Source: Micromonospora sp. NBC_01699 (GTDB lineage: Bacteria > Actinomycetota > Actinomycetes > Mycobacteriales > Micromonosporaceae). Taken from it: DNA of 64,000 bases. The translations under genes and the position numbers were made by a program. The notes under the pieces were generated by a model. The model searched no databases. It was given only the letters and a program-made list of their open reading frames with translations, and was not told the origin of the DNA. The stretch is taken from positions 4,898,001 to 4,962,000 of the forward strand of contig NZ_CP109199.1 in the NCBI RefSeq assembly GCF_036250065.1, written 5' to 3'. Within the stretch, counting starts at the first letter, position 1, and each line of letters opens with the position of its first letter. This document shows positions 1 to 64,000 of this stretch, piece after piece.

Positions 1-3000
1 AGCTGGTCACGCAGGGCGGCGACGGCGTCCCGGACGGTCAGCGCACCGGTGCGTACCCGGACCGGCAGGGTGTTGATGAACGGGCCGGGCACCCGGTCGG
101 CGCCGGCGCCGGCGTTCATCCGACCGAACAGGACCGTGCCGAACACCACGTCCTCGCGGCCGGAGACAACGGCGAGCGCCCTCGCCCAGGCGACGTGCAG
201 GATGGTCGCGGGACTGGTAGCGAGGTCGCGGGAAACCCGGCGCAGCCGGTCGGCCAACGAGGCGTCGAGCGGTACCTCGGCTCGCCGCTGGCCGGTGCCG
301 TCGCCACGGACGTCCAGCACCCCGTACGCGGCGGTCGGCTCGTCGACGTCGGAGAGCAGGGCGGCGAAGTACCGCTCGTGCTCCTCCTCGGCGGCGCCGC
401 CCCGGGTTTGAGCGACGAAGTCGCGGAACGGCAGCGGCCGGGGCAACTCGTCGGCCCGGCCGGACATGATCGCGCGTACCTCGGAGAGCAGCACGTCCAG
501 GCCGGTGTGGTCCTGCACGACGTGGTGGACCCGGATGAGCGCCAGCCACTGCCCGTCGGCGGTGGGAGTCAGCGTGGCGTCCATCAGCGGTGCACGGCTC
601 AGGTCCATCGTCAGACCCGTGACGGCCAGCAGCTCGTCCGTCCCGTCCGCGACGACCTCGCGTACGGGCAGGGTGGCGTGTCGCCGGACGACCTGGACCG
701 GTTCGGGCAGGCCGTCCCAGACGATCGAGGTGCGGAAGATGTCGTGCCGGTCCACCACCTGCTGCACCGCGGTGAGGAAGTCGTCGAGCAGGTGCCGGTC
801 GGCGAAGCGCAGGACGCTGGGCAGGACGTAGGTGTCCGGTCCGTCGCCGGCCAGCAGATGGTGGAACAGCAAACCCTCCTGTAACGGAGCCAGGGGATAG
901 ATGTCAGCGATATTCGCGGCACCACCATCGACGCTGACAGCGATCCGATCAATCTGCTCGACGGTCAGCTCAACCAGCGGCAACATATCCGGAGTAATCC
1001 CAGTGGCACCGACCGGAATCCGATTCGCCGGCACCTCCACCTGCCGAACACCAACACTAGCCGCCAACGCACCCGGAGTAGGAGTCTGAAAAAACGCCCG
1101 CACCGACACCACCACACCACGCCGACGCAACCACTCCACCAACCGCACCACCAACAACGAATGCCCACCCAACACAAAAAAATCGTCATCAACCCCCACA
1201 CCATCCACACCCAACAACTCAGCAAACCCCGCACACACCAACTCCTCCCGCACATTCACCGGCGCCCGACCCCCACCCCCAGACCACACCGGCACCGGCA
1301 ACCGCCCACGATCCAACTTCCCATTAACCGTCAACGGCAACGCATCCAAAACCACCACCGCCGCCGGCACCATATACCCCGGCAACCGCCGAGCCACCTC
1401 CCCCAACACCACCCCCGACAACCCCACCAAATCCACCCCACCCACCGGAACCACATAAGCCACCAACCGCACATCACCCCGAACATCCTCACGCACCACC
1501 ACCACCGCCCGCGACACCAACCCCACCGCCGCAACCACCGCCTCCACCTCACCCAACTCAATCCGAAAACCCCGAACCTTCACCTGATCATCAACACGAC
1601 CCACAAACTCCAACCGACCACCACCACTCCACCGCGCCACATCCCCACTCCGATACATCCGCCCACCCAAACCACCAAACGGACACGCCACAAACCGCTC
1701 ACCAGTCAAAGCAGCCCGCCCCAAATAACCCCGCGCCAACTGCCCACCCGACACATACACCTCACCCACCACACCCGGCGGCACCGGCCGCAACCCCGCA
1801 TCAAGCACAAACACCCGCAACCCCGGCAACCCCCGACCCACCACACTCCCCCCACCACCCGAACCCACCCGCTCAAACGTCACATGCACCGTCGTCTCAG
1901 TAATCCCATACATATTCACCATCACCGGCCCACCACCACCATGACGAACGAACCAACCCCCCAACCGACCCGGATCCAACGCCTCCCCACCAAACACCAC
2001 CACCCGCAACAACGACCCATCCAACAAATCCATCACCCCATAAAACGCCGACGGCGTCTGACTCAACACCGTCACCCGCTCCCGCACCAACAACGCCGCG
2101 AACTCCCCCGGCGACCGCGACACCTCAAACGGCACCACCACCACCCGACCACCATGCAACAACGCACCCCACAACTCCCACACCGAAAAATCAAACGCCG
2201 CCGAATGAAACCACGACCACACATCAGCACCATCGAACCCACCAAACAACCCCGCCGCACCCGCAAACAACCCCACCACATTCCCATGCGTAACCGTCAC
2301 ACCCTTCGGCCGACCCGTCGACCCCGACGTATAAATCACATACAACGAATGATCCACCAACACCGACACCGGCAACGCAACCGGCAACCCCGCCAACTCC
2401 GCGACGACCTCCACATCGTCCAGCACAACCACCGGCACCGGGCAATCAACCAACACCCCCACAGTCGCCGCCGAAGCCAACACCACCACCGGCCCCGAAT
2501 CCTCCAACATGTACCCAACCCGCTCCACCGGATACCGCGGATCCACCGGCACATACGCACCCCCCGCACGCACCACCGCCAACATCGCCACCACAAACTC
2601 CGAACCCCGACCCAACACCAAAGCAACCCGCGACTCCGGACCCACCCCACACCCCACCAACAAACTCGCCAACCGACCCGCCCGCTCATCCAACTCGCCA
2701 TACGTCAACCCCACACCATCCGCCACCACCGCCACCGCACCCGGCGCCCCCGCCACCACCGCCGCAAACAAGTCACCCACCGACACCGCCGGCACCACCA
2801 CCGGCACCGAATTCCACTCCACCAACACCCGCCGACGCTCAACATCATCCAAAACATCCACCGAAGACAACCGACGACCGACATCGGCCACCACCACACC
2901 CAGCACCCGACCGAACCACTCGGTGAGCCGGTGGGCGGTGTCCACGTCGAACAGGTCGGCGGCGGCGATCATCCGGCCGCGCAGCCCGGCCGGCGCGCCG

Positions 3001-6000
3001 GCTTCGTCGCGCTGTTCCTCGACGTTGAATTCCAGGTCGTAGCGAGCCACCGCCGGGCCGGTGGGAAACGGTTGGCTGTCGGTACCGGGCAGGGACGGGC
3101 CGGCGTCGATGGTGTTCTTCAGGGTGAGCACGACCTGCGCCAACGGGTGCCGGGCCATCGACCGCGCCGGCGACAACTCCTCCACCAGCCGCTCGAACGG
3201 CACGTCCTGATGCTCGAACGCGGACAGCCCGGTCTCCCGCACCCGGGCCAGCAGCTCGGCGAAGGTCGGATCACCGGACACATCCGTACGCAGCACCAAC
3301 GTGTTCACGAAGAAGCCGACCAGGTCGTCCAACGCCTCATCGGTCCGCCCCGCCACGACCGTCCCGATCGGCACATCCGCACCCGCACCCAACCGCGACA
3401 ACAGCACGGCCAATGCGGCGTGCAACACCATGAACACCGTCACGCCTTCGGCCCGCGCCACCTCCACTATGCGGGCGTGCACGTCGGCGGGAACGTCGAG
3501 GTCCACGCCATGCCCCCGGTGGCCGGCGACAACCGGGCGCGGCCGGTCGGCAGGCAGGGTCAGTTCCTCGGGGATGCCGGCGAGCGCCTCCCGCCAGTAC
3601 GCGGTCTGCCGCGTGGTCAGGCTGTCCGGATCGGACTCGGCACCGAGCAACTCCCGCTGCCACAGCGCATAGTCCGCGTACTGCACCGGCAGCGGCGTCC
3701 AGGTCGGGGCGCGGCCGAGCCGACGGGCGGCGTACGCGGTGGCGATGTCGCGCGACATCGGCGCGGCCGACCAGCCGTCGCTGGCGATGTGGTGCACGAC
3801 CAGCACCAGGACGTGGTCGGTGGGCGCGGTGCTGAACAGCCAGGCCCGGACCGGCACCTCGGTGGCGAGGTCGAACGGGTACGCGGCCGCGGCGGCGACC
3901 ACGTCGGCGAGGTCGTCGGGCGCGACGGTACGGACGGTGAGTTCCGAGCGCAGCTCGTCCGGGTCGAGGATCCGCTGGTACGGCTCGCCGTCGGTGGTCG
4001 GGAAGACCGTACGCAGCGCCTCGTGCCGGTCGATCACGTCGCGCAGCGCCGCGTCGAGGGCCGCCGGGTCGACGGTCCCGGACAGACGCAGGGCGACCGG
4101 GCTGTTGTAGGTGGCACCCGGCCCCTCCAGCCGCCCGACGAACCACAACCGCCGTTGGGCATACGACAGCGGGATCCGGTCGGGGCGGGCGCCGGCGTGC
4201 AGCGGCGGCCGTCCGGGGTGGACGCCGGTCAGCTGGGCGGCAAGGGTGGCCGGGGTGGGCGTGTCGAAGAGCTGCCGAATCTCCAGGTCGACGCCGAGGA
4301 CCACCCGGATCCGGCTGATCAGCCGCACGGCCAGCAGCGAGTGCCCGCCGAGGGCGAAGAAGTCGTCGTCGACCCCGACCGTGGGCAGCTCAAGCACGTC
4401 GGCGAAGGCGGCGCAGAGCAGTTCCTCGCGGGCGTTGGTCGGTTCCCGCCGGCCGAGGCCGCCGCCGGTGTAGTCGGGGGCGGGTAGGGCGGCGCGGTCG
4501 AGCTTGCCGTTGGCGGTCAGCGGCAGGTCGGCGAGCGGCACCACGGCGGCGGGCACCATGTGCTCGGGCAGCCGGGCGGCGGCGAACTGCCGAACCGTGG
4601 CCGGCAGATCGGCGTCGGCGGTGTCGTCCGGGTCGTCCGGGACGATGTAGGCCACCAGCCGCAGATCGCCGGGGATGTCCTCGCGGGCCACCACGGCCAC
4701 ACGGTCGACCGACGGGTGGGCGCTGATGACGGCCTGCACCTCGCCGGGTTCGATCCGGAAGCCCCGGATCTTGACCTGGTCGTCGGCGCGGCCGAGGAAC
4801 TCCAGCTGGCCGTCGGCGGTCCACCGGGCGAGGTCGCCGGTGCGGTACATCCGCTCGCCGGTGCCGAACGGGCAGGCCACGAAGCGCTCGGCGGTCAGGC
4901 CGCGCCGGCCGACGTAGCCACGGGCGAGCTGGGCTCCGGCGATGTACAGCTCGCCGGCCGCGTTGACCGGCGCCGGGGTGAGCGCGCCGTCGAGCACGTA
5001 GAGCCGCGTGTTGGCGATCGGCCGGCCGATCGGCACCAACGCGTCGACCGGGTCACCGGCGGCGATCACGTACACGCAGCATCCGACCACCGTCTCGGTG
5101 GGACCGTACTCGTTGACCACCACCGACCCGGGTGCGCGGGCCAGCCAGGCCCGCACGTCGGCGCCGGCCAGCGCCTCGCCGCCGACCACCCAGGTACGCG
5201 CGGCGCCGGCCGCCTCGGCGTCGCCGAGGGTGGCGGTCAACAGCGGCAGGTGCGCCGGGACCACCTTGGCGAGCCCGAACCCGCCGGCGGCGCGGACCAG
5301 GTCGACCAGGCCGTCGGTTCCGCCGGCCGGGCTGACCCAGACCGTGCCGCCGGAGATCAGCGGCACGACCAGGCTGGTCACGGTCAGGTCGAAGGCCAGC
5401 GAGGAGTGCAGCGGCGCGCTGCCGCCGGTCTCGGCGGCACGGTACGCGTCGGCCGCCCAGAGCACGTAGTTGGCTAGGCCACCGTGGGTGACGGCGACGC
5501 CCTTCGGCCGGCCGGTCGACCCGGAGGTGTAGATGATGTACGCCAGGGAGTCCCGCGCCGGCGTGACGGTGGACGGTGCGGTCGGCTGGGCGGCCACCAG
5601 GGCGGCGGTGCGCGGGTCGTCGATCGCCACGGCGCGGACCCGGCTGGCGGGCAGTTCGTCGAGCGCGTCGCTGGTGCCGAGGACCAGCGCGGCCCCGCTG
5701 TCGGCGATCATGAACGCCACCCGGTTCGCCGGGTAGTCGGGGTCGATCGGAACGAATGCGGCGCCGGTCTTCCACACGGCCAGCACCGACTCCACGGCCG
5801 CGACACCGCGCGGCAGGCACAGTGCGACCACCGACTCGACGCCGACGCCCTGGGCGGCGAGGAACCGCGCCAGCCGGTTGGCCCGGGCGTCGAGTTCGGC
5901 GTACGTCAGGCGCTCGCCGTCGCAGACCACCGCGACGGCGTCCGGGTGCTCCGCCGCTCGGGCCGCCGCCAGCGCGGGGACCAGGGTCTGCGGCAGTACG

Positions 6001-7352
6001 GCGGCGGTGTCGTTCCAGGTGTCGAGCAGCCGGTGCCGCTCGTCGGGGTCGAGGACGTCGGCGTGGGCGACCGGCTCGTCTGGTCCGGCGGTGCGCAGCC
6101 AGTCGAGGATGGCGGTGAAGCGGCGGGACACGTCCTGCTCGGCCAGCGCCGGGTACGCCTCCCGGTTGACCTCGACGGTGACCCGGGTGCCGTCGAGCGC
6201 GGGAGTGTCGAAGACGTTGATCCGTACGCTCGGGACGGCGCCGCTGGAGAGGTTGTGCGCGGTGGTGGTGCAGCCGGCGAAGGCGACCGTGAACAGGAAC
6301 GACACGTAGTTGAGTTCCACGCCGAACAGGCCGTTGCTGTCCAGCAGCTTCAGGTCGCGCAGCATGTCCTCGTAGCGGTACCGCTGGCGGCGTAGCCCGT
6401 CCCGGACCGCCCGGGACACCTGCCGTACCACGTCGACCACCGACGTGCCGGGGCGGATCCGGCAGCGCACCGGGATCACGTTGGAGGTCATGCCGGGGAT
6501 GGCGAGCGTGTGCCGGTTGGTGCGCCCGCTGACGGGCACGCCGATGACGATGTCGTTCTCACCGGTGGTCCGGTGCCGGTACACCGCCGCGGCGGTGATC
6601 ATCAGGCCGCCGAGGCTGGTGCCGAGACGACGGGCGGCGGCCTTCAGCTCGGCCGACGCGGTGGCGCTCAGGTCGCCCGTGTGTCGGGCGGCGGGGCCGG
6701 CCAGCCGGCGGCCGGACTCGGCTCCGGCCGGCGTCGGCAGGTCGGCGAGGACGTCGCGCCAGTACGCCCGGTCGTCGGCGAACTCGTCGGAGGCCCGGTA
6801 GTCGCGGTCGGCATCGAGCAGGACCGTCACCGAGTCGTGGGCGTCGCCGACCGGGTCGCCGGTGCCGAGGGCGGCGTAGATTTCAGCGGTGCGGGCGGCG
6901 ACCCGCCCGCCGGCGTACCCGTCGGCGACGATGTGGTGCGCCCGCTGGTACCAGTAGAACCGGTCCTCGGTCAGCTTGATGAGCAGGAAGTTGCCCAGCT
7001 GTCCGCCGCCGAGGTCCGGCGGCTGCGCCTGGTCGGCCCGCATCAGCCGGTCTGCGACAACCGCCGGGTCGGTCTCGCCGGTGAGGTCGAGAAACCCGGC
7101 GTTCGGCTCTACCGCGTGGTCGAGGTACTGCCGCGGTTCGCCGGCCACCAGGCGGATCCGGGTGAGGAAGGTGTCACTCTCGCCGACCGCCCTGCGCATC
7201 GCCTCGACGAACCGGGGTGCGTCGAGCGGACCGCGGATCTCAAGGTATTCCGCGACGTTGTAGACCGGGTTTTCGGGAGCGAACTGCTGGAGGTACCAGA
7301 TGCCGAGCTGGCCGGCTGTCAGTTCCCGGAGTCCACCGTCAGGCGTAGGCAT
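1..7352 (-). CDS. Non-ribosomal peptide synthetase, C-A-T-C-A-T-C (3' end beyond left edge)
   Basis: This multimodular NRPS runs off the left edge with about 2,450 residues visible. ATG at 7352 is preceded by GGGAG at good spacing and the protein begins directly with a condensation domain. The order is C1 (HHIVADG), A1 ([10 protein letters not shown] near residue 602, EYGPTE near 748), T1 (GGHS, Ser1005), C2 (HHIASDG, His1187), A2 (near 1500-2000), T2 (GGHS, Ser2065), and a partial C3 with YPLAPLQEG and HHVVQDH, which is a DCL- or dual-type look. The A1 pocket read by eye is DLTKVGEVGK, close to known Asn codes. A2 is DFWSVGMVHK, close to known Thr codes. No epimerase or thioesterase is visible. 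The A2-T2 block has codon use unlike the rest of the gene (see separate entry). An MbtH gene nearby is a likely partner of the A domains. Module boundaries are sound; substrates are inference. Confidence 0.95.
870..2920 (-). other. Codon-usage island spanning the A2-T2 unit of the NRPS
   Basis: Within the NRPS gene this block switches from GC-rich third positions to T- and G-rich codons (GTG, TTG, GGT, GCG, TTT), so the plus strand becomes rich in C and A. The change starts in the C2-A2 linker near 2920 and ends near 870, just before the first motif of C3. It therefore covers one complete adenylation-carrier unit. The reading frame stays intact and all core motifs are present. The boundaries match NRPS exchange units, which suggests the unit was acquired by recombination from a donor with different codon habits. 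Confidence 0.75.
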
Positions 7353-7525
7353 CCGTAATCTCCCATCGCTCGAAAACGACCGGGACGGCGGGGCGCACCT
7401 GCACGCCTGCGCGATTCCGCTGCGCTGTCCGGTCGCGACCTGGCACCACGAACACCCCGGCTGGCAGGGCGGGCCGCGCATCATGCTGCCGGTCGCCGTG
7501 GGCTCGCACCAGATGACCAACCCCT

Positions 7526-7554
7526 GTTCAACTGCGTCGATCCGCTGGTTGAAC
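7526..7554. promoter_or_regulatory. Dyad in the divergent NRPS/P450 promoter region
   Basis: GTTCAAC and GTTGAAC form a perfect 7-bp inverted repeat with a 15-base spacer. It lies in the 243-base gap between the NRPS start and the P450 start, where divergent promoters must sit. No regulator can be assigned. The rest of the gap shows no gene. Confidence 0.3.
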
Positions 7555-7595
7555 GGGCGGTCGACGCACCGCCGGCACGGTGGTGAGGTGTCGAC

Positions 7596-8792
7596 ATGCC
7601 CCTCGATCCGGATCCCCGTCCCACGATCAATCTGGTGGACCCCGAGCTGTACCGCAGCGGCGACCCGTTGCGCCAATGGCGGTGGTTGCGCGCGCACGCG
7701 CCGGTCTACCGGCACCCGGCGACCGACCTGCCCGGCTTCTGGGCGCTGACCCGATACGACGACGTGCGCGCCGCGTACCGGGACGCGGCGACGTTCAGCT
7801 CGGCCAAGGGGATTCTCCTGCGACCGGCCGGGCACGGCGAGGACCCGGGCGGGGGCCGGACGCTGGCGCTGACCGATCCGCCCCGGCACCGACAGCTACG
7901 CAACCTGGTCGACTCCTGGTTCGCGGTACGGGCGATGCGCAACCTGGAGCCCAAGCTGGAGAAGATCACGCAGACCGTGGTCGACCGGGCGCTGGAGCTG
8001 GGCACGTGCGACTTCGTCGCCGACATCGCCGGCCGGGTGCCGCTCTACGTCATCTGCGACATGATGGGCATCCCGAAGTCCGATTGGGAGCTGCTGTACG
8101 GCCTGACCAGTCAGGCGTTCGGCGCCGGGGACGCGGCGATCCAGCGGATCGCCCACCTGCAAATCATGGCCTACTTCGACGATCTGCGGACGACCAAGGC
8201 GCGCCGGCCCGGCGAGGACCTGGTCAGTGTGCTGGCCACGGCGGAGATCGACGGCGTACGGCTGCCCGCCGACGACGTGATCCTCAACTGCGACAACCTG
8301 CTGGTCGGCGGCACGGAGAACACCCGCATCGCGGCGTCCGGCGGCATGCTGGCGCTGCTGCGGCACCCCGACCAGTGGGCGATGCTGGCCGCCGATCCCG
8401 ACCTGCTGCCGACCGCCGTCGACGAGGTGCTGCGGTGGACCTCGACGGCCACCCACATCGTGCGTACGGTCACCCGCCCGGTCGAGATCCGCGGCACGAC
8501 CGTGGCCGCGGGTGAGCTGGTGACGCTCTGGCTGCCGTCGGCCAACCGGGACGAGGAGGTGTTCGCCGACCCGGACCGCTTCGACGTCGCCCGCAAGCCG
8601 AACCGGCACCTGGCGCTCGGCTTCGGGGAGCACTTCTGCGTGGGCAACATCCTGGCCCGGGTCGAACTACGGCTGCTCTACCAGGAGTTGCTCCGCCGGT
8701 CGGTACGGATCGAGCTGGCCGACGAGCCCACCCTGCTGCGCTCGATCGTGGTCAACGGCCCCGAGCGGATGCCGGTCCACCTGCACGGCTGA
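7596..8792 (+). CDS. Cytochrome P450 (NRPS tailoring)
   Basis: This 398-residue protein has the bacterial P450 layout: an ExxR motif (EVLR), a PERF-like DPDRFDVAR segment and the heme loop GFGEHFCVG with its Cys ligand. The I-helix reads GGTENT, so the acid is kept but the usual neighbouring Thr is Asn. ATG at 7596 follows GAGG at good spacing. The gene is divergent from the NRPS and convergent with the aminomutase operon. The likely role is hydroxylation of an amino acid on a carrier protein or of the finished peptide; the substrate cannot be read from sequence. Redox partners are not encoded nearby. Confidence 0.93.
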
Positions 8793-8830
8793 GCGTCGCG
8801 GCCCGGGTCGAGCAGACGAGTGTCCCGCCG

Positions 8831-9871
8831 TCAGTCGGCGTGCGGCCCGAGGTCGCAGAGGTACATGCCGGGCAGCCGGTCGGACAGCTCGGCGCGCAAC
8901 GCGACGGAGTCGAACCGGTGCGACATCGGCGCGACCGGGTTCACGCTGATCGCGGCCAGCACGGTCGGCTCCAGCACCTCAATGGACACGTTCTGCCGGC
9001 GGTACCAGTCGCTGGTGCGCCGGGACAGGAAGACCTTCGAGCTGTCCGCCGTGACCAGCGAGACCTTGCGGCCACGCGCGGCGCGGCGGACGTCCTCGGC
9101 GAACGACTCGCACAGTGCGCCGCCCAGCACGACGTGCCGCAGCCCGTCCGGCCCGGCGAACAGCCGGCGCAGGTCGGTGCCGGTGCCGCCCAGGGTGAGC
9201 GCGCGGTCGACCGGCACCACCGCGCCGGAGTCTGTGATCGCCACGCTGCCCGTCGCCGTCGCGGCGGCGTCGTGCACCGCCGGGTCGTCCGAGCGGGGCA
9301 GGGCGAACACCTCGACCGCCGCGACGGTCTGCTCCACCACCTGCGCGAAGTCGGTGTGCAGGGCGGCGCCGGTGGCGAGCACCACCAGGTCGGCAACGGC
9401 CGGCGCGGACGCCGCCCGACGGTTGATCGCGCCGTCGACGAGCACGACGTCGGCGCCGTGCTCGCGCATGGCGGCGGTGACCTCGGCGGTGCCCCGGTTG
9501 GAGCTGGGGCCGGCCACCTCGGTGGCGCCGCCGGCCGGCAGCCGGGCGATCACGGTCTGGCCGAGCGGGGTGGAGTAGCCGGCGCGGCGCAGCACCTCGT
9601 ACGGCACGCCGGCGGCACGCAGCAGCGGCTCGGAGGTGGCCACCAGGCCGCCCGGCGGCAGCGGGATCCGCGGCTTGGGGATCCTCGGGTCGACCACGTC
9701 GGCGGTCTCGCCGTCGCGACCCACCGAGGTCAGACCGACGGTACGGCCGCGCCGGCACAGCTCGGCCAGGAGCGCGACCAGGGTACGGGTCTTGCCGGTG
9801 TTCTTGGCGAGGCCGATGACCGAGACGCGGTGCGCCCCGGCGATCAAATCGGCCAGGTCGGTGGCGCTCAC
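8831..9871 (-). CDS. kamB: KamB-like P-loop protein (putative aminomutase reactivase subunit)
   Basis: This 346-residue protein opens with a Walker A motif, GLAKNTGKT (about residues 20-28), followed by GLTSVGRDGE. These features recall KamB proteins of lysine-fermentation operons, annotated as a reactivase subunit of lysine 5,6-aminomutase. The GTG start at 9871 overlaps the kamE stop by four bases (GTGA), so the gene is almost certainly co-translated with kamE. No KamC-like partner is visible in the window. B12 aminomutases are inactivated during turnover, and an ATP-dependent partner would fit. The family assignment is from memory of motif and context. The gene ends 38 bases from the convergent P450. 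Confidence 0.7.
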   Translation of the reverse strand: MSATDLADLIAGAHRVSVIGLAKNTGKTRTLVALLAELCRRGRTVGLTSVGRDGETADVVDPRIPKPRIPLPPGGLVATSEPLLRAAGVPYEVLRRAGYSTPLGQTVIARLPAGGATEVAGPSSNRGTAEVTAAMREHGADVVLVDGAINRRAASAPAVADLVVLATGAALHTDFAQVVEQTVAAVEVFALPRSDDPAVHDAAATATGSVAITDSGAVVPVDRALTLGGTGTDLRRLFAGPDGLRHVVLGGALCESFAEDVRRAARGRKVSLVTADSSKVFLSRRTSDWYRRQNVSIEVLEPTVLAAISVNPVAPMSHRFDSVALRAELSDRLPGMYLCDLGPHAD

Positions 9872-10644
9872 CCCACGCTCTCGGCTGTCGGGGTGGCCGC
9901 GCGGCGGGCCACGAGTTCCTTGACGATGTACGTGCCGACGTGGTTCGGATAGGTGCCCTTGGAGAATCCGGCGTCGAACCCGAGTTCCTTCGCCAGCTCG
10001 TGCGACACCCGTGGCCCGCCGCAGATGAGCAGCATGCGGTCCCGGACCGCCTCGGCTTCGACGAGCTCCACCAGCTCGGTGAGGTTGTGCAGGTGCAGGT
10101 TCTGCTGGGTCACCGTCTGCGAGACCAGGATGGCGTCGGCATTGACAGCGATCGCGCGCTCCACCAGCCGCGCGTTGGGCACCTGGCTGCCCAGGTTGTA
10201 GACCTGGAAGCCGTGGTATGCCTCCAGCCCGTGCCGACCGTCGAGCCCCTTGGGGTTGAGCATGGCGTCTATGCCGACGCTGTGTGTGTCGGTGCCGGTG
10301 CTGGCGCCGACCACCACCACCGGGCGGCCGATCTGCTCGTCGACGAACCGCTCGATCTCGCGCTCCGTCAGGTACTGGATGTCGAAGGCGCCCTCGCGCA
10401 GCCCGGTGAAGTCGATCGCCTGCCGGCACTGCCCGATCACCACGAAGTAGGTGTACCCGTCGCACAGCCTTTGGAAGTGGACCACCTCCGGCTCGCTCAA
10501 CTGCATCACCCGGGCCAGTTCGAGGGCGGCATGGCGAGCCGACAGGCCGTACGGCACCGGAAGCGTGAAGGTCACCTGTACCAGGCCGTCGTTGAGACGG
10601 TCACCGTACGGCCGGACCGCTGACAGGTCGGCGGTCTCAGGCAT
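9868..10644 (-). CDS. kamE: Lysine 5,6-aminomutase beta subunit
   Basis: This 258-residue protein is the cobalamin-binding subunit of an adenosylcobalamin and PLP-dependent 5,6-aminomutase. The base-off B12 motif DxHxxG appears as DTHSVG (residues 119-124). The following NPKG places Lys132 where KamE carries its PLP Schiff-base lysine (K144 in the clostridial enzyme). Length matches KamE (about 260), not the fused OraE of ornithine 4,5-aminomutase. The ATG lies inside the end of kamD (8-base overlap). Known chemistry is beta-lysine to 3,5-diaminohexanoate or D-lysine to 2,5-diaminohexanoate. In this NRPS setting the product is probably a building block rather than a catabolic intermediate. 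Confidence 0.92.
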   Translation of the reverse strand: MPETADLSAVRPYGDRLNDGLVQVTFTLPVPYGLSARHAALELARVMQLSEPEVVHFQRLCDGYTYFVVIGQCRQAIDFTGLREGAFDIQYLTEREIERFVDEQIGRPVVVVGASTGTDTHSVGIDAMLNPKGLDGRHGLEAYHGFQVYNLGSQVPNARLVERAIAVNADAILVSQTVTQQNLHLHNLTELVELVEAEAVRDRMLLICGGPRVSHELAKELGFDAGFSKGTYPNHVGTYIVKELVARRAATPTAESVG

Positions 10645-12223
10645 GGGACGTCTCCTTCATCAGTTCCATGAACGGGTTCTGGTACCCGGCCTCGTGCTCG
10701 ACGATGCCCTCCACGCCCCGGCCCTGGCCCGGGTGCCGGGACACGTTGCCGAAGTAGCCCTTCTCGATCGCTCCGAACAACCCCATCTCGGCGATCTCCA
10801 GGAGCATCTGGTGCGCGTCGGCGAGGACGGCCGCCGCCCGGGTGCGGACGATCCCGCCGGGGCGGAACTCGATGTCGTCACCCAGGTCCCGCGCGAAGTT
10901 GCCGACGTAGCGGGTGTTCTCCAGGCCGTGCACCCGGTCATGGATGTGCGGGGTGAAGATGCCCTCGGTGGGCACACCAATGGTCTGGATCCCCTGTTTG
11001 GTGGCCACGGTGACCAGGTTGAACAGGGTGTCGACCGCGTGGGTGCGGAGCGGGTTGCCGTTCATGTGCACGGTTGGCGGCATGTACTTGACCGGGCAAT
11101 CCGGGAACAGCTCCCGGGTCAGCTGGGCCTGTGCCCACTCGTACAGCAGGCCGTTGGTGACGTCCGGGTGGATCTCGAAGGCGTTGCCGACCGCTATCTG
11201 CTCCGGCCGCAGGCCGCAGTCCCGCGCGATGAAGTAGTTGATCAGCTGGGAGGCCACGACGGACGGCGCGGCGGCGACCGCGTCGGCGGTACGCAGGTAG
11301 TTGTCCTCGCCGGTGTTGATGACGACGCCGAAGTAGCCGTTGATCATACGGGAGAACCGCTGGTCGATCAGGGTCCGGCGCTGGTTGATGTCGCGGTAGA
11401 GGATGCCGTACAGGGCGTCGTTGACCATGTTGTCGAGGCCCTCGATGGCGCCCATCGCCGCGATCTCCGGCATGCAGAGGCCGGAACAGAAGCTGGACAG
11501 CTTGACGTACCGGCCGTTCGCCCGCGACCAGCGGTCCAGCGCCTCCCGCATGACGGCGAAGTTTGCCTGGGTGGCGAAGGTGCCACCGAAGCCCTCGGTC
11601 GTCGGGCCGTACGGCACGTAGTCGAGCAGGCTCTGCGCGGTCGACCGGATGACGGCGACGATATCGCCGCCGTTCTCGGCGACCGCCTCGGCGTGGGCCA
11701 CGTCCTCGTAGACGTTGCCGGTGGCCGTCAGCACGTATATCTCCGGGGTTTTGGCGCGACGCGAGCCGTCGCCGTCGCGATCGCCATCCAGGCTGGCTCG
11801 GAACGCCGAACGCTCGGCCCGGGTGCCGCGGATCTTCTCCAGCGCCGCGGCGGCGTGCCGTCGGATGGTCTGCCGGATCTGCTCGTCGTCGGCGGTCGGC
11901 AGAGCGCAAAGGTCGAGTTCGCCGGCGCCGACCACCTTGGCGATCTCCAGCGGCTCCGCTCCGGTGGCGATGATGGCGTTGCCGAGCCAGTAGGCCAGGC
12001 CCCGCCCCAGCCCGCCGTGCTCCTGGACCCGGTCGACCAGCACATTGGGCAGCGGGACGTCGAGGTCGTCGACGCCGTCGACGCCGAGCAGCCGGGCGAC
12101 GGTCCGCTCCACCGACACCGTGGTCCTGCCGGCAGTGCGCTCTTCGACGTCACGGGCAATTTCCGCGGCCACCTCGCGGCACGAGCCGACCAGACCGGCA
12201 TCGAGGTCGAGTTTCGATTGCAT
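10637..12223 (-). CDS. kamD: Lysine 5,6-aminomutase alpha subunit
   Basis: This 528-residue protein matches KamD (about 520) along its whole length as recalled: an N-terminus like MESKLNLD, then AYWLGNA, EIYVLTATGNVYEDV, QSLLDYVPYG, TTEGFGGT, CSGLCMPEIAAMGA, DALYGILYRDIN and TGEDNYLRTAD. It forms the TIM-barrel subunit that holds AdoCbl and PLP together with KamE. ATG at 12223 has a strong GGGAGG site. The kamD-kamE-kamB set is translationally coupled, and the MbtH gene lies just upstream on the same strand. No lysine 2,3-aminomutase, racemase or downstream kdd/kce genes occur in the window, so the degradative pathway is absent here. Confidence 0.94.
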   Translation of the reverse strand: MQSKLDLDAGLVGSCREVAAEIARDVEERTAGRTTVSVERTVARLLGVDGVDDLDVPLPNVLVDRVQEHGGLGRGLAYWLGNAIIATGAEPLEIAKVVGAGELDLCALPTADDEQIRQTIRRHAAAALEKIRGTRAERSAFRASLDGDRDGDGSRRAKTPEIYVLTATGNVYEDVAHAEAVAENGGDIVAVIRSTAQSLLDYVPYGPTTEGFGGTFATQANFAVMREALDRWSRANGRYVKLSSFCSGLCMPEIAAMGAIEGLDNMVNDALYGILYRDINQRRTLIDQRFSRMINGYFGVVINTGEDNYLRTADAVAAAPSVVASQLINYFIARDCGLRPEQIAVGNAFEIHPDVTNGLLYEWAQAQLTRELFPDCPVKYMPPTVHMNGNPLRTHAVDTLFNLVTVATKQGIQTIGVPTEGIFTPHIHDRVHGLENTRYVGNFARDLGDDIEFRPGGIVRTRAAAVLADAHQMLLEIAEMGLFGAIEKGYFGNVSRHPGQGRGVEGIVEHEAGYQNPFMELMKETSHA

Positions 12224-12315
12224 GCACCCTCCCGGGCGAGTGAAGAGCCTGCGCCGGCCACCTGCCGGGGCGCCGGGTTGCGCCGGCGCCCCGAACCAGG
12301 AACATCCCGTACGCG

Positions 12316-12528
12316 TCAGTTGCCTTCCATGGCCTTGATCAGGCTCTTCGGCCGCATGTCGGTCCACGACTTCTCGATGTAGTTGAGGCAGTCCTGCCTC
12401 CCGGCCTCACCGAACACCGTTTCCCAACCGGCGGGTACGTCGATGAAGACCGGCCACAACGAGTGCTGCCCCTCCTCGTTGACGAGCACCAGATAGTTGG
12501 CGTCGGGATCCTCGAACGGATTCGTCAC
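12316..12528 (-). CDS. MbtH-like NRPS accessory protein
   Basis: This 70-residue protein has the complete MbtH signature: [10 protein letters not shown], a central GW, and WTDMRPKSL. It binds adenylation domains and supports their folding and activity. The start is GTG at 12528 behind AAAGGA; longer upstream extensions in frame look non-coding. It sits 92 bases upstream of kamD on the same strand and probably leads that operon. The 308 bases upstream (12529-12836) form the divergent promoter region with the hydrolase gene and show no other gene. Confidence 0.96.
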
Positions 12529-12836
12529 TGCTGAGTCCTTTCTCCACCGCCGAGCTGTGTGCCGGGGCGCCATTTCAGGGACGACGCCGACACTATGGGC
12601 CCCCCGGCGCCGCTCAATCAATCATGCGGAAGCCGAGCCGCCGAACACCTGGCAGACGCCTCGCCGGCCCCGTTCAACTGTGCTGTGGGGGCATTTGAAC
12701 GTGGCGCCGATCGATCGCCGAGCGGCGCGGCGGGAGTCGGTGACCGGCTCTGTTGCGCGACCCCTTCACCACATTCGGCGCGGTCACCGTGGCGCTGGTT
12801 CGTCCCTCTTGTCGTCGTCGCCAGAGAGGAATCAAC

Positions 12837-13745
12837 ATGAGTGGCACCGGTACGATCACCATCCGCCGGCACATCCGTGACAGGTTCACCTTCGAGACCC
12901 GCACAGTCGCCGGACCGGCGCCGGGCGCCACACCGGTCCTGCTGGTCGGTGGCGCCTTCCAGCACAAGGAGTCGTGGGGCCGTCTCGAACGGTTCCTCCT
13001 GGAGGAACGGCCGGTGATCACAGTGGACCTGCCCGGCTGGGGTGCGGCGGACACGCTGCCGGCCGACTACGACATCGATTTCCTGGCCGACACGCTGCGT
13101 CAGGCGCTCGACGAGCTCGGCGTGGCCCGGGTGGACATGGCCGTCGGCTCGTACGGCGCGATGATCGGCTATCGGCTGGCGCAGCTGTGTCCGGAGCTGG
13201 TCGAGCACCTGGTCATCATGGCCTGCCTGACCACGATCCCGGAGGCGGTGCGTCCCGCGGTCGAGCACAGCCTGACGCTGCTGCGGGAGCGGCGGATGGA
13301 GGAGTTCGCCGCGGCCACGGTGGCGCTGTTCATGTGCGCCGACACGTCCCGCACCATCGTGCACCGCATCGCGGTCGACCGGATCCTGACCCGCCGCTTC
13401 GCCACGGTCGGCGCCGACGAGGCCGAGAAGTACGTCCAGAACACCCTGCGCCTGCTCAGCCGCGACCATCTGGAGCCCGAGCCGGCGATCCGGACGCCGC
13501 TGTTGGTCGTCACCGGCGAGCACGATACGTACACCCCGCCGGACATCTCGCGCCGGGTGGCCCGGACCAGCACGGACGGCATCTTCGCGCTGATCGCCGA
13601 CGCCGACCACATGAGCCACCTGGAACGGCCGCGGGAAACCGCCGATCTGTTCCTCACGTTCTTCGGCGATCGGCCGGTCGAGGACCTGGAGTTCGTCGGG
13701 GCGGTCGAGCGCACCACGGCCGCGCCGGCCGAGGTGGGCGTCTGA
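12837..13745 (+). CDS. Alpha/beta-fold hydrolase
   Basis: This 302-residue hydrolase starts at ATG 12837 behind AGAGAGGA. The likely catalytic triad is Ser in AVGSYGAM, Asp in GEHDTYTPP and His in DADHMSHLERP. The nucleophile elbow reads VGSYG, so the first Gly of GxSxG is replaced. An oxyanion-type segment (VGGAFQHKESWG) precedes it. It does not look like a canonical type II thioesterase, which usually carries GHSMGA. Placed between the NRPS operon and an FkbM gene it may trim or release an intermediate, but its substrate is unknown. Confidence 0.85.
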   Translation: MSGTGTITIRRHIRDRFTFETRTVAGPAPGATPVLLVGGAFQHKESWGRLERFLLEERPVITVDLPGWGAADTLPADYDIDFLADTLRQALDELGVARVDMAVGSYGAMIGYRLAQLCPELVEHLVIMACLTTIPEAVRPAVEHSLTLLRERRMEEFAAATVALFMCADTSRTIVHRIAVDRILTRRFATVGADEAEKYVQNTLRLLSRDHLEPEPAIRTPLLVVTGEHDTYTPPDISRRVARTSTDGIFALIADADHMSHLERPRETADLFLTFFGDRPVEDLEFVGAVERTTAAPAEVGV

Positions 13746-13777
13746 GCGACGCGCGGCCCGTCCCGCCGCCGGTACGC

Positions 13778-13814
13778 GCAGGGCCGCCCCACGCCGGACG
13801 CGGGGCGGTCCTGC
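13778..13814. terminator. Bidirectional hairpin terminator
   Basis: Two 13-base arms (13778-13790 and 13802-13814) pair with a single G-U-type mismatch around an 11-base loop. The hairpin lies exactly between the convergent stops of the hydrolase and the FkbM gene, as expected for a shared factor-independent terminator in a high-GC genome that lacks U-runs. Confidence 0.6.
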
Positions 13815-13823
13815 ACGGCCGTC

Positions 13824-14564
13824 CTACCGCGGCGGCACCCGGAACACGTAGTTGTTGGTGTGTGCGCACACCCGCTCGGTCGCGTGCCATCCGTTGCGCC
13901 ACAGGTACATGGTGTAGCCACGCTCTCGTAGCCAGGTCACAATGTCGTCCGGTCCGTACTCGTACCGGGCGGTGTGCCGGGCCTCGATCTCGATGTACAT
14001 CGTCGGCAGGTATTTCTCGATGGTCCGCTCGCCGCCGTGCAGCACGTGCAGCTCACCGCCCTCGACGTCGATTTTGAGGAAATCGAGCCGGGTGAGGCCG
14101 ACCTCGGCGGCCAGTTCATCCAATGTGGTCACGTCGACCATCACGTCGGCGTGGTGGGTGAACTCGTCGTTGGATCCGACGCCCTGCGAGCGCCAGTCCA
14201 GGAAGGAGCGGCTGGTCGCCGCTCCGCCGGGGCCGAACGGCACCCGCATGGCCACCCGGCCCGGCTCGGCGCCCATCGCGACCGGGTAATAGCGCACATT
14301 GGGCCGTGTCTTGGCGGCCAGCAACCGACTCCACAGTGGATGTGAGAAGGACAGTGGTTCCACGCTGTGCACCAGCCCGGCGGGGCCGACCAACTGGGAC
14401 AGCGCTTGGGTGTAGACCCCCGCCGCGGATCCAACGTCGACACACACGTCACCGCGCTTGACCAAGGTACGCATGGTCGGCAGTTCGTTGTCCAGAAAGC
14501 GTGTGTGACGAGCGACCAGGTTGGTGACGATGTGGGTGAGGGTCGATCGGTCGAGGCCGGGCAT
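13824..14564 (-). CDS. FkbM-family SAM-dependent methyltransferase
   Basis: This 246-residue protein carries SAM motif I, CVDVGSAAGVYT, and the FkbM hallmark FLKIDVEGGE followed by VLHGG. FkbM enzymes usually O-methylate hydroxyl groups of natural products or sugars. ATG at 14564 has GGAG upstream and is my preferred start. GTG at 14603 in the same frame would add 13 residues but has no clear ribosome site. It converges on the alpha/beta hydrolase. With two P450s in the wider cluster, methylation of a hydroxyl on the peptide is a reasonable but unproven role. The 294 bases downstream of the response regulator (to 14858) hold no evident gene. Confidence 0.88.
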   Translation of the reverse strand: MPGLDRSTLTHIVTNLVARHTRFLDNELPTMRTLVKRGDVCVDVGSAAGVYTQALSQLVGPAGLVHSVEPLSFSHPLWSRLLAAKTRPNVRYYPVAMGAEPGRVAMRVPFGPGGAATSRSFLDWRSQGVGSNDEFTHHADVMVDVTTLDELAAEVGLTRLDFLKIDVEGGELHVLHGGERTIEKYLPTMYIEIEARHTARYEYGPDDIVTWLRERGYTMYLWRNGWHATERVCAHTNNYVFRVPPR

Positions 14565-14858
14565 CCGGTTCTCCGCAACGGTCGAGGATGAGATCGTGCC
14601 CACAGTAGAAATGATCTACCGGAGCGACATCCCCTCGCGGACGTACGTCCTGAGGCGACCCGGCGCAGCCTATCGTGACCGACGGGTGGATGCTCAAGTC
14701 CGGGTGGCACGGAATCATTGACGGGTGGTCCGGGCGAACCCGTCGACACCCCCGCGCCGTCGAACCGGCCGGCGCCGACCGCCGGGGTGGCCGCTATCTG
14801 ATGGGGGATCCCGCCCCGCTGGCGTACCTGGCGGCCATGCGCGTCCGGCGGCCGGGCC

Positions 14859-15524
14859 TCACCGCGACGTCGACACCAGCCCCATCTCGTAGGCCAGGAT
14901 CACCAGGTGCACCCGGTCGCGGGCGTCCAACTTGGTCAACAGGCGGCCGACGTGCGCCTTGGCCGTGGCCACGCTGATCCACAGCTCGCCGGCGATCTCG
15001 GTGTTGGACCTACCCTGACCGATCAGCGTCAGCACCTCGCGCTCCCGCTCGGTGATGACGTCGGCGGTCCGGGTCGGTCCGGCCGGCGCGACGGTCGCCG
15101 GCCGGCGGACGAACTCCTCGATCAGCAGCTGGGTCACCCGCGGCGCGAGCAGCGCCTCACCGCCGGCGACCACCCGGATCGCGCCGAGGATCTCGTCCAG
15201 CGCCATGTCCTTGACCAGGAAGCCGCTGGCGCCGGCGCGCAGCGCACCGTACACGTACTCGTCGTCATCGAACGTGGTGAGGATCAGCACGCGCGGCGCG
15301 TCGGGGCCGACCACGACGCGCCGGGTCGCCTCGATGCCGTCCATGCCCGGCATGCGGATGTCCATCACCACCACGTCCGGCCGCATCCGGGCCACCACCG
15401 TGACCGCCTCGTCGCCGGTGCCGGCCTCCCCGACCACCACCAGGTCCCCGCTGTCGGCGATGAGCACCCGCAACGCGCTACGGATCAACGGCTGGTCGTC
15501 GACCAGCACCACGCGGACGGTCAT
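14859..15524 (-). CDS. NarL/LuxR-family response regulator
   Basis: This 221-residue protein has a receiver domain (acidic pair DD at 9-10, phospho-acceptor Asp55 in VVVMDIRMPG, Lys near 104 in FLVKDMAL). A LuxR-type HTH follows at about 155-215, starting ITEREREVLTLIGQG and ending in the recognition helix VATAKAHVGRLLTKL. Its ATG overlaps the stop of the histidine kinase (ATGA), so the two form a coupled two-component pair. The obvious candidate target is the divergent promoter at 16709-16923 serving the hydrolase-acyltransferase operon. Confidence 0.95.
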   Translation of the reverse strand: MTVRVVLVDDQPLIRSALRVLIADSGDLVVVGEAGTGDEAVTVVARMRPDVVVMDIRMPGMDGIEATRRVVVGPDAPRVLILTTFDDDEYVYGALRAGASGFLVKDMALDEILGAIRVVAGGEALLAPRVTQLLIEEFVRRPATVAPAGPTRTADVITEREREVLTLIGQGRSNTEIAGELWISVATAKAHVGRLLTKLDARDRVHLVILAYEMGLVSTSR

Positions 15525-16708
15525 CGGGCGGGGGCCAGCGGGATCCGGGCCGCCACCCGGAAGCCACCCTCGGGACGGGGGCCGGCGTCGAACTCGCCGC
15601 CGAGCAGGCTGACCCGTTCGCGCATCCCGGCGATGCCGTAGCCCGCGCCCACCGCACCGCCACGCCCGTCGTCGATGACCTGGATGGACAGCTCGTCGGA
15701 GCGCTGGTCGACGACGACCTCGCAGTGCCGCGCGTCAGCGTGCCGCACCACGTTGGTCACCGCCTCCTGAATGATCCGGTACGCCGACAGGTCGATGTCG
15801 GCCGGCAGCGGGCGGTCCTCGCCACTGGACCGGACCTCCACCTGCACGCCGAGGTCGAGGGAGCGCTTGGCCAGCCGACCGAGATCGGTCAGGCCCGGCG
15901 CCGGGTCCAGTGGAGCGGGGCCCGAGCTCGCGTCGGCACGGCGCAGCGAACCAAGCATACGGCGCAGCGCAGCCAGGGTCTCCCGACCGGTCTGCTCAAT
16001 CTCGACCAGCGCCTTCCGGGTCTCCTCCGGCTGGGTGTCGAGCACCCGCCGGGCCATGCCCGCCTGCATCGCGACCACCCCGACGCAGTGCGCGACCATG
16101 TCGTGCAGCTCCCGGGCGATCCGCAACCGCTCCGCCCGTACCGCGCTCGCCTCGGCCTCGGCCCGCTGCGCCTCGGCGAACAACCGGCGCTGCCGCATCG
16201 AGTTGCCGATCATCCAGGCGGTGACCATGGCGAGGACGTCCTGCGTCGCCCGCTCGTTGAGGTCGGCCGGGCTGAGTTGGAACGCGACGGCCACCAGCAA
16301 TTGCAGGACCAGCACGAGGACCGCGGTGGTCACGGAGACCCAGCGGCGTCGACCGGCCGCGACGAAACCGACCGCGACGTCCACCGCGACGATCTGGATG
16401 GTGCGTAGCGCGCCGTGGAACGACTCGTTGTCGGACACGGCCGTGGAGATCGGCAGCTCCACCAACGCCACGTCGAGCAGCATCACGGCCAGCGCGACGA
16501 GCGGTCGCCGGCGCAGCCCAGCGACCGGCAACGCCATCAGCAAGATCGGCACGATGAGGCGAAGACCGAAGGGCCAGTTCGCCGGATTACCGGTATTCAG
16601 CCATACGAACAGCAGCACGGGCGAGAGCACGCAGCTGCCCCAGACGATCCAGGAACGGAACCGCGCCGACCCGCGTCCGGGCAGCTGAGCAGGAGCGATG
16701 ACCGACAT
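15521..16708 (-). CDS. NarL-type sensor histidine kinase
   Basis: This 395-residue kinase has about five hydrophobic segments in residues 20-145, a coiled-coil-like stretch near 180-195, and a HisKA_3 domain with phospho-acceptor His202 in RELHDMVAHCVG. The HATPase domain shows the N-box (QEAVTNVVRHA) and G-box (DDGRG, GYGIAGMRERV). It has no large extracellular sensor, so it probably senses a membrane or intramembrane signal. It is the first gene of the pair with the response regulator. It is divergent, with a 215-base gap, from an exported hydrolase. Confidence 0.95.
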   Translation of the reverse strand: MSVIAPAQLPGRGSARFRSWIVWGSCVLSPVLLFVWLNTGNPANWPFGLRLIVPILLMALPVAGLRRRPLVALAVMLLDVALVELPISTAVSDNESFHGALRTIQIVAVDVAVGFVAAGRRRWVSVTTAVLVLVLQLLVAVAFQLSPADLNERATQDVLAMVTAWMIGNSMRQRRLFAEAQRAEAEASAVRAERLRIARELHDMVAHCVGVVAMQAGMARRVLDTQPEETRKALVEIEQTGRETLAALRRMLGSLRRADASSGPAPLDPAPGLTDLGRLAKRSLDLGVQVEVRSSGEDRPLPADIDLSAYRIIQEAVTNVVRHADARHCEVVVDQRSDELSIQVIDDGRGGAVGAGYGIAGMRERVSLLGGEFDAGPRPEGGFRVAARIPLAPAR

Positions 16709-16923
16709 GGGTCGATCCTATCCAGCCCGCCACCAGGCTCATCAGTCCACGGGCCTAAGCCGGGGGTCTAACCCATCGGAGGCAATGTCATCGATAGACC
16801 GATGTCTGTCGGCCGCCTCATCGACACCCTGGATCCCATGAACCAACCCGCGCACCAATCCCGCGGAAACGCCACGCGCGATCCCGCCATCGACCCCCGC
16901 GGCCGCACCGACCGGAGGCGGGG

Positions 16924-18012
16924 GTGATCCGGTTCGCCCGGAGCGGTTGGCGCAGCAGCCTGTTCACCTGCCTGACCGGCGTGCTGATTTCCCTCGCACC
17001 GGCGGCCGCCGTCACCCTCCCGCCGTCCGGTGCCGTGCGGATGACCCCGCCGGTGGGCACCGCGGCGTGGCTCGCCGATGCCCGGCGCCTGCCCGACCCG
17101 GTACGCACCGACCCGGCCACCATCCACCGGTTCCTGTCCACCCTCGATCCCGAGGAGCAGCGCGGAATGGCGGCGACATACCCGGACGTGGTCGGCAACC
17201 TGGACGGCGCGCCGCCGGCGCTGCGGTACGAGGCAAACCGGCGGGCAATGGCCGCGGCCGGTCCGCCGTACCGGGACCAGCCCGGGCAGTACCTCTTGTT
17301 CGACCCTCGCGGGCAGGGCCAGGTCGCCCAGGTGTTCGGCGACCTGGAGCGCGCGGACCGAATCGCCGTCCTGGCGCCCGGGGCCGGCAACCGGGCTGGC
17401 AACTTCTGGCGCGGCGTCGGCGGCAAACGATTCCGGTCCCCCTCGGCACAGGGCGAAAATCTCTACCGCTCGGCCCGTAGCCACACGATGCCGGCGGAGC
17501 GGTTCGCCGTCGTGGTCTGGCTGGGGTACGACGCTCCGGACGGGATTGACCTCTCCGCCGCACGGGAGGACCTCGCCCACACCGGGGCGGCCGCCCTGGA
17601 GCGATTCGTCACCGGGTTGACCGTGCTCCGGCCTCGGGCCACTATCGCCTTGCTCGGCTACAGCTACGGGTCGACGGTGATCGGCATTGCCGCGCGCCGC
17701 CTGCCGATTCAGGTGACCGACATAGCGGCGTTCGGCAGCCCGGGCATGGGAGTGGACAGGGCGGCGGAACTGGGCACCCGTGCGCGCATCTGGGCCGCAC
17801 TGTCCCCGCGCGACAACATGCGTTGGGTGCCCGGTGTGCACGTACGCGGCCTCGGCCACGGCGCCCAGCCGGCCGAGCCGGGATTCGGGGCCATCGTCAT
17901 TCCCGCCGACGACGTGCCCAACCACGACCACTACCTGACGGTGGGGACCCGGTCGCAGGCCAGCCTCACATCGATCGCATTGTTCGGCACCGACGTACCG
18001 GAGATGCCATGA
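16924..18012 (+). CDS. Exported alpha/beta hydrolase of the DUF1023 type
   Basis: This 362-residue protein starts at GTG 16924 behind GGAGG. It has a signal-like N-terminus: Arg-rich start, hydrophobic core about 12-30, then AAAVTLPPS. The C-terminal half has a hydrolase nucleophile motif GYSYGS, the segment FGSPGMG and the His-rich end NHDHYL, typical of DUF1023 alpha/beta hydrolases of actinomycetes. The substrate is unknown. Its stop overlaps the start of the acyltransferase gene by four bases, so the two are translated together. The divergent two-component system is the likely regulator. Confidence 0.82.
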   Translation: MIRFARSGWRSSLFTCLTGVLISLAPAAAVTLPPSGAVRMTPPVGTAAWLADARRLPDPVRTDPATIHRFLSTLDPEEQRGMAATYPDVVGNLDGAPPALRYEANRRAMAAAGPPYRDQPGQYLLFDPRGQGQVAQVFGDLERADRIAVLAPGAGNRAGNFWRGVGGKRFRSPSAQGENLYRSARSHTMPAERFAVVVWLGYDAPDGIDLSAAREDLAHTGAAALERFVTGLTVLRPRATIALLGYSYGSTVIGIAARRLPIQVTDIAAFGSPGMGVDRAAELGTRARIWAALSPRDNMRWVPGVHVRGLGHGAQPAEPGFGAIVIPADDVPNHDHYLTVGTRSQASLTSIALFGTDVPEMP

Positions 18013-19298
18013 CCATCACCCTCAAGCGGCCCACGACGGCCGTGGCAACGAACTGGACGACGAGGATCGCGGCGTCGATACCGCCTCACCGGGACCGTAC
18101 GGTGGATGCCCTGCGGGCCGTCGCCATCCTGGGTGTGGTTTTCGGGCACTGGATGGTCTCGGCGGTCGTCAGCGATCCGTATCTGCCGACGGCGCTGCAC
18201 GGTGAGAGTCCGTTGTCGCACATTCCGCGGTTCGCCCCGGCGAGCTGGCTGCTACAGACCCTCGGGCTGTTCTTCTTCGCCAGCGGCTACGCGGCCGTCC
18301 GGTCCCGGCGTGCGAAGGCGGACCCGCCGGACGCGCCTCGGAACCGCCCGACCCGTACGCTGCGCATCCCACTACGGTCGGCCCGTTACCACCGTCTGCT
18401 CCGGCCACTGCTGTTGTTCGCTGCCGTGTGGGTGCCGGCCCTTCTGCTGCTGGACGCCATTGGCGCACCGGTCAGCACCCGGCACGTCGTCACCTCGTTG
18501 GTGACCCATCCGCTGTGGTTTCTACCCGTGTATCTGACGCTGCTGGCGCTCACCAGCGTGCTGCTCAAGCTCGTCGTACGCTGGGGGCCCTGGGCGATTC
18601 TGCCGGCGGTGGGGCTCATCGGGGCCACCGACGCGTTCCGTGCCGACGGGTTGCCGCTGTGGTGGAAAGTCGTCGTAACCGTGGTCGGCTGGTCGGTTCC
18701 CTACCTGCTGGGCGTCGCGCTGGCCGAGAACCGGCTGCCCCGATACGCCGGCGCGGGCATGCTGGCCCTGGGCATCACGGGCGGGACCCTCCTGGTGCTC
18801 GTGGCTGGCTATCCCGCCAGCGCCGTCGGCGTGCCCGGGGACCGTTGGTCCAATCTTGACCCGCCATCGCTGTTCACCCTGTCACTGGCCCTCGCCCAAC
18901 TCGGCCTGTTCATGCTGCTGCGAGCGAGGCTCGCCCGGATCCTGCGTCGCCCCGCGCCGGGCGCGCTGGTCACCCTGCTCAACCGGGCCGCGATGACGCT
19001 GTTCTGCTGGCACCAGACCGCAATGCTGCTGGTGGTTTTCGCCGGTCTGCTCGTCGGCGGTCAGCTGCCCGGTCTGCTCGATGTGCCCGACGGCTGGTGG
19101 CCGCTGCACCGCCTGATCTGGCTGCCGCTGTTCGTGCTGGTCTTGGTCGGTCTGGTGTTGATCTTCGACCGGCCGTTCGCAGCGGCGGCACCGGCCGACC
19201 GAAAAATCGGACCAGCCGAACCAGCCAGCGCGGCGAATCCGGATCCGGTCGGCGAACCGCCGCCGCCCGATGGACCGGCGGGCGCCGGGGCTCCATGA
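18009..19298 (+). CDS. Acyltransferase_3-family integral membrane protein
   Basis: This 429-residue protein begins DALRAVAILGVVFGHW, the R-x10-H signature of membrane acyltransferase 3 proteins, and has about ten hydrophobic segments. The final 45 residues form a Pro/Ala-rich cytoplasmic tail. Members O-acylate cell-wall or exopolysaccharide sugars or secondary metabolites. The ATG at 18009 overlaps the upstream hydrolase stop (ATGA). Coupling of a hydrolase with an acyltransferase suggests remodelling of one substrate, perhaps an envelope lipid or glycan. Confidence 0.85.
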   Translation: MTITLKRPTTAVATNWTTRIAASIPPHRDRTVDALRAVAILGVVFGHWMVSAVVSDPYLPTALHGESPLSHIPRFAPASWLLQTLGLFFFASGYAAVRSRRAKADPPDAPRNRPTRTLRIPLRSARYHRLLRPLLLFAAVWVPALLLLDAIGAPVSTRHVVTSLVTHPLWFLPVYLTLLALTSVLLKLVVRWGPWAILPAVGLIGATDAFRADGLPLWWKVVVTVVGWSVPYLLGVALAENRLPRYAGAGMLALGITGGTLLVLVAGYPASAVGVPGDRWSNLDPPSLFTLSLALAQLGLFMLLRARLARILRRPAPGALVTLLNRAAMTLFCWHQTAMLLVVFAGLLVGGQLPGLLDVPDGWWPLHRLIWLPLFVLVLVGLVLIFDRPFAAAAPADRKIGPAEPASAANPDPVGEPPPPDGPAGAGAP

Positions 19299-19333
19299 CC
19301 GCAGTCTCCCCGATCCCTCCTTCGCCGGGCTTG

Positions 19334-19355
19334 CCCGGGCCGGCGCCGGCCCGGG
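19334..19355. terminator. Perfect 22-base GC palindrome after the acyltransferase
   Basis: A perfect palindrome with 11-base arms (CCCGGGCCGGC) begins 36 bases after the acyltransferase stop. It can fold into a strong hairpin, although without an unpaired loop. It probably acts as the terminator of the hydrolase-acyltransferase operon, alone or together with the hairpin at 19405. Confidence 0.45.
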
Positions 19356-19404
19356 AAGGCTGAGCCGGCCCGGTGGCGGGCGACCGCATGCTCGTAGCGT
19401 CCGT

Positions 19405-19435
19405 GTGATGCGGCGGCCGCCGGCCGCCGCATCAC
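19405..19435. terminator. 14-bp perfect hairpin
   Basis: Arms GTGATGCGGCGGCC (19405-19418) and its exact complement (19422-19435) enclose a 3-base loop. It lies 107 bases after the acyltransferase gene in a 483-base gap that has no gene. It looks like a strong transcription terminator. Confidence 0.55.
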
Positions 19436-19520
19436 GGTGCCCAACACCGGGACAGGCGCGCCTGCACTCGGCCCCCGTCGACATACCGCTACCCCCGGCC
19501 CGGAGAGCAGGGGCAATAAT

Positions 19521-19550
19521 CGTCCAACTGACCCGATCCGCAGTTGGACG
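19521..19550. promoter_or_regulatory. 10-bp dyad upstream of the sulfotransferase gene
   Basis: CGTCCAACTG and CAGTTGGACG form a perfect inverted repeat around a 10-base spacer. The two arm centres are two helical turns apart, the geometry of a dimeric repressor operator. It lies 231 bases before the sulfotransferase start, with a second dyad downstream at 19580. Confidence 0.4.
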
Positions 19551-19579
19551 CCGACGTGGTGCGGCAGGGCCCCGACTCG

Positions 19580-19594
19580 GCACGTGTCACGTGC
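19580..19594. promoter_or_regulatory. Short dyad GCACGTG-T-CACGTGC
   Basis: A perfect 7-bp inverted repeat with one central base sits between the 19521 dyad and the sulfotransferase gene. It may be an operator. The remaining bases to 19781 show no gene apart from the strong AAGGAGAG ribosome site of the sulfotransferase. Confidence 0.3.
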
Positions 19595-19781
19595 ACCGGC
19601 CGGCGTGCCGGAATGGCTTCCGCGGGCGGCGTCGCGACCCGGCAACCCCTGTTCACCTGACAGCGAGTCGCAACGATGGCGCCCTCGCATGTCCCATCGC
19701 ATACTGTTCGGGCGGGGGCCCAGATAAACGCGACGCGTCCGTAATCGCGCATGCGTCACTTGGTCTCGAAAAGGAGAGAGA

Positions 19782-20585
19782 ATGCGCCAGGTTGCATGGC
19801 TCGCCAGCTATCCGAGGTCCGGCAATACTTGGACTCGGGTCCTGCTGGCGAGTTATCTCGCGGACGCTTCCATGACCTCCATAGCCTCACCCGAAGAGGC
19901 CCTTGACGAGGCTATTCCAGACATCCATGTACTATTGTCGGCCGGGCGCATGATCCCGTTCAACGAAGACGGGCGGCCGACAATCGTCAAGAGCCATTTC
20001 CTGCCGGACGCAGACTTGATGCAGGTACATAGATCGTCCACCACCAAGGTAATTTACCTGTTGCGTAATCCTCGGGACGTTCTGCACAGCACGATACCTC
20101 ATCTCGGCATCGGCAAGGAGTACGCGGCGGATTACGCCAAGAGCTTCATCGAGAACCGCGGAGCCCCGGTCTGGACCGAGGGGTGGGGAACGTGGCTGTC
20201 GAGCGTTCGCGAATGGTCGGACCCGGAAAACGTGTCGCGACACTTCCCGAATGCGGAGCTGCTTGTCGTTCGGTACGAGGACCTGCGGGCAGAAACGCCC
20301 CAGAGGCTACAGATGATCCTCGAATTCCTGGACCTGGGCCCGGTGGATCCCGCCCGCGTACGGAGGGCAGCCGAGAACTCGTCACTCCGTAGGATGCAAG
20401 CGACGGAACAGGAGCTGGTGGCTTCCGGGCTGATTCCGGCCGGACAGAACCGCTTCGTCGGAGAGGGGTTGCAGAATCAGTCTCTGGCAAGCCTGGGTAG
20501 TGACGTGGAAATTGCGTACCAGGAGATGCTGAAGAAAGATGAGGAGTTCTTCGAATATGTACGGAGGTTCAAGTACGAGGCTTAA
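19782..20585 (+). CDS. PAPS-dependent sulfotransferase
   Basis: This 267-residue enzyme has the 5'-phosphosulfate loop SYPRSGNTWTR (about residues 9-19), a likely catalytic His in VKSHFL, and the 3'-phosphate binding segment LRNPRDVLHS. Together these define cytosolic-type sulfotransferases that move sulfate from PAPS to a hydroxyl or amine. ATG at 19782 sits behind an excellent AAGGAGAG site. The gene is less GC-rich than its neighbours (codons such as AAT, ATT, TAT), which may reflect recent acquisition. Its substrate could be a natural product; nothing in the sequence fixes it. Confidence 0.92.
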   Translation: MRQVAWLASYPRSGNTWTRVLLASYLADASMTSIASPEEALDEAIPDIHVLLSAGRMIPFNEDGRPTIVKSHFLPDADLMQVHRSSTTKVIYLLRNPRDVLHSTIPHLGIGKEYAADYAKSFIENRGAPVWTEGWGTWLSSVREWSDPENVSRHFPNAELLVVRYEDLRAETPQRLQMILEFLDLGPVDPARVRRAAENSSLRRMQATEQELVASGLIPAGQNRFVGEGLQNQSLASLGSDVEIAYQEMLKKDEEFFEYVRRFKYEA

Positions 20586-20814
20586 TCGATGGCTTCACGA
20601 GGGATGCACCGTACTGCGCTACGGACAGCACTCCCGAGTGCCCGATTAGCACCGTCTACGTGCCACTCCCCTGGCTCCGTCAGGCACGATTCGTCGGCGC
20701 ACGTGTGGTAATGTCGAGGCGTGAGCGTGCCGCCCATTGCAGGTGGTCGCCCACTGTCGGCTGGCAATATTTGTTGGATAAGTGTTCGAGCGTTGAGTGA
20801 GTGTGGGGTTGGTT

Positions 20815-21243
20815 GTGGCTTCTGTGGGTAAGATCATTCGATTCGATGACGTGCGGGGCTACGGATTCATCGCACCGTCCGACGGCGGCGAAGACGTCTT
20901 CGTCCACGCCAACGACTTCGGGGAACACCGCCAGTCGGTGCGGGTCGGCCTGCCCGTCGAGTACGAGGCGGTGGGCGGTGACCGCGGCCTGAAGGCCCTG
21001 TCGGTGCGTATCGTCGAGACGGACGGACTGGTCAACGGGACGACCAACGGTGACGAGCGCCGACTCCGGGTCCGGGCGGACGGCGACGAGGAGATGTGCG
21101 ACGTCCTCGCGCCCGCCGAGTTCATGAGGGCCGTGACGGAACTACTCCTACAGGGCGCACCGTCGTTGACCGGCGCCCAGATCATCGAGGTTCGGGAACG
21201 GTTCGTCGAGTTCAGCCGTTCCCATGGTTGGGTGGATGGCTGA
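20815..21243 (+). CDS. Cold-shock-domain protein with C-terminal extension
   Basis: This protein of about 142 residues has an N-terminal cold shock domain. RNP-like motifs read GYGFIAP and DVFVHAND. About 75 further residues end in a helical segment (EFMRAVTELLLQGAPSLTG), so it is longer than CspA-type proteins (about 67). The start is uncertain: GTG at 20815 gives VASVGKIIRF, and GTG at 20797 would add six residues. The likely role is RNA binding. It is the only obvious housekeeping-type gene between the cluster genes. Confidence 0.85.
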   Translation: MASVGKIIRFDDVRGYGFIAPSDGGEDVFVHANDFGEHRQSVRVGLPVEYEAVGGDRGLKALSVRIVETDGLVNGTTNGDERRLRVRADGDEEMCDVLAPAEFMRAVTELLLQGAPSLTGAQIIEVRERFVEFSRSHGWVDG

Positions 21244-21335
21244 GCAGCACTGACGGCGACACGACCGCCGACCGGTGGTCCGTGGAGCACCGGCGCTCGC
21301 CCGGACGACCCGGGTGCCGGCGCGCAATTGATCAA

Positions 21336-21370
21336 GGCTCTGGGCTGGCGTTCCTCGCCGGACCAGAGCC
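21336..21370. terminator. Stem-loop terminator between convergent genes
   Basis: GGCTCTGG (21336-21343) pairs perfectly with CCAGAGCC (21363-21370), and GGCG/CGCC pairs inside the loop. It lies between the convergent cold-shock and glycosyltransferase genes and probably terminates both. Confidence 0.5.
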
Positions 21371-21453
21371 CTGTTCATATCCGGTCGGCCACCGGTGACC
21401 CGGGCGCTGCCGCGTCGCGCGGGTGGACGTGCCGATCCCGGCGTGCCGGCGGG

Positions 21454-22635
21454 TCAGCGCAGGCAGTCCTCCACCAGATCGGCGGCGCGAGCCGGGCCGT
21501 TCTCCGCCCGGAGTTCCTTGCTCAGCAGAGCCACCCGCGCGGCAACCTGCCGGTCGGACAGCAACTCCCCGACCGTCGCGCGAAGCCGTGTCGCCGTCAC
21601 CTGTGCACTGTCGAGCTGTCGAGCCACGCCGAGGTCCACCAGGCGCTCCGCGTTGCCGAACTGGTCGTTGGCGAACGGCACCACGATCATGGGGGTCCCG
21701 CTGCGCAGGCCCTCCATGGAACTGCCCATCCCGCCATGGGTCACGAACAGGTCGCAGACCTCCAGGACGCTCACCTGCGGCACCCAGCGGTGCACCTCCA
21801 CGTTGGCCGGAAGGTCGCCCAGCGCGACGGCGTCCAGGTGCTTGCCGATCTGGAGCACCACATGCCAGTCGGGCAGGTCACCGAATGCGGCCAGGCACTC
21901 ACGGTAGAAGCTCGGCCGGTCGGTGAGGACGGAGCCGACCGAGACGAAGGCCAGTTTCGCCACCCCAGCGGGGCGCTCCCAGCCGACCCGTGCGCTGTGC
22001 TGGTCGGCGCACCAGCCCACGAAGGTGTACCGGTTGGCATCCACGGCTTCCGGCAGCGGCTGCATGTACCGCGGTATCAGCACCAGCGCCCGTTCCGGCT
22101 CCCCCAGCATGAACTCGACGGGATCCACGTCCGCCATCCCGTTGTCCGCCAGCCACGCGATGAACCGCTGGCCCAGCTCCACGCCACGCAGGTCGTCCAG
22201 GACCGCGGCCGCCTGTTGCAGCACGTACTCCCGCTGGCCCTCCCAGGGCACGACGGTGGTGGAGAACTGGATGGTCGGGACGCCCAGGTTGCGGGCGAGG
22301 ATCCGGATGGCGTCCGTTCCCGTCTCGTTGACGACGAGGTCGGGTGGATCCGCCTCGAAGATCTCCCGGAGTTGCGGCAGTAGGGAGATGTCCTCGTTGA
22401 CGGACAGCTCCAGCATGTCGAGCGCATTCTTGGTCTGCGGGGGCAGCCCGTTGGCAATGGGCAGCGTGGAGGTGTACGCGGCAAAACGCGCCCCGGTCGC
22501 CGTTATCTGATCGGCGAACGCCGGGATGTTCACGTAGGTCACCCGGTGCCCCCTGGCCACGAGCTCCCGCACGAGGCCGAGAGTGGGGTTGACATGGCTG
22601 AAGACCGGCGACGACATGACTGCGATGTGCGACAA
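21454..22635 (-). CDS. MGT-type (macrolide) glycosyltransferase, GT1 family
   Basis: This 393-residue UDP-sugar transferase has the GT-B fold signatures of the macrolide-inactivating group. The N-terminal SSPVFSHVNPTLGLV carries the catalytic His, and the donor motif reads THGGMGSSMEGLRSGTPMIV followed by FANDQFGNAERL. I place the start at TTG 22635, behind AGAGGGG. ATG at 22617, six codons in, is the alternative. Such enzymes glucosylate macrolides or other antibiotics, so it may serve self-protection or decorate the product. It is divergent from an NmrA-like oxidoreductase across a 308-base gap that contains the MerR-type promoter at 22888. Confidence 0.9.
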   Translation of the reverse strand: MSHIAVMSSPVFSHVNPTLGLVRELVARGHRVTYVNIPAFADQITATGARFAAYTSTLPIANGLPPQTKNALDMLELSVNEDISLLPQLREIFEADPPDLVVNETGTDAIRILARNLGVPTIQFSTTVVPWEGQREYVLQQAAAVLDDLRGVELGQRFIAWLADNGMADVDPVEFMLGEPERALVLIPRYMQPLPEAVDANRYTFVGWCADQHSARVGWERPAGVAKLAFVSVGSVLTDRPSFYRECLAAFGDLPDWHVVLQIGKHLDAVALGDLPANVEVHRWVPQVSVLEVCDLFVTHGGMGSSMEGLRSGTPMIVVPFANDQFGNAERLVDLGVARQLDSAQVTATRLRATVGELLSDRQVAARVALLSKELRAENGPARAADLVEDCLR

Positions 22636-22887
22636 CGGGGTACCCCTCTGGCTGGCAGACGATGAGGGTCGACGCGGCACGTGCCAGGCCCGCTCGGGCG
22701 CCCCCTGCCGCCCGGATGCGGCGACACGGCGGTCGGCGAGAGTAGGCGCAACCATCGATGGCGGCTAGATCGTAGCGTCTCCGGGCTGTCAGAACACCGA
22801 TGCCGAGGACTGTTCAAGTACATTCCCGACCGCAGTTGAGCGGTTGATCCCGGGTCGGGTCCACTGCCCGCCATCAGCCCCGGCTCC

Positions 22888-22918
22888 TTGACCTTGAGTG
22901 CTGTTGAGGTTCTAGCGT
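22888..22918 (+). promoter_or_regulatory. MerR-type promoter with 19-bp spacer
   Basis: A -35 element TTGACC (22888-22893) and a -10 element TAGCGT (22913-22918) are separated by 19 bases. The spacer contains an imperfect dyad (CTTGAG...TTGAGG). Over-long spacers with a dyad are the hallmark of promoters twisted open by MerR-family activators. Transcription would start about 18 bases before the GTG of the NmrA-like gene, leaving room for its GGAGGG ribosome site. No merR gene lies in the window. Confidence 0.55.
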
Positions 22919-22943
22919 CGTCGCAAACGGAGGGAGTTCGACT

Positions 22944-23774
22944 GTGACGACACTGGTTACGGGTGCCACCGGGAACACCGGCCGGCATGTTGTGGCGGAG
23001 CTGGTCCGCCGAGGAGAGCCCGTTCGGGCGCTGACGCGGAATCCGGTTGCCGCCGCGGGGAGATTTCCGGCCAAGGTGGAACTGGTGGCCGGCACGCACA
23101 CGGCACCGGAGTCGTTGGACGCCGCCCTCGATGGCGTCAGCCGGTTGCACATCACGGTGACGGCGGGGCTCGCCGCGGTCGGGTCCGACCTGGTACGGCG
23201 GGCAGTTGGGGCGGGCGTACGGCGTATCACCGTGGTGTGGGGTGGTGGTGTGGGGCCGGTCGAGCAGGCTGTGGCGGACTCGGGTGTGGAGTGGACACGC
23301 CTGGAACCGCAGGAGTTCATGAGCAACACGTTGACCTGGATCGAATCGGTTCGGGCCGAAGGAAACGTGCGCGAGCCGTACGACTATCCCAGCGCGCTGG
23401 TCCACGAGGCCGACATAGCGGCGGTGGCAGCGGTCGCGCTTCTCGACGATGGCCATGCGGGGCGCGCCTACAACCTCACCGGGCCGGAGTCGCTGACCCC
23501 GCGCCAACGGATCGCCATCCTGTCCCGGGCAATCCGCCGCGACATCGCTTTCGTCCCGATCACGCACGATCAGGCCGTCGACAGGCTGATGGCCACCGGT
23601 GTGTCCCGGGCGGACGCCGAATATGTCATCGGCTGGTACTCCGCTCCCACCGATGCCTCCACGACCGCCGTCGACACCGTCGAGCAGGTGACCGGCCGCC
23701 CGGCGCGTACGTTCGCGCAGTGGACGGCCGAGCACGCGGATCGTTTCCGGGCGCCCCGCGATACGGTCGGCTAG
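22944..23774 (+). CDS. NmrA-like NAD(P)-binding oxidoreductase
   Basis: This 276-residue protein begins with the Rossmann motif VTGATGNTGRHV. It lacks the YxxxK pair of classical SDRs, as in NmrA or quinone-oxidoreductase-like proteins. GTG at 22944 has a GGAGGG ribosome site. A MerR-type promoter directly upstream suggests induction by redox or electrophile stress, so detoxification or redox sensing is plausible. It is divergent from the MGT glycosyltransferase. Confidence 0.88.
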   Translation: MTTLVTGATGNTGRHVVAELVRRGEPVRALTRNPVAAAGRFPAKVELVAGTHTAPESLDAALDGVSRLHITVTAGLAAVGSDLVRRAVGAGVRRITVVWGGGVGPVEQAVADSGVEWTRLEPQEFMSNTLTWIESVRAEGNVREPYDYPSALVHEADIAAVAAVALLDDGHAGRAYNLTGPESLTPRQRIAILSRAIRRDIAFVPITHDQAVDRLMATGVSRADAEYVIGWYSAPTDASTTAVDTVEQVTGRPARTFAQWTAEHADRFRAPRDTVG

Positions 23775-24166
23775 GGTCCTCGGCGGCGCCCCCTGGAGCC
23801 GGGAACGACATCGCATCGTCCGCCGGCGCGGGCGCCTCGACCCCGGCGACCGGGGGCGCTTCCGTCGGTGCCGCGCTCGCAGGCGACCAGCCCTCCGCCG
23901 GCCCGACGAAGTCCGTCGCGCCGCCACCAGCTCCGTCGCGACCCGCGGCACACGAGACCTCCCCGCCCGCGTCCCCGGCCGCGCCGAAGGTCCCGGCGAA
24001 CACCTCCGGCCGCAACCTCGCCCTGAACAGCGCGGCTACCGCCTCCAGCGTCGAGCACGGGATATGGCCGGCGTCGAACGCGGTCGACGGAGACCCGGCA
24101 ACCCGATTCGGCACCAGGCGTTCGACCAGCTACGGCTACTCGCTGCTCGGTCTCGACGTGCGCTGA
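23775..24166 (+). pseudogene. Remnant of a secreted protein with an F5/8-type C (discoidin, CBM32) domain
   Basis: The frame running through this stretch encodes a long Pro/Ala/Ser linker and then RNLALNSAATASSVEHG, WPASNAVDGDPATRF. That is the unmistakable start of a discoidin/CBM32 sugar-binding domain. It breaks off after about 45 residues at a stop codon, and there is no start codon or signal peptide in front. It is the broken internal piece of a once larger exported glycan-binding protein. It lies between the NmrA-like gene and the convergent ABC genes and may mark an old recombination scar. Confidence 0.65.
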
Positions 24167-24171
24167 GCCCG

Positions 24172-25971
24172 TCAGTCCCGCTGGGCGTCGACGTAGGCCG
24201 ACTCCTGCATCCGGTAGAGCTCGGCGTAGAGGGCGTCGTTGGCCATCAACTCGGCATGGCCGCCGGCTTCGACGATCCGGCCTTCGTCGACGACCAGGAT
24301 GAGGTCGGCGCTGCGGGCGGTGGAGAACCGGTGCGTGACCAGCAGCGTGATGGCTCCGGTCCGGGCGCCGACCCGTCGGGCGCTCTCGGCGTACCGGTCG
24401 AAGAGGTGGTGCTCGGCTTCGGCGTCCAGGGCCGCGGTGGGCTCGTCGAGCACGAGCAGGAACGGCGTCTCGCGCATCATCGCCCGGCCCAGCGCGAGCT
24501 TCTGCCACTGGCCGCCGGACAGGTTCGTTCCCTCGGTGTAGCTCTTCCCGAGGTGCGTCGACAGTCCGTCGTCCAGCCGGGCCATCACGTCGCCGGCGTG
24601 GGCCCGGTCGAGAGCATCGAGAACCGCCTGCTCGTCGTCGATTCGCGGGAGGTCCCCGACGCCGACGGTCTGCCGGGCCGGCAGCTCGTAGCGTACGAAG
24701 TCCTGGAACCCGGCCGAGATCCGCTCGCGCCAGGCGTCCAGCGGCAGCCGCCGGATGTCGATCCCGTCGATCAGGATGGCCCCATCGGTCGTGTCGTAGA
24801 ACCGGCACAGCAGCTTGACCAGCGTGGACTTGCCCGCCCCGTTCTCGCCGACGATGGCGACCGTGGAACCGGCGGAGAGGAGGACGTTCGCGTCCCGCAG
24901 CACCGGTGAGGTGGTGCCCGGGTAGACGAACCGCACCCCGCGCAGCTCGATACCGTCCCGGATCCGGTCGGGCATCTCCCGGTCCGCCGCCGCTGGCTGC
25001 TGCGCCGCGATGAGGGCGCGCAGCCAGCGCAGCCGCGAGAACCCCTTGACGATCTGCTGCATGTTGCGCAGCTCCTGCAACGTCTGGTTGACCTGCTGGT
25101 TCACCTGCGCCGCGAGTGTGATGACCAGGACGACCTCACCGACGGCACCCCGGCCGGTCACCGCCTGCCGCACCACGAAGAGCACCCCGAGCAGGTACGC
25201 GACGGCGAAGAACACCTGCCCGGCCGCGTTGACGGCGATGGCTCGTCGCTCGGCCGCGATCAGGGTGCGGCCCACCTCTGCCGCGAGTTCGCGATTGCGC
25301 CGCCGGAACTCGTCCTGGAGCCGGAACACGCGTAGTTCCTTGGCCGATTCCGCACCGGTCGCCAGCCGGAAGAGATGCCAGCCCTTCCGGTTGACCGTCG
25401 CCATCCGCTCCTTGGCCCGTTCGGTGATCGCCGTCGCGCGCTGCCCGCACAGCACCGGTGGCACGGCGGCCAACGGGAGCAGCAGCAGCCAGGGGTTCAC
25501 GAAGGCGAGGACCACGCTTGTCGACACCAGCGAGACGGCGAGCGTGGCCACGGTCATCAGCGCGCCGACCCCGCTGATGAGGCTGTGCAGCTCGCGTTGC
25601 AGGATGTCCATCCTGTCGGCGTAGTCGGCCCGCTCGTGATGGTCGAGCCGGGCGGAGCCGTTCGCGAGGGTGATCAGCTCCGCTTCGAGTGTGATGACCG
25701 CCAGGTCGGCGATCTCGACGTACGACGTGTAAGCGAAGTGGCGCAGCATCAGCACGCCGATCACGCCCACGCCGGTCAGCGCGCCCGCGATCGTCGCCCC
25801 ACGCACGTCCCGCCCGAGGGCGGCGCTCGTGGCGGCGGACAGGGCCAGGGCTACCAGCGGCCAGGCCAGCCCGGAGGCGATGCTGAGTACGCTCGCGGCG
25901 ATGAATTTGCGGCGGTTCTGCTGCCAGCCGACCCGCAGCATGGCTACACAGCTGGCAAGTGCGTCCTTCAC
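24172..25971 (-). CDS. ABC exporter half-transporter (permease-ATPase), second of pair
   Basis: This 599-residue protein has six hydrophobic segments in about residues 20-310. The nucleotide-binding domain shows Walker A GENGAGKST, Q-loop GFQDFVRYEL, signature LSGGQWQKLALGRA, Walker B FLLVLDEPTAALD and a switch His in VTHRFS. GTG at 25971 overlaps the stop of the preceding transporter gene (GTGA), so both halves are made together and probably form a heterodimeric exporter. The neighbourhood of NRPS pieces suggests peptide export or self-resistance. The gene ends six bases after the discoidin remnant. Confidence 0.92.
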   Translation of the reverse strand: MKDALASCVAMLRVGWQQNRRKFIAASVLSIASGLAWPLVALALSAATSAALGRDVRGATIAGALTGVGVIGVLMLRHFAYTSYVEIADLAVITLEAELITLANGSARLDHHERADYADRMDILQRELHSLISGVGALMTVATLAVSLVSTSVVLAFVNPWLLLLPLAAVPPVLCGQRATAITERAKERMATVNRKGWHLFRLATGAESAKELRVFRLQDEFRRRNRELAAEVGRTLIAAERRAIAVNAAGQVFFAVAYLLGVLFVVRQAVTGRGAVGEVVLVITLAAQVNQQVNQTLQELRNMQQIVKGFSRLRWLRALIAAQQPAAADREMPDRIRDGIELRGVRFVYPGTTSPVLRDANVLLSAGSTVAIVGENGAGKSTLVKLLCRFYDTTDGAILIDGIDIRRLPLDAWRERISAGFQDFVRYELPARQTVGVGDLPRIDDEQAVLDALDRAHAGDVMARLDDGLSTHLGKSYTEGTNLSGGQWQKLALGRAMMRETPFLLVLDEPTAALDAEAEHHLFDRYAESARRVGARTGAITLLVTHRFSTARSADLILVVDEGRIVEAGGHAELMANDALYAELYRMQESAYVDAQRD

Positions 25972-27905
25972 CTGTCGCCGCCCCTGCCGCCCGGTTTCCG
26001 GTCCGCGTGCTCCCGGTCCGGGTCCTCGTCGTCGCGATCCCGGTCGGGTCCGGCCGCGAACTGCATCGCTTGCAGCGTGAAGAGGTCGGCGTATCGGCCC
26101 CCGGCCGCGAGCAGCGAGCCGTGCGTGCCGTCCTCGACGACCCGGCCGTGTTCGAGCACGACGATCCGGTCGGCGTGCCGCACGCTGGAGAAGCGATGCG
26201 AGATCAGCAATGTCGTCACGCCACGGGTCAGCTCGACGAACCGATCGAAGAACGCCGCCTCCGCCCGTACGTCCAGGGCCGCCGTGGGCTCGTCCATCAC
26301 CAGCACCCGCGCGCCGGCGTCGAGGGCGTAGAGCGCGCGGGCGATCGCGACCCGCTGCCACTGCCCGCCCGACAGCTCTGCCCCGTCGTCGTACTGGCGG
26401 GCGAGCAACGTGTCGAAGCCGTGCCGCAGCACGTCGAGGGTTTCGGCGATGCCGGCCCGGCTGGCGGCCCGGCGTACGACCTCGGTGTCCACCGGCCGCT
26501 CGACGGCGCCGAAGGCGATGTTGTCCGTCGCGGACAGCTCGTACCGGTTGAAGTCCTGGAAGATGACGGCCAACTGTCGCCGCCACGAGTCGACCGCGAA
26601 GTCGCGGATGTCGTGTCCGTCGACCAGGACCGCGCCGGCCGTCGGCTCGTAGAGCCGGGCCAGCATCTTCACCAGAGTCGTCTTGCCCGCGCCGTTGAGA
26701 CCGACAATCGCGGTGCACTCACCGGCGCGCAGGGTGAGGTTGAGCCCGTCCAGCACCGGCCGGTCACCTCCGGCGTAGGCGAACGAGACGTCGGCGAAGC
26801 GGATGTCCCGTTCGGGCAGCCCGCGCGCGTCACCGGTGGCGTCGGTGGAGACGTCCCGCGCGGCGTACGACGCGACCTGCCGGTCGAACGACTCCATCGC
26901 CTCGCCCGCGGCCATGCCGAACTGCGACTGGTTGTCCGCCTCGGCGTAGTAGTCGCCGAGCAGGATCGCGGCGATCGTCGCCTGGAGCGCGAGCGCGAGC
27001 CCGGTCAGGGACAGCTGCCCCTGGGCGGCCGAGCGCACCACCAGCGCGAGCACGGTACCGGCCGCGGCCAGGCCGAGCACGGTGAACCACCGGAAGCGGC
27101 CGACCAGCATGCGCCGGCGTTCCACCCACAGCGGCTCCAGCCCGGCCAACGCCGCCTCGCGGTAGCGATGGACCACCCACTCGGTCAGGCCGAAGACACG
27201 AAGCTCCTTCGCGGCCGGCCCGAGCACGCCCAGATTGCGGAAGTAGTCCCGGCGGCGGTGCAGCGGACTGATCGTCGGCCATACCCGCATGTAGATGCGC
27301 AGACCGCTGCGGTGGCCGTAGCGGAAGCAGAGGGCGCACACCGCCGTCGCCAGCGCGGCCCACCAGCCTGCCACGACCCCCAGCAGGACGAGGAAACCGG
27401 CCAGCGACGTGTACCGGGTCAGGTAGGCCAGCGTCCCCTTGGCCGCGTCGCCCGGACTCATCCAGGCCGTCTCCAGCTGCTCTGCGGCCCGTTGCAGGTC
27501 GCCCAGCACCTTCTGGTCCTCCAGCGGCGCGATGCCCGTGCTGCTCAACGAGGTGTCGACCAGACGGGCCCGAAAGACGGCGTTGACCCGGTGCCGCATC
27601 ACGTCGCCGAGCGACAGCGCGACCGGGACCAGCAACTGCTGTAGGAAGAAGGCGCCCGCCGCGACCAGGAACGCGGCGACCAGGCCGTCCCACGACGCCG
27701 ACCCGACTCCGTCCCGCGACGCGTCGGGTGCCCGTCCCACGACGACGCTCGTCGCGATGACGAAGGCCACCGGCAGCAGGCCGAGCAGGACGTTGAGCAG
27801 GGTCAGTGAGACCAGCACCCCGCGCCCGCCGAGTTGCAGGTGACGGATGACGAAGAGTCGGGGTGTGGTCACCTCGGTCAGATAAGCTGCCAAGCGCATT
27901 GGCAT
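25968..27905 (-). CDS. ABC exporter half-transporter (permease-ATPase), first of pair
   Basis: This 645-residue protein has hydrophobic segments at about 28-50, 75-100, 165-200 and 275-310. Its ATPase domain shows Walker A GLNGAGKTT, Q-loop IFQDFNRYEL, signature LSGGQWQRVAIARA, Walker B VLVMDEPTAALD and switch SHRFS. The last 30 residues are a highly charged Asp/Arg tail. ATG at 27905 or 27899 can start it and neither has a clear ribosome site, so a short-leader transcript is possible. It is divergent from the unknown gene at 28203 and coupled to the downstream half-transporter. Confidence 0.9.
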   Translation of the reverse strand: MPMRLAAYLTEVTTPRLFVIRHLQLGGRGVLVSLTLLNVLLGLLPVAFVIATSVVVGRAPDASRDGVGSASWDGLVAAFLVAAGAFFLQQLLVPVALSLGDVMRHRVNAVFRARLVDTSLSSTGIAPLEDQKVLGDLQRAAEQLETAWMSPGDAAKGTLAYLTRYTSLAGFLVLLGVVAGWWAALATAVCALCFRYGHRSGLRIYMRVWPTISPLHRRRDYFRNLGVLGPAAKELRVFGLTEWVVHRYREAALAGLEPLWVERRRMLVGRFRWFTVLGLAAAGTVLALVVRSAAQGQLSLTGLALALQATIAAILLGDYYAEADNQSQFGMAAGEAMESFDRQVASYAARDVSTDATGDARGLPERDIRFADVSFAYAGGDRPVLDGLNLTLRAGECTAIVGLNGAGKTTLVKMLARLYEPTAGAVLVDGHDIRDFAVDSWRRQLAVIFQDFNRYELSATDNIAFGAVERPVDTEVVRRAASRAGIAETLDVLRHGFDTLLARQYDDGAELSGGQWQRVAIARALYALDAGARVLVMDEPTAALDVRAEAAFFDRFVELTRGVTTLLISHRFSSVRHADRIVVLEHGRVVEDGTHGSLLAAGGRYADLFTLQAMQFAAGPDRDRDDEDPDREHADRKPGGRGGDR

Positions 27906-28103
27906 GTGCTTATGCTATCGACCACGCCGCGTTCCGTGGGGGCGTCCGGATCCGAAGGGTCGTGGATGCCGATCGAGTCCGGGCCCGTCGCTCCACACCG
28001 GACGAAATCCATCCGAACGCGCAAGGGCTGCGGGCGCCGCATTCTTGGGACATAATATCGGCTGATCCGGCCCGGTCGTCTCGCGCGCCTGCGCGGCCCC
28101 TGA

Positions 28104-28202
28104 TGTCTTTCGTGGGTTGGCGACGACACCGACTTCTTCGAGCCGGATCGGAATTTCGTCACCGTCATCCTGCTGCTGTCGTCCATCAAGGAGAAGTACG
28201 GC
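28104..28202 (+). pseudogene. Possible carrier-protein remnant, in frame with the next gene
   Basis: The open frame directly upstream of and continuous with the 28203 gene reads GDDTDFFEPDRNFVTVIL followed by a helix ending IKEKYGV. This has the shape of acyl/peptidyl carrier protein helix II (DDxDFFE.gg.SL..V.L...I.E.yGV), but the phosphopantetheine Ser position is Phe. No start codon exists in this frame after the stop at 28101. It is either a decayed carrier protein or chance similarity. The rest of 27906-28103 shows only divergent promoter space. Confidence 0.3.
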
Positions 28203-29234
28203 GTGCGTTCCCTGCCGATCCGCGTCCAGCGACTGGTCAACTCGAAGGCGTACGCCGCGCTGCCGCTGTGCGCGGTGCTGGGCGCGGGCCTGGACTCGTG
28301 GTTTTCCCACCGGTTCGTGCAGCTGTGCTCCTACCGGCTCACCTCACGACCCGACGAGCACATCCTCGACTACCCCGACTCCTTCGCCTACACCACCTTC
28401 CTGGACGCCTCGGCCGTCTCGCGGGAGGCGGCCGGATCCCTCGGGCCCCTCGTCGACTTCCTGCACGCCCGGTTCGACGAGGGCCGCTATTCGATAGTCA
28501 TGCTGGACAGCAGGCGGCTGACCGGCGCGGGCCCGCACATCCGCGAGTTCCTGTTCTCCGGCTCCGACGGCAACGGTGACCTGCTCGCCACCGGGTTCGA
28601 CGGCGACGCCAGATTCACCGCGATGACGTTTCGGCCCGACGACCTGAACGACGCCTTCACCAGCGGCCTGGACGCGATGCGTACCGAGGGCCAGCTGCAC
28701 CTGATCCGGTCGGTCATCCAGACCCTGCGCCCGCCCGACGCCGACGAACCACTGTCCCTCGACCGGATCTACGCCGAAATCTGCCGATACCTGGCCTGCA
28801 CACCGCCGCCGGGTTTCACCGTCACCGACGGCTGGTGGTGGTACGACCGAGCCGTCGACCTGGCCGCGACCGCACCCGTCCGCTTCGGCATCTCGACCCA
28901 CGACGACGTACGCGAGCATCTGGAGCTGGCGGCGGGCGGGGCCGTGCCGGTCGACTACCCGATGCTGCACCTCTACTACGAGCACAAGCGGCTGCTGCTG
29001 CACCGGCAGGGCCTCCTCGCCTTCGGTCGGCATCTCGACCAGCCGGAGCGGGCAGTCGCCGGATACGGCCGGTTCGTCGACGAGGTGAACCGGTTCCGGC
29101 TGGGCATGCTGATGGGCATCGCCGAGGGGCGGCGGCCGACAGGCGACGACGTCGCCCGGTTCGGTGGCTTCGAGGAGCGCGAGGGGGACCTGCTGGAACG
29201 GTTCCTGACGCTCGCCGAGCGCGGCGCGGTGTGA
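28203..29234 (+). CDS. Conserved-looking protein of unknown function
   Basis: I do not recognise this 343-residue protein. It starts at GTG 28203 with AAGGAG nine bases upstream. It is soluble-looking, with no signal peptide. The N-terminal part contains LCAVLGAGLDSWFSHRF, the middle a Trp-rich TDGWWWYDRA, and the C-terminal third is helical and charged (YYEHKRLLLHRQ). It ends nine bases from the convergent carrier-protein gene. GC-rich third positions support real coding. Its place among dissociated NRPS genes suggests a role in that pathway, perhaps on a carrier-bound substrate, but no catalytic motif is evident. Confidence 0.75.
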   Translation: MRSLPIRVQRLVNSKAYAALPLCAVLGAGLDSWFSHRFVQLCSYRLTSRPDEHILDYPDSFAYTTFLDASAVSREAAGSLGPLVDFLHARFDEGRYSIVMLDSRRLTGAGPHIREFLFSGSDGNGDLLATGFDGDARFTAMTFRPDDLNDAFTSGLDAMRTEGQLHLIRSVIQTLRPPDADEPLSLDRIYAEICRYLACTPPPGFTVTDGWWWYDRAVDLAATAPVRFGISTHDDVREHLELAAGGAVPVDYPMLHLYYEHKRLLLHRQGLLAFGRHLDQPERAVAGYGRFVDEVNRFRLGMLMGIAEGRRPTGDDVARFGGFEEREGDLLERFLTLAERGAV

Positions 29235-29243
29235 TCGAGAGGG

Positions 29244-29855
29244 TCAGGCCGGCCGGTCCTGCCGGGTGCCGAGTGCCGCCAGCACCTCGGCGGCCTCCCG
29301 GGGCGTGTCCATGACCAGGATCTCCGTCAGGTCGATGTCCTGGAACTGACCGCGAAGCCGGAACGCGATCTCGATCGCCGTGGTGGAGTCGCCGCCGATC
29401 TCGTGGAAGTTGTCGTCGAGCCCGACCTGCGCGAGCCCCAGGACCTGCGCCCAGGCACCCAGCACGATCCGCTGCAACGGCGTCGGCACCGGCTCCGGGC
29501 CGGCGGCATCCGGCTGCCCGGCGGGTTCCTCCTCGGCAGCGGCAGCCCGCTCGGCCGCGGCTGCCGGGGACTGCGCGCCACGGGCCAGGACGCCGAGCGC
29601 GGCCAGGTCCGGCAGGCCGTCCGCCCCGCGCGGCAGCTCGGCCCGGACCAGGACGGCGTCCGGTCGCGGCACGGTGGGCGGGGCGGTCCGCAGTGCCGCC
29701 AGGACCGCGCGCGTCACCCGATCGGGATTCGTGCTCCCGCCCGCCGCGACGAACAGCACCAACCGGGCCGCGTCCGGGCCGTCCACGGTCACCCGGGCGG
29801 CGTCGCGTACGCCGGGAACCAGACGCGCGATGTCCTCGATCGACGGTGAGTTCAT
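29244..29855 (-). CDS. Peptidyl carrier protein with degenerate adenylation C-terminal subdomain
   Basis: This 203-residue protein has a C-terminal carrier domain with VGLDDNFHEIGGDSTTAI (phosphopantetheine Ser157). The first 100 residues look like the small C-terminal subdomain of an A domain: a PGVRDAARV start and a final LPRGADGLPDLAALG where a working enzyme has the NGKxDR lysine loop. That catalytic Lys is absent. So it looks like the tail of an NRPS module that kept its carrier but lost adenylation, and it must be loaded in trans. ATG at 29855 is the start. The upstream gap carries the CGAAC repeats and is shared with the divergent carrier gene. Confidence 0.85.
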   Translation of the reverse strand: MNSPSIEDIARLVPGVRDAARVTVDGPDAARLVLFVAAGGSTNPDRVTRAVLAALRTAPPTVPRPDAVLVRAELPRGADGLPDLAALGVLARGAQSPAAAAERAAAAEEEPAGQPDAAGPEPVPTPLQRIVLGAWAQVLGLAQVGLDDNFHEIGGDSTTAIEIAFRLRGQFQDIDLTEILVMDTPREAAEVLAALGTRQDRPA

Positions 29856-29971
29856 GTGGCACCGGATTCGGGTCAGGGGGCGAAAAGCCCCTCGGCGGCC
29901 TGGTCGACCCGAAATTAACACACGGCTGACATTGTCCTCTGTCGCTCGATGAGCGCACGCCGGGATGGTTA

Positions 29972-30000
29972 CCGAACAACGACACCAAACGGTTGTTCGG
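29972..30000. promoter_or_regulatory. Perfect 9-bp dyad CCGAACAAC / GTTGTTCGG
   Basis: Two perfect 9-bp arms surround an 11-base spacer in the 353-base gap between the divergent carrier-protein genes. The half-site CCGAACAA is the same motif as the tandem repeats just to the right, so this is probably part of one composite operator. Confidence 0.5.
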
Positions 30001-30020
30001 GAGTCCGGACGAAGCGGCGA

Positions 30021-30050
30021 GCCGAACAAGTCCGAACGGATCCGAACAGT
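30021..30050. promoter_or_regulatory. Tandem operator: three CCGAAC repeats at 10-bp period
   Basis: CCGAAC occurs at 30022, 30032 and 30042, each followed by a four-base spacer (AAGT, GGAT, AGTG). The exact 10-bp phase puts the repeats on one face of the helix, as for direct-repeat binding activators of SARP/AfsR style, which usually use 11 bp. The same array occurs near 35876 and 36531. It lies 159 bases before the carrier protein-P450 operon. The other bases of the gap show no gene. Confidence 0.6.
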
Positions 30051-30208
30051 GGCGGCCTTGCTCCGAGGTGACGTCGGTTCGACGCTGGAAACGAGCCGCT
30101 GAGTCGGTTTGCGTCCTACTCGCCTACGCGGCGGGCGGCGGCCCCGACACGAGGACCGCCGGCGCAAACGGGCGCCGACGGACCGAAGACCATGGGGGTA
30201 CGGACGGA

Positions 30209-30505
30209 ATGAGTGGTGTTTCCAGGGAAGATTTGGGTGTCGTCTCCACCTATGTGGCACCAAGGTCCACGGTGGAAAACACACTGGCGATGCTCTGGAG
30301 CGCCAAGCTCGGGGTGTCGCCGGTCGGGGTCCGGGACGACTTCTTCGAACTCGGCGGTGACTCGCTGCTCGCCGCCGACCTGCTGATGGACATCTACCGG
30401 GACCTCGGGGTGGAGATCGACGCCTCGGTGCTGTTCCTCTCGCCGACCATCGCCGATCTGGTCGAGGCGATGCCGGCGGGCGACCGTGAGGTGGATGCCC
30501 GATGA
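30209..30505 (+). CDS. Free-standing peptidyl carrier protein
   Basis: This 98-residue protein is a complete discrete carrier domain with VRDDFFELGGDSLLAADLL (phosphopantetheine Ser52) and a C-terminal helix ending IADLVEAMPAG. Its stop overlaps the ATG of the following P450 (ATGA). Carrier-P450 coupling is typical of systems in which a P450 hydroxylates an amino acid held on a discrete carrier (NovH/NovI, NikP1/NikQ type). The stand-alone A domain at 31753 is the obvious loader. The start ATG at 30209 has only a weak purine-rich site upstream. Confidence 0.92.
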   Translation: MSGVSREDLGVVSTYVAPRSTVENTLAMLWSAKLGVSPVGVRDDFFELGGDSLLAADLLMDIYRDLGVEIDASVLFLSPTIADLVEAMPAGDREVDAR

Positions 30506-31737
30506 GGCGCGATTCGCCCGGTGGCACCAGCGGGGTGGACCTGGACCGGCTGGACCTCTCCGACCCCCGGCTGTACGGCGACGGCGAACCGCACGGGGTC
30601 TGGCGGGCGATGCGGGAGCGTCAGCCCGTCCGCTGGCAGCCGGTCGACGGCAGGTCCGGTTTCTGGGCCGTGGCCAGCTATGCCGGCGCGGAGCTCGTAC
30701 TCACCGACCACGCCACCTTCACCTCCACCCGGGGCGTGTTCCTGAACATGCTGGGCCGTGAGGAACCGGCCAGCGACCACCAGTTCGCCGCCACCGACCC
30801 GCCCCGGCACGGGCAGATACGCCGGCCGGTGCAGCGCGAGCTGACCGTCCGGGCGATCCGGCGCCACGCCGAGACGCTGCGGATCGACGTCGCCCGGCTG
30901 CTCGCGCCCGCCCTTGACGGCGGGCCGTTCGACTTCGCCGAGGCCACGAGCGCCCTGCCGATGGCGATGCTCGGCCCGCTGCTCGGCATCCCGGCCGAGG
31001 ACTGGCCGCGACTGGCGCGACTGGTGGCGATGTCGGTGGCCGAGGACGATCCGGACTACCAGCTGCCGCAGGGCACCGAGGCGACCCTTCGACGGGCCCA
31101 CCGGGAACTCTTCGGATACCTGCTCAACCTGGTCGTCGCGCACCGACGCCACCCCCGCGCCGACCTGGTGGACGTACTGGCGTCGATGACCGTGGGCGGT
31201 GAGCGGCTGAGCGCCGGGGCGGTCGTGGCGAACTGCTACAGCCTGCTGCTCGGTGCCAGCGCGGCGATTCCGCACGTACCCAACGTGGCGTTGCTCGAAC
31301 TGATCCGGTCCGGCGGCTACGCCGACTGGGCGGGGAATCCCCAGCTGCTGGACAGCGGGGTGGAGGAGGCGTTGCGCTGGACCTCACCGGCCCGGCACTT
31401 CCTGCGGTGCGCCACCCGTACCACCCGGCTCGGCGACGTGACGATCGCCGAGGGGGACGCGGTGGTCGTCTGGATCGGCTCCGCGAACCGGGACGAGCGG
31501 GTGTTCTCCGACCCGTACACGTTCGACGTCCGGCGTACGCCCAACCGGCACCTCAGTTTCGGCGACGGCCCCCACTACTGTGTCGGGGCGTCGATCGCCC
31601 GGTTGGCCCTGCGGACCTTCTTCGCCGAGATGTTCGCCCGGTTCTCGTCGTTCGAACTGGCCGGTGAGGTCGAGCACGTACGGTCGACCTGGCTCGGTGG
31701 GGTCAAGCGCCTCCCGGTGGTCGCCACCCCGCGCTGA
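30502..31737 (+). CDS. Cytochrome P450 with atypical I-helix
   Basis: This 411-residue P450 has ExxR as EEALRWTS, DPYTFDVRR in the PERF region and heme loop FGDGPHYCVG. The I-helix, however, reads LLLGASAAIPH, so both the conserved acid and the Thr used for oxygen activation are missing. Either the substrate or its carrier supplies the proton relay, or the reaction is unusual. The gene is translationally coupled to the carrier protein and ends 15 bases from the convergent A domain gene. With a His-like adenylation code next door, beta-hydroxylation of carrier-bound histidine is the best guess. Confidence 0.93.
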   Translation: MRRDSPGGTSGVDLDRLDLSDPRLYGDGEPHGVWRAMRERQPVRWQPVDGRSGFWAVASYAGAELVLTDHATFTSTRGVFLNMLGREEPASDHQFAATDPPRHGQIRRPVQRELTVRAIRRHAETLRIDVARLLAPALDGGPFDFAEATSALPMAMLGPLLGIPAEDWPRLARLVAMSVAEDDPDYQLPQGTEATLRRAHRELFGYLLNLVVAHRRHPRADLVDVLASMTVGGERLSAGAVVANCYSLLLGASAAIPHVPNVALLELIRSGGYADWAGNPQLLDSGVEEALRWTSPARHFLRCATRTTRLGDVTIAEGDAVVVWIGSANRDERVFSDPYTFDVRRTPNRHLSFGDGPHYCVGASIARLALRTFFAEMFARFSSFELAGEVEHVRSTWLGGVKRLPVVATPR

Positions 31738-31752
31738 CCGCCGGCCGGATCG

Positions 31753-33207
31753 TCAGCCGGTGGACGCCAACCGGTCCAGGGCGCCTCGGTCGAGCTTGCC
31801 GTTGGGCTGGGTGGGCAGCCGGTCCAGTACGACGTAGCGGGTCGGCACCGCCACCGCGGGCAGCCTGGCCAGGAGGAACGCGCGGATCGCCCGGGTGTCG
31901 AGCGGCTCGCCCGCCAGCACGACGAAGGCGACCGGGGTGATCCGGCCATCGCCGTGCCGGGATCGGCCGAGGGCGCCGGCGGTGATCCCGACGTAGCCGG
32001 TCAGCGCCCGCTCGATCTCGGCCAGCTCGATCCGGACCCCGCCGAGTTTGAGCTGGTCGTCGGCGCGTCCGTGGAAGCTCAGCAGGCCGTCGGGTCCGAT
32101 GCTGGCCAGATCCCCGGTCCGGTGGTGCTCCGCCCCGGAGGCGACGCCCGGCCCGCCGATCCACAACTCGCCGACCGCGCCGGCCGGCACCGGTTCGCCG
32201 CCGGGCAACGTACGCAGGGACACCGTCGTACCCGGGATCGGGGTGCCGATCGGTACGGTGGGCGCGATCGCGTCCGCCGGGGTGCAGCGGTGCACGGTGC
32301 TCCAGACCGTGCACTCGGTCGGTCCGTACTCGTTGTAGAGGGCGGTGTCCGCCAGCGTGGCGAAGTGCCCGGCGACCAGGGCGGGCGGGCATACCTCTCC
32401 GGCGACGACGACGGTGGTCAGGGCGGCCAGTCGGGCCGGGTCGGCGGATCGCAGCAGTACCGCGTACAGCGAGGGGACCATCAGCAGGTGGGACGCCCGG
32501 TGCCGGGCGGCGGCCTGCTGCACGGCGACCAGGTTCGACGGTCGGTCACTCGGAATGATCAACCGTCCGCCGCTGGCGAGGGTCCAGAAGATGCCCGCGA
32601 CCGAGCTGTCGAACGAGATCGACGAGCAGAGCAGGAAGCCGTCGACCGGCTCGCGGTAGTACGCCAGGCGCGCCGCGGTTGAGTAGGCCAGCGCCGATGC
32701 CGGCACCGTGACCGCCTTCGGCTGCCCGGTGGTGCCGCTGGTGAAATAGGTGTACGCGTCGGGCCCCCGCCAGTCCCGGTCCGGCGGTGGTGCCCCGCCG
32801 ACGAGTGGACCGAGGTCGACCGACAGCCACGGTCCCGTCATCGGCTCCACCCCCGGCTGGACGAGTGCCAGTCTCGCCCCGCTCTGCTGGAGCGTGAGCC
32901 GTTGCCGCTCGACCGGAAAGGCCGCGTCGACCGGGACGTACCGGCCGCCGGCCCGCAGTACGCCGAGCAGGGCGATGATCGCCCACCCGCTCAGACGGGC
33001 CCGGACGACCACGGGTTCGCCCGCCACGATGCCCTGACGCCGCAGCCCGGCGGCCACCCGGCGGGTCAACCCGTCGAGTTCGCCGTAGGTCAGGGAGGTC
33101 GTCGGGTCGACGAGGGCGGTGTCCGTCGAATCGGGCCGCAGGTGCGGCTCCAGCAGGTCGAGGATATGTTCCGGGTACGGTGGCACCGCGGCGCCGGCCT
33201 CCGTCAC
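31753..33207 (-). CDS. Stand-alone NRPS adenylation domain (His-like code)
   Basis: This 484-residue protein is a complete single A domain: A3 motif YFTSGTTGQPKAV, A5 NEYGPTE, A7 HRTGD, A8 GRADDQLKLGGVRIEL and A10 PNGKLDR with the catalytic Lys. No carrier domain is attached. The pocket read by eye is D-S-A-L-V-A-E-V-W-K. It resembles the histidine codes I recall from bacitracin (DSELTAEVCK) and nikkomycin NikP1. GTG at 33207 overlaps the stop of the upstream C-domain gene (GTGA). The free carrier proteins at 29244 and 30209 are the likely acceptors. Substrate assignment is inference. Confidence 0.9.
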   Translation of the reverse strand: MTEAGAAVPPYPEHILDLLEPHLRPDSTDTALVDPTTSLTYGELDGLTRRVAAGLRRQGIVAGEPVVVRARLSGWAIIALLGVLRAGGRYVPVDAAFPVERQRLTLQQSGARLALVQPGVEPMTGPWLSVDLGPLVGGAPPPDRDWRGPDAYTYFTSGTTGQPKAVTVPASALAYSTAARLAYYREPVDGFLLCSSISFDSSVAGIFWTLASGGRLIIPSDRPSNLVAVQQAAARHRASHLLMVPSLYAVLLRSADPARLAALTTVVVAGEVCPPALVAGHFATLADTALYNEYGPTECTVWSTVHRCTPADAIAPTVPIGTPIPGTTVSLRTLPGGEPVPAGAVGELWIGGPGVASGAEHHRTGDLASIGPDGLLSFHGRADDQLKLGGVRIELAEIERALTGYVGITAGALGRSRHGDGRITPVAFVVLAGEPLDTRAIRAFLLARLPAVAVPTRYVVLDRLPTQPNGKLDRGALDRLASTG

Positions 33208-34487
33208 AGCCCCACCAGCTCGTCGAGCCGGTCCGCGTAGCACCGGACCAGCCGGTCGATGGTGTCCGGGCCGAACAGGTCGGCCCGGTACCGGATCGTC
33301 CCGGTGTAGCCGCCGTCGCTGTCCTGCTCCAGCCAGGTCACGAGGCCGTTGACCGGGATCACCGGCCCGCCGAGTGGGAGCCCGCCGGGCAGGCGCAGTG
33401 GCCGGTGGGACAGCGGCGCCGATGACTGCGCCGGCGGGAGCTGGATGACCTCGAACTGGGCGCAGACGGGCCCGTCCGGGGCGAAGAACCGGACCGCCTC
33501 CGGCAACCGTGACAGCAGCTCGGTCAGGGGCAGTTCCCGGCTGAACGCGGCGGCGAAGGCGGCGTGAACGCGGGCGACCGTCTGGGTCGCGGTGAGGTCG
33601 CCGGTCAGGTCCGCCCGTACCGGTAGCGCGTTCATGAAGAGTCCGACGGTGTCCCAGTCGGATCGGTCGCGCCCGTAGGTCAGCACCGGCACGGCGAGAT
33701 CGGTGGCGCCGGTCAGCGTGCCGAGCGCGCCCATGAACCCGCTGAGCAGCAACACGAACGGTGTGGTGCGCAGCGGGCGGGCGGCGGCTCGCAGCCTCGG
33801 CTCGGTCACCGACAGCGGGAAGCGGACCTCGGACGTACGCGGATCTCCTCCCGGCGCGGCGGCGGGCAGCGGCAGTTCCGGCGGGTCGGCGAGCACCTGC
33901 CGCCAGTGGTCGGTCAGCCGTCGCAGACGTTGCTCGTCGTGCCGGGGTGCGGCGGGCACACTCCCGCCGGGCGGGACCGGGACGGGGTCCGCCTGTTCCG
34001 CCGACCCGGCGGGTGTCCAGCCGGTCACGCTGTCGCCGTAGGTGCGGAGCAGGTCCGTGATCAGGATCCGCATCGACCAGGGGTCCGCGACCGTGTGCTG
34101 GGCCACCAGCACCAGGGTCGCGTCGGTGGGATCGTGCCGGGCGAGGAACGCCCAGAGCAGCGACGGGGACCCGGGCGGGTACTCGCCGGCGACGATCGTG
34201 TCGATCAGCAGGTCCGGCGCCACCTCGGTCAACGGCACCGGCGCGGGTGGGCGGACCGACTGGTACGGCACCCCGTCGTCGCGCACTATCGCCGTACGCA
34301 GCGCCCGGTGCCGCACCACGAGCCGGTCCAACGCGCCGCGCAGCACCGACACGTCGAGCGGTCCGCTGATCCGGTAGCCACCGACGGCGACGAACCGGGG
34401 CCCGAAGATCATGCCAGGGGTGACCTCGTCCACCCAGCACAGCAGCCGTTGGGCCGGGGACAGCGGTACGGTGAGCTGGTCCTGCAT
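33204..34487 (-). CDS. Stand-alone condensation domain with altered active-site motif
   Basis: This 427-residue condensation-fold protein starts with LTVPLSPAQRLLCWVDE. Where HHxxxDG is expected it reads QHTVADP: the catalytic second His and the Asp remain, while the first His is Gln and the Gly is Pro. Later motifs (YGRDRSDWDTVGLFMNALPVR, ELPLTELL) are typical. ATG at 34487 follows AAAGGAG. It lies between another stand-alone C domain and the A domain in one minus-strand operon. It may catalyse peptide bond formation in trans or a variant acyl transfer. Confidence 0.87.
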   Translation of the reverse strand: MQDQLTVPLSPAQRLLCWVDEVTPGMIFGPRFVAVGGYRISGPLDVSVLRGALDRLVVRHRALRTAIVRDDGVPYQSVRPPAPVPLTEVAPDLLIDTIVAGEYPPGSPSLLWAFLARHDPTDATLVLVAQHTVADPWSMRILITDLLRTYGDSVTGWTPAGSAEQADPVPVPPGGSVPAAPRHDEQRLRRLTDHWRQVLADPPELPLPAAAPGGDPRTSEVRFPLSVTEPRLRAAARPLRTTPFVLLLSGFMGALGTLTGATDLAVPVLTYGRDRSDWDTVGLFMNALPVRADLTGDLTATQTVARVHAAFAAAFSRELPLTELLSRLPEAVRFFAPDGPVCAQFEVIQLPPAQSSAPLSHRPLRLPGGLPLGGPVIPVNGLVTWLEQDSDGGYTGTIRYRADLFGPDTIDRLVRCYADRLDELVGL

Positions 34488-34520
34488 ACCGTCTCCTTTG
34501 TCTTGTACGTGATCATCGGC

Positions 34521-35774
34521 TCAGCCGGCTCGGCCTGCTTCGACGAGGAAGAGGCGCATCCGACGGATCAGCTCGGCGGCGAGCTCCGACCGGTTGATCG
34601 GGACCCGGAGTTCGAGCCGGAGGTCGGCGCCCTCGATCGCACGCAGGTAGCACCGTGGTCCGACCGACGAGAACGGCGCGGCCCAGTGGATCGGCTCGTC
34701 CTCCGGCGCCGTGGACGCCGCTGACACGGCCGGCGACACGGGCTCCCGGGGGCGGTGGGACACGAAGTTGAACGACCAGAGGCTGTCGTACTGGCCGGGC
34801 CGGTAACCGGCGTCGTCCAACAGCCGGAACACCTCGTCCACGTCGTAGACGCCGTGCGCGTACGCGACCATGGCGCGCTTGCCGATCTCGCGTACCAGCC
34901 TGGCCGGGTCCGACTGTGGCGATCGGTCGACCAGGATGGGAACCCACTGGTTCATCGAGGTCACGATGTCCCTGCGGTAGGGGTCGAACCGGTTGGACGA
35001 GAGCAGGCGGACCGCCAACCGGTCGTCGTCGGTGAGTCCGAGCAGGGCGGTGCAGAACGCTGCCAGGACCACGTTGGGTACGGACGCGCGCAGCCTCGCG
35101 GCCACCTGCCGGGCGGCCGCCGGCAGCGTCGCGGAGACCAGGGTGGCCTGGACGTACGGCGGCTCACCGGCGACCGGTGGTGGCGGCATCTCGGCGACCG
35201 TCTTCGTCCAGTACGCGAGCGCCGCCTCGCCGCGCCGCAGCCCGGCGGGTGACCGCTCGTGCGCCAGGATCACGCCGGGTCCGGTCGCGGTGCCGTCGAC
35301 GGTGCCGGCCAGTGCCGTGAAGAAGTCCCGTTCGAGGACCGTCAGCGCGTGCCCGTCGGCGACGACGTGGTGGCTCACCAGGACCAGGTGGGCCGGTTCG
35401 GTGCCCGAGGTGACCACGGTGGCCCGCCACGGGGGCTCGCGTACCAGGCTGAATGCCTGTCGGGAGAGTTCCCGGAGCACCGTTCGCGGATCGATCCGTG
35501 GGTCGGTGGTGCGCTCGACCCGCACCACCGGCTCCTCCGGCGGGTGCAGCAGCTGCTCCGGTCCACCGGCACCGGCGAGGTCGTACGTGGTCCGCAGTGA
35601 CTCGTGCCGGCGGACCAGGACGCCGAGCGCCCCACGGACGGCGGCCATGGTGGTCCCGGCCGGCAGGTCCCAGACCGCCGACAGGTTCGGTTCGTACCAT
35701 CGCTGCCTCGGTACGTCTTCGACGTCCCGCACGATGGCGAGCTGGCCGAACGTCAGACGGGCGGATGTGATCAC
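34521..35774 (-). CDS. Stand-alone condensation domain (intact HHxxxDG)
   Basis: This 417-residue protein is a single condensation-family domain with the full active site HHVVADG (near residue 130) and RLLSSNRFDPYRRDIVTSMNQW in the latch/floor region. There is no A or carrier domain. GTG at 35774 follows GGAGG. It is the first gene of the C-C-A operon, reading away from the repeat array at 35876. Two free C domains plus free carrier proteins indicate a highly dissociated assembly line, as in uridyl-peptide pathways. Confidence 0.88.
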   Translation of the reverse strand: MITSARLTFGQLAIVRDVEDVPRQRWYEPNLSAVWDLPAGTTMAAVRGALGVLVRRHESLRTTYDLAGAGGPEQLLHPPEEPVVRVERTTDPRIDPRTVLRELSRQAFSLVREPPWRATVVTSGTEPAHLVLVSHHVVADGHALTVLERDFFTALAGTVDGTATGPGVILAHERSPAGLRRGEAALAYWTKTVAEMPPPPVAGEPPYVQATLVSATLPAAARQVAARLRASVPNVVLAAFCTALLGLTDDDRLAVRLLSSNRFDPYRRDIVTSMNQWVPILVDRSPQSDPARLVREIGKRAMVAYAHGVYDVDEVFRLLDDAGYRPGQYDSLWSFNFVSHRPREPVSPAVSAASTAPEDEPIHWAAPFSSVGPRCYLRAIEGADLRLELRVPINRSELAAELIRRMRLFLVEAGRAG

Positions 35775-35875
35775 ACAGACCTCCGTGGGGTACGCCGGCT
35801 CACCAGCGGGCGGAAGCGACCCGGCGTGCGGACAGGGCCAGTCTGTCCACCGGCGGGGTGCCCGGCATAGGAGGT

Positions 35876-35903
35876 CGAACAGTCCCGAACGGACCCGAAC
35901 GCC
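35876..35903. promoter_or_regulatory. Tandem operator: three CGAAC repeats at 10-bp period
   Basis: CGAAC is found at 35876, 35886 and 35896 with spacers AGTCC and GGACC, closely matching the array at 30022. On the minus strand the repeats read GTTCG and are followed six bases later by TATGCC, a possible -10 of the C-C-A operon. It also faces the decayed MFS gene on the plus strand. Confidence 0.6.
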
Positions 35904-35982
35904 GTGGCCGGTCCCGGTGCCACCACCGCTGGATACGGTCTGATCTCGACGGATCGAGCAGACCGCATCGAGGAGAGCAGGG

Positions 35983-36455
35983 GTGACCGAGCTGCCCGCG
36001 ACGTACACGCAGGTGTTTGCCGTACGCGAGTACCGGTACCTGTTCGGGGCGTACCTGTTGTCCCTGCTCGGCGACCAGCTCACGGCCATCACGGTGGCGT
36101 ACCTCGTCTTTACCGGCACCGGCTCGGCGGCGCTGGCGGCGGCCTTCGCCAGTTCCTACCTGGCCTGGCTCACCGGCGGCCCGCTGCTGTCCGGCCTGGC
36201 CGATCGGCTTCCCCGCCGCCGGCGGCACTGTCCGGCGCGGTCCTGGTTTTCGTCTGGACCTCGCCACCACTGTGGGCGGTGCTGGGCCTGCTCGTGCTGG
36301 CCGGCGCCGGCAGCGCCTTCGCCATCCCGCTGAACGCCCTGTTCGGACGGGCCGTGCCGGCCGAGTATCGGGGCCGCGCCTTCGGGGTCGCGGGTCAGCG
36401 GCACGCTGGGTACGGTCGCGGTGCTGGCGGTGGTCCCGCTCTGGCCCCGACGACG
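35983..36455 (+). pseudogene. Decayed MFS exporter
   Basis: GTG at 35983 opens an MFS-like N-terminus: VREYRYLFGAYLLSLLGDQL, then LVFTGTGSAALAAAF, GLADRLPRRR. The frame is lost near 36220, continues in another frame as LWAVLGLLVLAGAGSAF and GRAVPAEYRGRAFGV, and shifts again near 36395 toward LGTVAVLAVVPLW. Nothing recognisable follows. Only about 155 of an expected 400 residues remain, with at least two frame breaks. It was probably the original exporter of this sub-cluster, made redundant by the ABC pair. Sequencing error is an alternative for a single break but not for the missing C-terminal half. Confidence 0.75.
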
Positions 36456-36530
36456 ATCGAGCGCCACCGTCCACCGGTCAAGCGACAGTCACAGCGGCAG
36501 CGGCAGCGCGGTGGCGCTCGACGCGCCGCT

Positions 36531-36570
36531 CGAACAAGTCCGAACGACCTCGACCGCCGCCGAACCTTCC
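36531..36570. promoter_or_regulatory. Tandem operator: four 10-bp CGAAC-type repeats
   Basis: CGAAC starts at 36531, 36541 and 36561 with a CGACC variant at 36551, so four units lie in strict 10-bp phase. It is the third copy of the array found at 30022 and 35876. It lies upstream of the regulator gene and of a 12-codon reading frame, suggesting that the regulator controls its own transcript. Confidence 0.55.
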
Positions 36571-36647
36571 GCCGGAGGGTCCATGCGATCGACGCTGGGA
36601 TGACGGGGCGGATCCGGGCCGCCTCCCGCGAAGGAGAGGAGAAGCTC

Positions 36648-36686
36648 ATGCGCGGCGTTTGCAAGCGCGGTATCAGCTGGACCTGA
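36648..36686 (+). CDS. Very short reading frame behind a strong ribosome site (possible leader peptide)
   Basis: ATG at 36648 follows AAGGAGAGGAG at ideal spacing and encodes 12 residues, MRGVCKRGISWT, before TGA. Such a strong site in an otherwise empty 500-base stretch between the repeat array and the regulator is unusual. It could be an upstream leader peptide, or the surviving ribosome site of a deleted gene. No second RNA structure was seen. The stretch 36687-36957 holds nothing else I can support. Confidence 0.25.
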   Translation: MRGVCKRGISWT

Positions 36687-36957
36687 TCGTCGTACGCGGT
36701 GTCGGGTCGACCTGACCGCCGCCACCGCATCGCCTGGAACTGACCGCCTCGCGGCGGCCGGTCGCGTCGGAGCGCCACCCGTGGCTGTACGCCCGGGGCG
36801 GCGCGCCGACGTCGGGACGACCGCGCGGGTGACCGGCCGAGCACCGCCGACCGAGCTGGGTCGAGCCGTCCGGCCAGGGCGGCAAGCCTTCGTCCCCGAC
36901 CGAAAGGTGGCACTTGCGGTCCCCTCCCCCGGCCACCGTCTGGTCCAATTCGTCTCA

Positions 36958-39510
36958 GTGGACAGCGAACGAAGTGATGCCGAACAGAACACCGTGACGG
37001 CACCCGGTCCGGACGTCGACCCGACGATCGCATCGAGCGCCGCACAGTACGTCGCACTCCTGCGCCGGGTCCGTGACCAATCGGGCCTCACCTACCGCGC
37101 GATCGCACGACGAGCACAGGCCAACGGCGAAATCCTGCCGGCCAGCACCCTCGCCACCATGTTCGGACGAACGACGCTACCCCGCCGAGAGCTCGTCGTC
37201 GCCCTGCTACGGGCGTGCGACGTACCGGCCACCCGGATGGGATCCTGGGTCAGGGCATGGCAACGCCTGGCCGCCGAACGCGGCAAGGGCCGGAACCCAC
37301 TCCGGCTACTCCCCCCGGTCGACGCCGCCCCGGGACGGACGCGGCCTCCCGGCGCCGGCCATCCAGCCGAGGACGACAACGGCGACGGCGACCGAGACGG
37401 CGACGGCGACGCGGGTACCGTCTCCGGGCCGGTGCCGGGGGACGGGGAACCGCCGTCGACGACCGGCCCGACCGCACCGGTGCACCGGCCCGTTCCGTTC
37501 CAGTTGCCGCCGCCACCGATGGTGATCGTCGGGCGTACCGCCGAGACCCGGCAGTTGCTCGACGCGATGGCCGCCGACGGCGCGGTGTGCGTCGTGGAGG
37601 GAGCCGGCGGCGTCGGCAAGTCGGCGCTCGCGCTGCACCTTTCGCACCTGGTGGCGCAGCGGCACCCCGGCGGCTGCCTCTACGCCGACCTGCACGGCGC
37701 CAGTGCCGGGGTCACGCCGGCCGAGCCCGCGGAGGTGCTGGCCCGCTTCCTGCGCGCGATGGGCGCGTCGACCGTTCCGCCCACGGTGGAGGAGGCGAGC
37801 ACCCTGCTGCGGACCATGACCGCCGCGCACGGCGTACTGATGATCCTGGACAACGCCGCCTCGGCCGCGCAGGTGCGTCCGCTGCTGCTCAGCGGCGCGG
37901 GTTGCACCACCGTGGTGACCAGCCGGTGGAGGCTGCTCGACCTGGACGTGACCGCCCGGATCCCGCTTCAGCCGCTGCCCGACGGCGTCGCACTGGACCT
38001 GCTGCGCCGGACCGGCGGCGCCGCGCTGGTCGACACGGAACCGGCCGCCGCGTCGGTGATCGTGCAGCGCTGCGCCGGGCTACCGCTGGCGTTGCGGATC
38101 GTGGGCGCCCGCGCGGCGGCCCGACCGAACGGGACCCTGGTCGGCCTCGCGGACCGGATCGACGACGAGCATCGGCGTCTCGACGTGCTCGAAGCCGGGG
38201 ACCTTTCCGTACGCGCCAGTCTGGATCTGGGATACCGGGCGTTCGACGAATCCGAGCAGGACGAGCGTCGACAGGCGATCCACCTGTTCCGGCTCGCCAG
38301 CCTGCCGGACTGGTCCGACGCCGCGGCGCCGGCCGTGGCCGCCCTGGTCGACCTGCCGGTGCCGCTGGCCGAGCGGATGCTCGAACACCTGCTGGACGCG
38401 CACCTGCTGGAGCCGTCCGGCGACGTGCGGTACGGATTCCACGACATCGTCCGCCTCTTCGCCCGGGAACGCGCCGAGGCGGTCGAGCCGCCGCCGGTAC
38501 GTGAGGCCGCGCTGGCCCGGCTCACCGGTCACCTGTTCACCACGACCGCGGCCGCGGCCCGCCTGCTCTATCCGCACGAGCAGTTTCCGGACCGTGACCC
38601 GGCGCGATCCTCCGATCACCGCCACCGGCTGGACGGCACCGCGGACGCCTGGGCCTGGTTCGAACGCGAACACACGAATCTGCTGGTCATCGCCCGGCAG
38701 CGGCTGGCCACCGGGCACGACCTCGCCGAGATACGCGATCTCGTACTGGTCGTCATCAGGTTCCTCGACTACGCGGGGTACGTCACCGAGCAGGTGCAGT
38801 TCGGCGAGCTGGGGGTCGAGGCGACGCAGCAGTTGGGCGACCGGGCGGCGAACGCGCTGGCCCTCAACGTACTGGCCGTGGCGATGCTCCGGGAGGGGCG
38901 GCTGGACCAGGGCATCAACCTGCTGCGCCGGATTCTGGTGATCCAACGTGATCTCGGCGACCGGTCCGGCGAGGCGTTGTGCCTGAACAATCTGGGCAAC
39001 GCACTGCGGGACCAGGGCGACCTGGACACCGCCGTGCTGCACCTCCGGGCGAGCCTTGCCATCCGGCGTGAGCTGGGTGACCGTTACAAGGAGGGATCGG
39101 TCCTGGACAACCTCGGTCTGGTGTTCCAGCGACGCCGCGACTTCACCCGGGCCGTGGCCCACCACCGGGCCGGACTCGCCATCACCCGGCAGGGCGGGGA
39201 CCGGTTGCGCGAGGCGCTGACGCTGATCAACTTCGCGGAGACGCTGAGAGTGTCCGGGGACACCACGGGAGCGCTGACCCGCGCCCGGCAGGCGCTGGTC
39301 ATCTGCCGGGAGTTCGACCACCGACGGGGCATGGGACTCGCCCAGCAGGTGCTGGGTGACGTCCACGCGGCGCTGGGGCGTACGAAGGACGCCCGCCGGC
39401 ACTGGACGGAGGCGTTGACCCTGCTCGACGGCCTCGACCGGCAGGCCCACGCCAGGCTGCGCGCCGTGCTCCGCGCGGATGGGGCAGAGCGGGACCGGAA
39501 CGTCTCGTAG
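36958..39510 (+). CDS. HTH / NB-ARC / TPR transcriptional regulator
   Basis: This regulator of about 850 residues has an N-terminal HTH-like domain (LTYRAIARRAQ ... ILPASTLATMFGRTTLPRRELV) of the kind seen in XRE-like actinomycete proteins. A Pro-rich linker leads to an NB-ARC ATPase (P-loop EGAGGVGKSALAL near residue 213, VLMILDNAAS as Walker B, TTVVTSRWRLL), then winged-helix segments and at least four TPRs (ALCLNNLGNALRDQGDLDTA and following). It has no SARP-type OmpR domain. GTG at 36958 is a likely start but no good ribosome site marks it; GTG at 36991 is possible. It is the best candidate to bind the 10-bp CGAAC arrays and to act as pathway activator. Confidence 0.88.
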   Translation: MDSERSDAEQNTVTAPGPDVDPTIASSAAQYVALLRRVRDQSGLTYRAIARRAQANGEILPASTLATMFGRTTLPRRELVVALLRACDVPATRMGSWVRAWQRLAAERGKGRNPLRLLPPVDAAPGRTRPPGAGHPAEDDNGDGDRDGDGDAGTVSGPVPGDGEPPSTTGPTAPVHRPVPFQLPPPPMVIVGRTAETRQLLDAMAADGAVCVVEGAGGVGKSALALHLSHLVAQRHPGGCLYADLHGASAGVTPAEPAEVLARFLRAMGASTVPPTVEEASTLLRTMTAAHGVLMILDNAASAAQVRPLLLSGAGCTTVVTSRWRLLDLDVTARIPLQPLPDGVALDLLRRTGGAALVDTEPAAASVIVQRCAGLPLALRIVGARAAARPNGTLVGLADRIDDEHRRLDVLEAGDLSVRASLDLGYRAFDESEQDERRQAIHLFRLASLPDWSDAAAPAVAALVDLPVPLAERMLEHLLDAHLLEPSGDVRYGFHDIVRLFARERAEAVEPPPVREAALARLTGHLFTTTAAAARLLYPHEQFPDRDPARSSDHRHRLDGTADAWAWFEREHTNLLVIARQRLATGHDLAEIRDLVLVVIRFLDYAGYVTEQVQFGELGVEATQQLGDRAANALALNVLAVAMLREGRLDQGINLLRRILVIQRDLGDRSGEALCLNNLGNALRDQGDLDTAVLHLRASLAIRRELGDRYKEGSVLDNLGLVFQRRRDFTRAVAHHRAGLAITRQGGDRLREALTLINFAETLRVSGDTTGALTRARQALVICREFDHRRGMGLAQQVLGDVHAALGRTKDARRHWTEALTLLDGLDRQAHARLRAVLRADGAERDRNVS

Positions 39511-39596
39511 CCCCGACGTTGCGCGGATTCTGGCCGCTCGGGTTCGAGGACGGTGGGATCCCGCCGATCGTGTTCGACCGACGGGATCCGCATCGG

Positions 39597-42500
39597 TTAT
39601 CCGCCGACCCGGTACGCCCGGATCACCGTCTGCTCCACCGCGTTGCCGTCCGCGTCGGCAGCCTTAGCCCGCAGCGACACGTGACCGGCCCGGTCGTGTG
39701 GCACCGACGCCTTCCAGCCGGCACCGTCCCGGTTGGTCGGCACCGGGTGCCAGTTCCGGCCGTCGTCGTACGAGATGTCGACGGTCATCGCCACGACCGG
39801 TCGCTCGGCCACCCCGTCCTGTCGGTGCACCGACACCCGTACCGGCCGACGGTCACCGACCGGCACGGTGTTGCGTAGGTCGACCGGTGCGTCGAGGAGC
39901 AGTCCCAGCAGCGGCAGTGGCCGCCGGGTCGATTCCGTACCGGATCGGAAGGTCCATGACCCGTTGACCATTGTGCTCAGCCGCCAGGTCGGCGAGTGGT
40001 GTGTCGCCGAGGTGGTGAGCCGGTAGGTCGCCGGTCCGGCCGGTACGGCGAACTGCCCCCGGCCCGGTTCGTTGACGGTGCCGAGGAGCTGTCCGTTCCG
40101 GTACAGGCTGGTGCTGCCCGTGGTGCTTTCACCGAACTCGGAGGTCGGTTTGGGATGGCCGCTGGCGTCGGTGAACATCGGCACCCGCACGTCGAGCACG
40201 TTCCCCTGCCGGCTCACCCACGGCTTGCCGGCGTTGCCCACGGTCGGTCCGGTCAACGCCGGCCCCACCACCGCCCTGTCCCAACTGACCGCCGGGTTGC
40301 CCCCCGGCCGCAGGCTCGACTCGGCCCTCGCCACCTCGGGCGAGACGCCGTTGCCGAGTCCGATCCGCCAGCTACCCGGCGTGTAGTACTCGGTACGTCG
40401 CAGCGGCGCGAACACCGGCATCGAGATCAACACCCCGTGGTAGTCGCCGTCGAACCGGATCGACGAGCTGATCTGCCGTACTCCCTCGCCCGCGTCGTGG
40501 TAACCGGTCGCGACGGCGGCCAGTTCACTGGTCGTCGGCCGGTACGCCAGGTCCGACGGAACCCCGCCCCGAACGCGGTGGCCAAGCTGGTAGCGGTACG
40601 GGCTGACCGGCTGCCCGGTCACGGTCGCGGTCAGCGTCCCGTCACCGGCGAGTTCGACAAATCGGTCGAGTCCCGGGAGGCCGGGGCCCGACGTGATGGT
40701 CGGCAGGGCGAGCGGCTCGCCCGCCCAACTGAACCGTCCGGTCGCCATCAGCACCATCCGGGCACCCCGCTCCTGAAGCTGCCGTACCACCGGGGCCAGC
40801 GCGAACGGTTCCACCTCGTCGTCCGACGAGGTGAGCACGGCGAGCACGCCGGCGACGTCGACGTCGGGCAGCTCACCGGCCGGGCCGACCACGAGCCGGA
40901 CGACCGGAAGCCGCGCGGTCCCTTCGAAGGGTGGCGTCGGTCCGGGCCGCCATAGCCAGCCGACCCGGACCGGGAACCGTTCCGGTGCGGTCGCCGACAG
41001 CTCCAGCATCGGCCGTTCCAGGACTGCCAGGTCGGTGAGGGTGAACTCCTCCGCGCTCACCCCGGGTGCGCTGCCCACCAGCACCTCGCGGAAGCGCGGT
41101 TCGAAGATGGTCGTCATGCTGGTGCTGTTCGGTGCGCCGGCCCACCGCCCGCCGATGGTGATCTGCCGCAGCCCGTCGGTTGCCGCCGGCTGGTCGGCTA
41201 CCCCGAGCGGTACGACCCGGGCCCACCGGGCGTCCATGGTGACCGTGGTGTCGTCGGCGACCGTCAGGCCCGGATAGCCAAGAGTGGCGGCGCGGTGCCC
41301 GCCGTTCGCCGCTGCCGGCAGCTCGGCGCTGGACAGCAAGGCGTACCGTCCGGCGGGCACCGAGACCGTACCCGATCCGAACACAAACTCCCGGAACCCG
41401 CTCGTCACGGGGTCGATGCCGACCACCATCGTGGTGGCGGTGTCACTGGGACTGCCCTGCTGGTCCAGCGACCGGACGGTGACCTCGTGCGTCTCGGCGG
41501 CCTGCCGCACCCCGACCGGGGTTCGTACGCTGCTGCCTCCTCCGGTGGCCTGCACGACCCCGCCGTACGTTCCGACCCTTTCCTGGCTGGCGATCCGCAC
41601 CGGAACGGAGGCGCTGCCCCGGGCCGGCACGGTGAGGGTGGTCGCGCCGAGCGTGACCAGTCCCGGCGGGGCCGGCTGGCCGGCGGTGTCTTCCAGGTTC
41701 AGCGTCAGCCGCAGGGTGACCGGTGTCGACCCGTCGTTGCGGTAGGTCAGTTCCCGGGTGACGCCGGCCGCGTCCCAGGGCAGATCCGCGTTGAGGCCCG
41801 CCGCCTCGGCCCGGACCGGCTGGGTGACGGCTCGGGCCACGTCGATCCGGCCGGCGCCGACGTCGAAGACCCTGGACTCCCGAGCCGGCGTCGCGGCGCC
41901 GACCAGGGCCGCCTTGAGCTGCGTACCGGTCCAGTCGGGGTGCCGCTGCGCGAGGATCGCCGCCGCTCCGGCAACGTGCGGCGCGGCCATCGATGTGCCG
42001 GACAGCGGCACGTGGTCGGGATCGCCGGCGGTCCCCGGGTACGCCCCGGTCGCTCGGGCGGCCAGGATCGCCTCGCCCGGCGCGGCCAGCTCGGGTTTCA
42101 GCGCCCCGTCCCCGATCCGGGGGCCTCGGCTGGAGAACTCGCTGATCCGGTCGGTCGAGTCCACACTGGAGACCGCGAGCGCCGCGTCGGCGCTGGCCGG
42201 TGCCGACACCGGCGCCCACGCCCCGTTGTTGCCGGCGGCGGCCACGAAGAGCGTGCCGTGTTCGGCGCTGAGCCGGTCGACCGCTTGGCTGACCGGATCG
42301 GTGCCATCGCTCGGGACGCCGCCGAGGCTCAGGTTCACCACCTTCGCACCGGCCTTGGTGACCGCCCACTCCATGCCGGCGAGGATCCAGTCCTCCGGCC
42401 CGCGACCGGAGTCGTCGAGGACCTTGCCCACCGCCAGCTTCGCGTCCGGCGCGACCCCGCGATGCCGACCGCCGGCCCCCGAGCCCGCGACGGTCGCCGC

Positions 42501-43373
42501 CACGTGGGTGCCGTGGCCGTACCGGTCCTCGACGCTCCCGGTCCCGGTGAAGTCCGCTGCCGCCGACACCCGCCCGGTCAGGTCGGGATGGTCGGTGTCG
42601 TATCCGGAGTCGAGGACCGCGACCGTGACGCCCTTACCGGTGTAGCCCGCCCGCCAGGCCGTGGGTGCACCGATCCGGGGCACGCTCCGCTCCAGGGTCG
42701 CCCGGTAACGGGCGTTCAACCACACCTTCCGGACGCCACCCCGGATGCTCCGCCCCTCCGGGTTCGCCTGACGGACCAGGTCCGCCCAGAACCGGGCCGC
42801 CATCGCCTTCGGCTGGTCGTTCGCGGTCAGGTTCAGCGCCGGCAGCACCCGTCGGATCATCGTCCCGGCCAGCGGTGCCGCCCGCCGGGCCCGGCCGGTG
42901 TCGGCGTACTGGACCAGCAGCGGCAGCACCTGACTGGCGTTGTCGTCGTACCCCTGCGCCAGCAGGCCGGTGACGTCGAACAGCCGTTCGTCGAGCAGGT
43001 CCGCGCGGAGCAGCGGTACGGCGTCGGTGGGGATCACGTACCAGGCGCCGTCGCGCTGGTAGCGGGCGTACGAGACGGTCCGGGGCCGGACCGTGCCGGT
43101 CGCGTCCCGCCCGGTACCCGGCTGAATTGAGGGTTCGCCGTCCGGGTCGAGCCGGACCACGTCCCCGGTGATCAGCGTGACCGTTCCGGTGTTGCTCTGT
43201 AGGGTCCGCCCGGCATCGGCCGTCCCGCTGTCGCCGGGTGCCCCCGTCGATCCGGTGGGTGGGGCACCGGCCGCGCCGTACGTCGGCATGACCGTGAGGA
43301 GCGCGGCCAGGGACAGACCGACGGCCAGCAGTTTCCGTCCGCGGACCCGGAACCGGGTCTTTCCGGCGGTCAT
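39597..43373 (-). CDS. Secreted S8 (subtilisin-like) serine peptidase
   Basis: This 1,258-residue exported peptidase has a signal peptide (KLLAVGLSLAALLTVMP, then AAGAPP). The catalytic triad is Asp in VAVLDSGYDTDHPDL, His in YGHGTHVAATVAG and Ser in LSGTSMAAPHVAG, with the oxyanion Asn in AAAGNNG. About 700 residues of beta-rich C-terminal domains follow. ATG at 43373 overlaps the stop of the CU044_5270 gene (ATGA), so it is the last gene of a sigma / membrane protein / peptidase operon. Its job is extracellular proteolysis; a role in activating the upstream signalling pair is possible. Confidence 0.95.
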   Translation of the reverse strand: MTAGKTRFRVRGRKLLAVGLSLAALLTVMPTYGAAGAPPTGSTGAPGDSGTADAGRTLQSNTGTVTLITGDVVRLDPDGEPSIQPGTGRDATGTVRPRTVSYARYQRDGAWYVIPTDAVPLLRADLLDERLFDVTGLLAQGYDDNASQVLPLLVQYADTGRARRAAPLAGTMIRRVLPALNLTANDQPKAMAARFWADLVRQANPEGRSIRGGVRKVWLNARYRATLERSVPRIGAPTAWRAGYTGKGVTVAVLDSGYDTDHPDLTGRVSAAADFTGTGSVEDRYGHGTHVAATVAGSGAGGRHRGVAPDAKLAVGKVLDDSGRGPEDWILAGMEWAVTKAGAKVVNLSLGGVPSDGTDPVSQAVDRLSAEHGTLFVAAAGNNGAWAPVSAPASADAALAVSSVDSTDRISEFSSRGPRIGDGALKPELAAPGEAILAARATGAYPGTAGDPDHVPLSGTSMAAPHVAGAAAILAQRHPDWTGTQLKAALVGAATPARESRVFDVGAGRIDVARAVTQPVRAEAAGLNADLPWDAAGVTRELTYRNDGSTPVTLRLTLNLEDTAGQPAPPGLVTLGATTLTVPARGSASVPVRIASQERVGTYGGVVQATGGGSSVRTPVGVRQAAETHEVTVRSLDQQGSPSDTATTMVVGIDPVTSGFREFVFGSGTVSVPAGRYALLSSAELPAAANGGHRAATLGYPGLTVADDTTVTMDARWARVVPLGVADQPAATDGLRQITIGGRWAGAPNSTSMTTIFEPRFREVLVGSAPGVSAEEFTLTDLAVLERPMLELSATAPERFPVRVGWLWRPGPTPPFEGTARLPVVRLVVGPAGELPDVDVAGVLAVLTSSDDEVEPFALAPVVRQLQERGARMVLMATGRFSWAGEPLALPTITSGPGLPGLDRFVELAGDGTLTATVTGQPVSPYRYQLGHRVRGGVPSDLAYRPTTSELAAVATGYHDAGEGVRQISSSIRFDGDYHGVLISMPVFAPLRRTEYYTPGSWRIGLGNGVSPEVARAESSLRPGGNPAVSWDRAVVGPALTGPTVGNAGKPWVSRQGNVLDVRVPMFTDASGHPKPTSEFGESTTGSTSLYRNGQLLGTVNEPGRGQFAVPAGPATYRLTTSATHHSPTWRLSTMVNGSWTFRSGTESTRRPLPLLGLLLDAPVDLRNTVPVGDRRPVRVSVHRQDGVAERPVVAMTVDISYDDGRNWHPVPTNRDGAGWKASVPHDRAGHVSLRAKAADADGNAVEQTVIRAYRVGG

Positions 43374-44599
43374 CGGACCTCACCGACCCGGTCGACGGTC
43401 ATGAACGTGAGCACGGCCGCTGACGCCACGGTGCCGGCCGGTATGCCGCGTGCCGTCCGGATCTGCACCGTGCGGAAGCCGAGGAGTTCACGGCCGGCGG
43501 TGTCGAAGACCAGTTCCTCCCGCTGGGTCTCGTCACCGGTCGGCTCACCGTCGCGGCCGATGGCGATACCCTGCCGACCACCCAGGTCGACCCGGCCGGC
43601 GACCCGCTCGACTCCGGGAATCAGTGCGACCGCCTGGTAGAGAGCCGCCCGAACCTCCGGTGGCACGATCGGGTCGGCCTCCCGGAGCAGACTCAGGACC
43701 GCCGTGAAGACTTCCTGGTCGGCCGAGTGCTTGTTCTGGTCGCCGACGGCCTGCCGCAGGGTGTCCAGTAGCCGGGCCGGATCGGTCGGCAGGCTGGCCA
43801 GGTAGGCCGGGGTCGGTCGGTACAACTCGCCCGGGTCTCGGACCGCCGGGCAGTTCGCGCAGTCGGCGGGCGGTTGGTAGTCCGGCGCCGGCCCGTACTC
43901 CTCGACCTTCGGCGGGGCGGTCAGGTCGTACCCGAGTTCGCGGGCGGCCTCGGCGTCCGCCGGGGTCTGCGGGGTACGGCTGGTCCCGTGCGTGATGCGG
44001 AGCCGTGCCGACCGCAGGCCGTCGACGGTGTACCACATCTCGTGCCGGCGGCCCTCCCAGATCCTGGCCACCGGCCCGTCACCCTCGACGTCGCCGATCA
44101 CCTGCAAGTAGCCCTCCTCGACCACCCGGTAGATGAACTGTTCCGGCCGGACCTCCAGGGCCGGACCGAGTCGAGCGTTCGCGGCGGCCAGTCGCAGCAC
44201 CGTCCCGGCGCTGTCGCCGTCGCTGACCGGGACCCTGTCCGGGTCCGTGTTCGTGTCCGGGAGACTGGCCACCCCACCCCGGCTCGCGTCGCCGGGAGCC
44301 GTCGCCGGGCCGAGGATCACCGGTACGACCAGCGCCACCGCAACCGCGGCCGAGATCCCGAGCCCGCCGAGCGACCACTGCCACCATCGGGCGCCGGGTC
44401 GGTCACCCCGTCCCGCCAGCCGGGTACGCAACGCCGTGACCCGGCGGCGCCCCGGTGCCTCCACGTTGCCCAACTTGATCGCCGCGGAGTCGGTCCGAGC
44501 CTGCGCCAGCAGGGCCACCCGGGCCCGGGCCATCGTCTCGGCGGACGGCGCCGGAGCATTCCCCAGTACGTCGCGAATCATCCGCACCTCGTCCATCAC
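43370..44599 (-). CDS. CU044_5270-family membrane protein, probable sigma-factor partner
   Basis: This 409-residue protein has an N-terminal cytoplasmic part of about 70 residues, one membrane segment (GISAAVAVALVVPVIL, about 78-95) and an outside domain of about 310 residues. This is the layout of actinomycete CU044_5270 proteins, which sit next to ECF sigma factors and probably act as anti-sigma factors. A CANC motif with two Cys (near DCANCPAVRDP) could be redox- or metal-sensitive. Both ends overlap neighbours by four bases: sigma gene upstream, S8 peptidase downstream. Confidence 0.85.
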   Translation of the reverse strand: MMDEVRMIRDVLGNAPAPSAETMARARVALLAQARTDSAAIKLGNVEAPGRRRVTALRTRLAGRGDRPGARWWQWSLGGLGISAAVAVALVVPVILGPATAPGDASRGGVASLPDTNTDPDRVPVSDGDSAGTVLRLAAANARLGPALEVRPEQFIYRVVEEGYLQVIGDVEGDGPVARIWEGRRHEMWYTVDGLRSARLRITHGTSRTPQTPADAEAARELGYDLTAPPKVEEYGPAPDYQPPADCANCPAVRDPGELYRPTPAYLASLPTDPARLLDTLRQAVGDQNKHSADQEVFTAVLSLLREADPIVPPEVRAALYQAVALIPGVERVAGRVDLGGRQGIAIGRDGEPTGDETQREELVFDTAGRELLGFRTVQIRTARGIPAGTVASAAVLTFMTVDRVGEVR

Positions 44600-45300
44600 A
44601 GGTCCCTCAGGTCTCGATCGTGGCTGGTCGGATCGGAGTCGCCGAGCGCCTTGCGCATCTTGCGACGCGCCCGGTTGAGCCGGGAGCAGACGGTGCCGTA
44701 CGGAATTTCCAGGGCTGCCGCGACCTCGTGGTAGGTGAGTTCGCCGAGCGCGACAAGCAGAAGCACGTCGCGGTCCCGGGGCGATAGCGAGGCCAGCGCC
44801 GCGGCCAGATCACGCTGCACACTCTGCGCGCTGACCATCGCGGCTATCCGCTCATCGTGACCGGCGACGGACCGGTCCTGCGGCGCCCGGGCCAGCGCCC
44901 GATAACGCCGCTCCTCGCTGCGCCGCTGGCGGCGGACGAGGTTCGTGGCAATGCCGTACAGCCACGCCCGGACGTGCCCGCCCGATCCGGCGCCGGCCTC
45001 ACCGACACGGTCGATCGGGGCACCACTGTCGGCGGGGTCGCCGCTATCGAACAGGGACCGTTTGCCGAAGGCGACCAGGAACGTCTCCGCCGCCAGGTCG
45101 TCGGCGACGGTCGGACCGAGCCGGTTCGCCACGAACCGATGAATCTCAAGATAATACCGGTCGAAAAGCACGGCAAACCGCTCCGGCTCGCCCCGCGACT
45201 GCCGCAGCACGACGACGTCGGCCACGTAACCGACGTCGGCGGGCGGGTCGCTGCCGGCCAGCGAGTCGGGGCCGACCGCGCACACGGGTGACGCTGTCAC
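44596..45300 (-). CDS. ECF-type RNA polymerase sigma factor
   Basis: This protein of about 234 residues has sigma region 2 (FDRYYLEIHRFVANRLG, AAETFLVAFGKR, WLYGIATNLVRRQRR). Region 4 reads LSPRDRDVLLLVALGELTYHEVAAAL with the recognition helix IPYGTVCSRLNRARRKMRK. The first 25 residues look non-conserved and GTG at 45300 lacks a good ribosome site, so the true start may be a little inside. It is coupled to the CU044_5270 gene. The 250-base gap upstream (45301-45550) probably holds its promoter; I see no gene there. Confidence 0.93.
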   Translation of the reverse strand: MTASPVCAVGPDSLAGSDPPADVGYVADVVVLRQSRGEPERFAVLFDRYYLEIHRFVANRLGPTVADDLAAETFLVAFGKRSLFDSGDPADSGAPIDRVGEAGAGSGGHVRAWLYGIATNLVRRQRRSEERRYRALARAPQDRSVAGHDERIAAMVSAQSVQRDLAAALASLSPRDRDVLLLVALGELTYHEVAAALEIPYGTVCSRLNRARRKMRKALGDSDPTSHDRDLRDL

Positions 45301-45550
45301 GAGAATGGTCCGGTCATGGATGTCTGTCCTCCAGGAGCGTCATGGGTCCGACACCCCTCTACACCCGATGACCGCGCTCCCCTTCACACCCCAACGACTG
45401 GTGTCCCGCGATGCCCATAACCCGGGCCCCGGCCGGAGGTGCGAGTCCTCGGAAATCCCGTCGGTGCAGCCGCCGTCCGGGATCGGGTTCCGGGGCGGGT
45501 GCCCGCCGACGAGGAACCGGTAGTCGCCGGGCTTCACGGGCGGGACGGGG

Positions 45551-46861
45551 TCAGGAGGTCGGGCCGGCCGGCTCGCCGCCGGGGCCGGATTCCTCCGCCT
45601 GGGCGGATTCACGCAGGCGTCGGCGTTGGCCGTCGGCCACGACGATCTCCACCAGGACCAGTCCGAGGCCGCTCGCCGCGAGCAGACCCAGAGCCCACAG
45701 GGCAGGCAGCATCATGGCGGCCGGGACAAGGGCAACCAGCAGCAGCGCGGTGACCAGCCTGGGGCGGATTATCGTACGGATCAGGTGGGTGATCCGTAGC
45801 TGGAAGGCGACGTGCCCGAGCAGGAACAGGGCGGCGCCGCCGTACAGGGACCACACTCCCAGGGACGGTAGACGGGTGTTCGGGTGACGCAGGGTGGGGT
45901 CGACGAACGCGGGCATCTTCTTCAGCCCGAGGGCGAGCAGGATGATCCCCGCGATCATCGGCAGGTGCAGGTAGCTGTAGGCGTCCCGGGCGAGGGTCGC
46001 CCGGTGTTCCGGCGTGGCCTGCTGCATGGACTGCTCCCCGGCGAGCGCGGCGACATCGAAGTACGTCCATTCGAGTGCGCCGGCCACCACGACCGCCAGC
46101 ACCGATGCCCCGATCAGCTCCCATGAGGTGGCCAGGTCCGATCCACCGAGGCCGATCGCGATGAGGGCCTCACCGATCGCCGCGATCATGATCAGGCCGT
46201 GCCGTTCGGTCCAGTGCCGGGCGGCGAAGACCTGCCGATCCCGCGCCGGCAGGGCCAGCCCCGCGCTGTAGTCGACCAGTACGGCCAGGACCCAGCATCC
46301 GAGCTGGGCCAGGTCGACCGCCCGGGGGCGGTCGAACACGTGCTGCGGTGCGACAGCGGCGGCGAACAGCAGGACCGCCGCGCCGACCATCGGGACCACG
46401 AGCGCCAGTGCGGCCCGGGCCGTCATACCCGGTGTGGCGTACCAGTGAAGGGCCAGGTGCAGCAGCCGCAGCGCCGTGTAGCCGGCGGCGAAGACGACCG
46501 GGCCGTCGAGCCCGCCCGGGAAGTCGTCGAACGCCTCCCGGATCGTCGCGGCCAGGACGAACATGATCGGTGTCGCGGCGAGCAGGACCAGGCGGGTGAT
46601 GCCGTAATTGGCCCGGATCCGGTTACCCAACCACGCGAACAGCGACCAGGACCACCACAGCACGGCCAGTACGAGCAGGCCACGGGCCAGCCCCAGAGCG
46701 CTCGGATTCTCCGTCACCAGCGAGGTGACCTGGATGAACGCGAAAACGAAGACGAGGTCGAAGAAGAGTTCGGCGGTCGTGACCCGGGTCAACGCGGTCA
46801 CCGGCCGCAGACCCGCCGGCAGGCGGGCCGACCCGCCACCCGCCTGGTGACCGGCGCGCAT
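45551..46861 (-). CDS. ltrA: Low-temperature-requirement A (LtrA) family membrane protein
   Basis: This 436-residue protein has about eleven hydrophobic segments and the LtrA start VTTAELFFDLVFVFAF. It also has WTERHGLIMIAAIGEALIAIG, a hallmark of the family. Its biochemical role is not established. ATG at 46861 follows GGGAG. A charged C-terminal tail of about 30 residues is cytoplasmic-looking. No cluster link is evident. Confidence 0.92.
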   Translation of the reverse strand: MRAGHQAGGGSARLPAGLRPVTALTRVTTAELFFDLVFVFAFIQVTSLVTENPSALGLARGLLVLAVLWWSWSLFAWLGNRIRANYGITRLVLLAATPIMFVLAATIREAFDDFPGGLDGPVVFAAGYTALRLLHLALHWYATPGMTARAALALVVPMVGAAVLLFAAAVAPQHVFDRPRAVDLAQLGCWVLAVLVDYSAGLALPARDRQVFAARHWTERHGLIMIAAIGEALIAIGLGGSDLATSWELIGASVLAVVVAGALEWTYFDVAALAGEQSMQQATPEHRATLARDAYSYLHLPMIAGIILLALGLKKMPAFVDPTLRHPNTRLPSLGVWSLYGGAALFLLGHVAFQLRITHLIRTIIRPRLVTALLLVALVPAAMMLPALWALGLLAASGLGLVLVEIVVADGQRRRLRESAQAEESGPGGEPAGPTS

Positions 46862-47079
46862 CTTCTGTCTCCCGGTAGGGCGATACCACCCGGTCCGTCC
46901 GGGGGCGGCCGACCACACGGTGTGCTTCAGCGTTGTTGTCCGGGACTGAGCAGACCACCGACGCCACCGCACCTACCTACGTCGACACCGTACCGAGAAG
47001 TCGCGCGATAAGCGTGGAATATGACGTTGTACCCGCTTCATCTGCGCATAAGGGTGCGACTCGTGGCTCTCGGTACGGC

Positions 47080-47113
47080 GGGGAGGGCCGGCCCTTGCGG
47101 ACCGACCCTCCCC
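47080..47113 (-). terminator. Hairpin terminator of the PL11 lyase gene
   Basis: A 12-base stem (47080-47091 with 47102-47113) with one G-U-type mismatch and a 10-base loop begins 12 bases after the lyase stop codon. This is the usual position of a factor-independent terminator. Confidence 0.6.
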
Positions 47114-47125
47114 TGGCGTCAGCCG

Positions 47126-50100
47126 TCAGTACGCGCCGAGATCCTGCCACGGCCCGTTGGGATCGCCCGGCTGCTGGTTCCGGGTCCACCACTTGGCCTT
47201 CCAGCTGTGGCCGTTGTACGCGACCGTCTCGCCACCGGTGTAGACCCAGGATGCGGTCCAGCCCCGGACGTCGGCCCCGGCGGCGGGGACGAGTGCGCCC
47301 TGCTCCGTCCACGAGCCGGTCGCGGTGCTACCGGGCTTCTCGTTCTGCGTCCACCACTGGGCGATGTAGATCGCCCCGTTGTAGGACACCTGGTCGCCGT
47401 TGTTGTACGCCTTCTTCGCGTCCCAGGCCGGAACCGCCGGCTTCGGCTCGACCAGCGTGAAGGTCACGGTCGTGACGTTGCCCGCCACGTCGTACGCCTT
47501 CAGCTCGTTCGCCCCGAGCACCGCCCCGAACACACCGGGCTTCACCCCGTTGAGGTCGGAGTAGGTGTTGTCGGCCAGGTCCTTCTCGACCCCGTTCAGG
47601 GTGAGCTTGTCAACCTTGTACTCGTCGAACAGCTTGAACGACGCCAGCTCGTACCCGGCGGCAGCCGTGCCGACCGTATCGGTCGCGCCGTCCTTCACCG
47701 TCACCGTCGGGCCCGTGACGTCCAGCACGAAGGTCAGCGTCGTGACGTTGCCCGCCACGTCGTACACCTTCAGCTCGTTGCTACCCGCCTTGCCGCCGAA
47801 CGTGCCCGGCTTGACCCCGTTGAGATCGGAGTAGGCGTTGTCGGCCAGGTTTTTCCCGACCCCGTTCAGGGTGAGCTTGTCGACCTTGCCGGCGTCGGAC
47901 AGCTTGAAGGAGACATTGCTGTAGACCCCGTCCCTACCCTTCGACTCCGGCTTCACCGCGATCGCCGGAGCGGTCGTGTCCGGCGCGACCGGGACGGAGA
48001 TGTCGGTCCTCATCGCGGGCAGTTCAGCCTCGTCGCCCAGGTAGAAGCTGGCGAATCCGAACTGGTCGTAGCCGGTGTTCTTGTTCGCCACCCCGCTGCG
48101 GTACATCGGGTCGTGCATCAGCGTACGGATGCCGTACTCGGTCGGCGACAGGGTCGTGACGATGGCCAGCCGGTTGCCGCTGGCCCGGAGAACCAGCTCC
48201 TCGCGCCAGTCGCCCAACAGGTCGGCCTTGAGCGTGGGGGTGCTCTTGTTGCCGGTCGACGTGAGACCGGTCGCGAGATACGAGGAGGTCGCGAAGGTCA
48301 GGTCGTTGACCGTACTGATGGTCGCGTTGCTGGCGGCCATGGCCGTCAGGCCGCCGCCGAACCAGATGGCGTACTGGCCGCTGCTGACGTTGCTGCTGCC
48401 GTTCAGGAGCTCGCCGGTGACCATGCTCCTGGCGCCGTTCTGCGAGAATCCCTGCGCACCCGGCCAGCGGTTGGAGAAGTTGCCGGCCACGGCACCCTCG
48501 GCGTCGGTTCCGGCGTACACGCCGAAGACCATCGAGTTCTCATGGACGATCTCGCCCTGCTCGTTGCGCCGCTGACCCTTCATCGGGTCGTGGGCCTCCG
48601 GGCCGGGCATCCAGCCCAGCTGGTGGCCGGTACGGATGTCGTCCAGCAGGTTTTCCTCGCTGCCGGACCACATGCGGATGTCGTTGTCCTTGTCGACCGG
48701 AAGCAGCGCGCTGCGGTCGCCGTGGCGGAGCGGGGCCCACACGTTCAGCGGGTTGTTCCGGACGGCGTCGGTGGCGAACTCGAAGCTGCCAGCAACCGGA
48801 GGAAGGCTGTTCTGCCCCTCGATCGTGGGCATGGTGTCGCCGTTGATCACCTCGGGCAAGATCTTGGTGCCGTCGGCGCTCAGGTCGAGGACCATGGCCT
48901 TCACCACGATCTCATCCCGGCCGTCACCATCGAGGTCCCCGGATTGGGTCTGGTGGTTGCCGCGGTTCTGGTAGTCGTAGGCGCTGCCGCCCAGGGACCA
49001 GTACTGCGGGTCGGCCGAGTCGAAGCTGGCCTGGAGTTTGACCTTGCCGTCCACGATGGTGAAGGCGGCCATGGTCGTCCTCGCGTAGTAGCCGCGCTGG
49101 GAGACCGCGTAGTTGTGCTTGCCGTCCAGGGCTGCCACCACACCGACGTAGCGGTTGGCGCGGTTGCCCTGCGCGTCGCCCCACACGGCCGCTTTCCAGG
49201 GATGCTCAAGCCAATAGGCTTCCGAGGGGGCCATCATCTGCGACTTGTAATCAGCGGGGCCGCTACCGGCGCCGGGCCCGGGGAAGGCCAGGTACGAGAA
49301 GTTGCCGCGCTGGGTGGCGGGCGTCATGGCCCAGTTGTCGCCGTCGACGCTGCCCTCGTAGGGGAACGGGTATGCGGCACTGTCCGTGAGCACGCCCTTG
49401 CCTGCGTTGGCGTCCCACTCGAAGGCCGAGAAGAACTCCTGGTCGTCCTTTGCCGGGCCGATCGGGCCGACGTGGTAGGTCTTGATCCACCGCTTGAGAG
49501 CCGGATCATTGGGTCCGTCGTTGCCGCCTCCGGCCACCGGGACGCGGTAGCTGATGGCGAAGCTGTTCAGGAGCGACCAGTAGGTGTCGAGCGCACCGGT
49601 GTTGCCGGTGGTGAAGTACTCCTTGAACTTGTCCGTGGTGGCGTTCAGGCCGTCCGCGCCGCCCACGACGCCCGAATCCGGATACACGACGGACTGCGAC
49701 GCCTCGTCCCAGTTGCCGACGCGGGTGCCCAGGGCGGTCTTGAGCATCAGCTCGGACTTGCCGTCGCCGTCGAAGTCCTCGGCGAACAGGGTGGTCTCGT
49801 GGTCGTTGCCCGCCCGTACGTTGTAGCCCATGTCGACGCGGAACAGCAGGGTGCCGTCCAGCTTGTACACGTCGATGTACTCGGGGGCGGTGGTGGTGTT
49901 ACTGCCGCCGAAAATCGGCTCGGAATACATGGGATCCTGCTGGGTGCTGCGCCACTTGACGACGATCTCGTACTCGCCGTCGCCGTCGAAATCACCCACC
50001 GTCATGTCATGCGTGGAGTAGGTGCTGCTCTGCGACGTGTGAATCGCGCCGGTGCCGGTCTTCGCGTAGGGAAGCGATGTGCCGGAGTCCAGGTTCTCCA

Positions 50101-50959
50101 CGTACTTGACGAACTCGGCTTCCAGCTCGTTGTACAGCGCTTCGGTGATCTTGCCATTGACGAGGGAGTTCGTCAGCGGCCGAGCGGTGGTGTAGGTGGC
50201 GACGCCGAGGGCGTTGGGGGTCATGTTGCGCTCGTTGAGCGAGGCGACCCAACCGGCGAGTTGCTCCTGAGTCACGGTCGTCTGGTCGTCGTACGCCACC
50301 CGGAACCCCCGCAGGAGATCCATGTCGACGACGTACCAGTTCTGGTTTCCCGTACCCGGGATGACCATGCTGGCCGCGTTCATGTTGGTACCCGGACCGA
50401 ACCGCTGGTCGCGGTAGGTGAAGTGGGCGAGCGGCACGGGTGCCGGGGCGGGCTTGAGCGGGATGTAACTCGCCGCACCCCGGTTGGCCTGGCCTGCCTG
50501 GCCGGCCAGGGCCGACAGCATGGGCACGCTCATGCCCTGCTTCGCGCCCTCGACGCCGCCGATGACCGGAGCGACCTCGTAGATGGAGGTGAGAACGCCG
50601 CCGGGATCGGTGTAGCTGGAAGGGGTGACGTCTTCTTTCACAATGCCGGGGTTCGTGGCGTAATCGCTCTCGGGCTGAACATCCCTTGGTGCGATCGTGG
50701 TGATCTTCACGAAGTCCGCATTGCCGTCTTTGCGGTAGACGTTCCAGGAGATGCCATCAGGTTCGTTGCCGAGGAAGCGCCAGCTCAGGAAGATTCCGTC
50801 GGAGGTCTGGGCGGCGACCAACCCGCGGGTCAGATACTCCATCGGGCGCGGACTGGACGCAGGGGCAGCGCTCACAGCCGGAGAGCTGAAGCCGAACAGG
50901 GGCAGGCTCACGGCCAACACCAGGGGCAAGGGTACGAGTTTACGCAGTGTTTTTCGCAC
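47126..50959 (-). CDS. Secreted rhamnogalacturonan lyase (PL11) with two CBM5/12 modules
   Basis: This exported enzyme of about 1,277 residues starts at GTG 50959 (GGAG seven bases upstream) with signal peptide MRKTLRKLVPLPLVLAVSL. The catalytic part (about 40-900) resembles YesW/YesX rhamnogalacturonan lyases: LTRGLVAAQTSDGIFLSWRF, calcium-binding DFDGDG repeats (three seen) and long propeller-like Trp/Gly motifs. Two homologous Ig-like repeats (KVDKLTLNGV...LADN.YSDLNGVKPG) follow. Two CBM5/12 chitin-binding-type modules with AQWWT and AKWWT end the protein. It cleaves pectic rhamnogalacturonan outside the cell. A LacI-type operator lies 32 bases upstream. Confidence 0.93.
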   Translation of the reverse strand: MRKTLRKLVPLPLVLAVSLPLFGFSSPAVSAAPASSPRPMEYLTRGLVAAQTSDGIFLSWRFLGNEPDGISWNVYRKDGNADFVKITTIAPRDVQPESDYATNPGIVKEDVTPSSYTDPGGVLTSIYEVAPVIGGVEGAKQGMSVPMLSALAGQAGQANRGAASYIPLKPAPAPVPLAHFTYRDQRFGPGTNMNAASMVIPGTGNQNWYVVDMDLLRGFRVAYDDQTTVTQEQLAGWVASLNERNMTPNALGVATYTTARPLTNSLVNGKITEALYNELEAEFVKYVENLDSGTSLPYAKTGTGAIHTSQSSTYSTHDMTVGDFDGDGEYEIVVKWRSTQQDPMYSEPIFGGSNTTTAPEYIDVYKLDGTLLFRVDMGYNVRAGNDHETTLFAEDFDGDGKSELMLKTALGTRVGNWDEASQSVVYPDSGVVGGADGLNATTDKFKEYFTTGNTGALDTYWSLLNSFAISYRVPVAGGGNDGPNDPALKRWIKTYHVGPIGPAKDDQEFFSAFEWDANAGKGVLTDSAAYPFPYEGSVDGDNWAMTPATQRGNFSYLAFPGPGAGSGPADYKSQMMAPSEAYWLEHPWKAAVWGDAQGNRANRYVGVVAALDGKHNYAVSQRGYYARTTMAAFTIVDGKVKLQASFDSADPQYWSLGGSAYDYQNRGNHQTQSGDLDGDGRDEIVVKAMVLDLSADGTKILPEVINGDTMPTIEGQNSLPPVAGSFEFATDAVRNNPLNVWAPLRHGDRSALLPVDKDNDIRMWSGSEENLLDDIRTGHQLGWMPGPEAHDPMKGQRRNEQGEIVHENSMVFGVYAGTDAEGAVAGNFSNRWPGAQGFSQNGARSMVTGELLNGSSNVSSGQYAIWFGGGLTAMAASNATISTVNDLTFATSSYLATGLTSTGNKSTPTLKADLLGDWREELVLRASGNRLAIVTTLSPTEYGIRTLMHDPMYRSGVANKNTGYDQFGFASFYLGDEAELPAMRTDISVPVAPDTTAPAIAVKPESKGRDGVYSNVSFKLSDAGKVDKLTLNGVGKNLADNAYSDLNGVKPGTFGGKAGSNELKVYDVAGNVTTLTFVLDVTGPTVTVKDGATDTVGTAAAGYELASFKLFDEYKVDKLTLNGVEKDLADNTYSDLNGVKPGVFGAVLGANELKAYDVAGNVTTVTFTLVEPKPAVPAWDAKKAYNNGDQVSYNGAIYIAQWWTQNEKPGSTATGSWTEQGALVPAAGADVRGWTASWVYTGGETVAYNGHSWKAKWWTRNQQPGDPNGPWQDLGAY
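47472..47886 (-). repeat. Two direct repeats of about 145 bases inside the PL11 gene
   Basis: The stretches 47472-47619 and 47738-47886 are nearly the same DNA and encode two copies of an Ig-like module (NELK.YDVAGNVTT, YSDLNGVKPG, LTLNGV). They arose by tandem duplication. Their similarity makes the region prone to recombination and to assembly collapse. Confidence 0.7.
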
Positions 50960-50990
50960 TTTTGTTCTCCATCTCGCATCGCCCTCCGTT

Positions 50991-51006
50991 GGGCAAGCGC
51001 TTTCCC
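50991..51006. promoter_or_regulatory. LacI-family operator before the PL11 lyase gene
   Basis: GGGCAAGCGCTTTCCC is a 16-base palindrome with one mismatch pair around the AAGCGCTT core, the typical LacI/CcpA-type operator. It sits 32 bases before the lyase start and would block transcription until pectin sugars are present. The remaining gap 51007-51540 holds no gene. Its right part is AT-richer and includes the dyad AATTG-N6-CAATT (51416-51431), probably promoter space for the gene at 51541. Confidence 0.65.
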
Positions 51007-51540
51007 GCATCCTCCCGCCTCCCGCTCCGTCGCGCAAGATCCAGTTTTCACCGCGTGATCTCGCACCGCGCCACGCCCAACGCAGACGGTGTGAGCTGGG
51101 CGTCGGCAGGCAGTCACGCGCTCCACGCGTGACATTCGGACCACTCACCGATCCCGGTTCGGCCGTTCGACCGACTCACCCCGCCCACCACGGGCGACGA
51201 CGCGAGGACCATCGAGCCACTCACGCACCGTCACGAAGTCGCCGCGCCTCGACGCCAAACGCGGGGCGGGTTCACTACCGACCGAGACCAACGCGTCCGT
51301 CGCCGACGGTCTCGTGCACCCGGAACCGGCGGCGACCGACCATCTCCGCGCCGGACCCCGAGGATGGGCCGGTAATTGCGTCGTCCCGGACATTTGGGGA
51401 CACGTGTGGTATTCGAATTGGTCGATCAATTCATTGCCGTACGTCATTGTCATACGATATTTGCCCGGCTGACGAGCAGGCTCCCACTCCAGTGTCCGCC
51501 ATCTTCCGCCCCATGATCCGTCAAACGGAAGGAACCCCGA

Positions 51541-52140
51541 ATGACCATGATTGGACCACGCGCACACCGCTCGGTGGGTAGGTCACTCCTCGTCGCGGTA
51601 TTGGCGGCGCTGATGGCCATTCCGCTGCCCGGTCCCGCCGTGGCCGACGGCGACGTCGGGATATTCACCCCCAAGGACGTCTACATGATGGACTACCCGG
51701 GAGACGCCGGATTCGAGCCGAACACCCCGGGGCCCCCTTACTGGAACAGCCCCGACGTCAAGGCCTGCCCCACCCCCATCACCTGTCCGGTGGGCATCAG
51801 CGTCCCCGCCTACACGACCAGTTACCTCATCGTGAGCCTGCGGAACCCGGGGCCGTACGCGACCGGAACGGACGTCGGCACCCTGCGCGTCTACTTCACC
51901 TACGCGGGTGGGAGCGCGGTGTGGCCGGTCGACTGGACATCCCTCGGCTCGATGGTCCTGACGATCCCAGCCGGCGTCACGACCGTGGTGCTTCCCTGGA
52001 CCGCCGCCGGCCCCGGACTCGTCTCCACCCTGTACCGCTGGGTCTCGCCCGACGATCCGATGCTCTACGAGGGGACGAACACCTACCAGAATGCCCAGTT
52101 CAACAACAACGTCGTCTGGAAGAACTTCTCCGTCGTCTAG
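51541..52140 (+). CDS. Small exported protein of unknown function
   Basis: This 199-residue protein has a clear signal peptide (RSVGRSLLVAVLAALMAIPL, cleavage near AVA-DG). The mature beta-rich domain contains one likely disulfide pair (ACPTPITCPV) and many aromatic residues. ATG at 51541 follows GGAAGGA. I recognise no family; an Ig-like fold is suggested by the pattern of alternating hydrophobic residues. It stands alone between the PL11 gene and the cupin gene. Confidence 0.75.
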   Translation: MTMIGPRAHRSVGRSLLVAVLAALMAIPLPGPAVADGDVGIFTPKDVYMMDYPGDAGFEPNTPGPPYWNSPDVKACPTPITCPVGISVPAYTTSYLIVSLRNPGPYATGTDVGTLRVYFTYAGGSAVWPVDWTSLGSMVLTIPAGVTTVVLPWTAAGPGLVSTLYRWVSPDDPMLYEGTNTYQNAQFNNNVVWKNFSVV

Positions 52141-52305
52141 CGTTTCGCGTTCTCCAAGTCGGGCGCGAATGATTCGGAGCTATCCGCGCACCGTACAGAA
52201 TTGATGATTTTCGTCTCTGCACCGACCCGGGTGACGGCCGACCCGGCACCGCGGTCACGGTGCTACCCGGTCGACCGCCGGCCGTTCGGGTCTTGACGTT
52301 ACGGC

Positions 52306-52839
52306 TCATCGATCACTGTTGACCGGGCTGTCCCTCGTCACGGCGGACCAGTCGAGTGTGTCGAGGTTGACCACGATCGCGTCCTGGGTGGTACGGGCGA
52401 TCACGACGACGGCCTCGGTGTCGGGATCCGGGTTCTCCTCCCGGTGCGGCACATACGGGGGCACGAAAACATAGTCGCCGGGGGCGGTCTGGACGCGGGT
52501 TTCGACCGGCTCGTCACCTTCCAGGTCGAGGAAGACGAAGACGGGTGTGCCGGAGACAACGAAGATCGCGGTCTCCGACGCACCGTGGTGGTGGTTGCCC
52601 GAGTTGGTCGCGCCCGGCACGTGGGTCTGCCCCATCCACAGGTGCTGGGCGCCGACCGTCTTGCCACTGACCGCTTCGAGCCGCCGCATGCCCGACGTCT
52701 GGGTGGTCTGGCCGATCAACGATGCGGGCGCGATCCGGTGCAGCCGCCGGTGGAACGGGTCGATGTCGGCCGGCAGCAGCACACCGCTCGGCGTCCGGAC
52801 GAGGTCACCGGCACCGGCGGGGACGTGGAAGGCGGGCAT
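52306..52839 (-). CDS. Cupin-domain protein
   Basis: This 177-residue single cupin has metal-ligand motif 1 as GNHHHGASE and motif 2 as APGDYVFVPPYVPHREEN. ATG at 52839 follows AGGAGG. Such small cupins are isomerases, dioxygenases or sugar-binding proteins, and the sequence does not settle which. It lies 133 bases downstream of the DUF808 gene on the same strand and converges on the small exported protein gene. Confidence 0.88.
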   Translation of the reverse strand: MPAFHVPAGAGDLVRTPSGVLLPADIDPFHRRLHRIAPASLIGQTTQTSGMRRLEAVSGKTVGAQHLWMGQTHVPGATNSGNHHHGASETAIFVVSGTPVFVFLDLEGDEPVETRVQTAPGDYVFVPPYVPHREENPDPDTEAVVVIARTTQDAIVVNLDTLDWSAVTRDSPVNSDR

Positions 52840-52972
52840 CAGGCTCCTCCTGCTGATGGGTCGGCGTGCCACGATCGATCCGGGACCGGGCCCGCCGCTC
52901 GGGCTGGTCCACACAGTCTTTCGTGGACCGTCGCTGCGCCGGGGAACCTCGGCCGTGTTTCGGTTCTTGCGG

Positions 52973-54004
52973 TCAGGGGCGCGGCGCCCCGTCCGCGGGA
53001 GCGTCGCCACGCCGAGCCGCACCGTGCGGTGTCGCGGGGATGATCTCGTCCGTGCCGGTCATGCCCGCCGTAGCGACAGCCTTGGGCTTGCGACGGTGGA
53101 GGGTGAGGGTCATCACCAGCACGACCAGCGCGCCGACGATCAACCCGAGGATCGCACTGGCCACCGTGTTGACGAGCCAGCCGAGGAGCCCGCCGAGAAC
53201 ACCCGTGGCGTCGTGAGCCGCCTCTTCCACGTGGTGCACGGCACCGTACAGGAAGTGCAGGCCCAGCTCGTCCGCGCCCACCAGCAGGATGTGTCCGCCC
53301 ACCCACAGCATCGCGGCGGTGCCGACCACCGTCAGCACGGTGAGAACCACCGGCATCGCCCTCACCAGACCGCGGCCGAAGCTGGCGGCGGCGCCGGAAA
53401 GTTGCGCCAGGCGCAGCCCGGCATCGTCCATCCTCACGATCAGGGCCACGACGCCGTACACCAGAACGGTTATGACGAGGGCGACGACAGCCAGGATCAC
53501 CAGGCGGGACCAGAACGCCTCGGCGATCACCTCGTTGAGGGCGATGACCATGATCTCCGCCGAGAGGATCAGGTCGGTCCGTACGGCCCCGGACACCAGG
53601 GTGTTCTCGTCCAGCACCTTTTCCTCGCCCGCGCCGTGGGCACCGTGATGGGCGACCTTGGCCCACACCTTCTCCGCGCCCTCGTAACACAGATAGGCGC
53701 CGCCGAGCATGAGGATCGGAGTGAGCAGCCAGGGCACGAACTGACTGAGCAGCAGCACCGCCGGCAGGATGATGAGGAACTTGTTGCGTAGCGACCCGAT
53801 GGCAATGCGCTTGATGATCGGCAACTCGCGCTCGGATGCCAGGCTCCGCACGTACTGCGGGGTGACGGCGGCATCGTCGACGACGACGCCCGCGGCCTTG
53901 GCGCCGGCCTTCGCGGCGGCCGCCCCGATGTCATCGACCGACGCGGCAGCGGCGCGAGCCAGCACCGCCACGTCATCCAGCAGGGCTACGAGTCCACTGG
54001 CCAA
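52973..54004 (-). CDS. DUF808 (YedI-like) membrane protein
   Basis: This 343-residue protein begins ASGLVALLDDVAVLARAAAASVDDIGAAA, the signature of DUF808/YedI proteins. It has about six membrane segments and LILSAEIMVIALNEV. TTG at 54004 with AAGGA upstream is the start. Function is unknown. The last 40 residues are a hydrophilic tail. Confidence 0.88.
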   Translation of the reverse strand: MASGLVALLDDVAVLARAAAASVDDIGAAAAKAGAKAAGVVVDDAAVTPQYVRSLASERELPIIKRIAIGSLRNKFLIILPAVLLLSQFVPWLLTPILMLGGAYLCYEGAEKVWAKVAHHGAHGAGEEKVLDENTLVSGAVRTDLILSAEIMVIALNEVIAEAFWSRLVILAVVALVITVLVYGVVALIVRMDDAGLRLAQLSGAAASFGRGLVRAMPVVLTVLTVVGTAAMLWVGGHILLVGADELGLHFLYGAVHHVEEAAHDATGVLGGLLGWLVNTVASAILGLIVGALVVLVMTLTLHRRKPKAVATAGMTGTDEIIPATPHGAARRGDAPADGAPRP

Positions 54005-54299
54005 GGGGGGTCCTTCCAGGGTGAGCAGAGTCCGGGCTGGCCCATTCTCGCTCAGGTGCCCGCCCGAGGCATGTTACCGGCCGGTCATGGGTCCGGCGGG
54101 AATCGGCCGCCGGGTCGACGCCGGGCCCGACGCCGGGCGGAGCGCCTTCAGGGCGGGCATTCGAAGTGATCCTGTTCGCCGTCGATGGTCGCGGTCAGAC
54201 GCGACACAGACCCTCCCCGGGAACCCAGACATAGACAAGCTCAAATTTCTAGGTGAAACTGGTGACTCGCTGTTCCATCTAGTCAACGGGGAGTATTGA

Positions 54300-54737
54300 A
54301 TGCTGCTCAAACGCCTCACCCAGGCCGCGATCGCGATGCTGACACTGGTGACCGCGGCAGTCGTCGGAGTCTCTCCGGCCCAGGCGGCGTCGCCGTTCTC
54401 GGCCACCTACACCCACTCGGGTGGCGCCGTAGCGGTGGTCGTGCGGGGGGACTACAGCTGGTCGAACCGGTCCGTCAGTTTCGCCAACGTCGAAATCTAC
54501 GTCCGTGTCGACGAATGCGCCAAGGCCAGATTCGAAGGCTGGAACGTGCAGACCGGCAGCCTGCTCGATGCCGACGAGTGGGAGGTCTGCAACTACAACA
54601 GCACCGCCCAGTATTTCCCCATTGCCCCTCCGGGACTGAACGGCAGCTGCTGCTACGGCGGCGTCGGTAGGTTCATCGTCAAGGCCATCGACGTCACCCA
54701 CGGCGGCGGCACCGGTAGTTCCACCTATCTGAGGTAG
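54300..54737 (+). CDS. Small exported Cys-containing protein of unknown function
   Basis: This 145-residue protein has a signal peptide (QAAIAMLTLVTAAVVGVSPAQA). The mature beta-rich domain of about 118 residues has four Cys, two of them adjacent (GSCCYGG). ATG at 54300 follows GGGGAG. No family is recognised. The upstream 295 bases (54005-54299) contain AT-richer sequence near 54230-54260 that could be its promoter; no other gene is seen there. Confidence 0.72.
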   Translation: MLLKRLTQAAIAMLTLVTAAVVGVSPAQAASPFSATYTHSGGAVAVVVRGDYSWSNRSVSFANVEIYVRVDECAKARFEGWNVQTGSLLDADEWEVCNYNSTAQYFPIAPPGLNGSCCYGGVGRFIVKAIDVTHGGGTGSSTYLR

Positions 54738-54972
54738 ACCACCTCCCCACGAATTCCCTCCGTCGCGGCACGGCAGGCGGGGCCGGTCGACAGGGATCGG
54801 TCCCGCCTCTTCGCACGCGGACGGATGTTGCCGCATCCACTCGTCGCCAAGGCGGGTCGCACCCGAAAAGCCCGCACAGAAGGTGCGGTCGGGTCGAACA
54901 CCCTCGGCGGCTCGGACAGCCGCCCGACCCCGTGGTCCAGGCGGTCGTCCGGCGCCCTGGCGGTGTCACTTG

Positions 54973-55893
54973 TCACCCGGGCCGTCGGTGGCGCCGATAC
55001 CTGCCCGGGGCCGTACCGAACTCACGTTTGAATGCTTTGGCGAACGCAAATTCCGACCCGTAGCCACAGCGTTCGGCGACTGTGCTCAGTGTGGCGTCGG
55101 ACTCGCGCAGGAGTCGTGCCGCCGTCGTCATCCGCCACCAGGTCAGGTAGGTCAGGGGCGGATGGCCGACGACGGCGGCGAACCGCTTGGCGAAGGCCGC
55201 GCGTGACAGTCCAGCCTCCCCGGCTAGGTCCTCGACCGTCCAGGGTCGCTCGGGGTGGCGGTGGATGCGGTGCAGCCCGATGGTGATCGCCGGGTCGTTC
55301 AGTGCGGTGGCCCAGCCGGTCATGGCAGGTCCGGACTGATCGTCGAGCCAGGCGCGTAGGACATAGAGCAGAAGCATGTCGATGAGCGCGGGCAGGATGG
55401 CCTCCGTACCGGCGCGGGATTGTCGCAGTTCGTTCCCCATGAGGTCGACGGCGGCGCGTAGGGCGGGGTGGTGCCCGACCCGCGCGGGTAGGTGGACGAC
55501 CGAGGGTAGGCCGTGCAGCAGCGGGTGCGGGCGGGCCTGGTCGAAGCTGTAGGAGGCGCACAGCATCTGGGTGGTGGCGCCCGCGCCCGGAATGGTCATC
55601 TCCCTGATGAACGACTCGTCGCCGCGCTTGGGCTGGTAGTCGATTGTGGGACTGCCGGGCTGGTCGACGATTGCGTGCGCGTCCCCGTGTGGAGTGAACA
55701 CCACATCGCCGACGCCGAGGGCCAGCGGGGCGCCATCGCGGGGGATGAGCCAGCACGAGCCCTGCAAAACGACGTGGCACGCCGCCGCGTCCCCGTCTGG
55801 GAACAGCACCCCCCATGGTGCCTGGCACTTGGTGCGCCCCGCGTACGGCTGCCCGGTGCGTATGGCGGAGAGCATGTCGCTGAGCACATCCAT
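54973..55893 (-). CDS. AraC-family regulator with cupin sensor domain
   Basis: This 306-residue regulator has an N-terminal cupin (DMLSAIRTGQPYAGRTKCQAPWG, a Cupin_6-type start). The C-terminal double HTH reads WTVEDLAGEAGLSRAAFAKRFAAVVGHPPLTYLTWWRM and TLSTVAERCGYGSEFAFAKAFKREFG. It is divergent from an SDR gene. Nearly identical 15-base sequences at 55907 and 56004 flank the gap and are its probable binding sites. It likely controls the SDR gene in response to a small molecule. Confidence 0.94.
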   Translation of the reverse strand: MDVLSDMLSAIRTGQPYAGRTKCQAPWGVLFPDGDAAACHVVLQGSCWLIPRDGAPLALGVGDVVFTPHGDAHAIVDQPGSPTIDYQPKRGDESFIREMTIPGAGATTQMLCASYSFDQARPHPLLHGLPSVVHLPARVGHHPALRAAVDLMGNELRQSRAGTEAILPALIDMLLLYVLRAWLDDQSGPAMTGWATALNDPAITIGLHRIHRHPERPWTVEDLAGEAGLSRAAFAKRFAAVVGHPPLTYLTWWRMTTAARLLRESDATLSTVAERCGYGSEFAFAKAFKREFGTAPGRYRRHRRPG

Positions 55894-55906
55894 GCCGGAA
55901 CTCTAT

Positions 55907-56018
55907 CTTCAACCCATGTAGACGATGGGACATGAATTGCAGACAGCAGGATATTCACCGTCTTTTGCAGGGAACGTACGGTCGAAGTCCGGCCATCCCC
56001 CACCTCCAACCCATGAAG
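55907..56018. promoter_or_regulatory. Pair of direct repeats in the AraC/SDR divergent promoter
   Basis: CTTCAACCCATGTAG (55907-55921) and CTCCAACCCATGAAG (56004-56018) match at 13 of 15 positions. They lie 97 bases apart, one next to each start codon. Same-direction half-sites are what AraC proteins bind, so these are the likely operators. Confidence 0.5.
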
Positions 56019-56025
56019 GATCTTG

Positions 56026-56952
56026 ATGTCACTGCACGTTGTCGTCGGAGCCAACCACTCCGCAACGGCCACCGCCCGCCTGCTCGCCGAGTCCGGTGAT
56101 CGTGTTCGCATGCTCAGCCGGCGCGGCGGCGGGCCAGCGCATCCGCTGATCGAACGGATCACCGCTGATGCCAGCGACGCCGCCGTCCTGACCGAACTGA
56201 CCCGGGGTGCTGTCACGCTCTTCAACTGCGCCTCACCGGCCTACAACAGGTTGCCGATCGAGACTCCGGCGTTGGCGACCGCGCTGCTGGCCGCGGCCGA
56301 GCGCAGTGGCGCGGGCTACATCAACCTCAGCAACACCTACGGGTACGGGCCCGTCTTCGGGCCGATGACCGAGGACCTTCCGATGTCACCGACCACCATC
56401 AAGGGCCGGGTCCGGGCTCAGATGTGGCAGGACGCCATCGGCGCCCACGAAGCAGGGCGGATCCGTTTCGCCGAGGTGCGACCCGGCGACTTCATCGGCC
56501 CCGGATCGGTGTCGATGTTCAACCTGATGGTCGGGCCGTCCGTGCTGGCTGGCAAGCCGGTCCACATCCCGGCGGACCTCGACGCGCCGCACAGCTGGGG
56601 CTATCCCGGTGATGTGGCCCGAATGCTCGTCGCCCTCAGTAGGAACGAACGGGCATGGGGGCGGGCCTGGCATGTGCCGCCCATCTCCGACGGCTCGGTG
56701 CACGAGGTAGCTGTGCGGTTCGCCGAGCTGACCGGTGCACCCGTTCCCCGACTGGTCAGCATGTCACCGCTTGACCTGCACAACCTAGCGATCTCCGATC
56801 CGATCATGGCAGAGGTTCCGGAGATGCAGTACCTCTACCAGCGGCCCGCCGTCCTGGACGCCTCGCTGTCCGTACGGACATTTGATCTTAAGCCGACCCC
56901 CCTCGACGACGTTCTGATCGAAACCGCGAACGCGCTCACGACGTCCGGGTGA
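56026..56952 (+). CDS. NAD(P)-dependent epimerase/dehydratase-like protein (extended SDR)
   Basis: This 308-residue protein has a Rossmann start modified to VVVGANHSATATARLLAE in place of TGxxGxxG. SNTYGYGP sits in the active-site region and the C-terminal half is of epimerase type (HSWGYPGDVARMLV). ATG at 56026 follows AAGGA. It may reduce a sugar or ketone in response to the divergent AraC regulator. Its last 17 bases overlap the convergent NUDIX gene. Confidence 0.87.
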   Translation: MSLHVVVGANHSATATARLLAESGDRVRMLSRRGGGPAHPLIERITADASDAAVLTELTRGAVTLFNCASPAYNRLPIETPALATALLAAAERSGAGYINLSNTYGYGPVFGPMTEDLPMSPTTIKGRVRAQMWQDAIGAHEAGRIRFAEVRPGDFIGPGSVSMFNLMVGPSVLAGKPVHIPADLDAPHSWGYPGDVARMLVALSRNERAWGRAWHVPPISDGSVHEVAVRFAELTGAPVPRLVSMSPLDLHNLAISDPIMAEVPEMQYLYQRPAVLDASLSVRTFDLKPTPLDDVLIETANALTTSG

Positions 56953-57490
56953 CGCACAGACGGTCGACTCTGGACAGCGTCTGCCGAACGTTCGGCTCCG
57001 AGGTTGCCGTCCGGGCATCGGGGATGGACAACCACCTCAGCGTGGCGGTCGGGTGCTCCGGCTGGGCCGCGGCCGGCTGCTCGGTGGTCAGCACGAACCG
57101 TAGGTCCGCGTGTTCGTGGGCCGGTTCCGACTCACTGGCCCGTACCGGCACCACCGTCAGGTGAACCACCCCCGACCCCGCCAGCGGAGTCAGGTCCGGC
57201 AGACCGGTCTCCTCTCGGCCCTCCCGCAACGCGATGGTCACCGGGTCGGACTCACCCGGGTCGGCGTGCCCACCGACCAGCAGCCAGGCCTGCTGACGCG
57301 GATGCCAGCGCAGCAACACCCGCCCGCTCGGTGGATGCAGGATCACCGACGTCACGGTCACGTGCAGGGCCGTCGTACGAGACCAGGGGTCCACCCCCGC
57401 CCTCAGCATCGCCCGCAGCCGGGCCAGGTCGCCCGCCTCGGTGTCGTCCTCCGGCCGGTACCCGTCGAGCAGCCCATCCAACGTCCGCAT
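56936..57490 (-). CDS. NUDIX hydrolase
   Basis: This 184-residue protein has the Nudix box (GGHADPGESDPVTIALREG then REETGL) after a VTSVILHPPSGRVLLRWHPR strand. It hydrolyses a nucleoside diphosphate linked to an unknown group. ATG at 57490 follows GGGGGGAAG. GTG at 57502 in the same frame is possible. It overlaps the end of the SDR gene on the other strand. Confidence 0.92.
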   Translation of the reverse strand: MRTLDGLLDGYRPEDDTEAGDLARLRAMLRAGVDPWSRTTALHVTVTSVILHPPSGRVLLRWHPRQQAWLLVGGHADPGESDPVTIALREGREETGLPDLTPLAGSGVVHLTVVPVRASESEPAHEHADLRFVLTTEQPAAAQPEHPTATLRWLSIPDARTATSEPNVRQTLSRVDRLCVTRTS

Positions 57491-57664
57491 GCTTCCCCCC
57501 ACGCCCGCCGACCCTAGCCGATCGGAACGCGCAGCTCATCGACCCACCCCGCATCACCGGCCGGCTTGTCGGAGGTCGCGGTTTGGGTCGGGCGCACCGG
57601 GGGTAGCGCTGTTCCCGACCGTCGTCGATCCGGACCGGCGGCGGGGAAGGGTGTCGGGGGCGGA

Positions 57665-58738
57665 ATGCCGGTGTTGGACGGGCGGTACCGCCTCGATCAG
57701 CGGATCGGGGCAGGGGGCATGTCGGAGGTCTGGCATGCCCACGACGAGGTGCTCGCCCGGCCGGTCGCGGTCAAACTCATCAACCTGCCGTACGCCGATC
57801 CGGCGGCCGGCCGGGCGATCGTGGACCAGGCCCGGACGGAGGCCCGCGCCGCGGCACGGCTGGCGCATCCCAACATCGCCAGCGTGCACGACTTCGGCCT
57901 GGTACCCCTGCCGGATGGCCAGCTGGCGCCGTACATCGTGATGGAGCTGGTGGAGGGTGAGACGCTGGCCGTGCACCTGCGGTCCGGGGCGCTGGACTGG
58001 CGGATCGCGGTGCGGATCTGCGCGGAGGCGGGCGCCGCGCTGGCCGCGGCCCACCTGGGCGGCATCGTGCACCGGGACGTCAAACCGGCCAACATCGTGC
58101 TCACCCCGGCCGGGGTGAAGGTCCTCGACTTCGGCATCGCGGCACTGATCGGCGAACGTGACCCGGTGACCCGGGGCGAGGTGGTGGGCACGCCGGCGTT
58201 CGTCGCCCCGGAGCGGCTCGACGGGGTCGTCGCCAGCCCGGCCACCGACGTGTACGCCGTCGGCGTGGTGCTCTATCTCAGCCTGGCCGGGCGGCTCCCG
58301 TGGCCGGTACCCGCAGAACCGGATCGGCCGTGGTCCCACGTCTACCGGCCGCCGGACCCGCTGCCGCCGATCGCCGGCCTGACCGCCGACGTGGCCGACC
58401 TGTGCCTGCGGTGCCTGAGCGGCGATCCGGCCGACCGGCCGACGAGTGTCGCCATGGCGCTGCTGCTGGCCGAGGCGGCGCAGACACAGGTGTACGTCCC
58501 GGTCGGCGTACTACAGTCACCCTCCCGTCCGCCTGCCCCGGCGACCCGACAGTCGGCGCAGGCCGATGATCCGGCGCTGGACGAGGTGACCGACGTGGCG
58601 GCCGTCGGGCCGTTCTCACCGCCGCGATACGACGACGGCCGCGGTCCGACCGGCGACGAGCCGGATCCCGCGTGGTCCGTACCGGCTCCGGCGCGGTCCG
58701 GTCCGCGCGCCACGCTCCCGGGCCGGCACCGCGCCTGA
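57665..58738 (+). CDS. Hanks-type Ser/Thr protein kinase
   Basis: This 357-residue kinase has all core motifs: GAGGMSEVW loop, VAVKLI Lys, HRDVKPANI catalytic loop, DFGIA metal loop and GTPAFVAPE. After the kinase domain (about 1-275) comes an acidic, Pro-rich tail of about 80 residues without membrane segment or PASTA domains, so it is a soluble kinase. ATG at 57665 is the best start; upstream codons in frame look non-coding. No phosphatase gene lies nearby. Confidence 0.93.
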   Translation: MPVLDGRYRLDQRIGAGGMSEVWHAHDEVLARPVAVKLINLPYADPAAGRAIVDQARTEARAAARLAHPNIASVHDFGLVPLPDGQLAPYIVMELVEGETLAVHLRSGALDWRIAVRICAEAGAALAAAHLGGIVHRDVKPANIVLTPAGVKVLDFGIAALIGERDPVTRGEVVGTPAFVAPERLDGVVASPATDVYAVGVVLYLSLAGRLPWPVPAEPDRPWSHVYRPPDPLPPIAGLTADVADLCLRCLSGDPADRPTSVAMALLLAEAAQTQVYVPVGVLQSPSRPPAPATRQSAQADDPALDEVTDVAAVGPFSPPRYDDGRGPTGDEPDPAWSVPAPARSGPRATLPGRHRA

Positions 58739-58772
58739 TGCCGCGCCGCGCCGCTGCCTCGGCTTCCGGCGA

Positions 58773-59081
58773 ATGTACCTGGTGGACGTCCCCGGTGTGG
58801 GCCGCTTCTGGCCCGGCAGCACCGCCCGGCGGTCGCCACCCTTCACCTCCGCGTTCGGCCCGTTCGACCCCACCGCCGCCCGGCCGGGAGGGTCCGTCAC
58901 GCGCCTCGTCCTCGGCGTCGTGCTGCCGGTCGCGCTGGTCGCCGCCACCGCCTGGCACTTCGCCGACCCGACGATGGCCGTGCTGGCCGCGACGCTCCCT
59001 GTGGCGTTCACCCTGTGGAACGGCGCCGTCCCCGGCCGCGGCGTCTACCTGGCCCGCGCCCGGACGCGCGCGCTGCCCTAA
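58773..59081 (+). CDS. Small membrane protein, hypothetical
   Basis: This 102-residue reading frame has two likely membrane segments (VTRLVLGVVLPVALVAATAW and TMAVLAATLPVAFTLW), and third positions are almost all G or C, which supports real coding. It starts 35 bases after the kinase gene and may be co-transcribed with it. No family is recognised. It converges on the NRPS-MFS gene 29 bases later. Confidence 0.55.
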   Translation: MYLVDVPGVGRFWPGSTARRSPPFTSAFGPFDPTAARPGGSVTRLVLGVVLPVALVAATAWHFADPTMAVLAATLPVAFTLWNGAVPGRGVYLARARTRALP

Positions 59082-59109
59082 CCCGGTGGGGTGACCGGTC
59101 GGCTCCTGG

Positions 59110-62100
59110 TCATGTTCGGCGCGACGGCGGCTGGGCGGCGCGGGCGATGAGGCGGCGCGGACCGCGGTTCAGCGTCCGGAGCCCGATCAGGTCGTCGGGC
59201 GTGGCGTCGGGGCTGTCGTCGACGAGCCGGGGCAGCCTGGTGCCCAGCACCATCAATGCCAGCAGCATGATGGCTATCGCGAGCAGCACGTACAGCAGCG
59301 CGATTCCCCGTCCCGGCCCGGTGCCGATCACCGCACCGGCGGCCGGGGCGAGCGCGCCGCCGGGGGCCAGCAGCGGTTCGAACAGCTCCGACGCGTAGGC
59401 CGCCAGCAGTCCGAAGCCGATCGGCAGCGCCGACCACCCGATCATCGTGTTGAGCGCGAACACCGGACCGTGGAACCGCTGCGGGACTTTGACCTCCACG
59501 ATCGCGGCATGGATCCCGTTGATCACCGTCAGCGTGAGTGACATGCCGAACACGCCGAGGCCGATCGTCACCAGGTTCGCTTGCAGGCCGGTCACCAGGC
59601 TGAATGCGGCCAGGCACAGCGTGCACAGCAGCACGGCTCGCATCCGGCGTCGCGGCGGGCCGCCCCATGCCCTCATGACGAGGCCGCCCAGCACGCCTGC
59701 CAGTCCCGCGCCGAGCAGGACCCAACCGATGTCGGCGAGCCGGCCGATCCCCAGCACCAGCAGCGGGATCAGCAGGAACAGCGGCGCCAGGAGGACGTTG
59801 AGCAGCGCGAAGAAGGTCAGCATCCGGCGGAGCCGGATGTCGCTCCGGGCGTACCGGAAACCGGTTTTGATCTCGGCCGTCACCGACTCCGCCGGCCCCG
59901 CCATGGTGTGCGGGAAACGGACCAGGAGCGTGACGGTGATCGCGACCGCGTGACTCAGCACGACGAGGACGAGGATGCCCCGCAAACCCAGGACGGCCAT
60001 CAGCCCGACGGCCGCGACCGGCACGAACAGGCGGCTCGTCGTCGCGGCGATTCGGACGACGCCGGTGGCATGACCGAGGTATCGCTTGGGGACGAGCTGC
60101 GGCACGGCGGAGTCGGCGGCGAGCCGCTGGAAGGTGAGCGCTACCGACAGGAGCGCGAGCAGCGGATAGGTGTGCCAGATCTGTAGGACTCCGGTCCACC
60201 ACAGCAGGCCGAGCGTCAGCTGGACCCCGACCACGCCGACGGCGCCGGCGAGCATGACCGTGCGACGGTCCCGGCGGTTCACCACCGTGCCGGCCTGCGG
60301 CGCGACGAGCAGCCCGGGCACCAGCCCGGCCACGGCCGACAGGGCGAACTGGCCGGGCGAGCCGGTGGTCAGGAGGATCCAGATCGCGAACGCGAACGCG
60401 GCCAGCGCCGAACCGCTGATCGAGACGAGTTGCGCCGCCGCCACCGCGAGAAAACGGTGCATCGCGGGCCGGGGCCCGCCGGGCGCGTCCGACGAATCCG
60501 TACGCGAGACCTCGATCAGCCGCCACCCGTCCCCGCCGGCCGGCTCCCCGGTGGAGACGGCCGGATGGGTGGTCGTCACGATCTCGGCGAGTTCGGCCGC
60601 GCGGTGCTTCTGGAAGAAGTGCCCCGCCTCGTCGAGCAGCACCAGGGCGGTGGTGTCGCTGAGGAAGTGCCACTCGCGGAAGCGCTCCTGGTAGAAGTCG
60701 GACGCCGGGTCCTGCTCCCCTGCCACGGTGATGACCGGCGCCCGCAGCCGCTCCACCGAACTCTCGAAAAGCCGCGTGAAGTAGTCCTCCGCCGCTTCGG
60801 TGTCGCGGCGGGTGTTGTGGACGATGAGCCGGGCCTGCGCGGCGTCGAGGTCGCCCAGGTCGAGCCCGAGCCCGGTGAGCCCGTCCGCGTAGGCGCGGTC
60901 GCTGCGCGACGTGTCCGCGTTGGCGAGCCGGCCCAGCTCGCCGACCAGGCCCCGACCCGGCCGGGCGAAGGGGAAGATCGCGCCGAGGTAGACCGCCTCC
61001 GGGACACGACCGGCCGCCTCCAGTTTCCTGGTGATCTCGACGATGAGCGCCGAGCCGACACCGCAGTGCCCGTAGAGCGCGATCGGCCCGGCGACCCTCT
61101 GCTGGATCTCCTGCACACACCGCGCGGCGACATCCTCAAGCGGTGCGCGCTGCTCGTCGATTCCCGGGTCGTGGCCGGGGATGGCCACCGACCACAGCGC
61201 GTGCGTGGCCGGTAGCTCGTCCGCGAGCGACTTGTACACCATCGCGCTGCCTCCGCCGTACGGAACGGCGACGTAGCTGAGCTCGGCCCCGGACGACGGC
61301 TTCGGCGTCAGCCGGTGCAGGAGCCCGCGCTCCGTCGGCGTCTTCCCGTCGAGCAGTGCGGCGAGCCGCCGGATCGTCGCGTGGGTGAACAGGTCCATCA
61401 CGGCGATCGAGATACCGTCCGCCGTCGCACGCCTCAGCCGCTCGATCACCTTGATCGCGAGCAGGGAGTGACCGCCGACGGCGAAGAAGTCGTCGTCGAT
61501 CCCGACGTCGGCCCCGTCGAGGACGTCCGCCCACACCGCGTGGACCATTCGCTCAGAGTCGGTGCGTGGCGGCAGCCGCCCGGCCTCCCCGCCGCCGGGC
61601 GCCTCCGGCGCGGGCAACCGCCCGCGGTCCACCTTGCCGTTCGCGGTGAGCGGCAGCCGGAGCAGCGTGACAAACGAGTTGGGGACCATGTAGGCCGGTA
61701 GCGCCGCAGCGAGGTGCGACCGCAGCCGTGCGTGGTCGGGAACCGCGCCGGGGTCGGCCACTAGGTAGGCCACGAGCTGGCCGGCGTTGCCCGTCCCGTG
61801 CGTGGTCACCACGCACTCGGCGACCTCGGGATGGCGGCTCAGGTGGGCCTCGATCTCGCCGAGCTCGATCCGGTAGCCGCGGATCTTGACCTGGGCGTCG
61901 GCTCGGCCGAGGAACTCGATCACGCCGTCGGGCCGGTACTGGCCGAGGTCGCCGGTCCGGTAGAGACGAGCGCCGGTGCGCGGGTGGGTGACGAACGCCG
62001 CCGCGGTCCGCTCCGGGTCCCTCCAGTAGCCGGATGCCACGCCGACGCCCCCGATGTACAGGTCGCCGGGCACGCCGACCGGCACGTCGCACATCCCGCG

Positions 62101-64000
62101 ATCGAGTACGTGGAACTGCTGGTTGGTCATCGGGCGGCCGTACGGGATCGAAGACCACGACGGGTCGACGTATCCGATCGGGTAGCAGATCGACCAGATC
62201 GACCCCTCGGTCGCCCCGCCGAGGCTGATGATCTCGGCGTTCGGGGCGAGCGCGCGGATGCGGTCGGGCAGCCTCGGCGGAATCCAGTCGCCGGACATCA
62301 TCACCAGCCGCAGCGAGCTGATGTCGGTCCCTTCCAGCTCGGCGTGCTCGACCAGCAGTTCCATCAGCGCGGGCACCGAGTTCCACACGGTGATCCGCTG
62401 CTCCGTGACGACCCGCGCCCACGCGGCCGGGTCCTTGTCCTCCTCGGGCCGTCCCATGACCAGCGTGGCGCCGGCGGCCAGCGTGCCGTAGACGTCGTAG
62501 ACCGACAGGTCGAAGCTCAGGGCGGACAGCGCGAAGACCCGGTCCTCGGGTCCCACCCGGAACCGCGCGGTGACGTCACGGACGGTGTTCAACGCGGCCC
62601 TGTGCTCGATCACCACGCCTTTCGGCGTGCCGGTCGAGCCCGACGTGAAGATCACGTAGGCGAGGTCGCCGGGCTCGGCGGGACAGGGCGGCGCCGAGCC
62701 ACCCGACTCCTCGGTGACGGGCAGCACCAGCAGCCCGTCCGGCCAGTCCAGCCGCGTACGCAGCGCCGCCTGGGTGAGTGCCACGGTGCAGCCGCCGCGC
62801 GCGATGAGTTCGTCGCGGCGGCGCTCGGGCAGGTCGGCGTCGACGGGCAGGTAGGCGGCGCCGGCCTTGTTGATCGCCAGCACCGCGACGATCTGCTCCC
62901 ACCCCCGTCCCATCACGACGGCCACCAGGTCGCCCCTCGTCACCCCGGAGGCGGTCAGCCGCGCCGCGAGGTGATCGGCCCTCCGGTCGACCTCGGCGTG
63001 CGAGAGCCGGCCACCGGGGTGGATCACCGCCGGGTGGTCGGGCGTGCGGCGCGCCTGCGCTTCGACCGGCTCGTGCAGGAGCTGGTCGGCGCCGAGGTCG
63101 GCGCTCGTGTCGTTCCAGCGTGCGCGCTGTGCGCGTTCGTCGGCCGTGAGCAGCTCGTGGTTCGAGATCGGGACGTACGGGTCGGCGGCGATGCCCTCCA
63201 GGAGGACGCGGAAGTGCGCGCCCAGGCGCTCGATCGAGTCCGCGGTGAACAACGCGGTGTTGTAGGTCATCAGGAAGTCGCCGTCGCCGGCGGTGTGGAG
63301 CTCAAGGTCGAACCGGGTCACGCGGTACGAGATGTCGACGTCCGCGGTGACCGTGATCGACGGGTTGCTCCGCTGCGCCGCCTCGTAGCTCTGCATGGAG
63401 AAGACCACCTGGAACAGCGGTGAACGGGACACCTCCCGCGGCACGTTCAGCTCGGTGACCAGACGCTCGAACGGCAGCTCCTGGTGGGCGAAGGCGTGCA
63501 CGGCCGTGGCGCGGACCCGCTGGAGCAGTTCGACGAACGTCGGGTCACCCGAGCAGTCGACCCGCATCGTCACCATGTTGATGAAGCAGCCGACGAGGTC
63601 GTCGAGTTCGGGTACCGGCCGGCCGGCCGTCGGCGACCCGATAGTGACGTCGTCCTGCTGCGCCCGGCGGCCCAGCAGGATCACGAACACCGCGAGCAGC
63701 ACCATGTACGGCGTGGCCCGCTGCTTGCGTCCGAGCCGGAACAACTCGGCGAGCACACTCGGCGCGACCGAGAACTCGTGCGCGGCGCCGGCGTGGGTCG
63801 GTACCGGTGGCCGCTGCCGGTCGGTCGGCAGTTCGAGCGGCGCGATGCCGGCAAGCTGCTCGCGCCAGTACGCCACATCCTGCTCGGTATCGGGCAGAGC
63901 GCGTTGCCACGCGGCGAAGTCTCGGTAGCGGACCGGCAGGTCCGGCGGCGGGTCGCCGGCCAGGCAGGCCAGCACCTCGTCGAGGATGAGCTCGGTGGAC
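59110..64000 (-). CDS. NRPS module fused to an MFS transporter: C-A(Cys)-T-TE-MFS (5' end beyond right edge)
   Basis: More than 1,620 residues are visible in one uninterrupted frame. From the right edge come the second half of a C domain (GSPTAGRPVPELDDLVGCFIN, ELPFERLV), a full A domain (FTSGSTGTPKGVV, YRTGD, NGKVDR), a carrier domain (DDDFFAVGGHSLLAIKV, near 61470) and a thioesterase. The TE elbow reads GHCGVG near 61060, Cys replacing Ser, with Asp in GEQDPAS and His in DEAGHFF. Then, from about 60470, a 12-segment MFS transporter of about 450 residues ends the protein. The A-domain pocket read by eye is DLYNMSLIWK, one change from the known Cys code DLYNLSLIWK. The condensation domain looks like LCL, not heterocyclisation. 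It probably makes, releases and exports a Cys-ending peptide. Confidence 0.93.
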   Translation of the reverse strand, partial: STELILDEVLACLAGDPPPDLPVRYRDFAAWQRALPDTEQDVAYWREQLAGIAPLELPTDRQRPPVPTHAGAAHEFSVAPSVLAELFRLGRKQRATPYMVLLAVFVILLGRRAQQDDVTIGSPTAGRPVPELDDLVGCFINMVTMRVDCSGDPTFVELLQRVRATAVHAFAHQELPFERLVTELNVPREVSRSPLFQVVFSMQSYEAAQRSNPSITVTADVDISYRVTRFDLELHTAGDGDFLMTYNTALFTADSIERLGAHFRVLLEGIAADPYVPISNHELLTADERAQRARWNDTSADLGADQLLHEPVEAQARRTPDHPAVIHPGGRLSHAEVDRRADHLAARLTASGVTRGDLVAVVMGRGWEQIVAVLAINKAGAAYLPVDADLPERRRDELIARGGCTVALTQAALRTRLDWPDGLLVLPVTEESGGSAPPCPAEPGDLAYVIFTSGSTGTPKGVVIEHRAALNTVRDVTARFRVGPEDRVFALSALSFDLSVYDVYGTLAAGATLVMGRPEEDKDPAAWARVVTEQRITVWNSVPALMELLVEHAELEGTDISSLRLVMMSGDWIPPRLPDRIRALAPNAEIISLGGATEGSIWSICYPIGYVDPSWSSIPYGRPMTNQQFHVLDRGMCDVPVGVPGDLYIGGVGVASGYWRDPERTAAAFVTHPRTGARLYRTGDLGQYRPDGVIEFLGRADAQVKIRGYRIELGEIEAHLSRHPEVAECVVTTHGTGNAGQLVAYLVADPGAVPDHARLRSHLAAALPAYMVPNSFVTLLRLPLTANGKVDRGRLPAPEAPGGGEAGRLPPRTDSERMVHAVWADVLDGADVGIDDDFFAVGGHSLLAIKVIERLRRATADGISIAVMDLFTHATIRRLAALLDGKTPTERGLLHRLTPKPSSGAELSYVAVPYGGGSAMVYKSLADELPATHALWSVAIPGHDPGIDEQRAPLEDVAARCVQEIQQRVAGPIALYGHCGVGSALIVEITRKLEAAGRVPEAVYLGAIFPFARPGRGLVGELGRLANADTSRSDRAYADGLTGLGLDLGDLDAAQARLIVHNTRRDTEAAEDYFTRLFESSVERLRAPVITVAGEQDPASDFYQERFREWHFLSDTTALVLLDEAGHFFQKHRAAELAEIVTTTHPAVSTGEPAGGDGWRLIEVSRTDSSDAPGGPRPAMHRFLAVAAAQLVSISGSALAAFAFAIWILLTTGSPGQFALSAVAGLVPGLLVAPQAGTVVNRRDRRTVMLAGAVGVVGVQLTLGLLWWTGVLQIWHTYPLLALLSVALTFQRLAADSAVPQLVPKRYLGHATGVVRIAATTSRLFVPVAAVGLMAVLGLRGILVLVVLSHAVAITVTLLVRFPHTMAGPAESVTAEIKTGFRYARSDIRLRRMLTFFALLNVLLAPLFLLIPLLVLGIGRLADIGWVLLGAGLAGVLGGLVMRAWGGPPRRRMRAVLLCTLCLAAFSLVTGLQANLVTIGLGVFGMSLTLTVINGIHAAIVEVKVPQRFHGPVFALNTMIGWSALPIGFGLLAAYASELFEPLLAPGGALAPAAGAVIGTGPGRGIALLYVLLAIAIMLLALMVLGTRLPRLVDDSPDATPDDLIGLRTLNRGPRRLIARAAQPPSRRT

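What the first reader, a model, noticed from the sequence alone, without database searches (positions are those of the whole stretch)
8831..12528. Lysine 5,6-aminomutase operon embedded in an NRPS cluster
KamD, KamE (DxHxxG and PLP Lys kept) and a KamB-like P-loop protein are coupled by 4- and 8-base overlaps and lie behind an MbtH gene, next to an NRPS. The rest of the lysine fermentation pathway is absent here. The enzyme probably makes 2,5-diaminohexanoate (5-methylornithine) or 3,5-diaminohexanoate as a building block, a use of this enzyme I do not know from described pathways.
Basis: partly seen in the sequence, partly recalled or inferred. Interest (0 to 1): 0.85.

Follow-up and report, generated by a model that had tools for sequence, protein, structure and literature searches.

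The report
Lysine-rearranging enzyme in peptide-making cluster
A vitamin-B12 enzyme best known from bacteria that ferment lysine sits, with its repair partner, inside a very large peptide-making gene cluster, where it most likely makes an unusual lysine isomer as a building block.

Summary
Confirmed: window 8831-12528 (- strand) is MbtH, KamD, KamE and KamB, coupled by 8- and 4-base overlaps. All three Kam proteins pass NCBI equivalog cut-offs, and the residues checked are kept except Y236 (Phe). The operon flanks an assembly line of about 30 modules; an orthologous cluster occurs in a second genus. A separate lysine-degradation locus in the genome has its own KamDE (KamD 48% identical), so the window copy is not needed for catabolism. 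The window KamD falls in a clade of 19 (support 100/100) with 17 Solirubrobacterales-type copies. At the 18 loci of this clade examined (most under 18 kb) no KDD, KAL, KamA or MutL was found; all 17 Solirubrobacterales-type copies lie beside LysRS- or ArgRS-like genes. The clade thus seems linked to amino-acid activation. Best reading: lysine to 2,5-diaminohexanoate (5-methylornithine), loaded by NRPS modules with an acidic pocket residue. Product, receiving module and the role of a neighbouring oxygenase/aldolase/aminotransferase trio are inferred, not shown. My literature searches found no such use. Cautions: the number of clade-specific changes is not unusual (14 against 23 in a control), and LysRS paralogs with related pocket changes occur in genomes without KamD.

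The parts
12316..12528 (-). MbtH-like protein, first gene of the operon
   Evidence: PF03621 99.7 bits
10637..12223 (-). KamD, lysine 5,6-aminomutase alpha subunit (TIM barrel)
   Evidence: NF052384 763 bits vs cut-off 600; PDB 8t0v_A E 1.7e-178
9868..10644 (-). KamE, beta subunit with B12-binding domain and PLP lysine
   Evidence: NF052385 351 bits vs cut-off 280; PDB 9q1a_A E 3.8e-86
8831..9871 (-). KamB, reactivase P-loop protein
   Evidence: NF052386 281 bits vs cut-off 210
7596..8792 (+). cytochrome P450, conserved at the same place in G246
   Evidence: PF00067; G246 C34 6753-7949
3..7352 (-). N-terminal part of NRPS 1 (6337 aa as called, six A domains; continues left of the window); its third A domain, code DTWDLGLVDK, lies left of the window
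12837..13745 (+). alpha/beta hydrolase, conserved beside the operon in G246
   Evidence: PF12697; G246
13824..14564 (-). FkbM-type methyltransferase, conserved beside the operon in G246
   Evidence: PF05050; G246

Best explanation
The operon encodes an adenosylcobalamin- and PLP-dependent lysine 5,6-aminomutase (KamD+KamE) with its reactivase KamB. It moves the terminal amine of lysine from C6 to C5, giving 2,5-diaminohexanoate (5-methylornithine), which is activated as a free amino acid by one or more modules of the adjoining NRPS assembly line; MbtH assists the A domains (general knowledge). Shown here by sequence: the enzyme set, the operon, the cluster, its conservation in a second genus, and a separate catabolic KamDE. 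Inferred: that the enzyme is active, which lysine isomer it uses, the product, and the receiving module (best candidates: the three DTWDxGxVDK modules, two of them 99% identical).
For: Equivalog-level matches for all three Kam proteins and kept catalytic residues. Orthologous block P450-KamB-KamE-KamD-MbtH in G246 of another genus (KamD 88% identical), with the 2OG oxygenase at 82% and the PLP enzyme at 81% and three acidic-pocket A-domain codes in the same order. A separate locus in G000 with its own KamD, KamE, KAL, MutL-type protein, KDD and a KamA-like protein. Window KamD in a clade of 19 (bootstrap/SH-aLRT 100/100; SH-aLRT 100 in a larger quick tree with 6 of them) apart from the catabolic-type and clostridial KamD. 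KDD stands beside 38 of 44 other KamD loci longer than 20 kb; KDD, KAL, KamA or MutL beside 0 of 18 clade loci (window, G246 C34, 16 Solirubrobacterales-type loci of 6.6-17.9 kb). All 17 Solirubrobacterales-type KamD copies adjoin aminoacyl-tRNA-synthetase-like genes: LysRS-like beside 14, ArgRS-like beside the other 3 (two of these 3 confirmed by Pfam, the third only by clustering with them), which suits a product that is activated as an amino acid.
Against: No product is known. Six of the A-domain code strings, the three acidic-pocket ones among them, were found in no held paper, so the module assignment is a guess from Asp278. A trio of 2OG oxygenase, DHDPS-like aldolase and aminotransferase-like enzyme in the same cluster may alter the residue or make another basic one that would use the same modules. 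The count of fixed KamD changes (14) is below that of a control split (23), so it is no proof of new specificity. LysRS paralogs with L280/D426 exist in six genomes without a KamD match. The published enzyme prefers D-lysine and L-beta-lysine (recalled); I did not search for a lysine racemase.
Confidence: 0.6

Rival explanations
1. The enzyme acts on beta-lysine and supplies 3,5-diaminohexanoate, as in fermentation, for incorporation as a beta-amino acid.
For: Beta-lysine may be available: a KamA-family radical SAM protein (TIGR00238, 171 bits, below its cut-off of 199) lies at the second kam locus. Published 5,6-aminomutase accepts beta-lysine (recalled).
Against: No relative of that KamA at any of 18 clade loci; the Solirubrobacterales-type partners are aminoacyl-tRNA-synthetase-like proteins, whose ordinary substrates are alpha-amino acids, though EpmA/PoxA is a LysRS paralog that prefers beta-lysine (passage of PMC9437257); the candidate A domains have D235, usual for an alpha-amino group (the rule is recalled).
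Confidence: 0.12
2. 2,5-diaminohexanoate is only an intermediate: the 2OG oxygenase, DHDPS-like enzyme and GntC-like aminotransferase of the cluster convert it to a hydroxylated or cyclic residue such as a 5-methylproline type.
For: The trio lies between the NRPS genes and is kept in the same order in G246. The three belong to families that act on free amino or keto acids (family functions partly recalled).
Against: The trio lies some 20 kb from the kam operon; the best-scoring named model of the PLP enzyme, below its cut-off, acts on gamma-hydroxyarginine, so the trio could make a separate arginine-derived residue, in the manner of the MppP/MppR/MppQ route (passages of PMC10367076).
Confidence: 0.18
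3. The operon is a spare catabolic lysine pathway enzyme that happens to lie beside the NRPS.
For: KamDE and KamB are otherwise known from lysine fermentation (recalled); KDD, KAL and one BKACE-family gene exist elsewhere in the genome.
Against: Own KamDE at the catabolic locus; a different clade; conserved with the cluster in a second genus; first gene is MbtH.
Confidence: 0.06

Closest known systems
Lysine 5,6-aminomutase KamDE (PDB 1xrs, 8t0v, 9q1a)
   Same: Both subunits full length; PLP lysine, cobalamin motif DxHxxG, R184, S189, S238, Y263, R268, D298, N299, K370 kept; KamB present.
   Different: Different clade; Y236F next to PLP; no KDD, KAL or KamA beside it; placed in an NRPS cluster.
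Catabolic-type KamDE of the same genome (KamD at G000:3774410-3776023)
   Same: Same family, over the same NCBIfam cut-offs.
   Different: KamD 48% identical; lies with KDD, KAL, a MutL-type protein and a KamA-like protein; the only KamB match in the genome is the window's.
Beta-lysine supply by lysine 2,3-aminomutase for peptides such as viomycin and streptothricin (recalled)
   Same: An aminomutase turns lysine into a diamino acid that an NRPS loads.
   Different: That enzyme is a radical SAM protein shifting the alpha amine; this one is B12-dependent and shifts the terminal amine.
EF-P beta-lysylation by EpmB and EpmA/PoxA (PoxA: passages of PMC9437257; EpmB recalled)
   Same: A lysine isomer activated by a LysRS paralog, as suggested for the Solirubrobacterales-type relatives.
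   Different: EpmB is a 2,3-aminomutase and EpmA lacks the anticodon domain (recalled); the two Kam-linked LysRS paralogs scanned keep an OB anticodon domain, PF01336.

Membership tests
Lysine 5,6-aminomutase (KamDE) | Alpha subunit over the curated equivalog cut-off | tested here: met
   763 bits, cut-off 600
Lysine 5,6-aminomutase (KamDE) | Beta subunit as a separate gene over the cut-off, with OAM dimer and B12-binding domains | tested here: met
   351 bits, cut-off 280; PF16554 and PF02310
Lysine 5,6-aminomutase (KamDE) | PLP lysine (K144 of KamE) and cobalamin motif | tested here: met
   DTHSVG...NPKG
Lysine 5,6-aminomutase (KamDE) | PLP-contact residues of KamD | tested here: met
   R184, S189, S238, Y263, R268, N299 kept; Y236 is Phe
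Lysine 5,6-aminomutase (KamDE) | Converts lysine or beta-lysine to the 5-amino isomer | not testable with these tools
   needs an enzyme assay
Lysine fermentation pathway | KDD, KAL or KamA beside KamDE | tested here: not met
   none in the 64 kb window
D-ornithine 4,5-aminomutase | OraE over the cut-off of 800 bits | tested here: not met
   114 and 144 bits for KamD and KamE
GntC enduracididine cyclase (cluster PLP enzyme) | Over the equivalog cut-off of 415 bits | tested here: not met
   267 bits, though the best-scoring of 78 models
Isoleucine 4-dioxygenase type 2OG oxygenase (cluster oxygenase) | PF10014 domain | tested here: met
   103 bits, cut-off 23; HilB equivalog not reached, 56 of 350 bits; substrate unknown

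The most novel reading that the evidence does not exclude
A whole clade of lysine 5,6-aminomutases is anabolic: it makes 2,5-diaminohexanoate as a non-standard amino acid that is activated by NRPS A domains in the two genomes with this cluster and by dedicated LysRS and ArgRS paralogs in Solirubrobacterales-type genomes, where it might even be placed on a tRNA.
Probability: 0.3. Interest if true: 0.92.

Novelty: new variant of a known kind. Interest (0 to 1): 0.72.

Why it matters
Lysine 5,6-aminomutase is known as a fermentation enzyme (recalled). Its recruitment to secondary metabolism would add a B12/PLP radical route to non-proteinogenic diamino acids, give a genome-mining handle for new basic peptides, and, through the Solirubrobacterales-type relatives, raise the testable question whether a lysine isomer is activated by modified tRNA synthetases.

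Tried and rejected
Tambromycin (recalled as lysine-derived) was considered as a precedent; the search listing (29 papers, 20 listed, none opened) gave nothing linking it to 5,6-aminomutase. A duplicated catabolic enzyme was rejected by the trees and the neighbourhoods. The idea that fixed KamD changes alone show a new specificity was tested with a control split and dropped: 14 against 23. The idea that the LysRS pocket change is unique to Kam-linked genes was tested and weakened: seven paralogs with L280/D426 have no Kam gene in their short flanks, and six of the seven lie in genomes with no KamD match. GntC identity of the PLP enzyme fails its cut-off, and PDB chains named as aminotransferases score higher than GntC, 8fft. 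At the six loci scanned for tRNA genes only one, a tRNA-Thr in L040, was found; no Rfam match in 129 kb of five sources, so no cobalamin riboswitch was found there. Six A-domain code strings gave no paper; a paper on such codes had none of the four prefixes asked for in its main text (PMC12283262, passages; found in the listing, 15 of 17 shown). KamD in the plasmid collection: two records under 60% identity, not followed. KamC and a lysine racemase were not searched for. Structure prediction and fold search were not used.
Full report
What is there. On the - strand lie MbtH (12316-12528), KamD (10637-12223), KamE (9868-10644) and KamB (8831-9871). KamD and KamE overlap by 8 bases, KamE and KamB by 4; 92 bases separate MbtH from KamD. 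KamD, KamE and KamB score 763, 351 and 281 bits against the NCBIfam equivalogs for the alpha subunit, the beta subunit and the reactivase, all over cut-off. The nearest solved structures are lysine 5,6-aminomutases.

Is the enzyme intact? A review of the family (PMC3958899, passages read) names K144 of KamE as the PLP lysine, and in KamD S238, Y263, N299, R184, R268 and S189 as PLP contacts; it notes a hydrophobic contact by Y236 and discusses D298. KamE has DTHSVG and NPKG. In KamD the named residues, and Q188 and K370 (the latter recalled as active-site), are kept in 19 of 19 clade members and 107 of 107 others, except Y236, which is Phe in 19 of 19 and Tyr in 107 of 107.

The surroundings. 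Left of the operon runs an assembly line on the - strand: NRPS genes of 6337, 7430, 1070, 2729, 10385 and 4564 aa as called by a home-made script, with 30 full A domains and one fragment. Nine of the 30 carry the Ser-like code DVWHISLVDK (reading of codes recalled), so module number may be affected by repeat assembly. Between NRPS 1 and NRPS 2 lie a 2OG-Fe oxygenase (G000:4885157-4885984), a DHDPS-like aldolase (4884139-4885029) and a class I/II aminotransferase-like PLP enzyme whose best NCBIfam model is GntC, below its cut-off (4882892-4884076). Four of the 30 A domains have Asp at position 278, which in known codes goes with basic side chains (recalled): DTWDLGLVDK twice (99% identical domains), DTWDMGFVDK and DAVDMGLVYK. 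Which of them takes the Kam product cannot be told from sequence.

The cluster is conserved. Genome G246, of another genus in the same family, has P450, KamB, KamE, KamD, MbtH, the hydrolase and the FkbM-type methyltransferase in the same order, with KamD 88% identical, and on another contig the 2OG oxygenase (82%), the DHDPS-like gene and the PLP enzyme (81%). The 12 A domains found on its two contigs include DTWDLGIVDK, DTWDLGLVDK and DAVDMGLVYK in the same order as in NRPS 2. KamB was found in 2 of 354 genomes of the family, 2 of 397 of the order and 1 of 394 of the class, the samples overlapping and all containing the window's own genome; the only other carrier is G246. The 2OG oxygenase has close relatives in the same two of 354 genomes; 15 more have weak matches.

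Not the catabolic enzyme. The genome has a second KamDE (about 3.77 Mb, locus L004) with KAL, KDD, a MutL/GlmL-type protein and a KamA-family protein that stays below its cut-offs, and one BKACE-family gene at 7.50 Mb. KamD matches of 44-51% identity are found in 38 of the 60 other relatives searched; the 29 of these 38 that came with a locus group with the L004 copy in the tree. So lysine degradation does not need the window genes.

A separate clade. In a quick tree of 113 KamD the window, G246 and four Solirubrobacterales copies form one group with support 100, with a warning of long branches. In 201 genomes around one of these MAGs, 15 hold 17 copies, 63-70% identical to the window's. In a careful tree of 56 rows (19 clade members, 37 of the 107 others) the 19 form one group, 100/100, in all of 200 bootstrap trees. 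Of the 77 other loci of the scan, 44 are longer than 20 kb and 38 of these carry KDD; the six without are L069, L070, L075, L080, L084 and L094. Of 18 clade loci (the window, G246 C34 and 16 Solirubrobacterales-type loci of 6.6-17.9 kb) none carries KDD, KAL, KamA or MutL; the short loci are a weak test. KamB is present with 16 of the 17 copies; L189 has none.

Partners in Solirubrobacterales-type genomes. Gene maps of the 16 loci (17 KamD copies) show a LysRS-like gene beside 14 copies; the other three loci have an ArgRS-like gene of one protein family next to the kam genes, which also occurs at two of the LysRS loci. Three of these five ArgRS-like proteins were scanned and match PF00750. A LysA-like decarboxylase stands at two loci; the one scanned is just below the LysA cut-off (285 of 298 bits).

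The LysRS paralogs. They are extra to the ordinary LysRS in the three genomes checked. In LysU numbering (1e1o) Y280 is Met, N424 is Ser and F426 is Asp in 14 of 14 Kam-linked paralogs, while E278 and E428 remain; the ordinary LysRS of the three genomes keep Y, N and F in 3 of 3. Recalled structural work puts Y280 and F426 beside the lysine side chain. An acidic residue along the chain and a Met at its end would suit a lysine isomer with the amine moved inward and a terminal methyl, that is 2,5-diaminohexanoate. Results against: LysRS genes at least 76% identical to the query occur in 12 genomes, all 12 with KamD, but a further tier (59-63%) includes, beside two Kam-linked genes, seven with L280/D426 and no Kam gene in their fetched flanks, six of them in genomes with no KamD match (read the printed motifs, as my labels for 424 and 426 are one column off). 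These genomes may be incomplete. Other LysRS paralogs there carry yet other changes. So this line is suggestive only.

How far the changes in KamD speak. Between 19 clade members and 107 others, 14 positions are fixed (95% or more on both sides) to different residues, among them N235S, Y236F, F267Y, L405T and A412G. The control split, the 30 copies of the window's relatives (L004 included) against the 77 others, gives 23. The number therefore says nothing special; only the Y236F change at a PLP-contact site, absent from the control list, is of note.

Literature. Searches of 5.39 million open papers: '6-aminomutase' with 'nonribosomal' gave one paper, a PLP review (listing only); with 'gene cluster' and 'antibiotic' three papers, two listed, neither on this subject by title; with 'synthetase' twelve, none on NRPS or tRNA activation by title. 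Of the terms 5-diaminohexano-, 5-methylornithine, 5-methyl-ornithine and delta-methylornithine only the first hit, in 39 papers, by title on microbiomes, metabolomics, fermentation and enzymology. A spelling of the enzyme's full name with 'biosynthetic gene cluster' gave none. A review of synthetase paralogs, chosen from the listing (15 of 29 shown), does not hold the word aminomutase (PMC9437257, terms searched in the main text). Subscription papers are mostly missing, so a published precedent cannot be excluded.

Verdict. A lysine 5,6-aminomutase recruited to an NRPS cluster is well supported; 2,5-diaminohexanoate as the building block is the likeliest product; the exact residue in the peptide is open.

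Noticed in passing
L039 3256-8202, L040 1084-6154, L041 3497-13426, L182-L191: In Solirubrobacterales-type genomes, kamDE (kamB too, except at L189) adjoins an extra LysRS paralog with Y280M, N424S and F426D (14 of 14); possible activation of a lysine isomer by a tRNA synthetase.
   Followed up: partly
L192 5104-6813, L193 9807-11603, L194 6098-7888, L041 13746-15152, L189 9815-11239: ArgRS-like class I synthetase-related proteins of 468-598 aa beside kamDE; three of the five were scanned and match PF00750.
   Followed up: partly
L153, L207-L212; L213-L221 and L223: Further LysRS paralogs with altered pockets and no Kam gene in the fetched flanks: seven with L280/D426, ten with F280 (nine of them with GGGTD in place of NAFSE); function unknown.
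   Followed up: no
window 59110-63999: One open frame of 1629 aa joins NRPS condensation, adenylation (Cys-like code), carrier, thioesterase and MFS transporter domains, an unusual fusion; it runs off the window.
   Followed up: no
window 24172-35774: Two ABC transporters, a free-standing carrier protein, a free-standing A domain and two condensation-domain proteins, with a gene at 30535-31737 that looks P450-like by eye only: perhaps a second small NRPS cluster.
   Followed up: no
G000:4817626-4848783 (NRPS of 10385 aa): Ten A domains in one called gene, six with the same Ser-like code; possibly affected by assembly.
   Followed up: no
G000:3771872-3780205 (L004): Second kam locus with KDD, KAL, a MutL-type and a KamA-like protein; a KamD of 44-51% identity to the window's is in 38 of 60 relatives searched.
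   Followed up: partly
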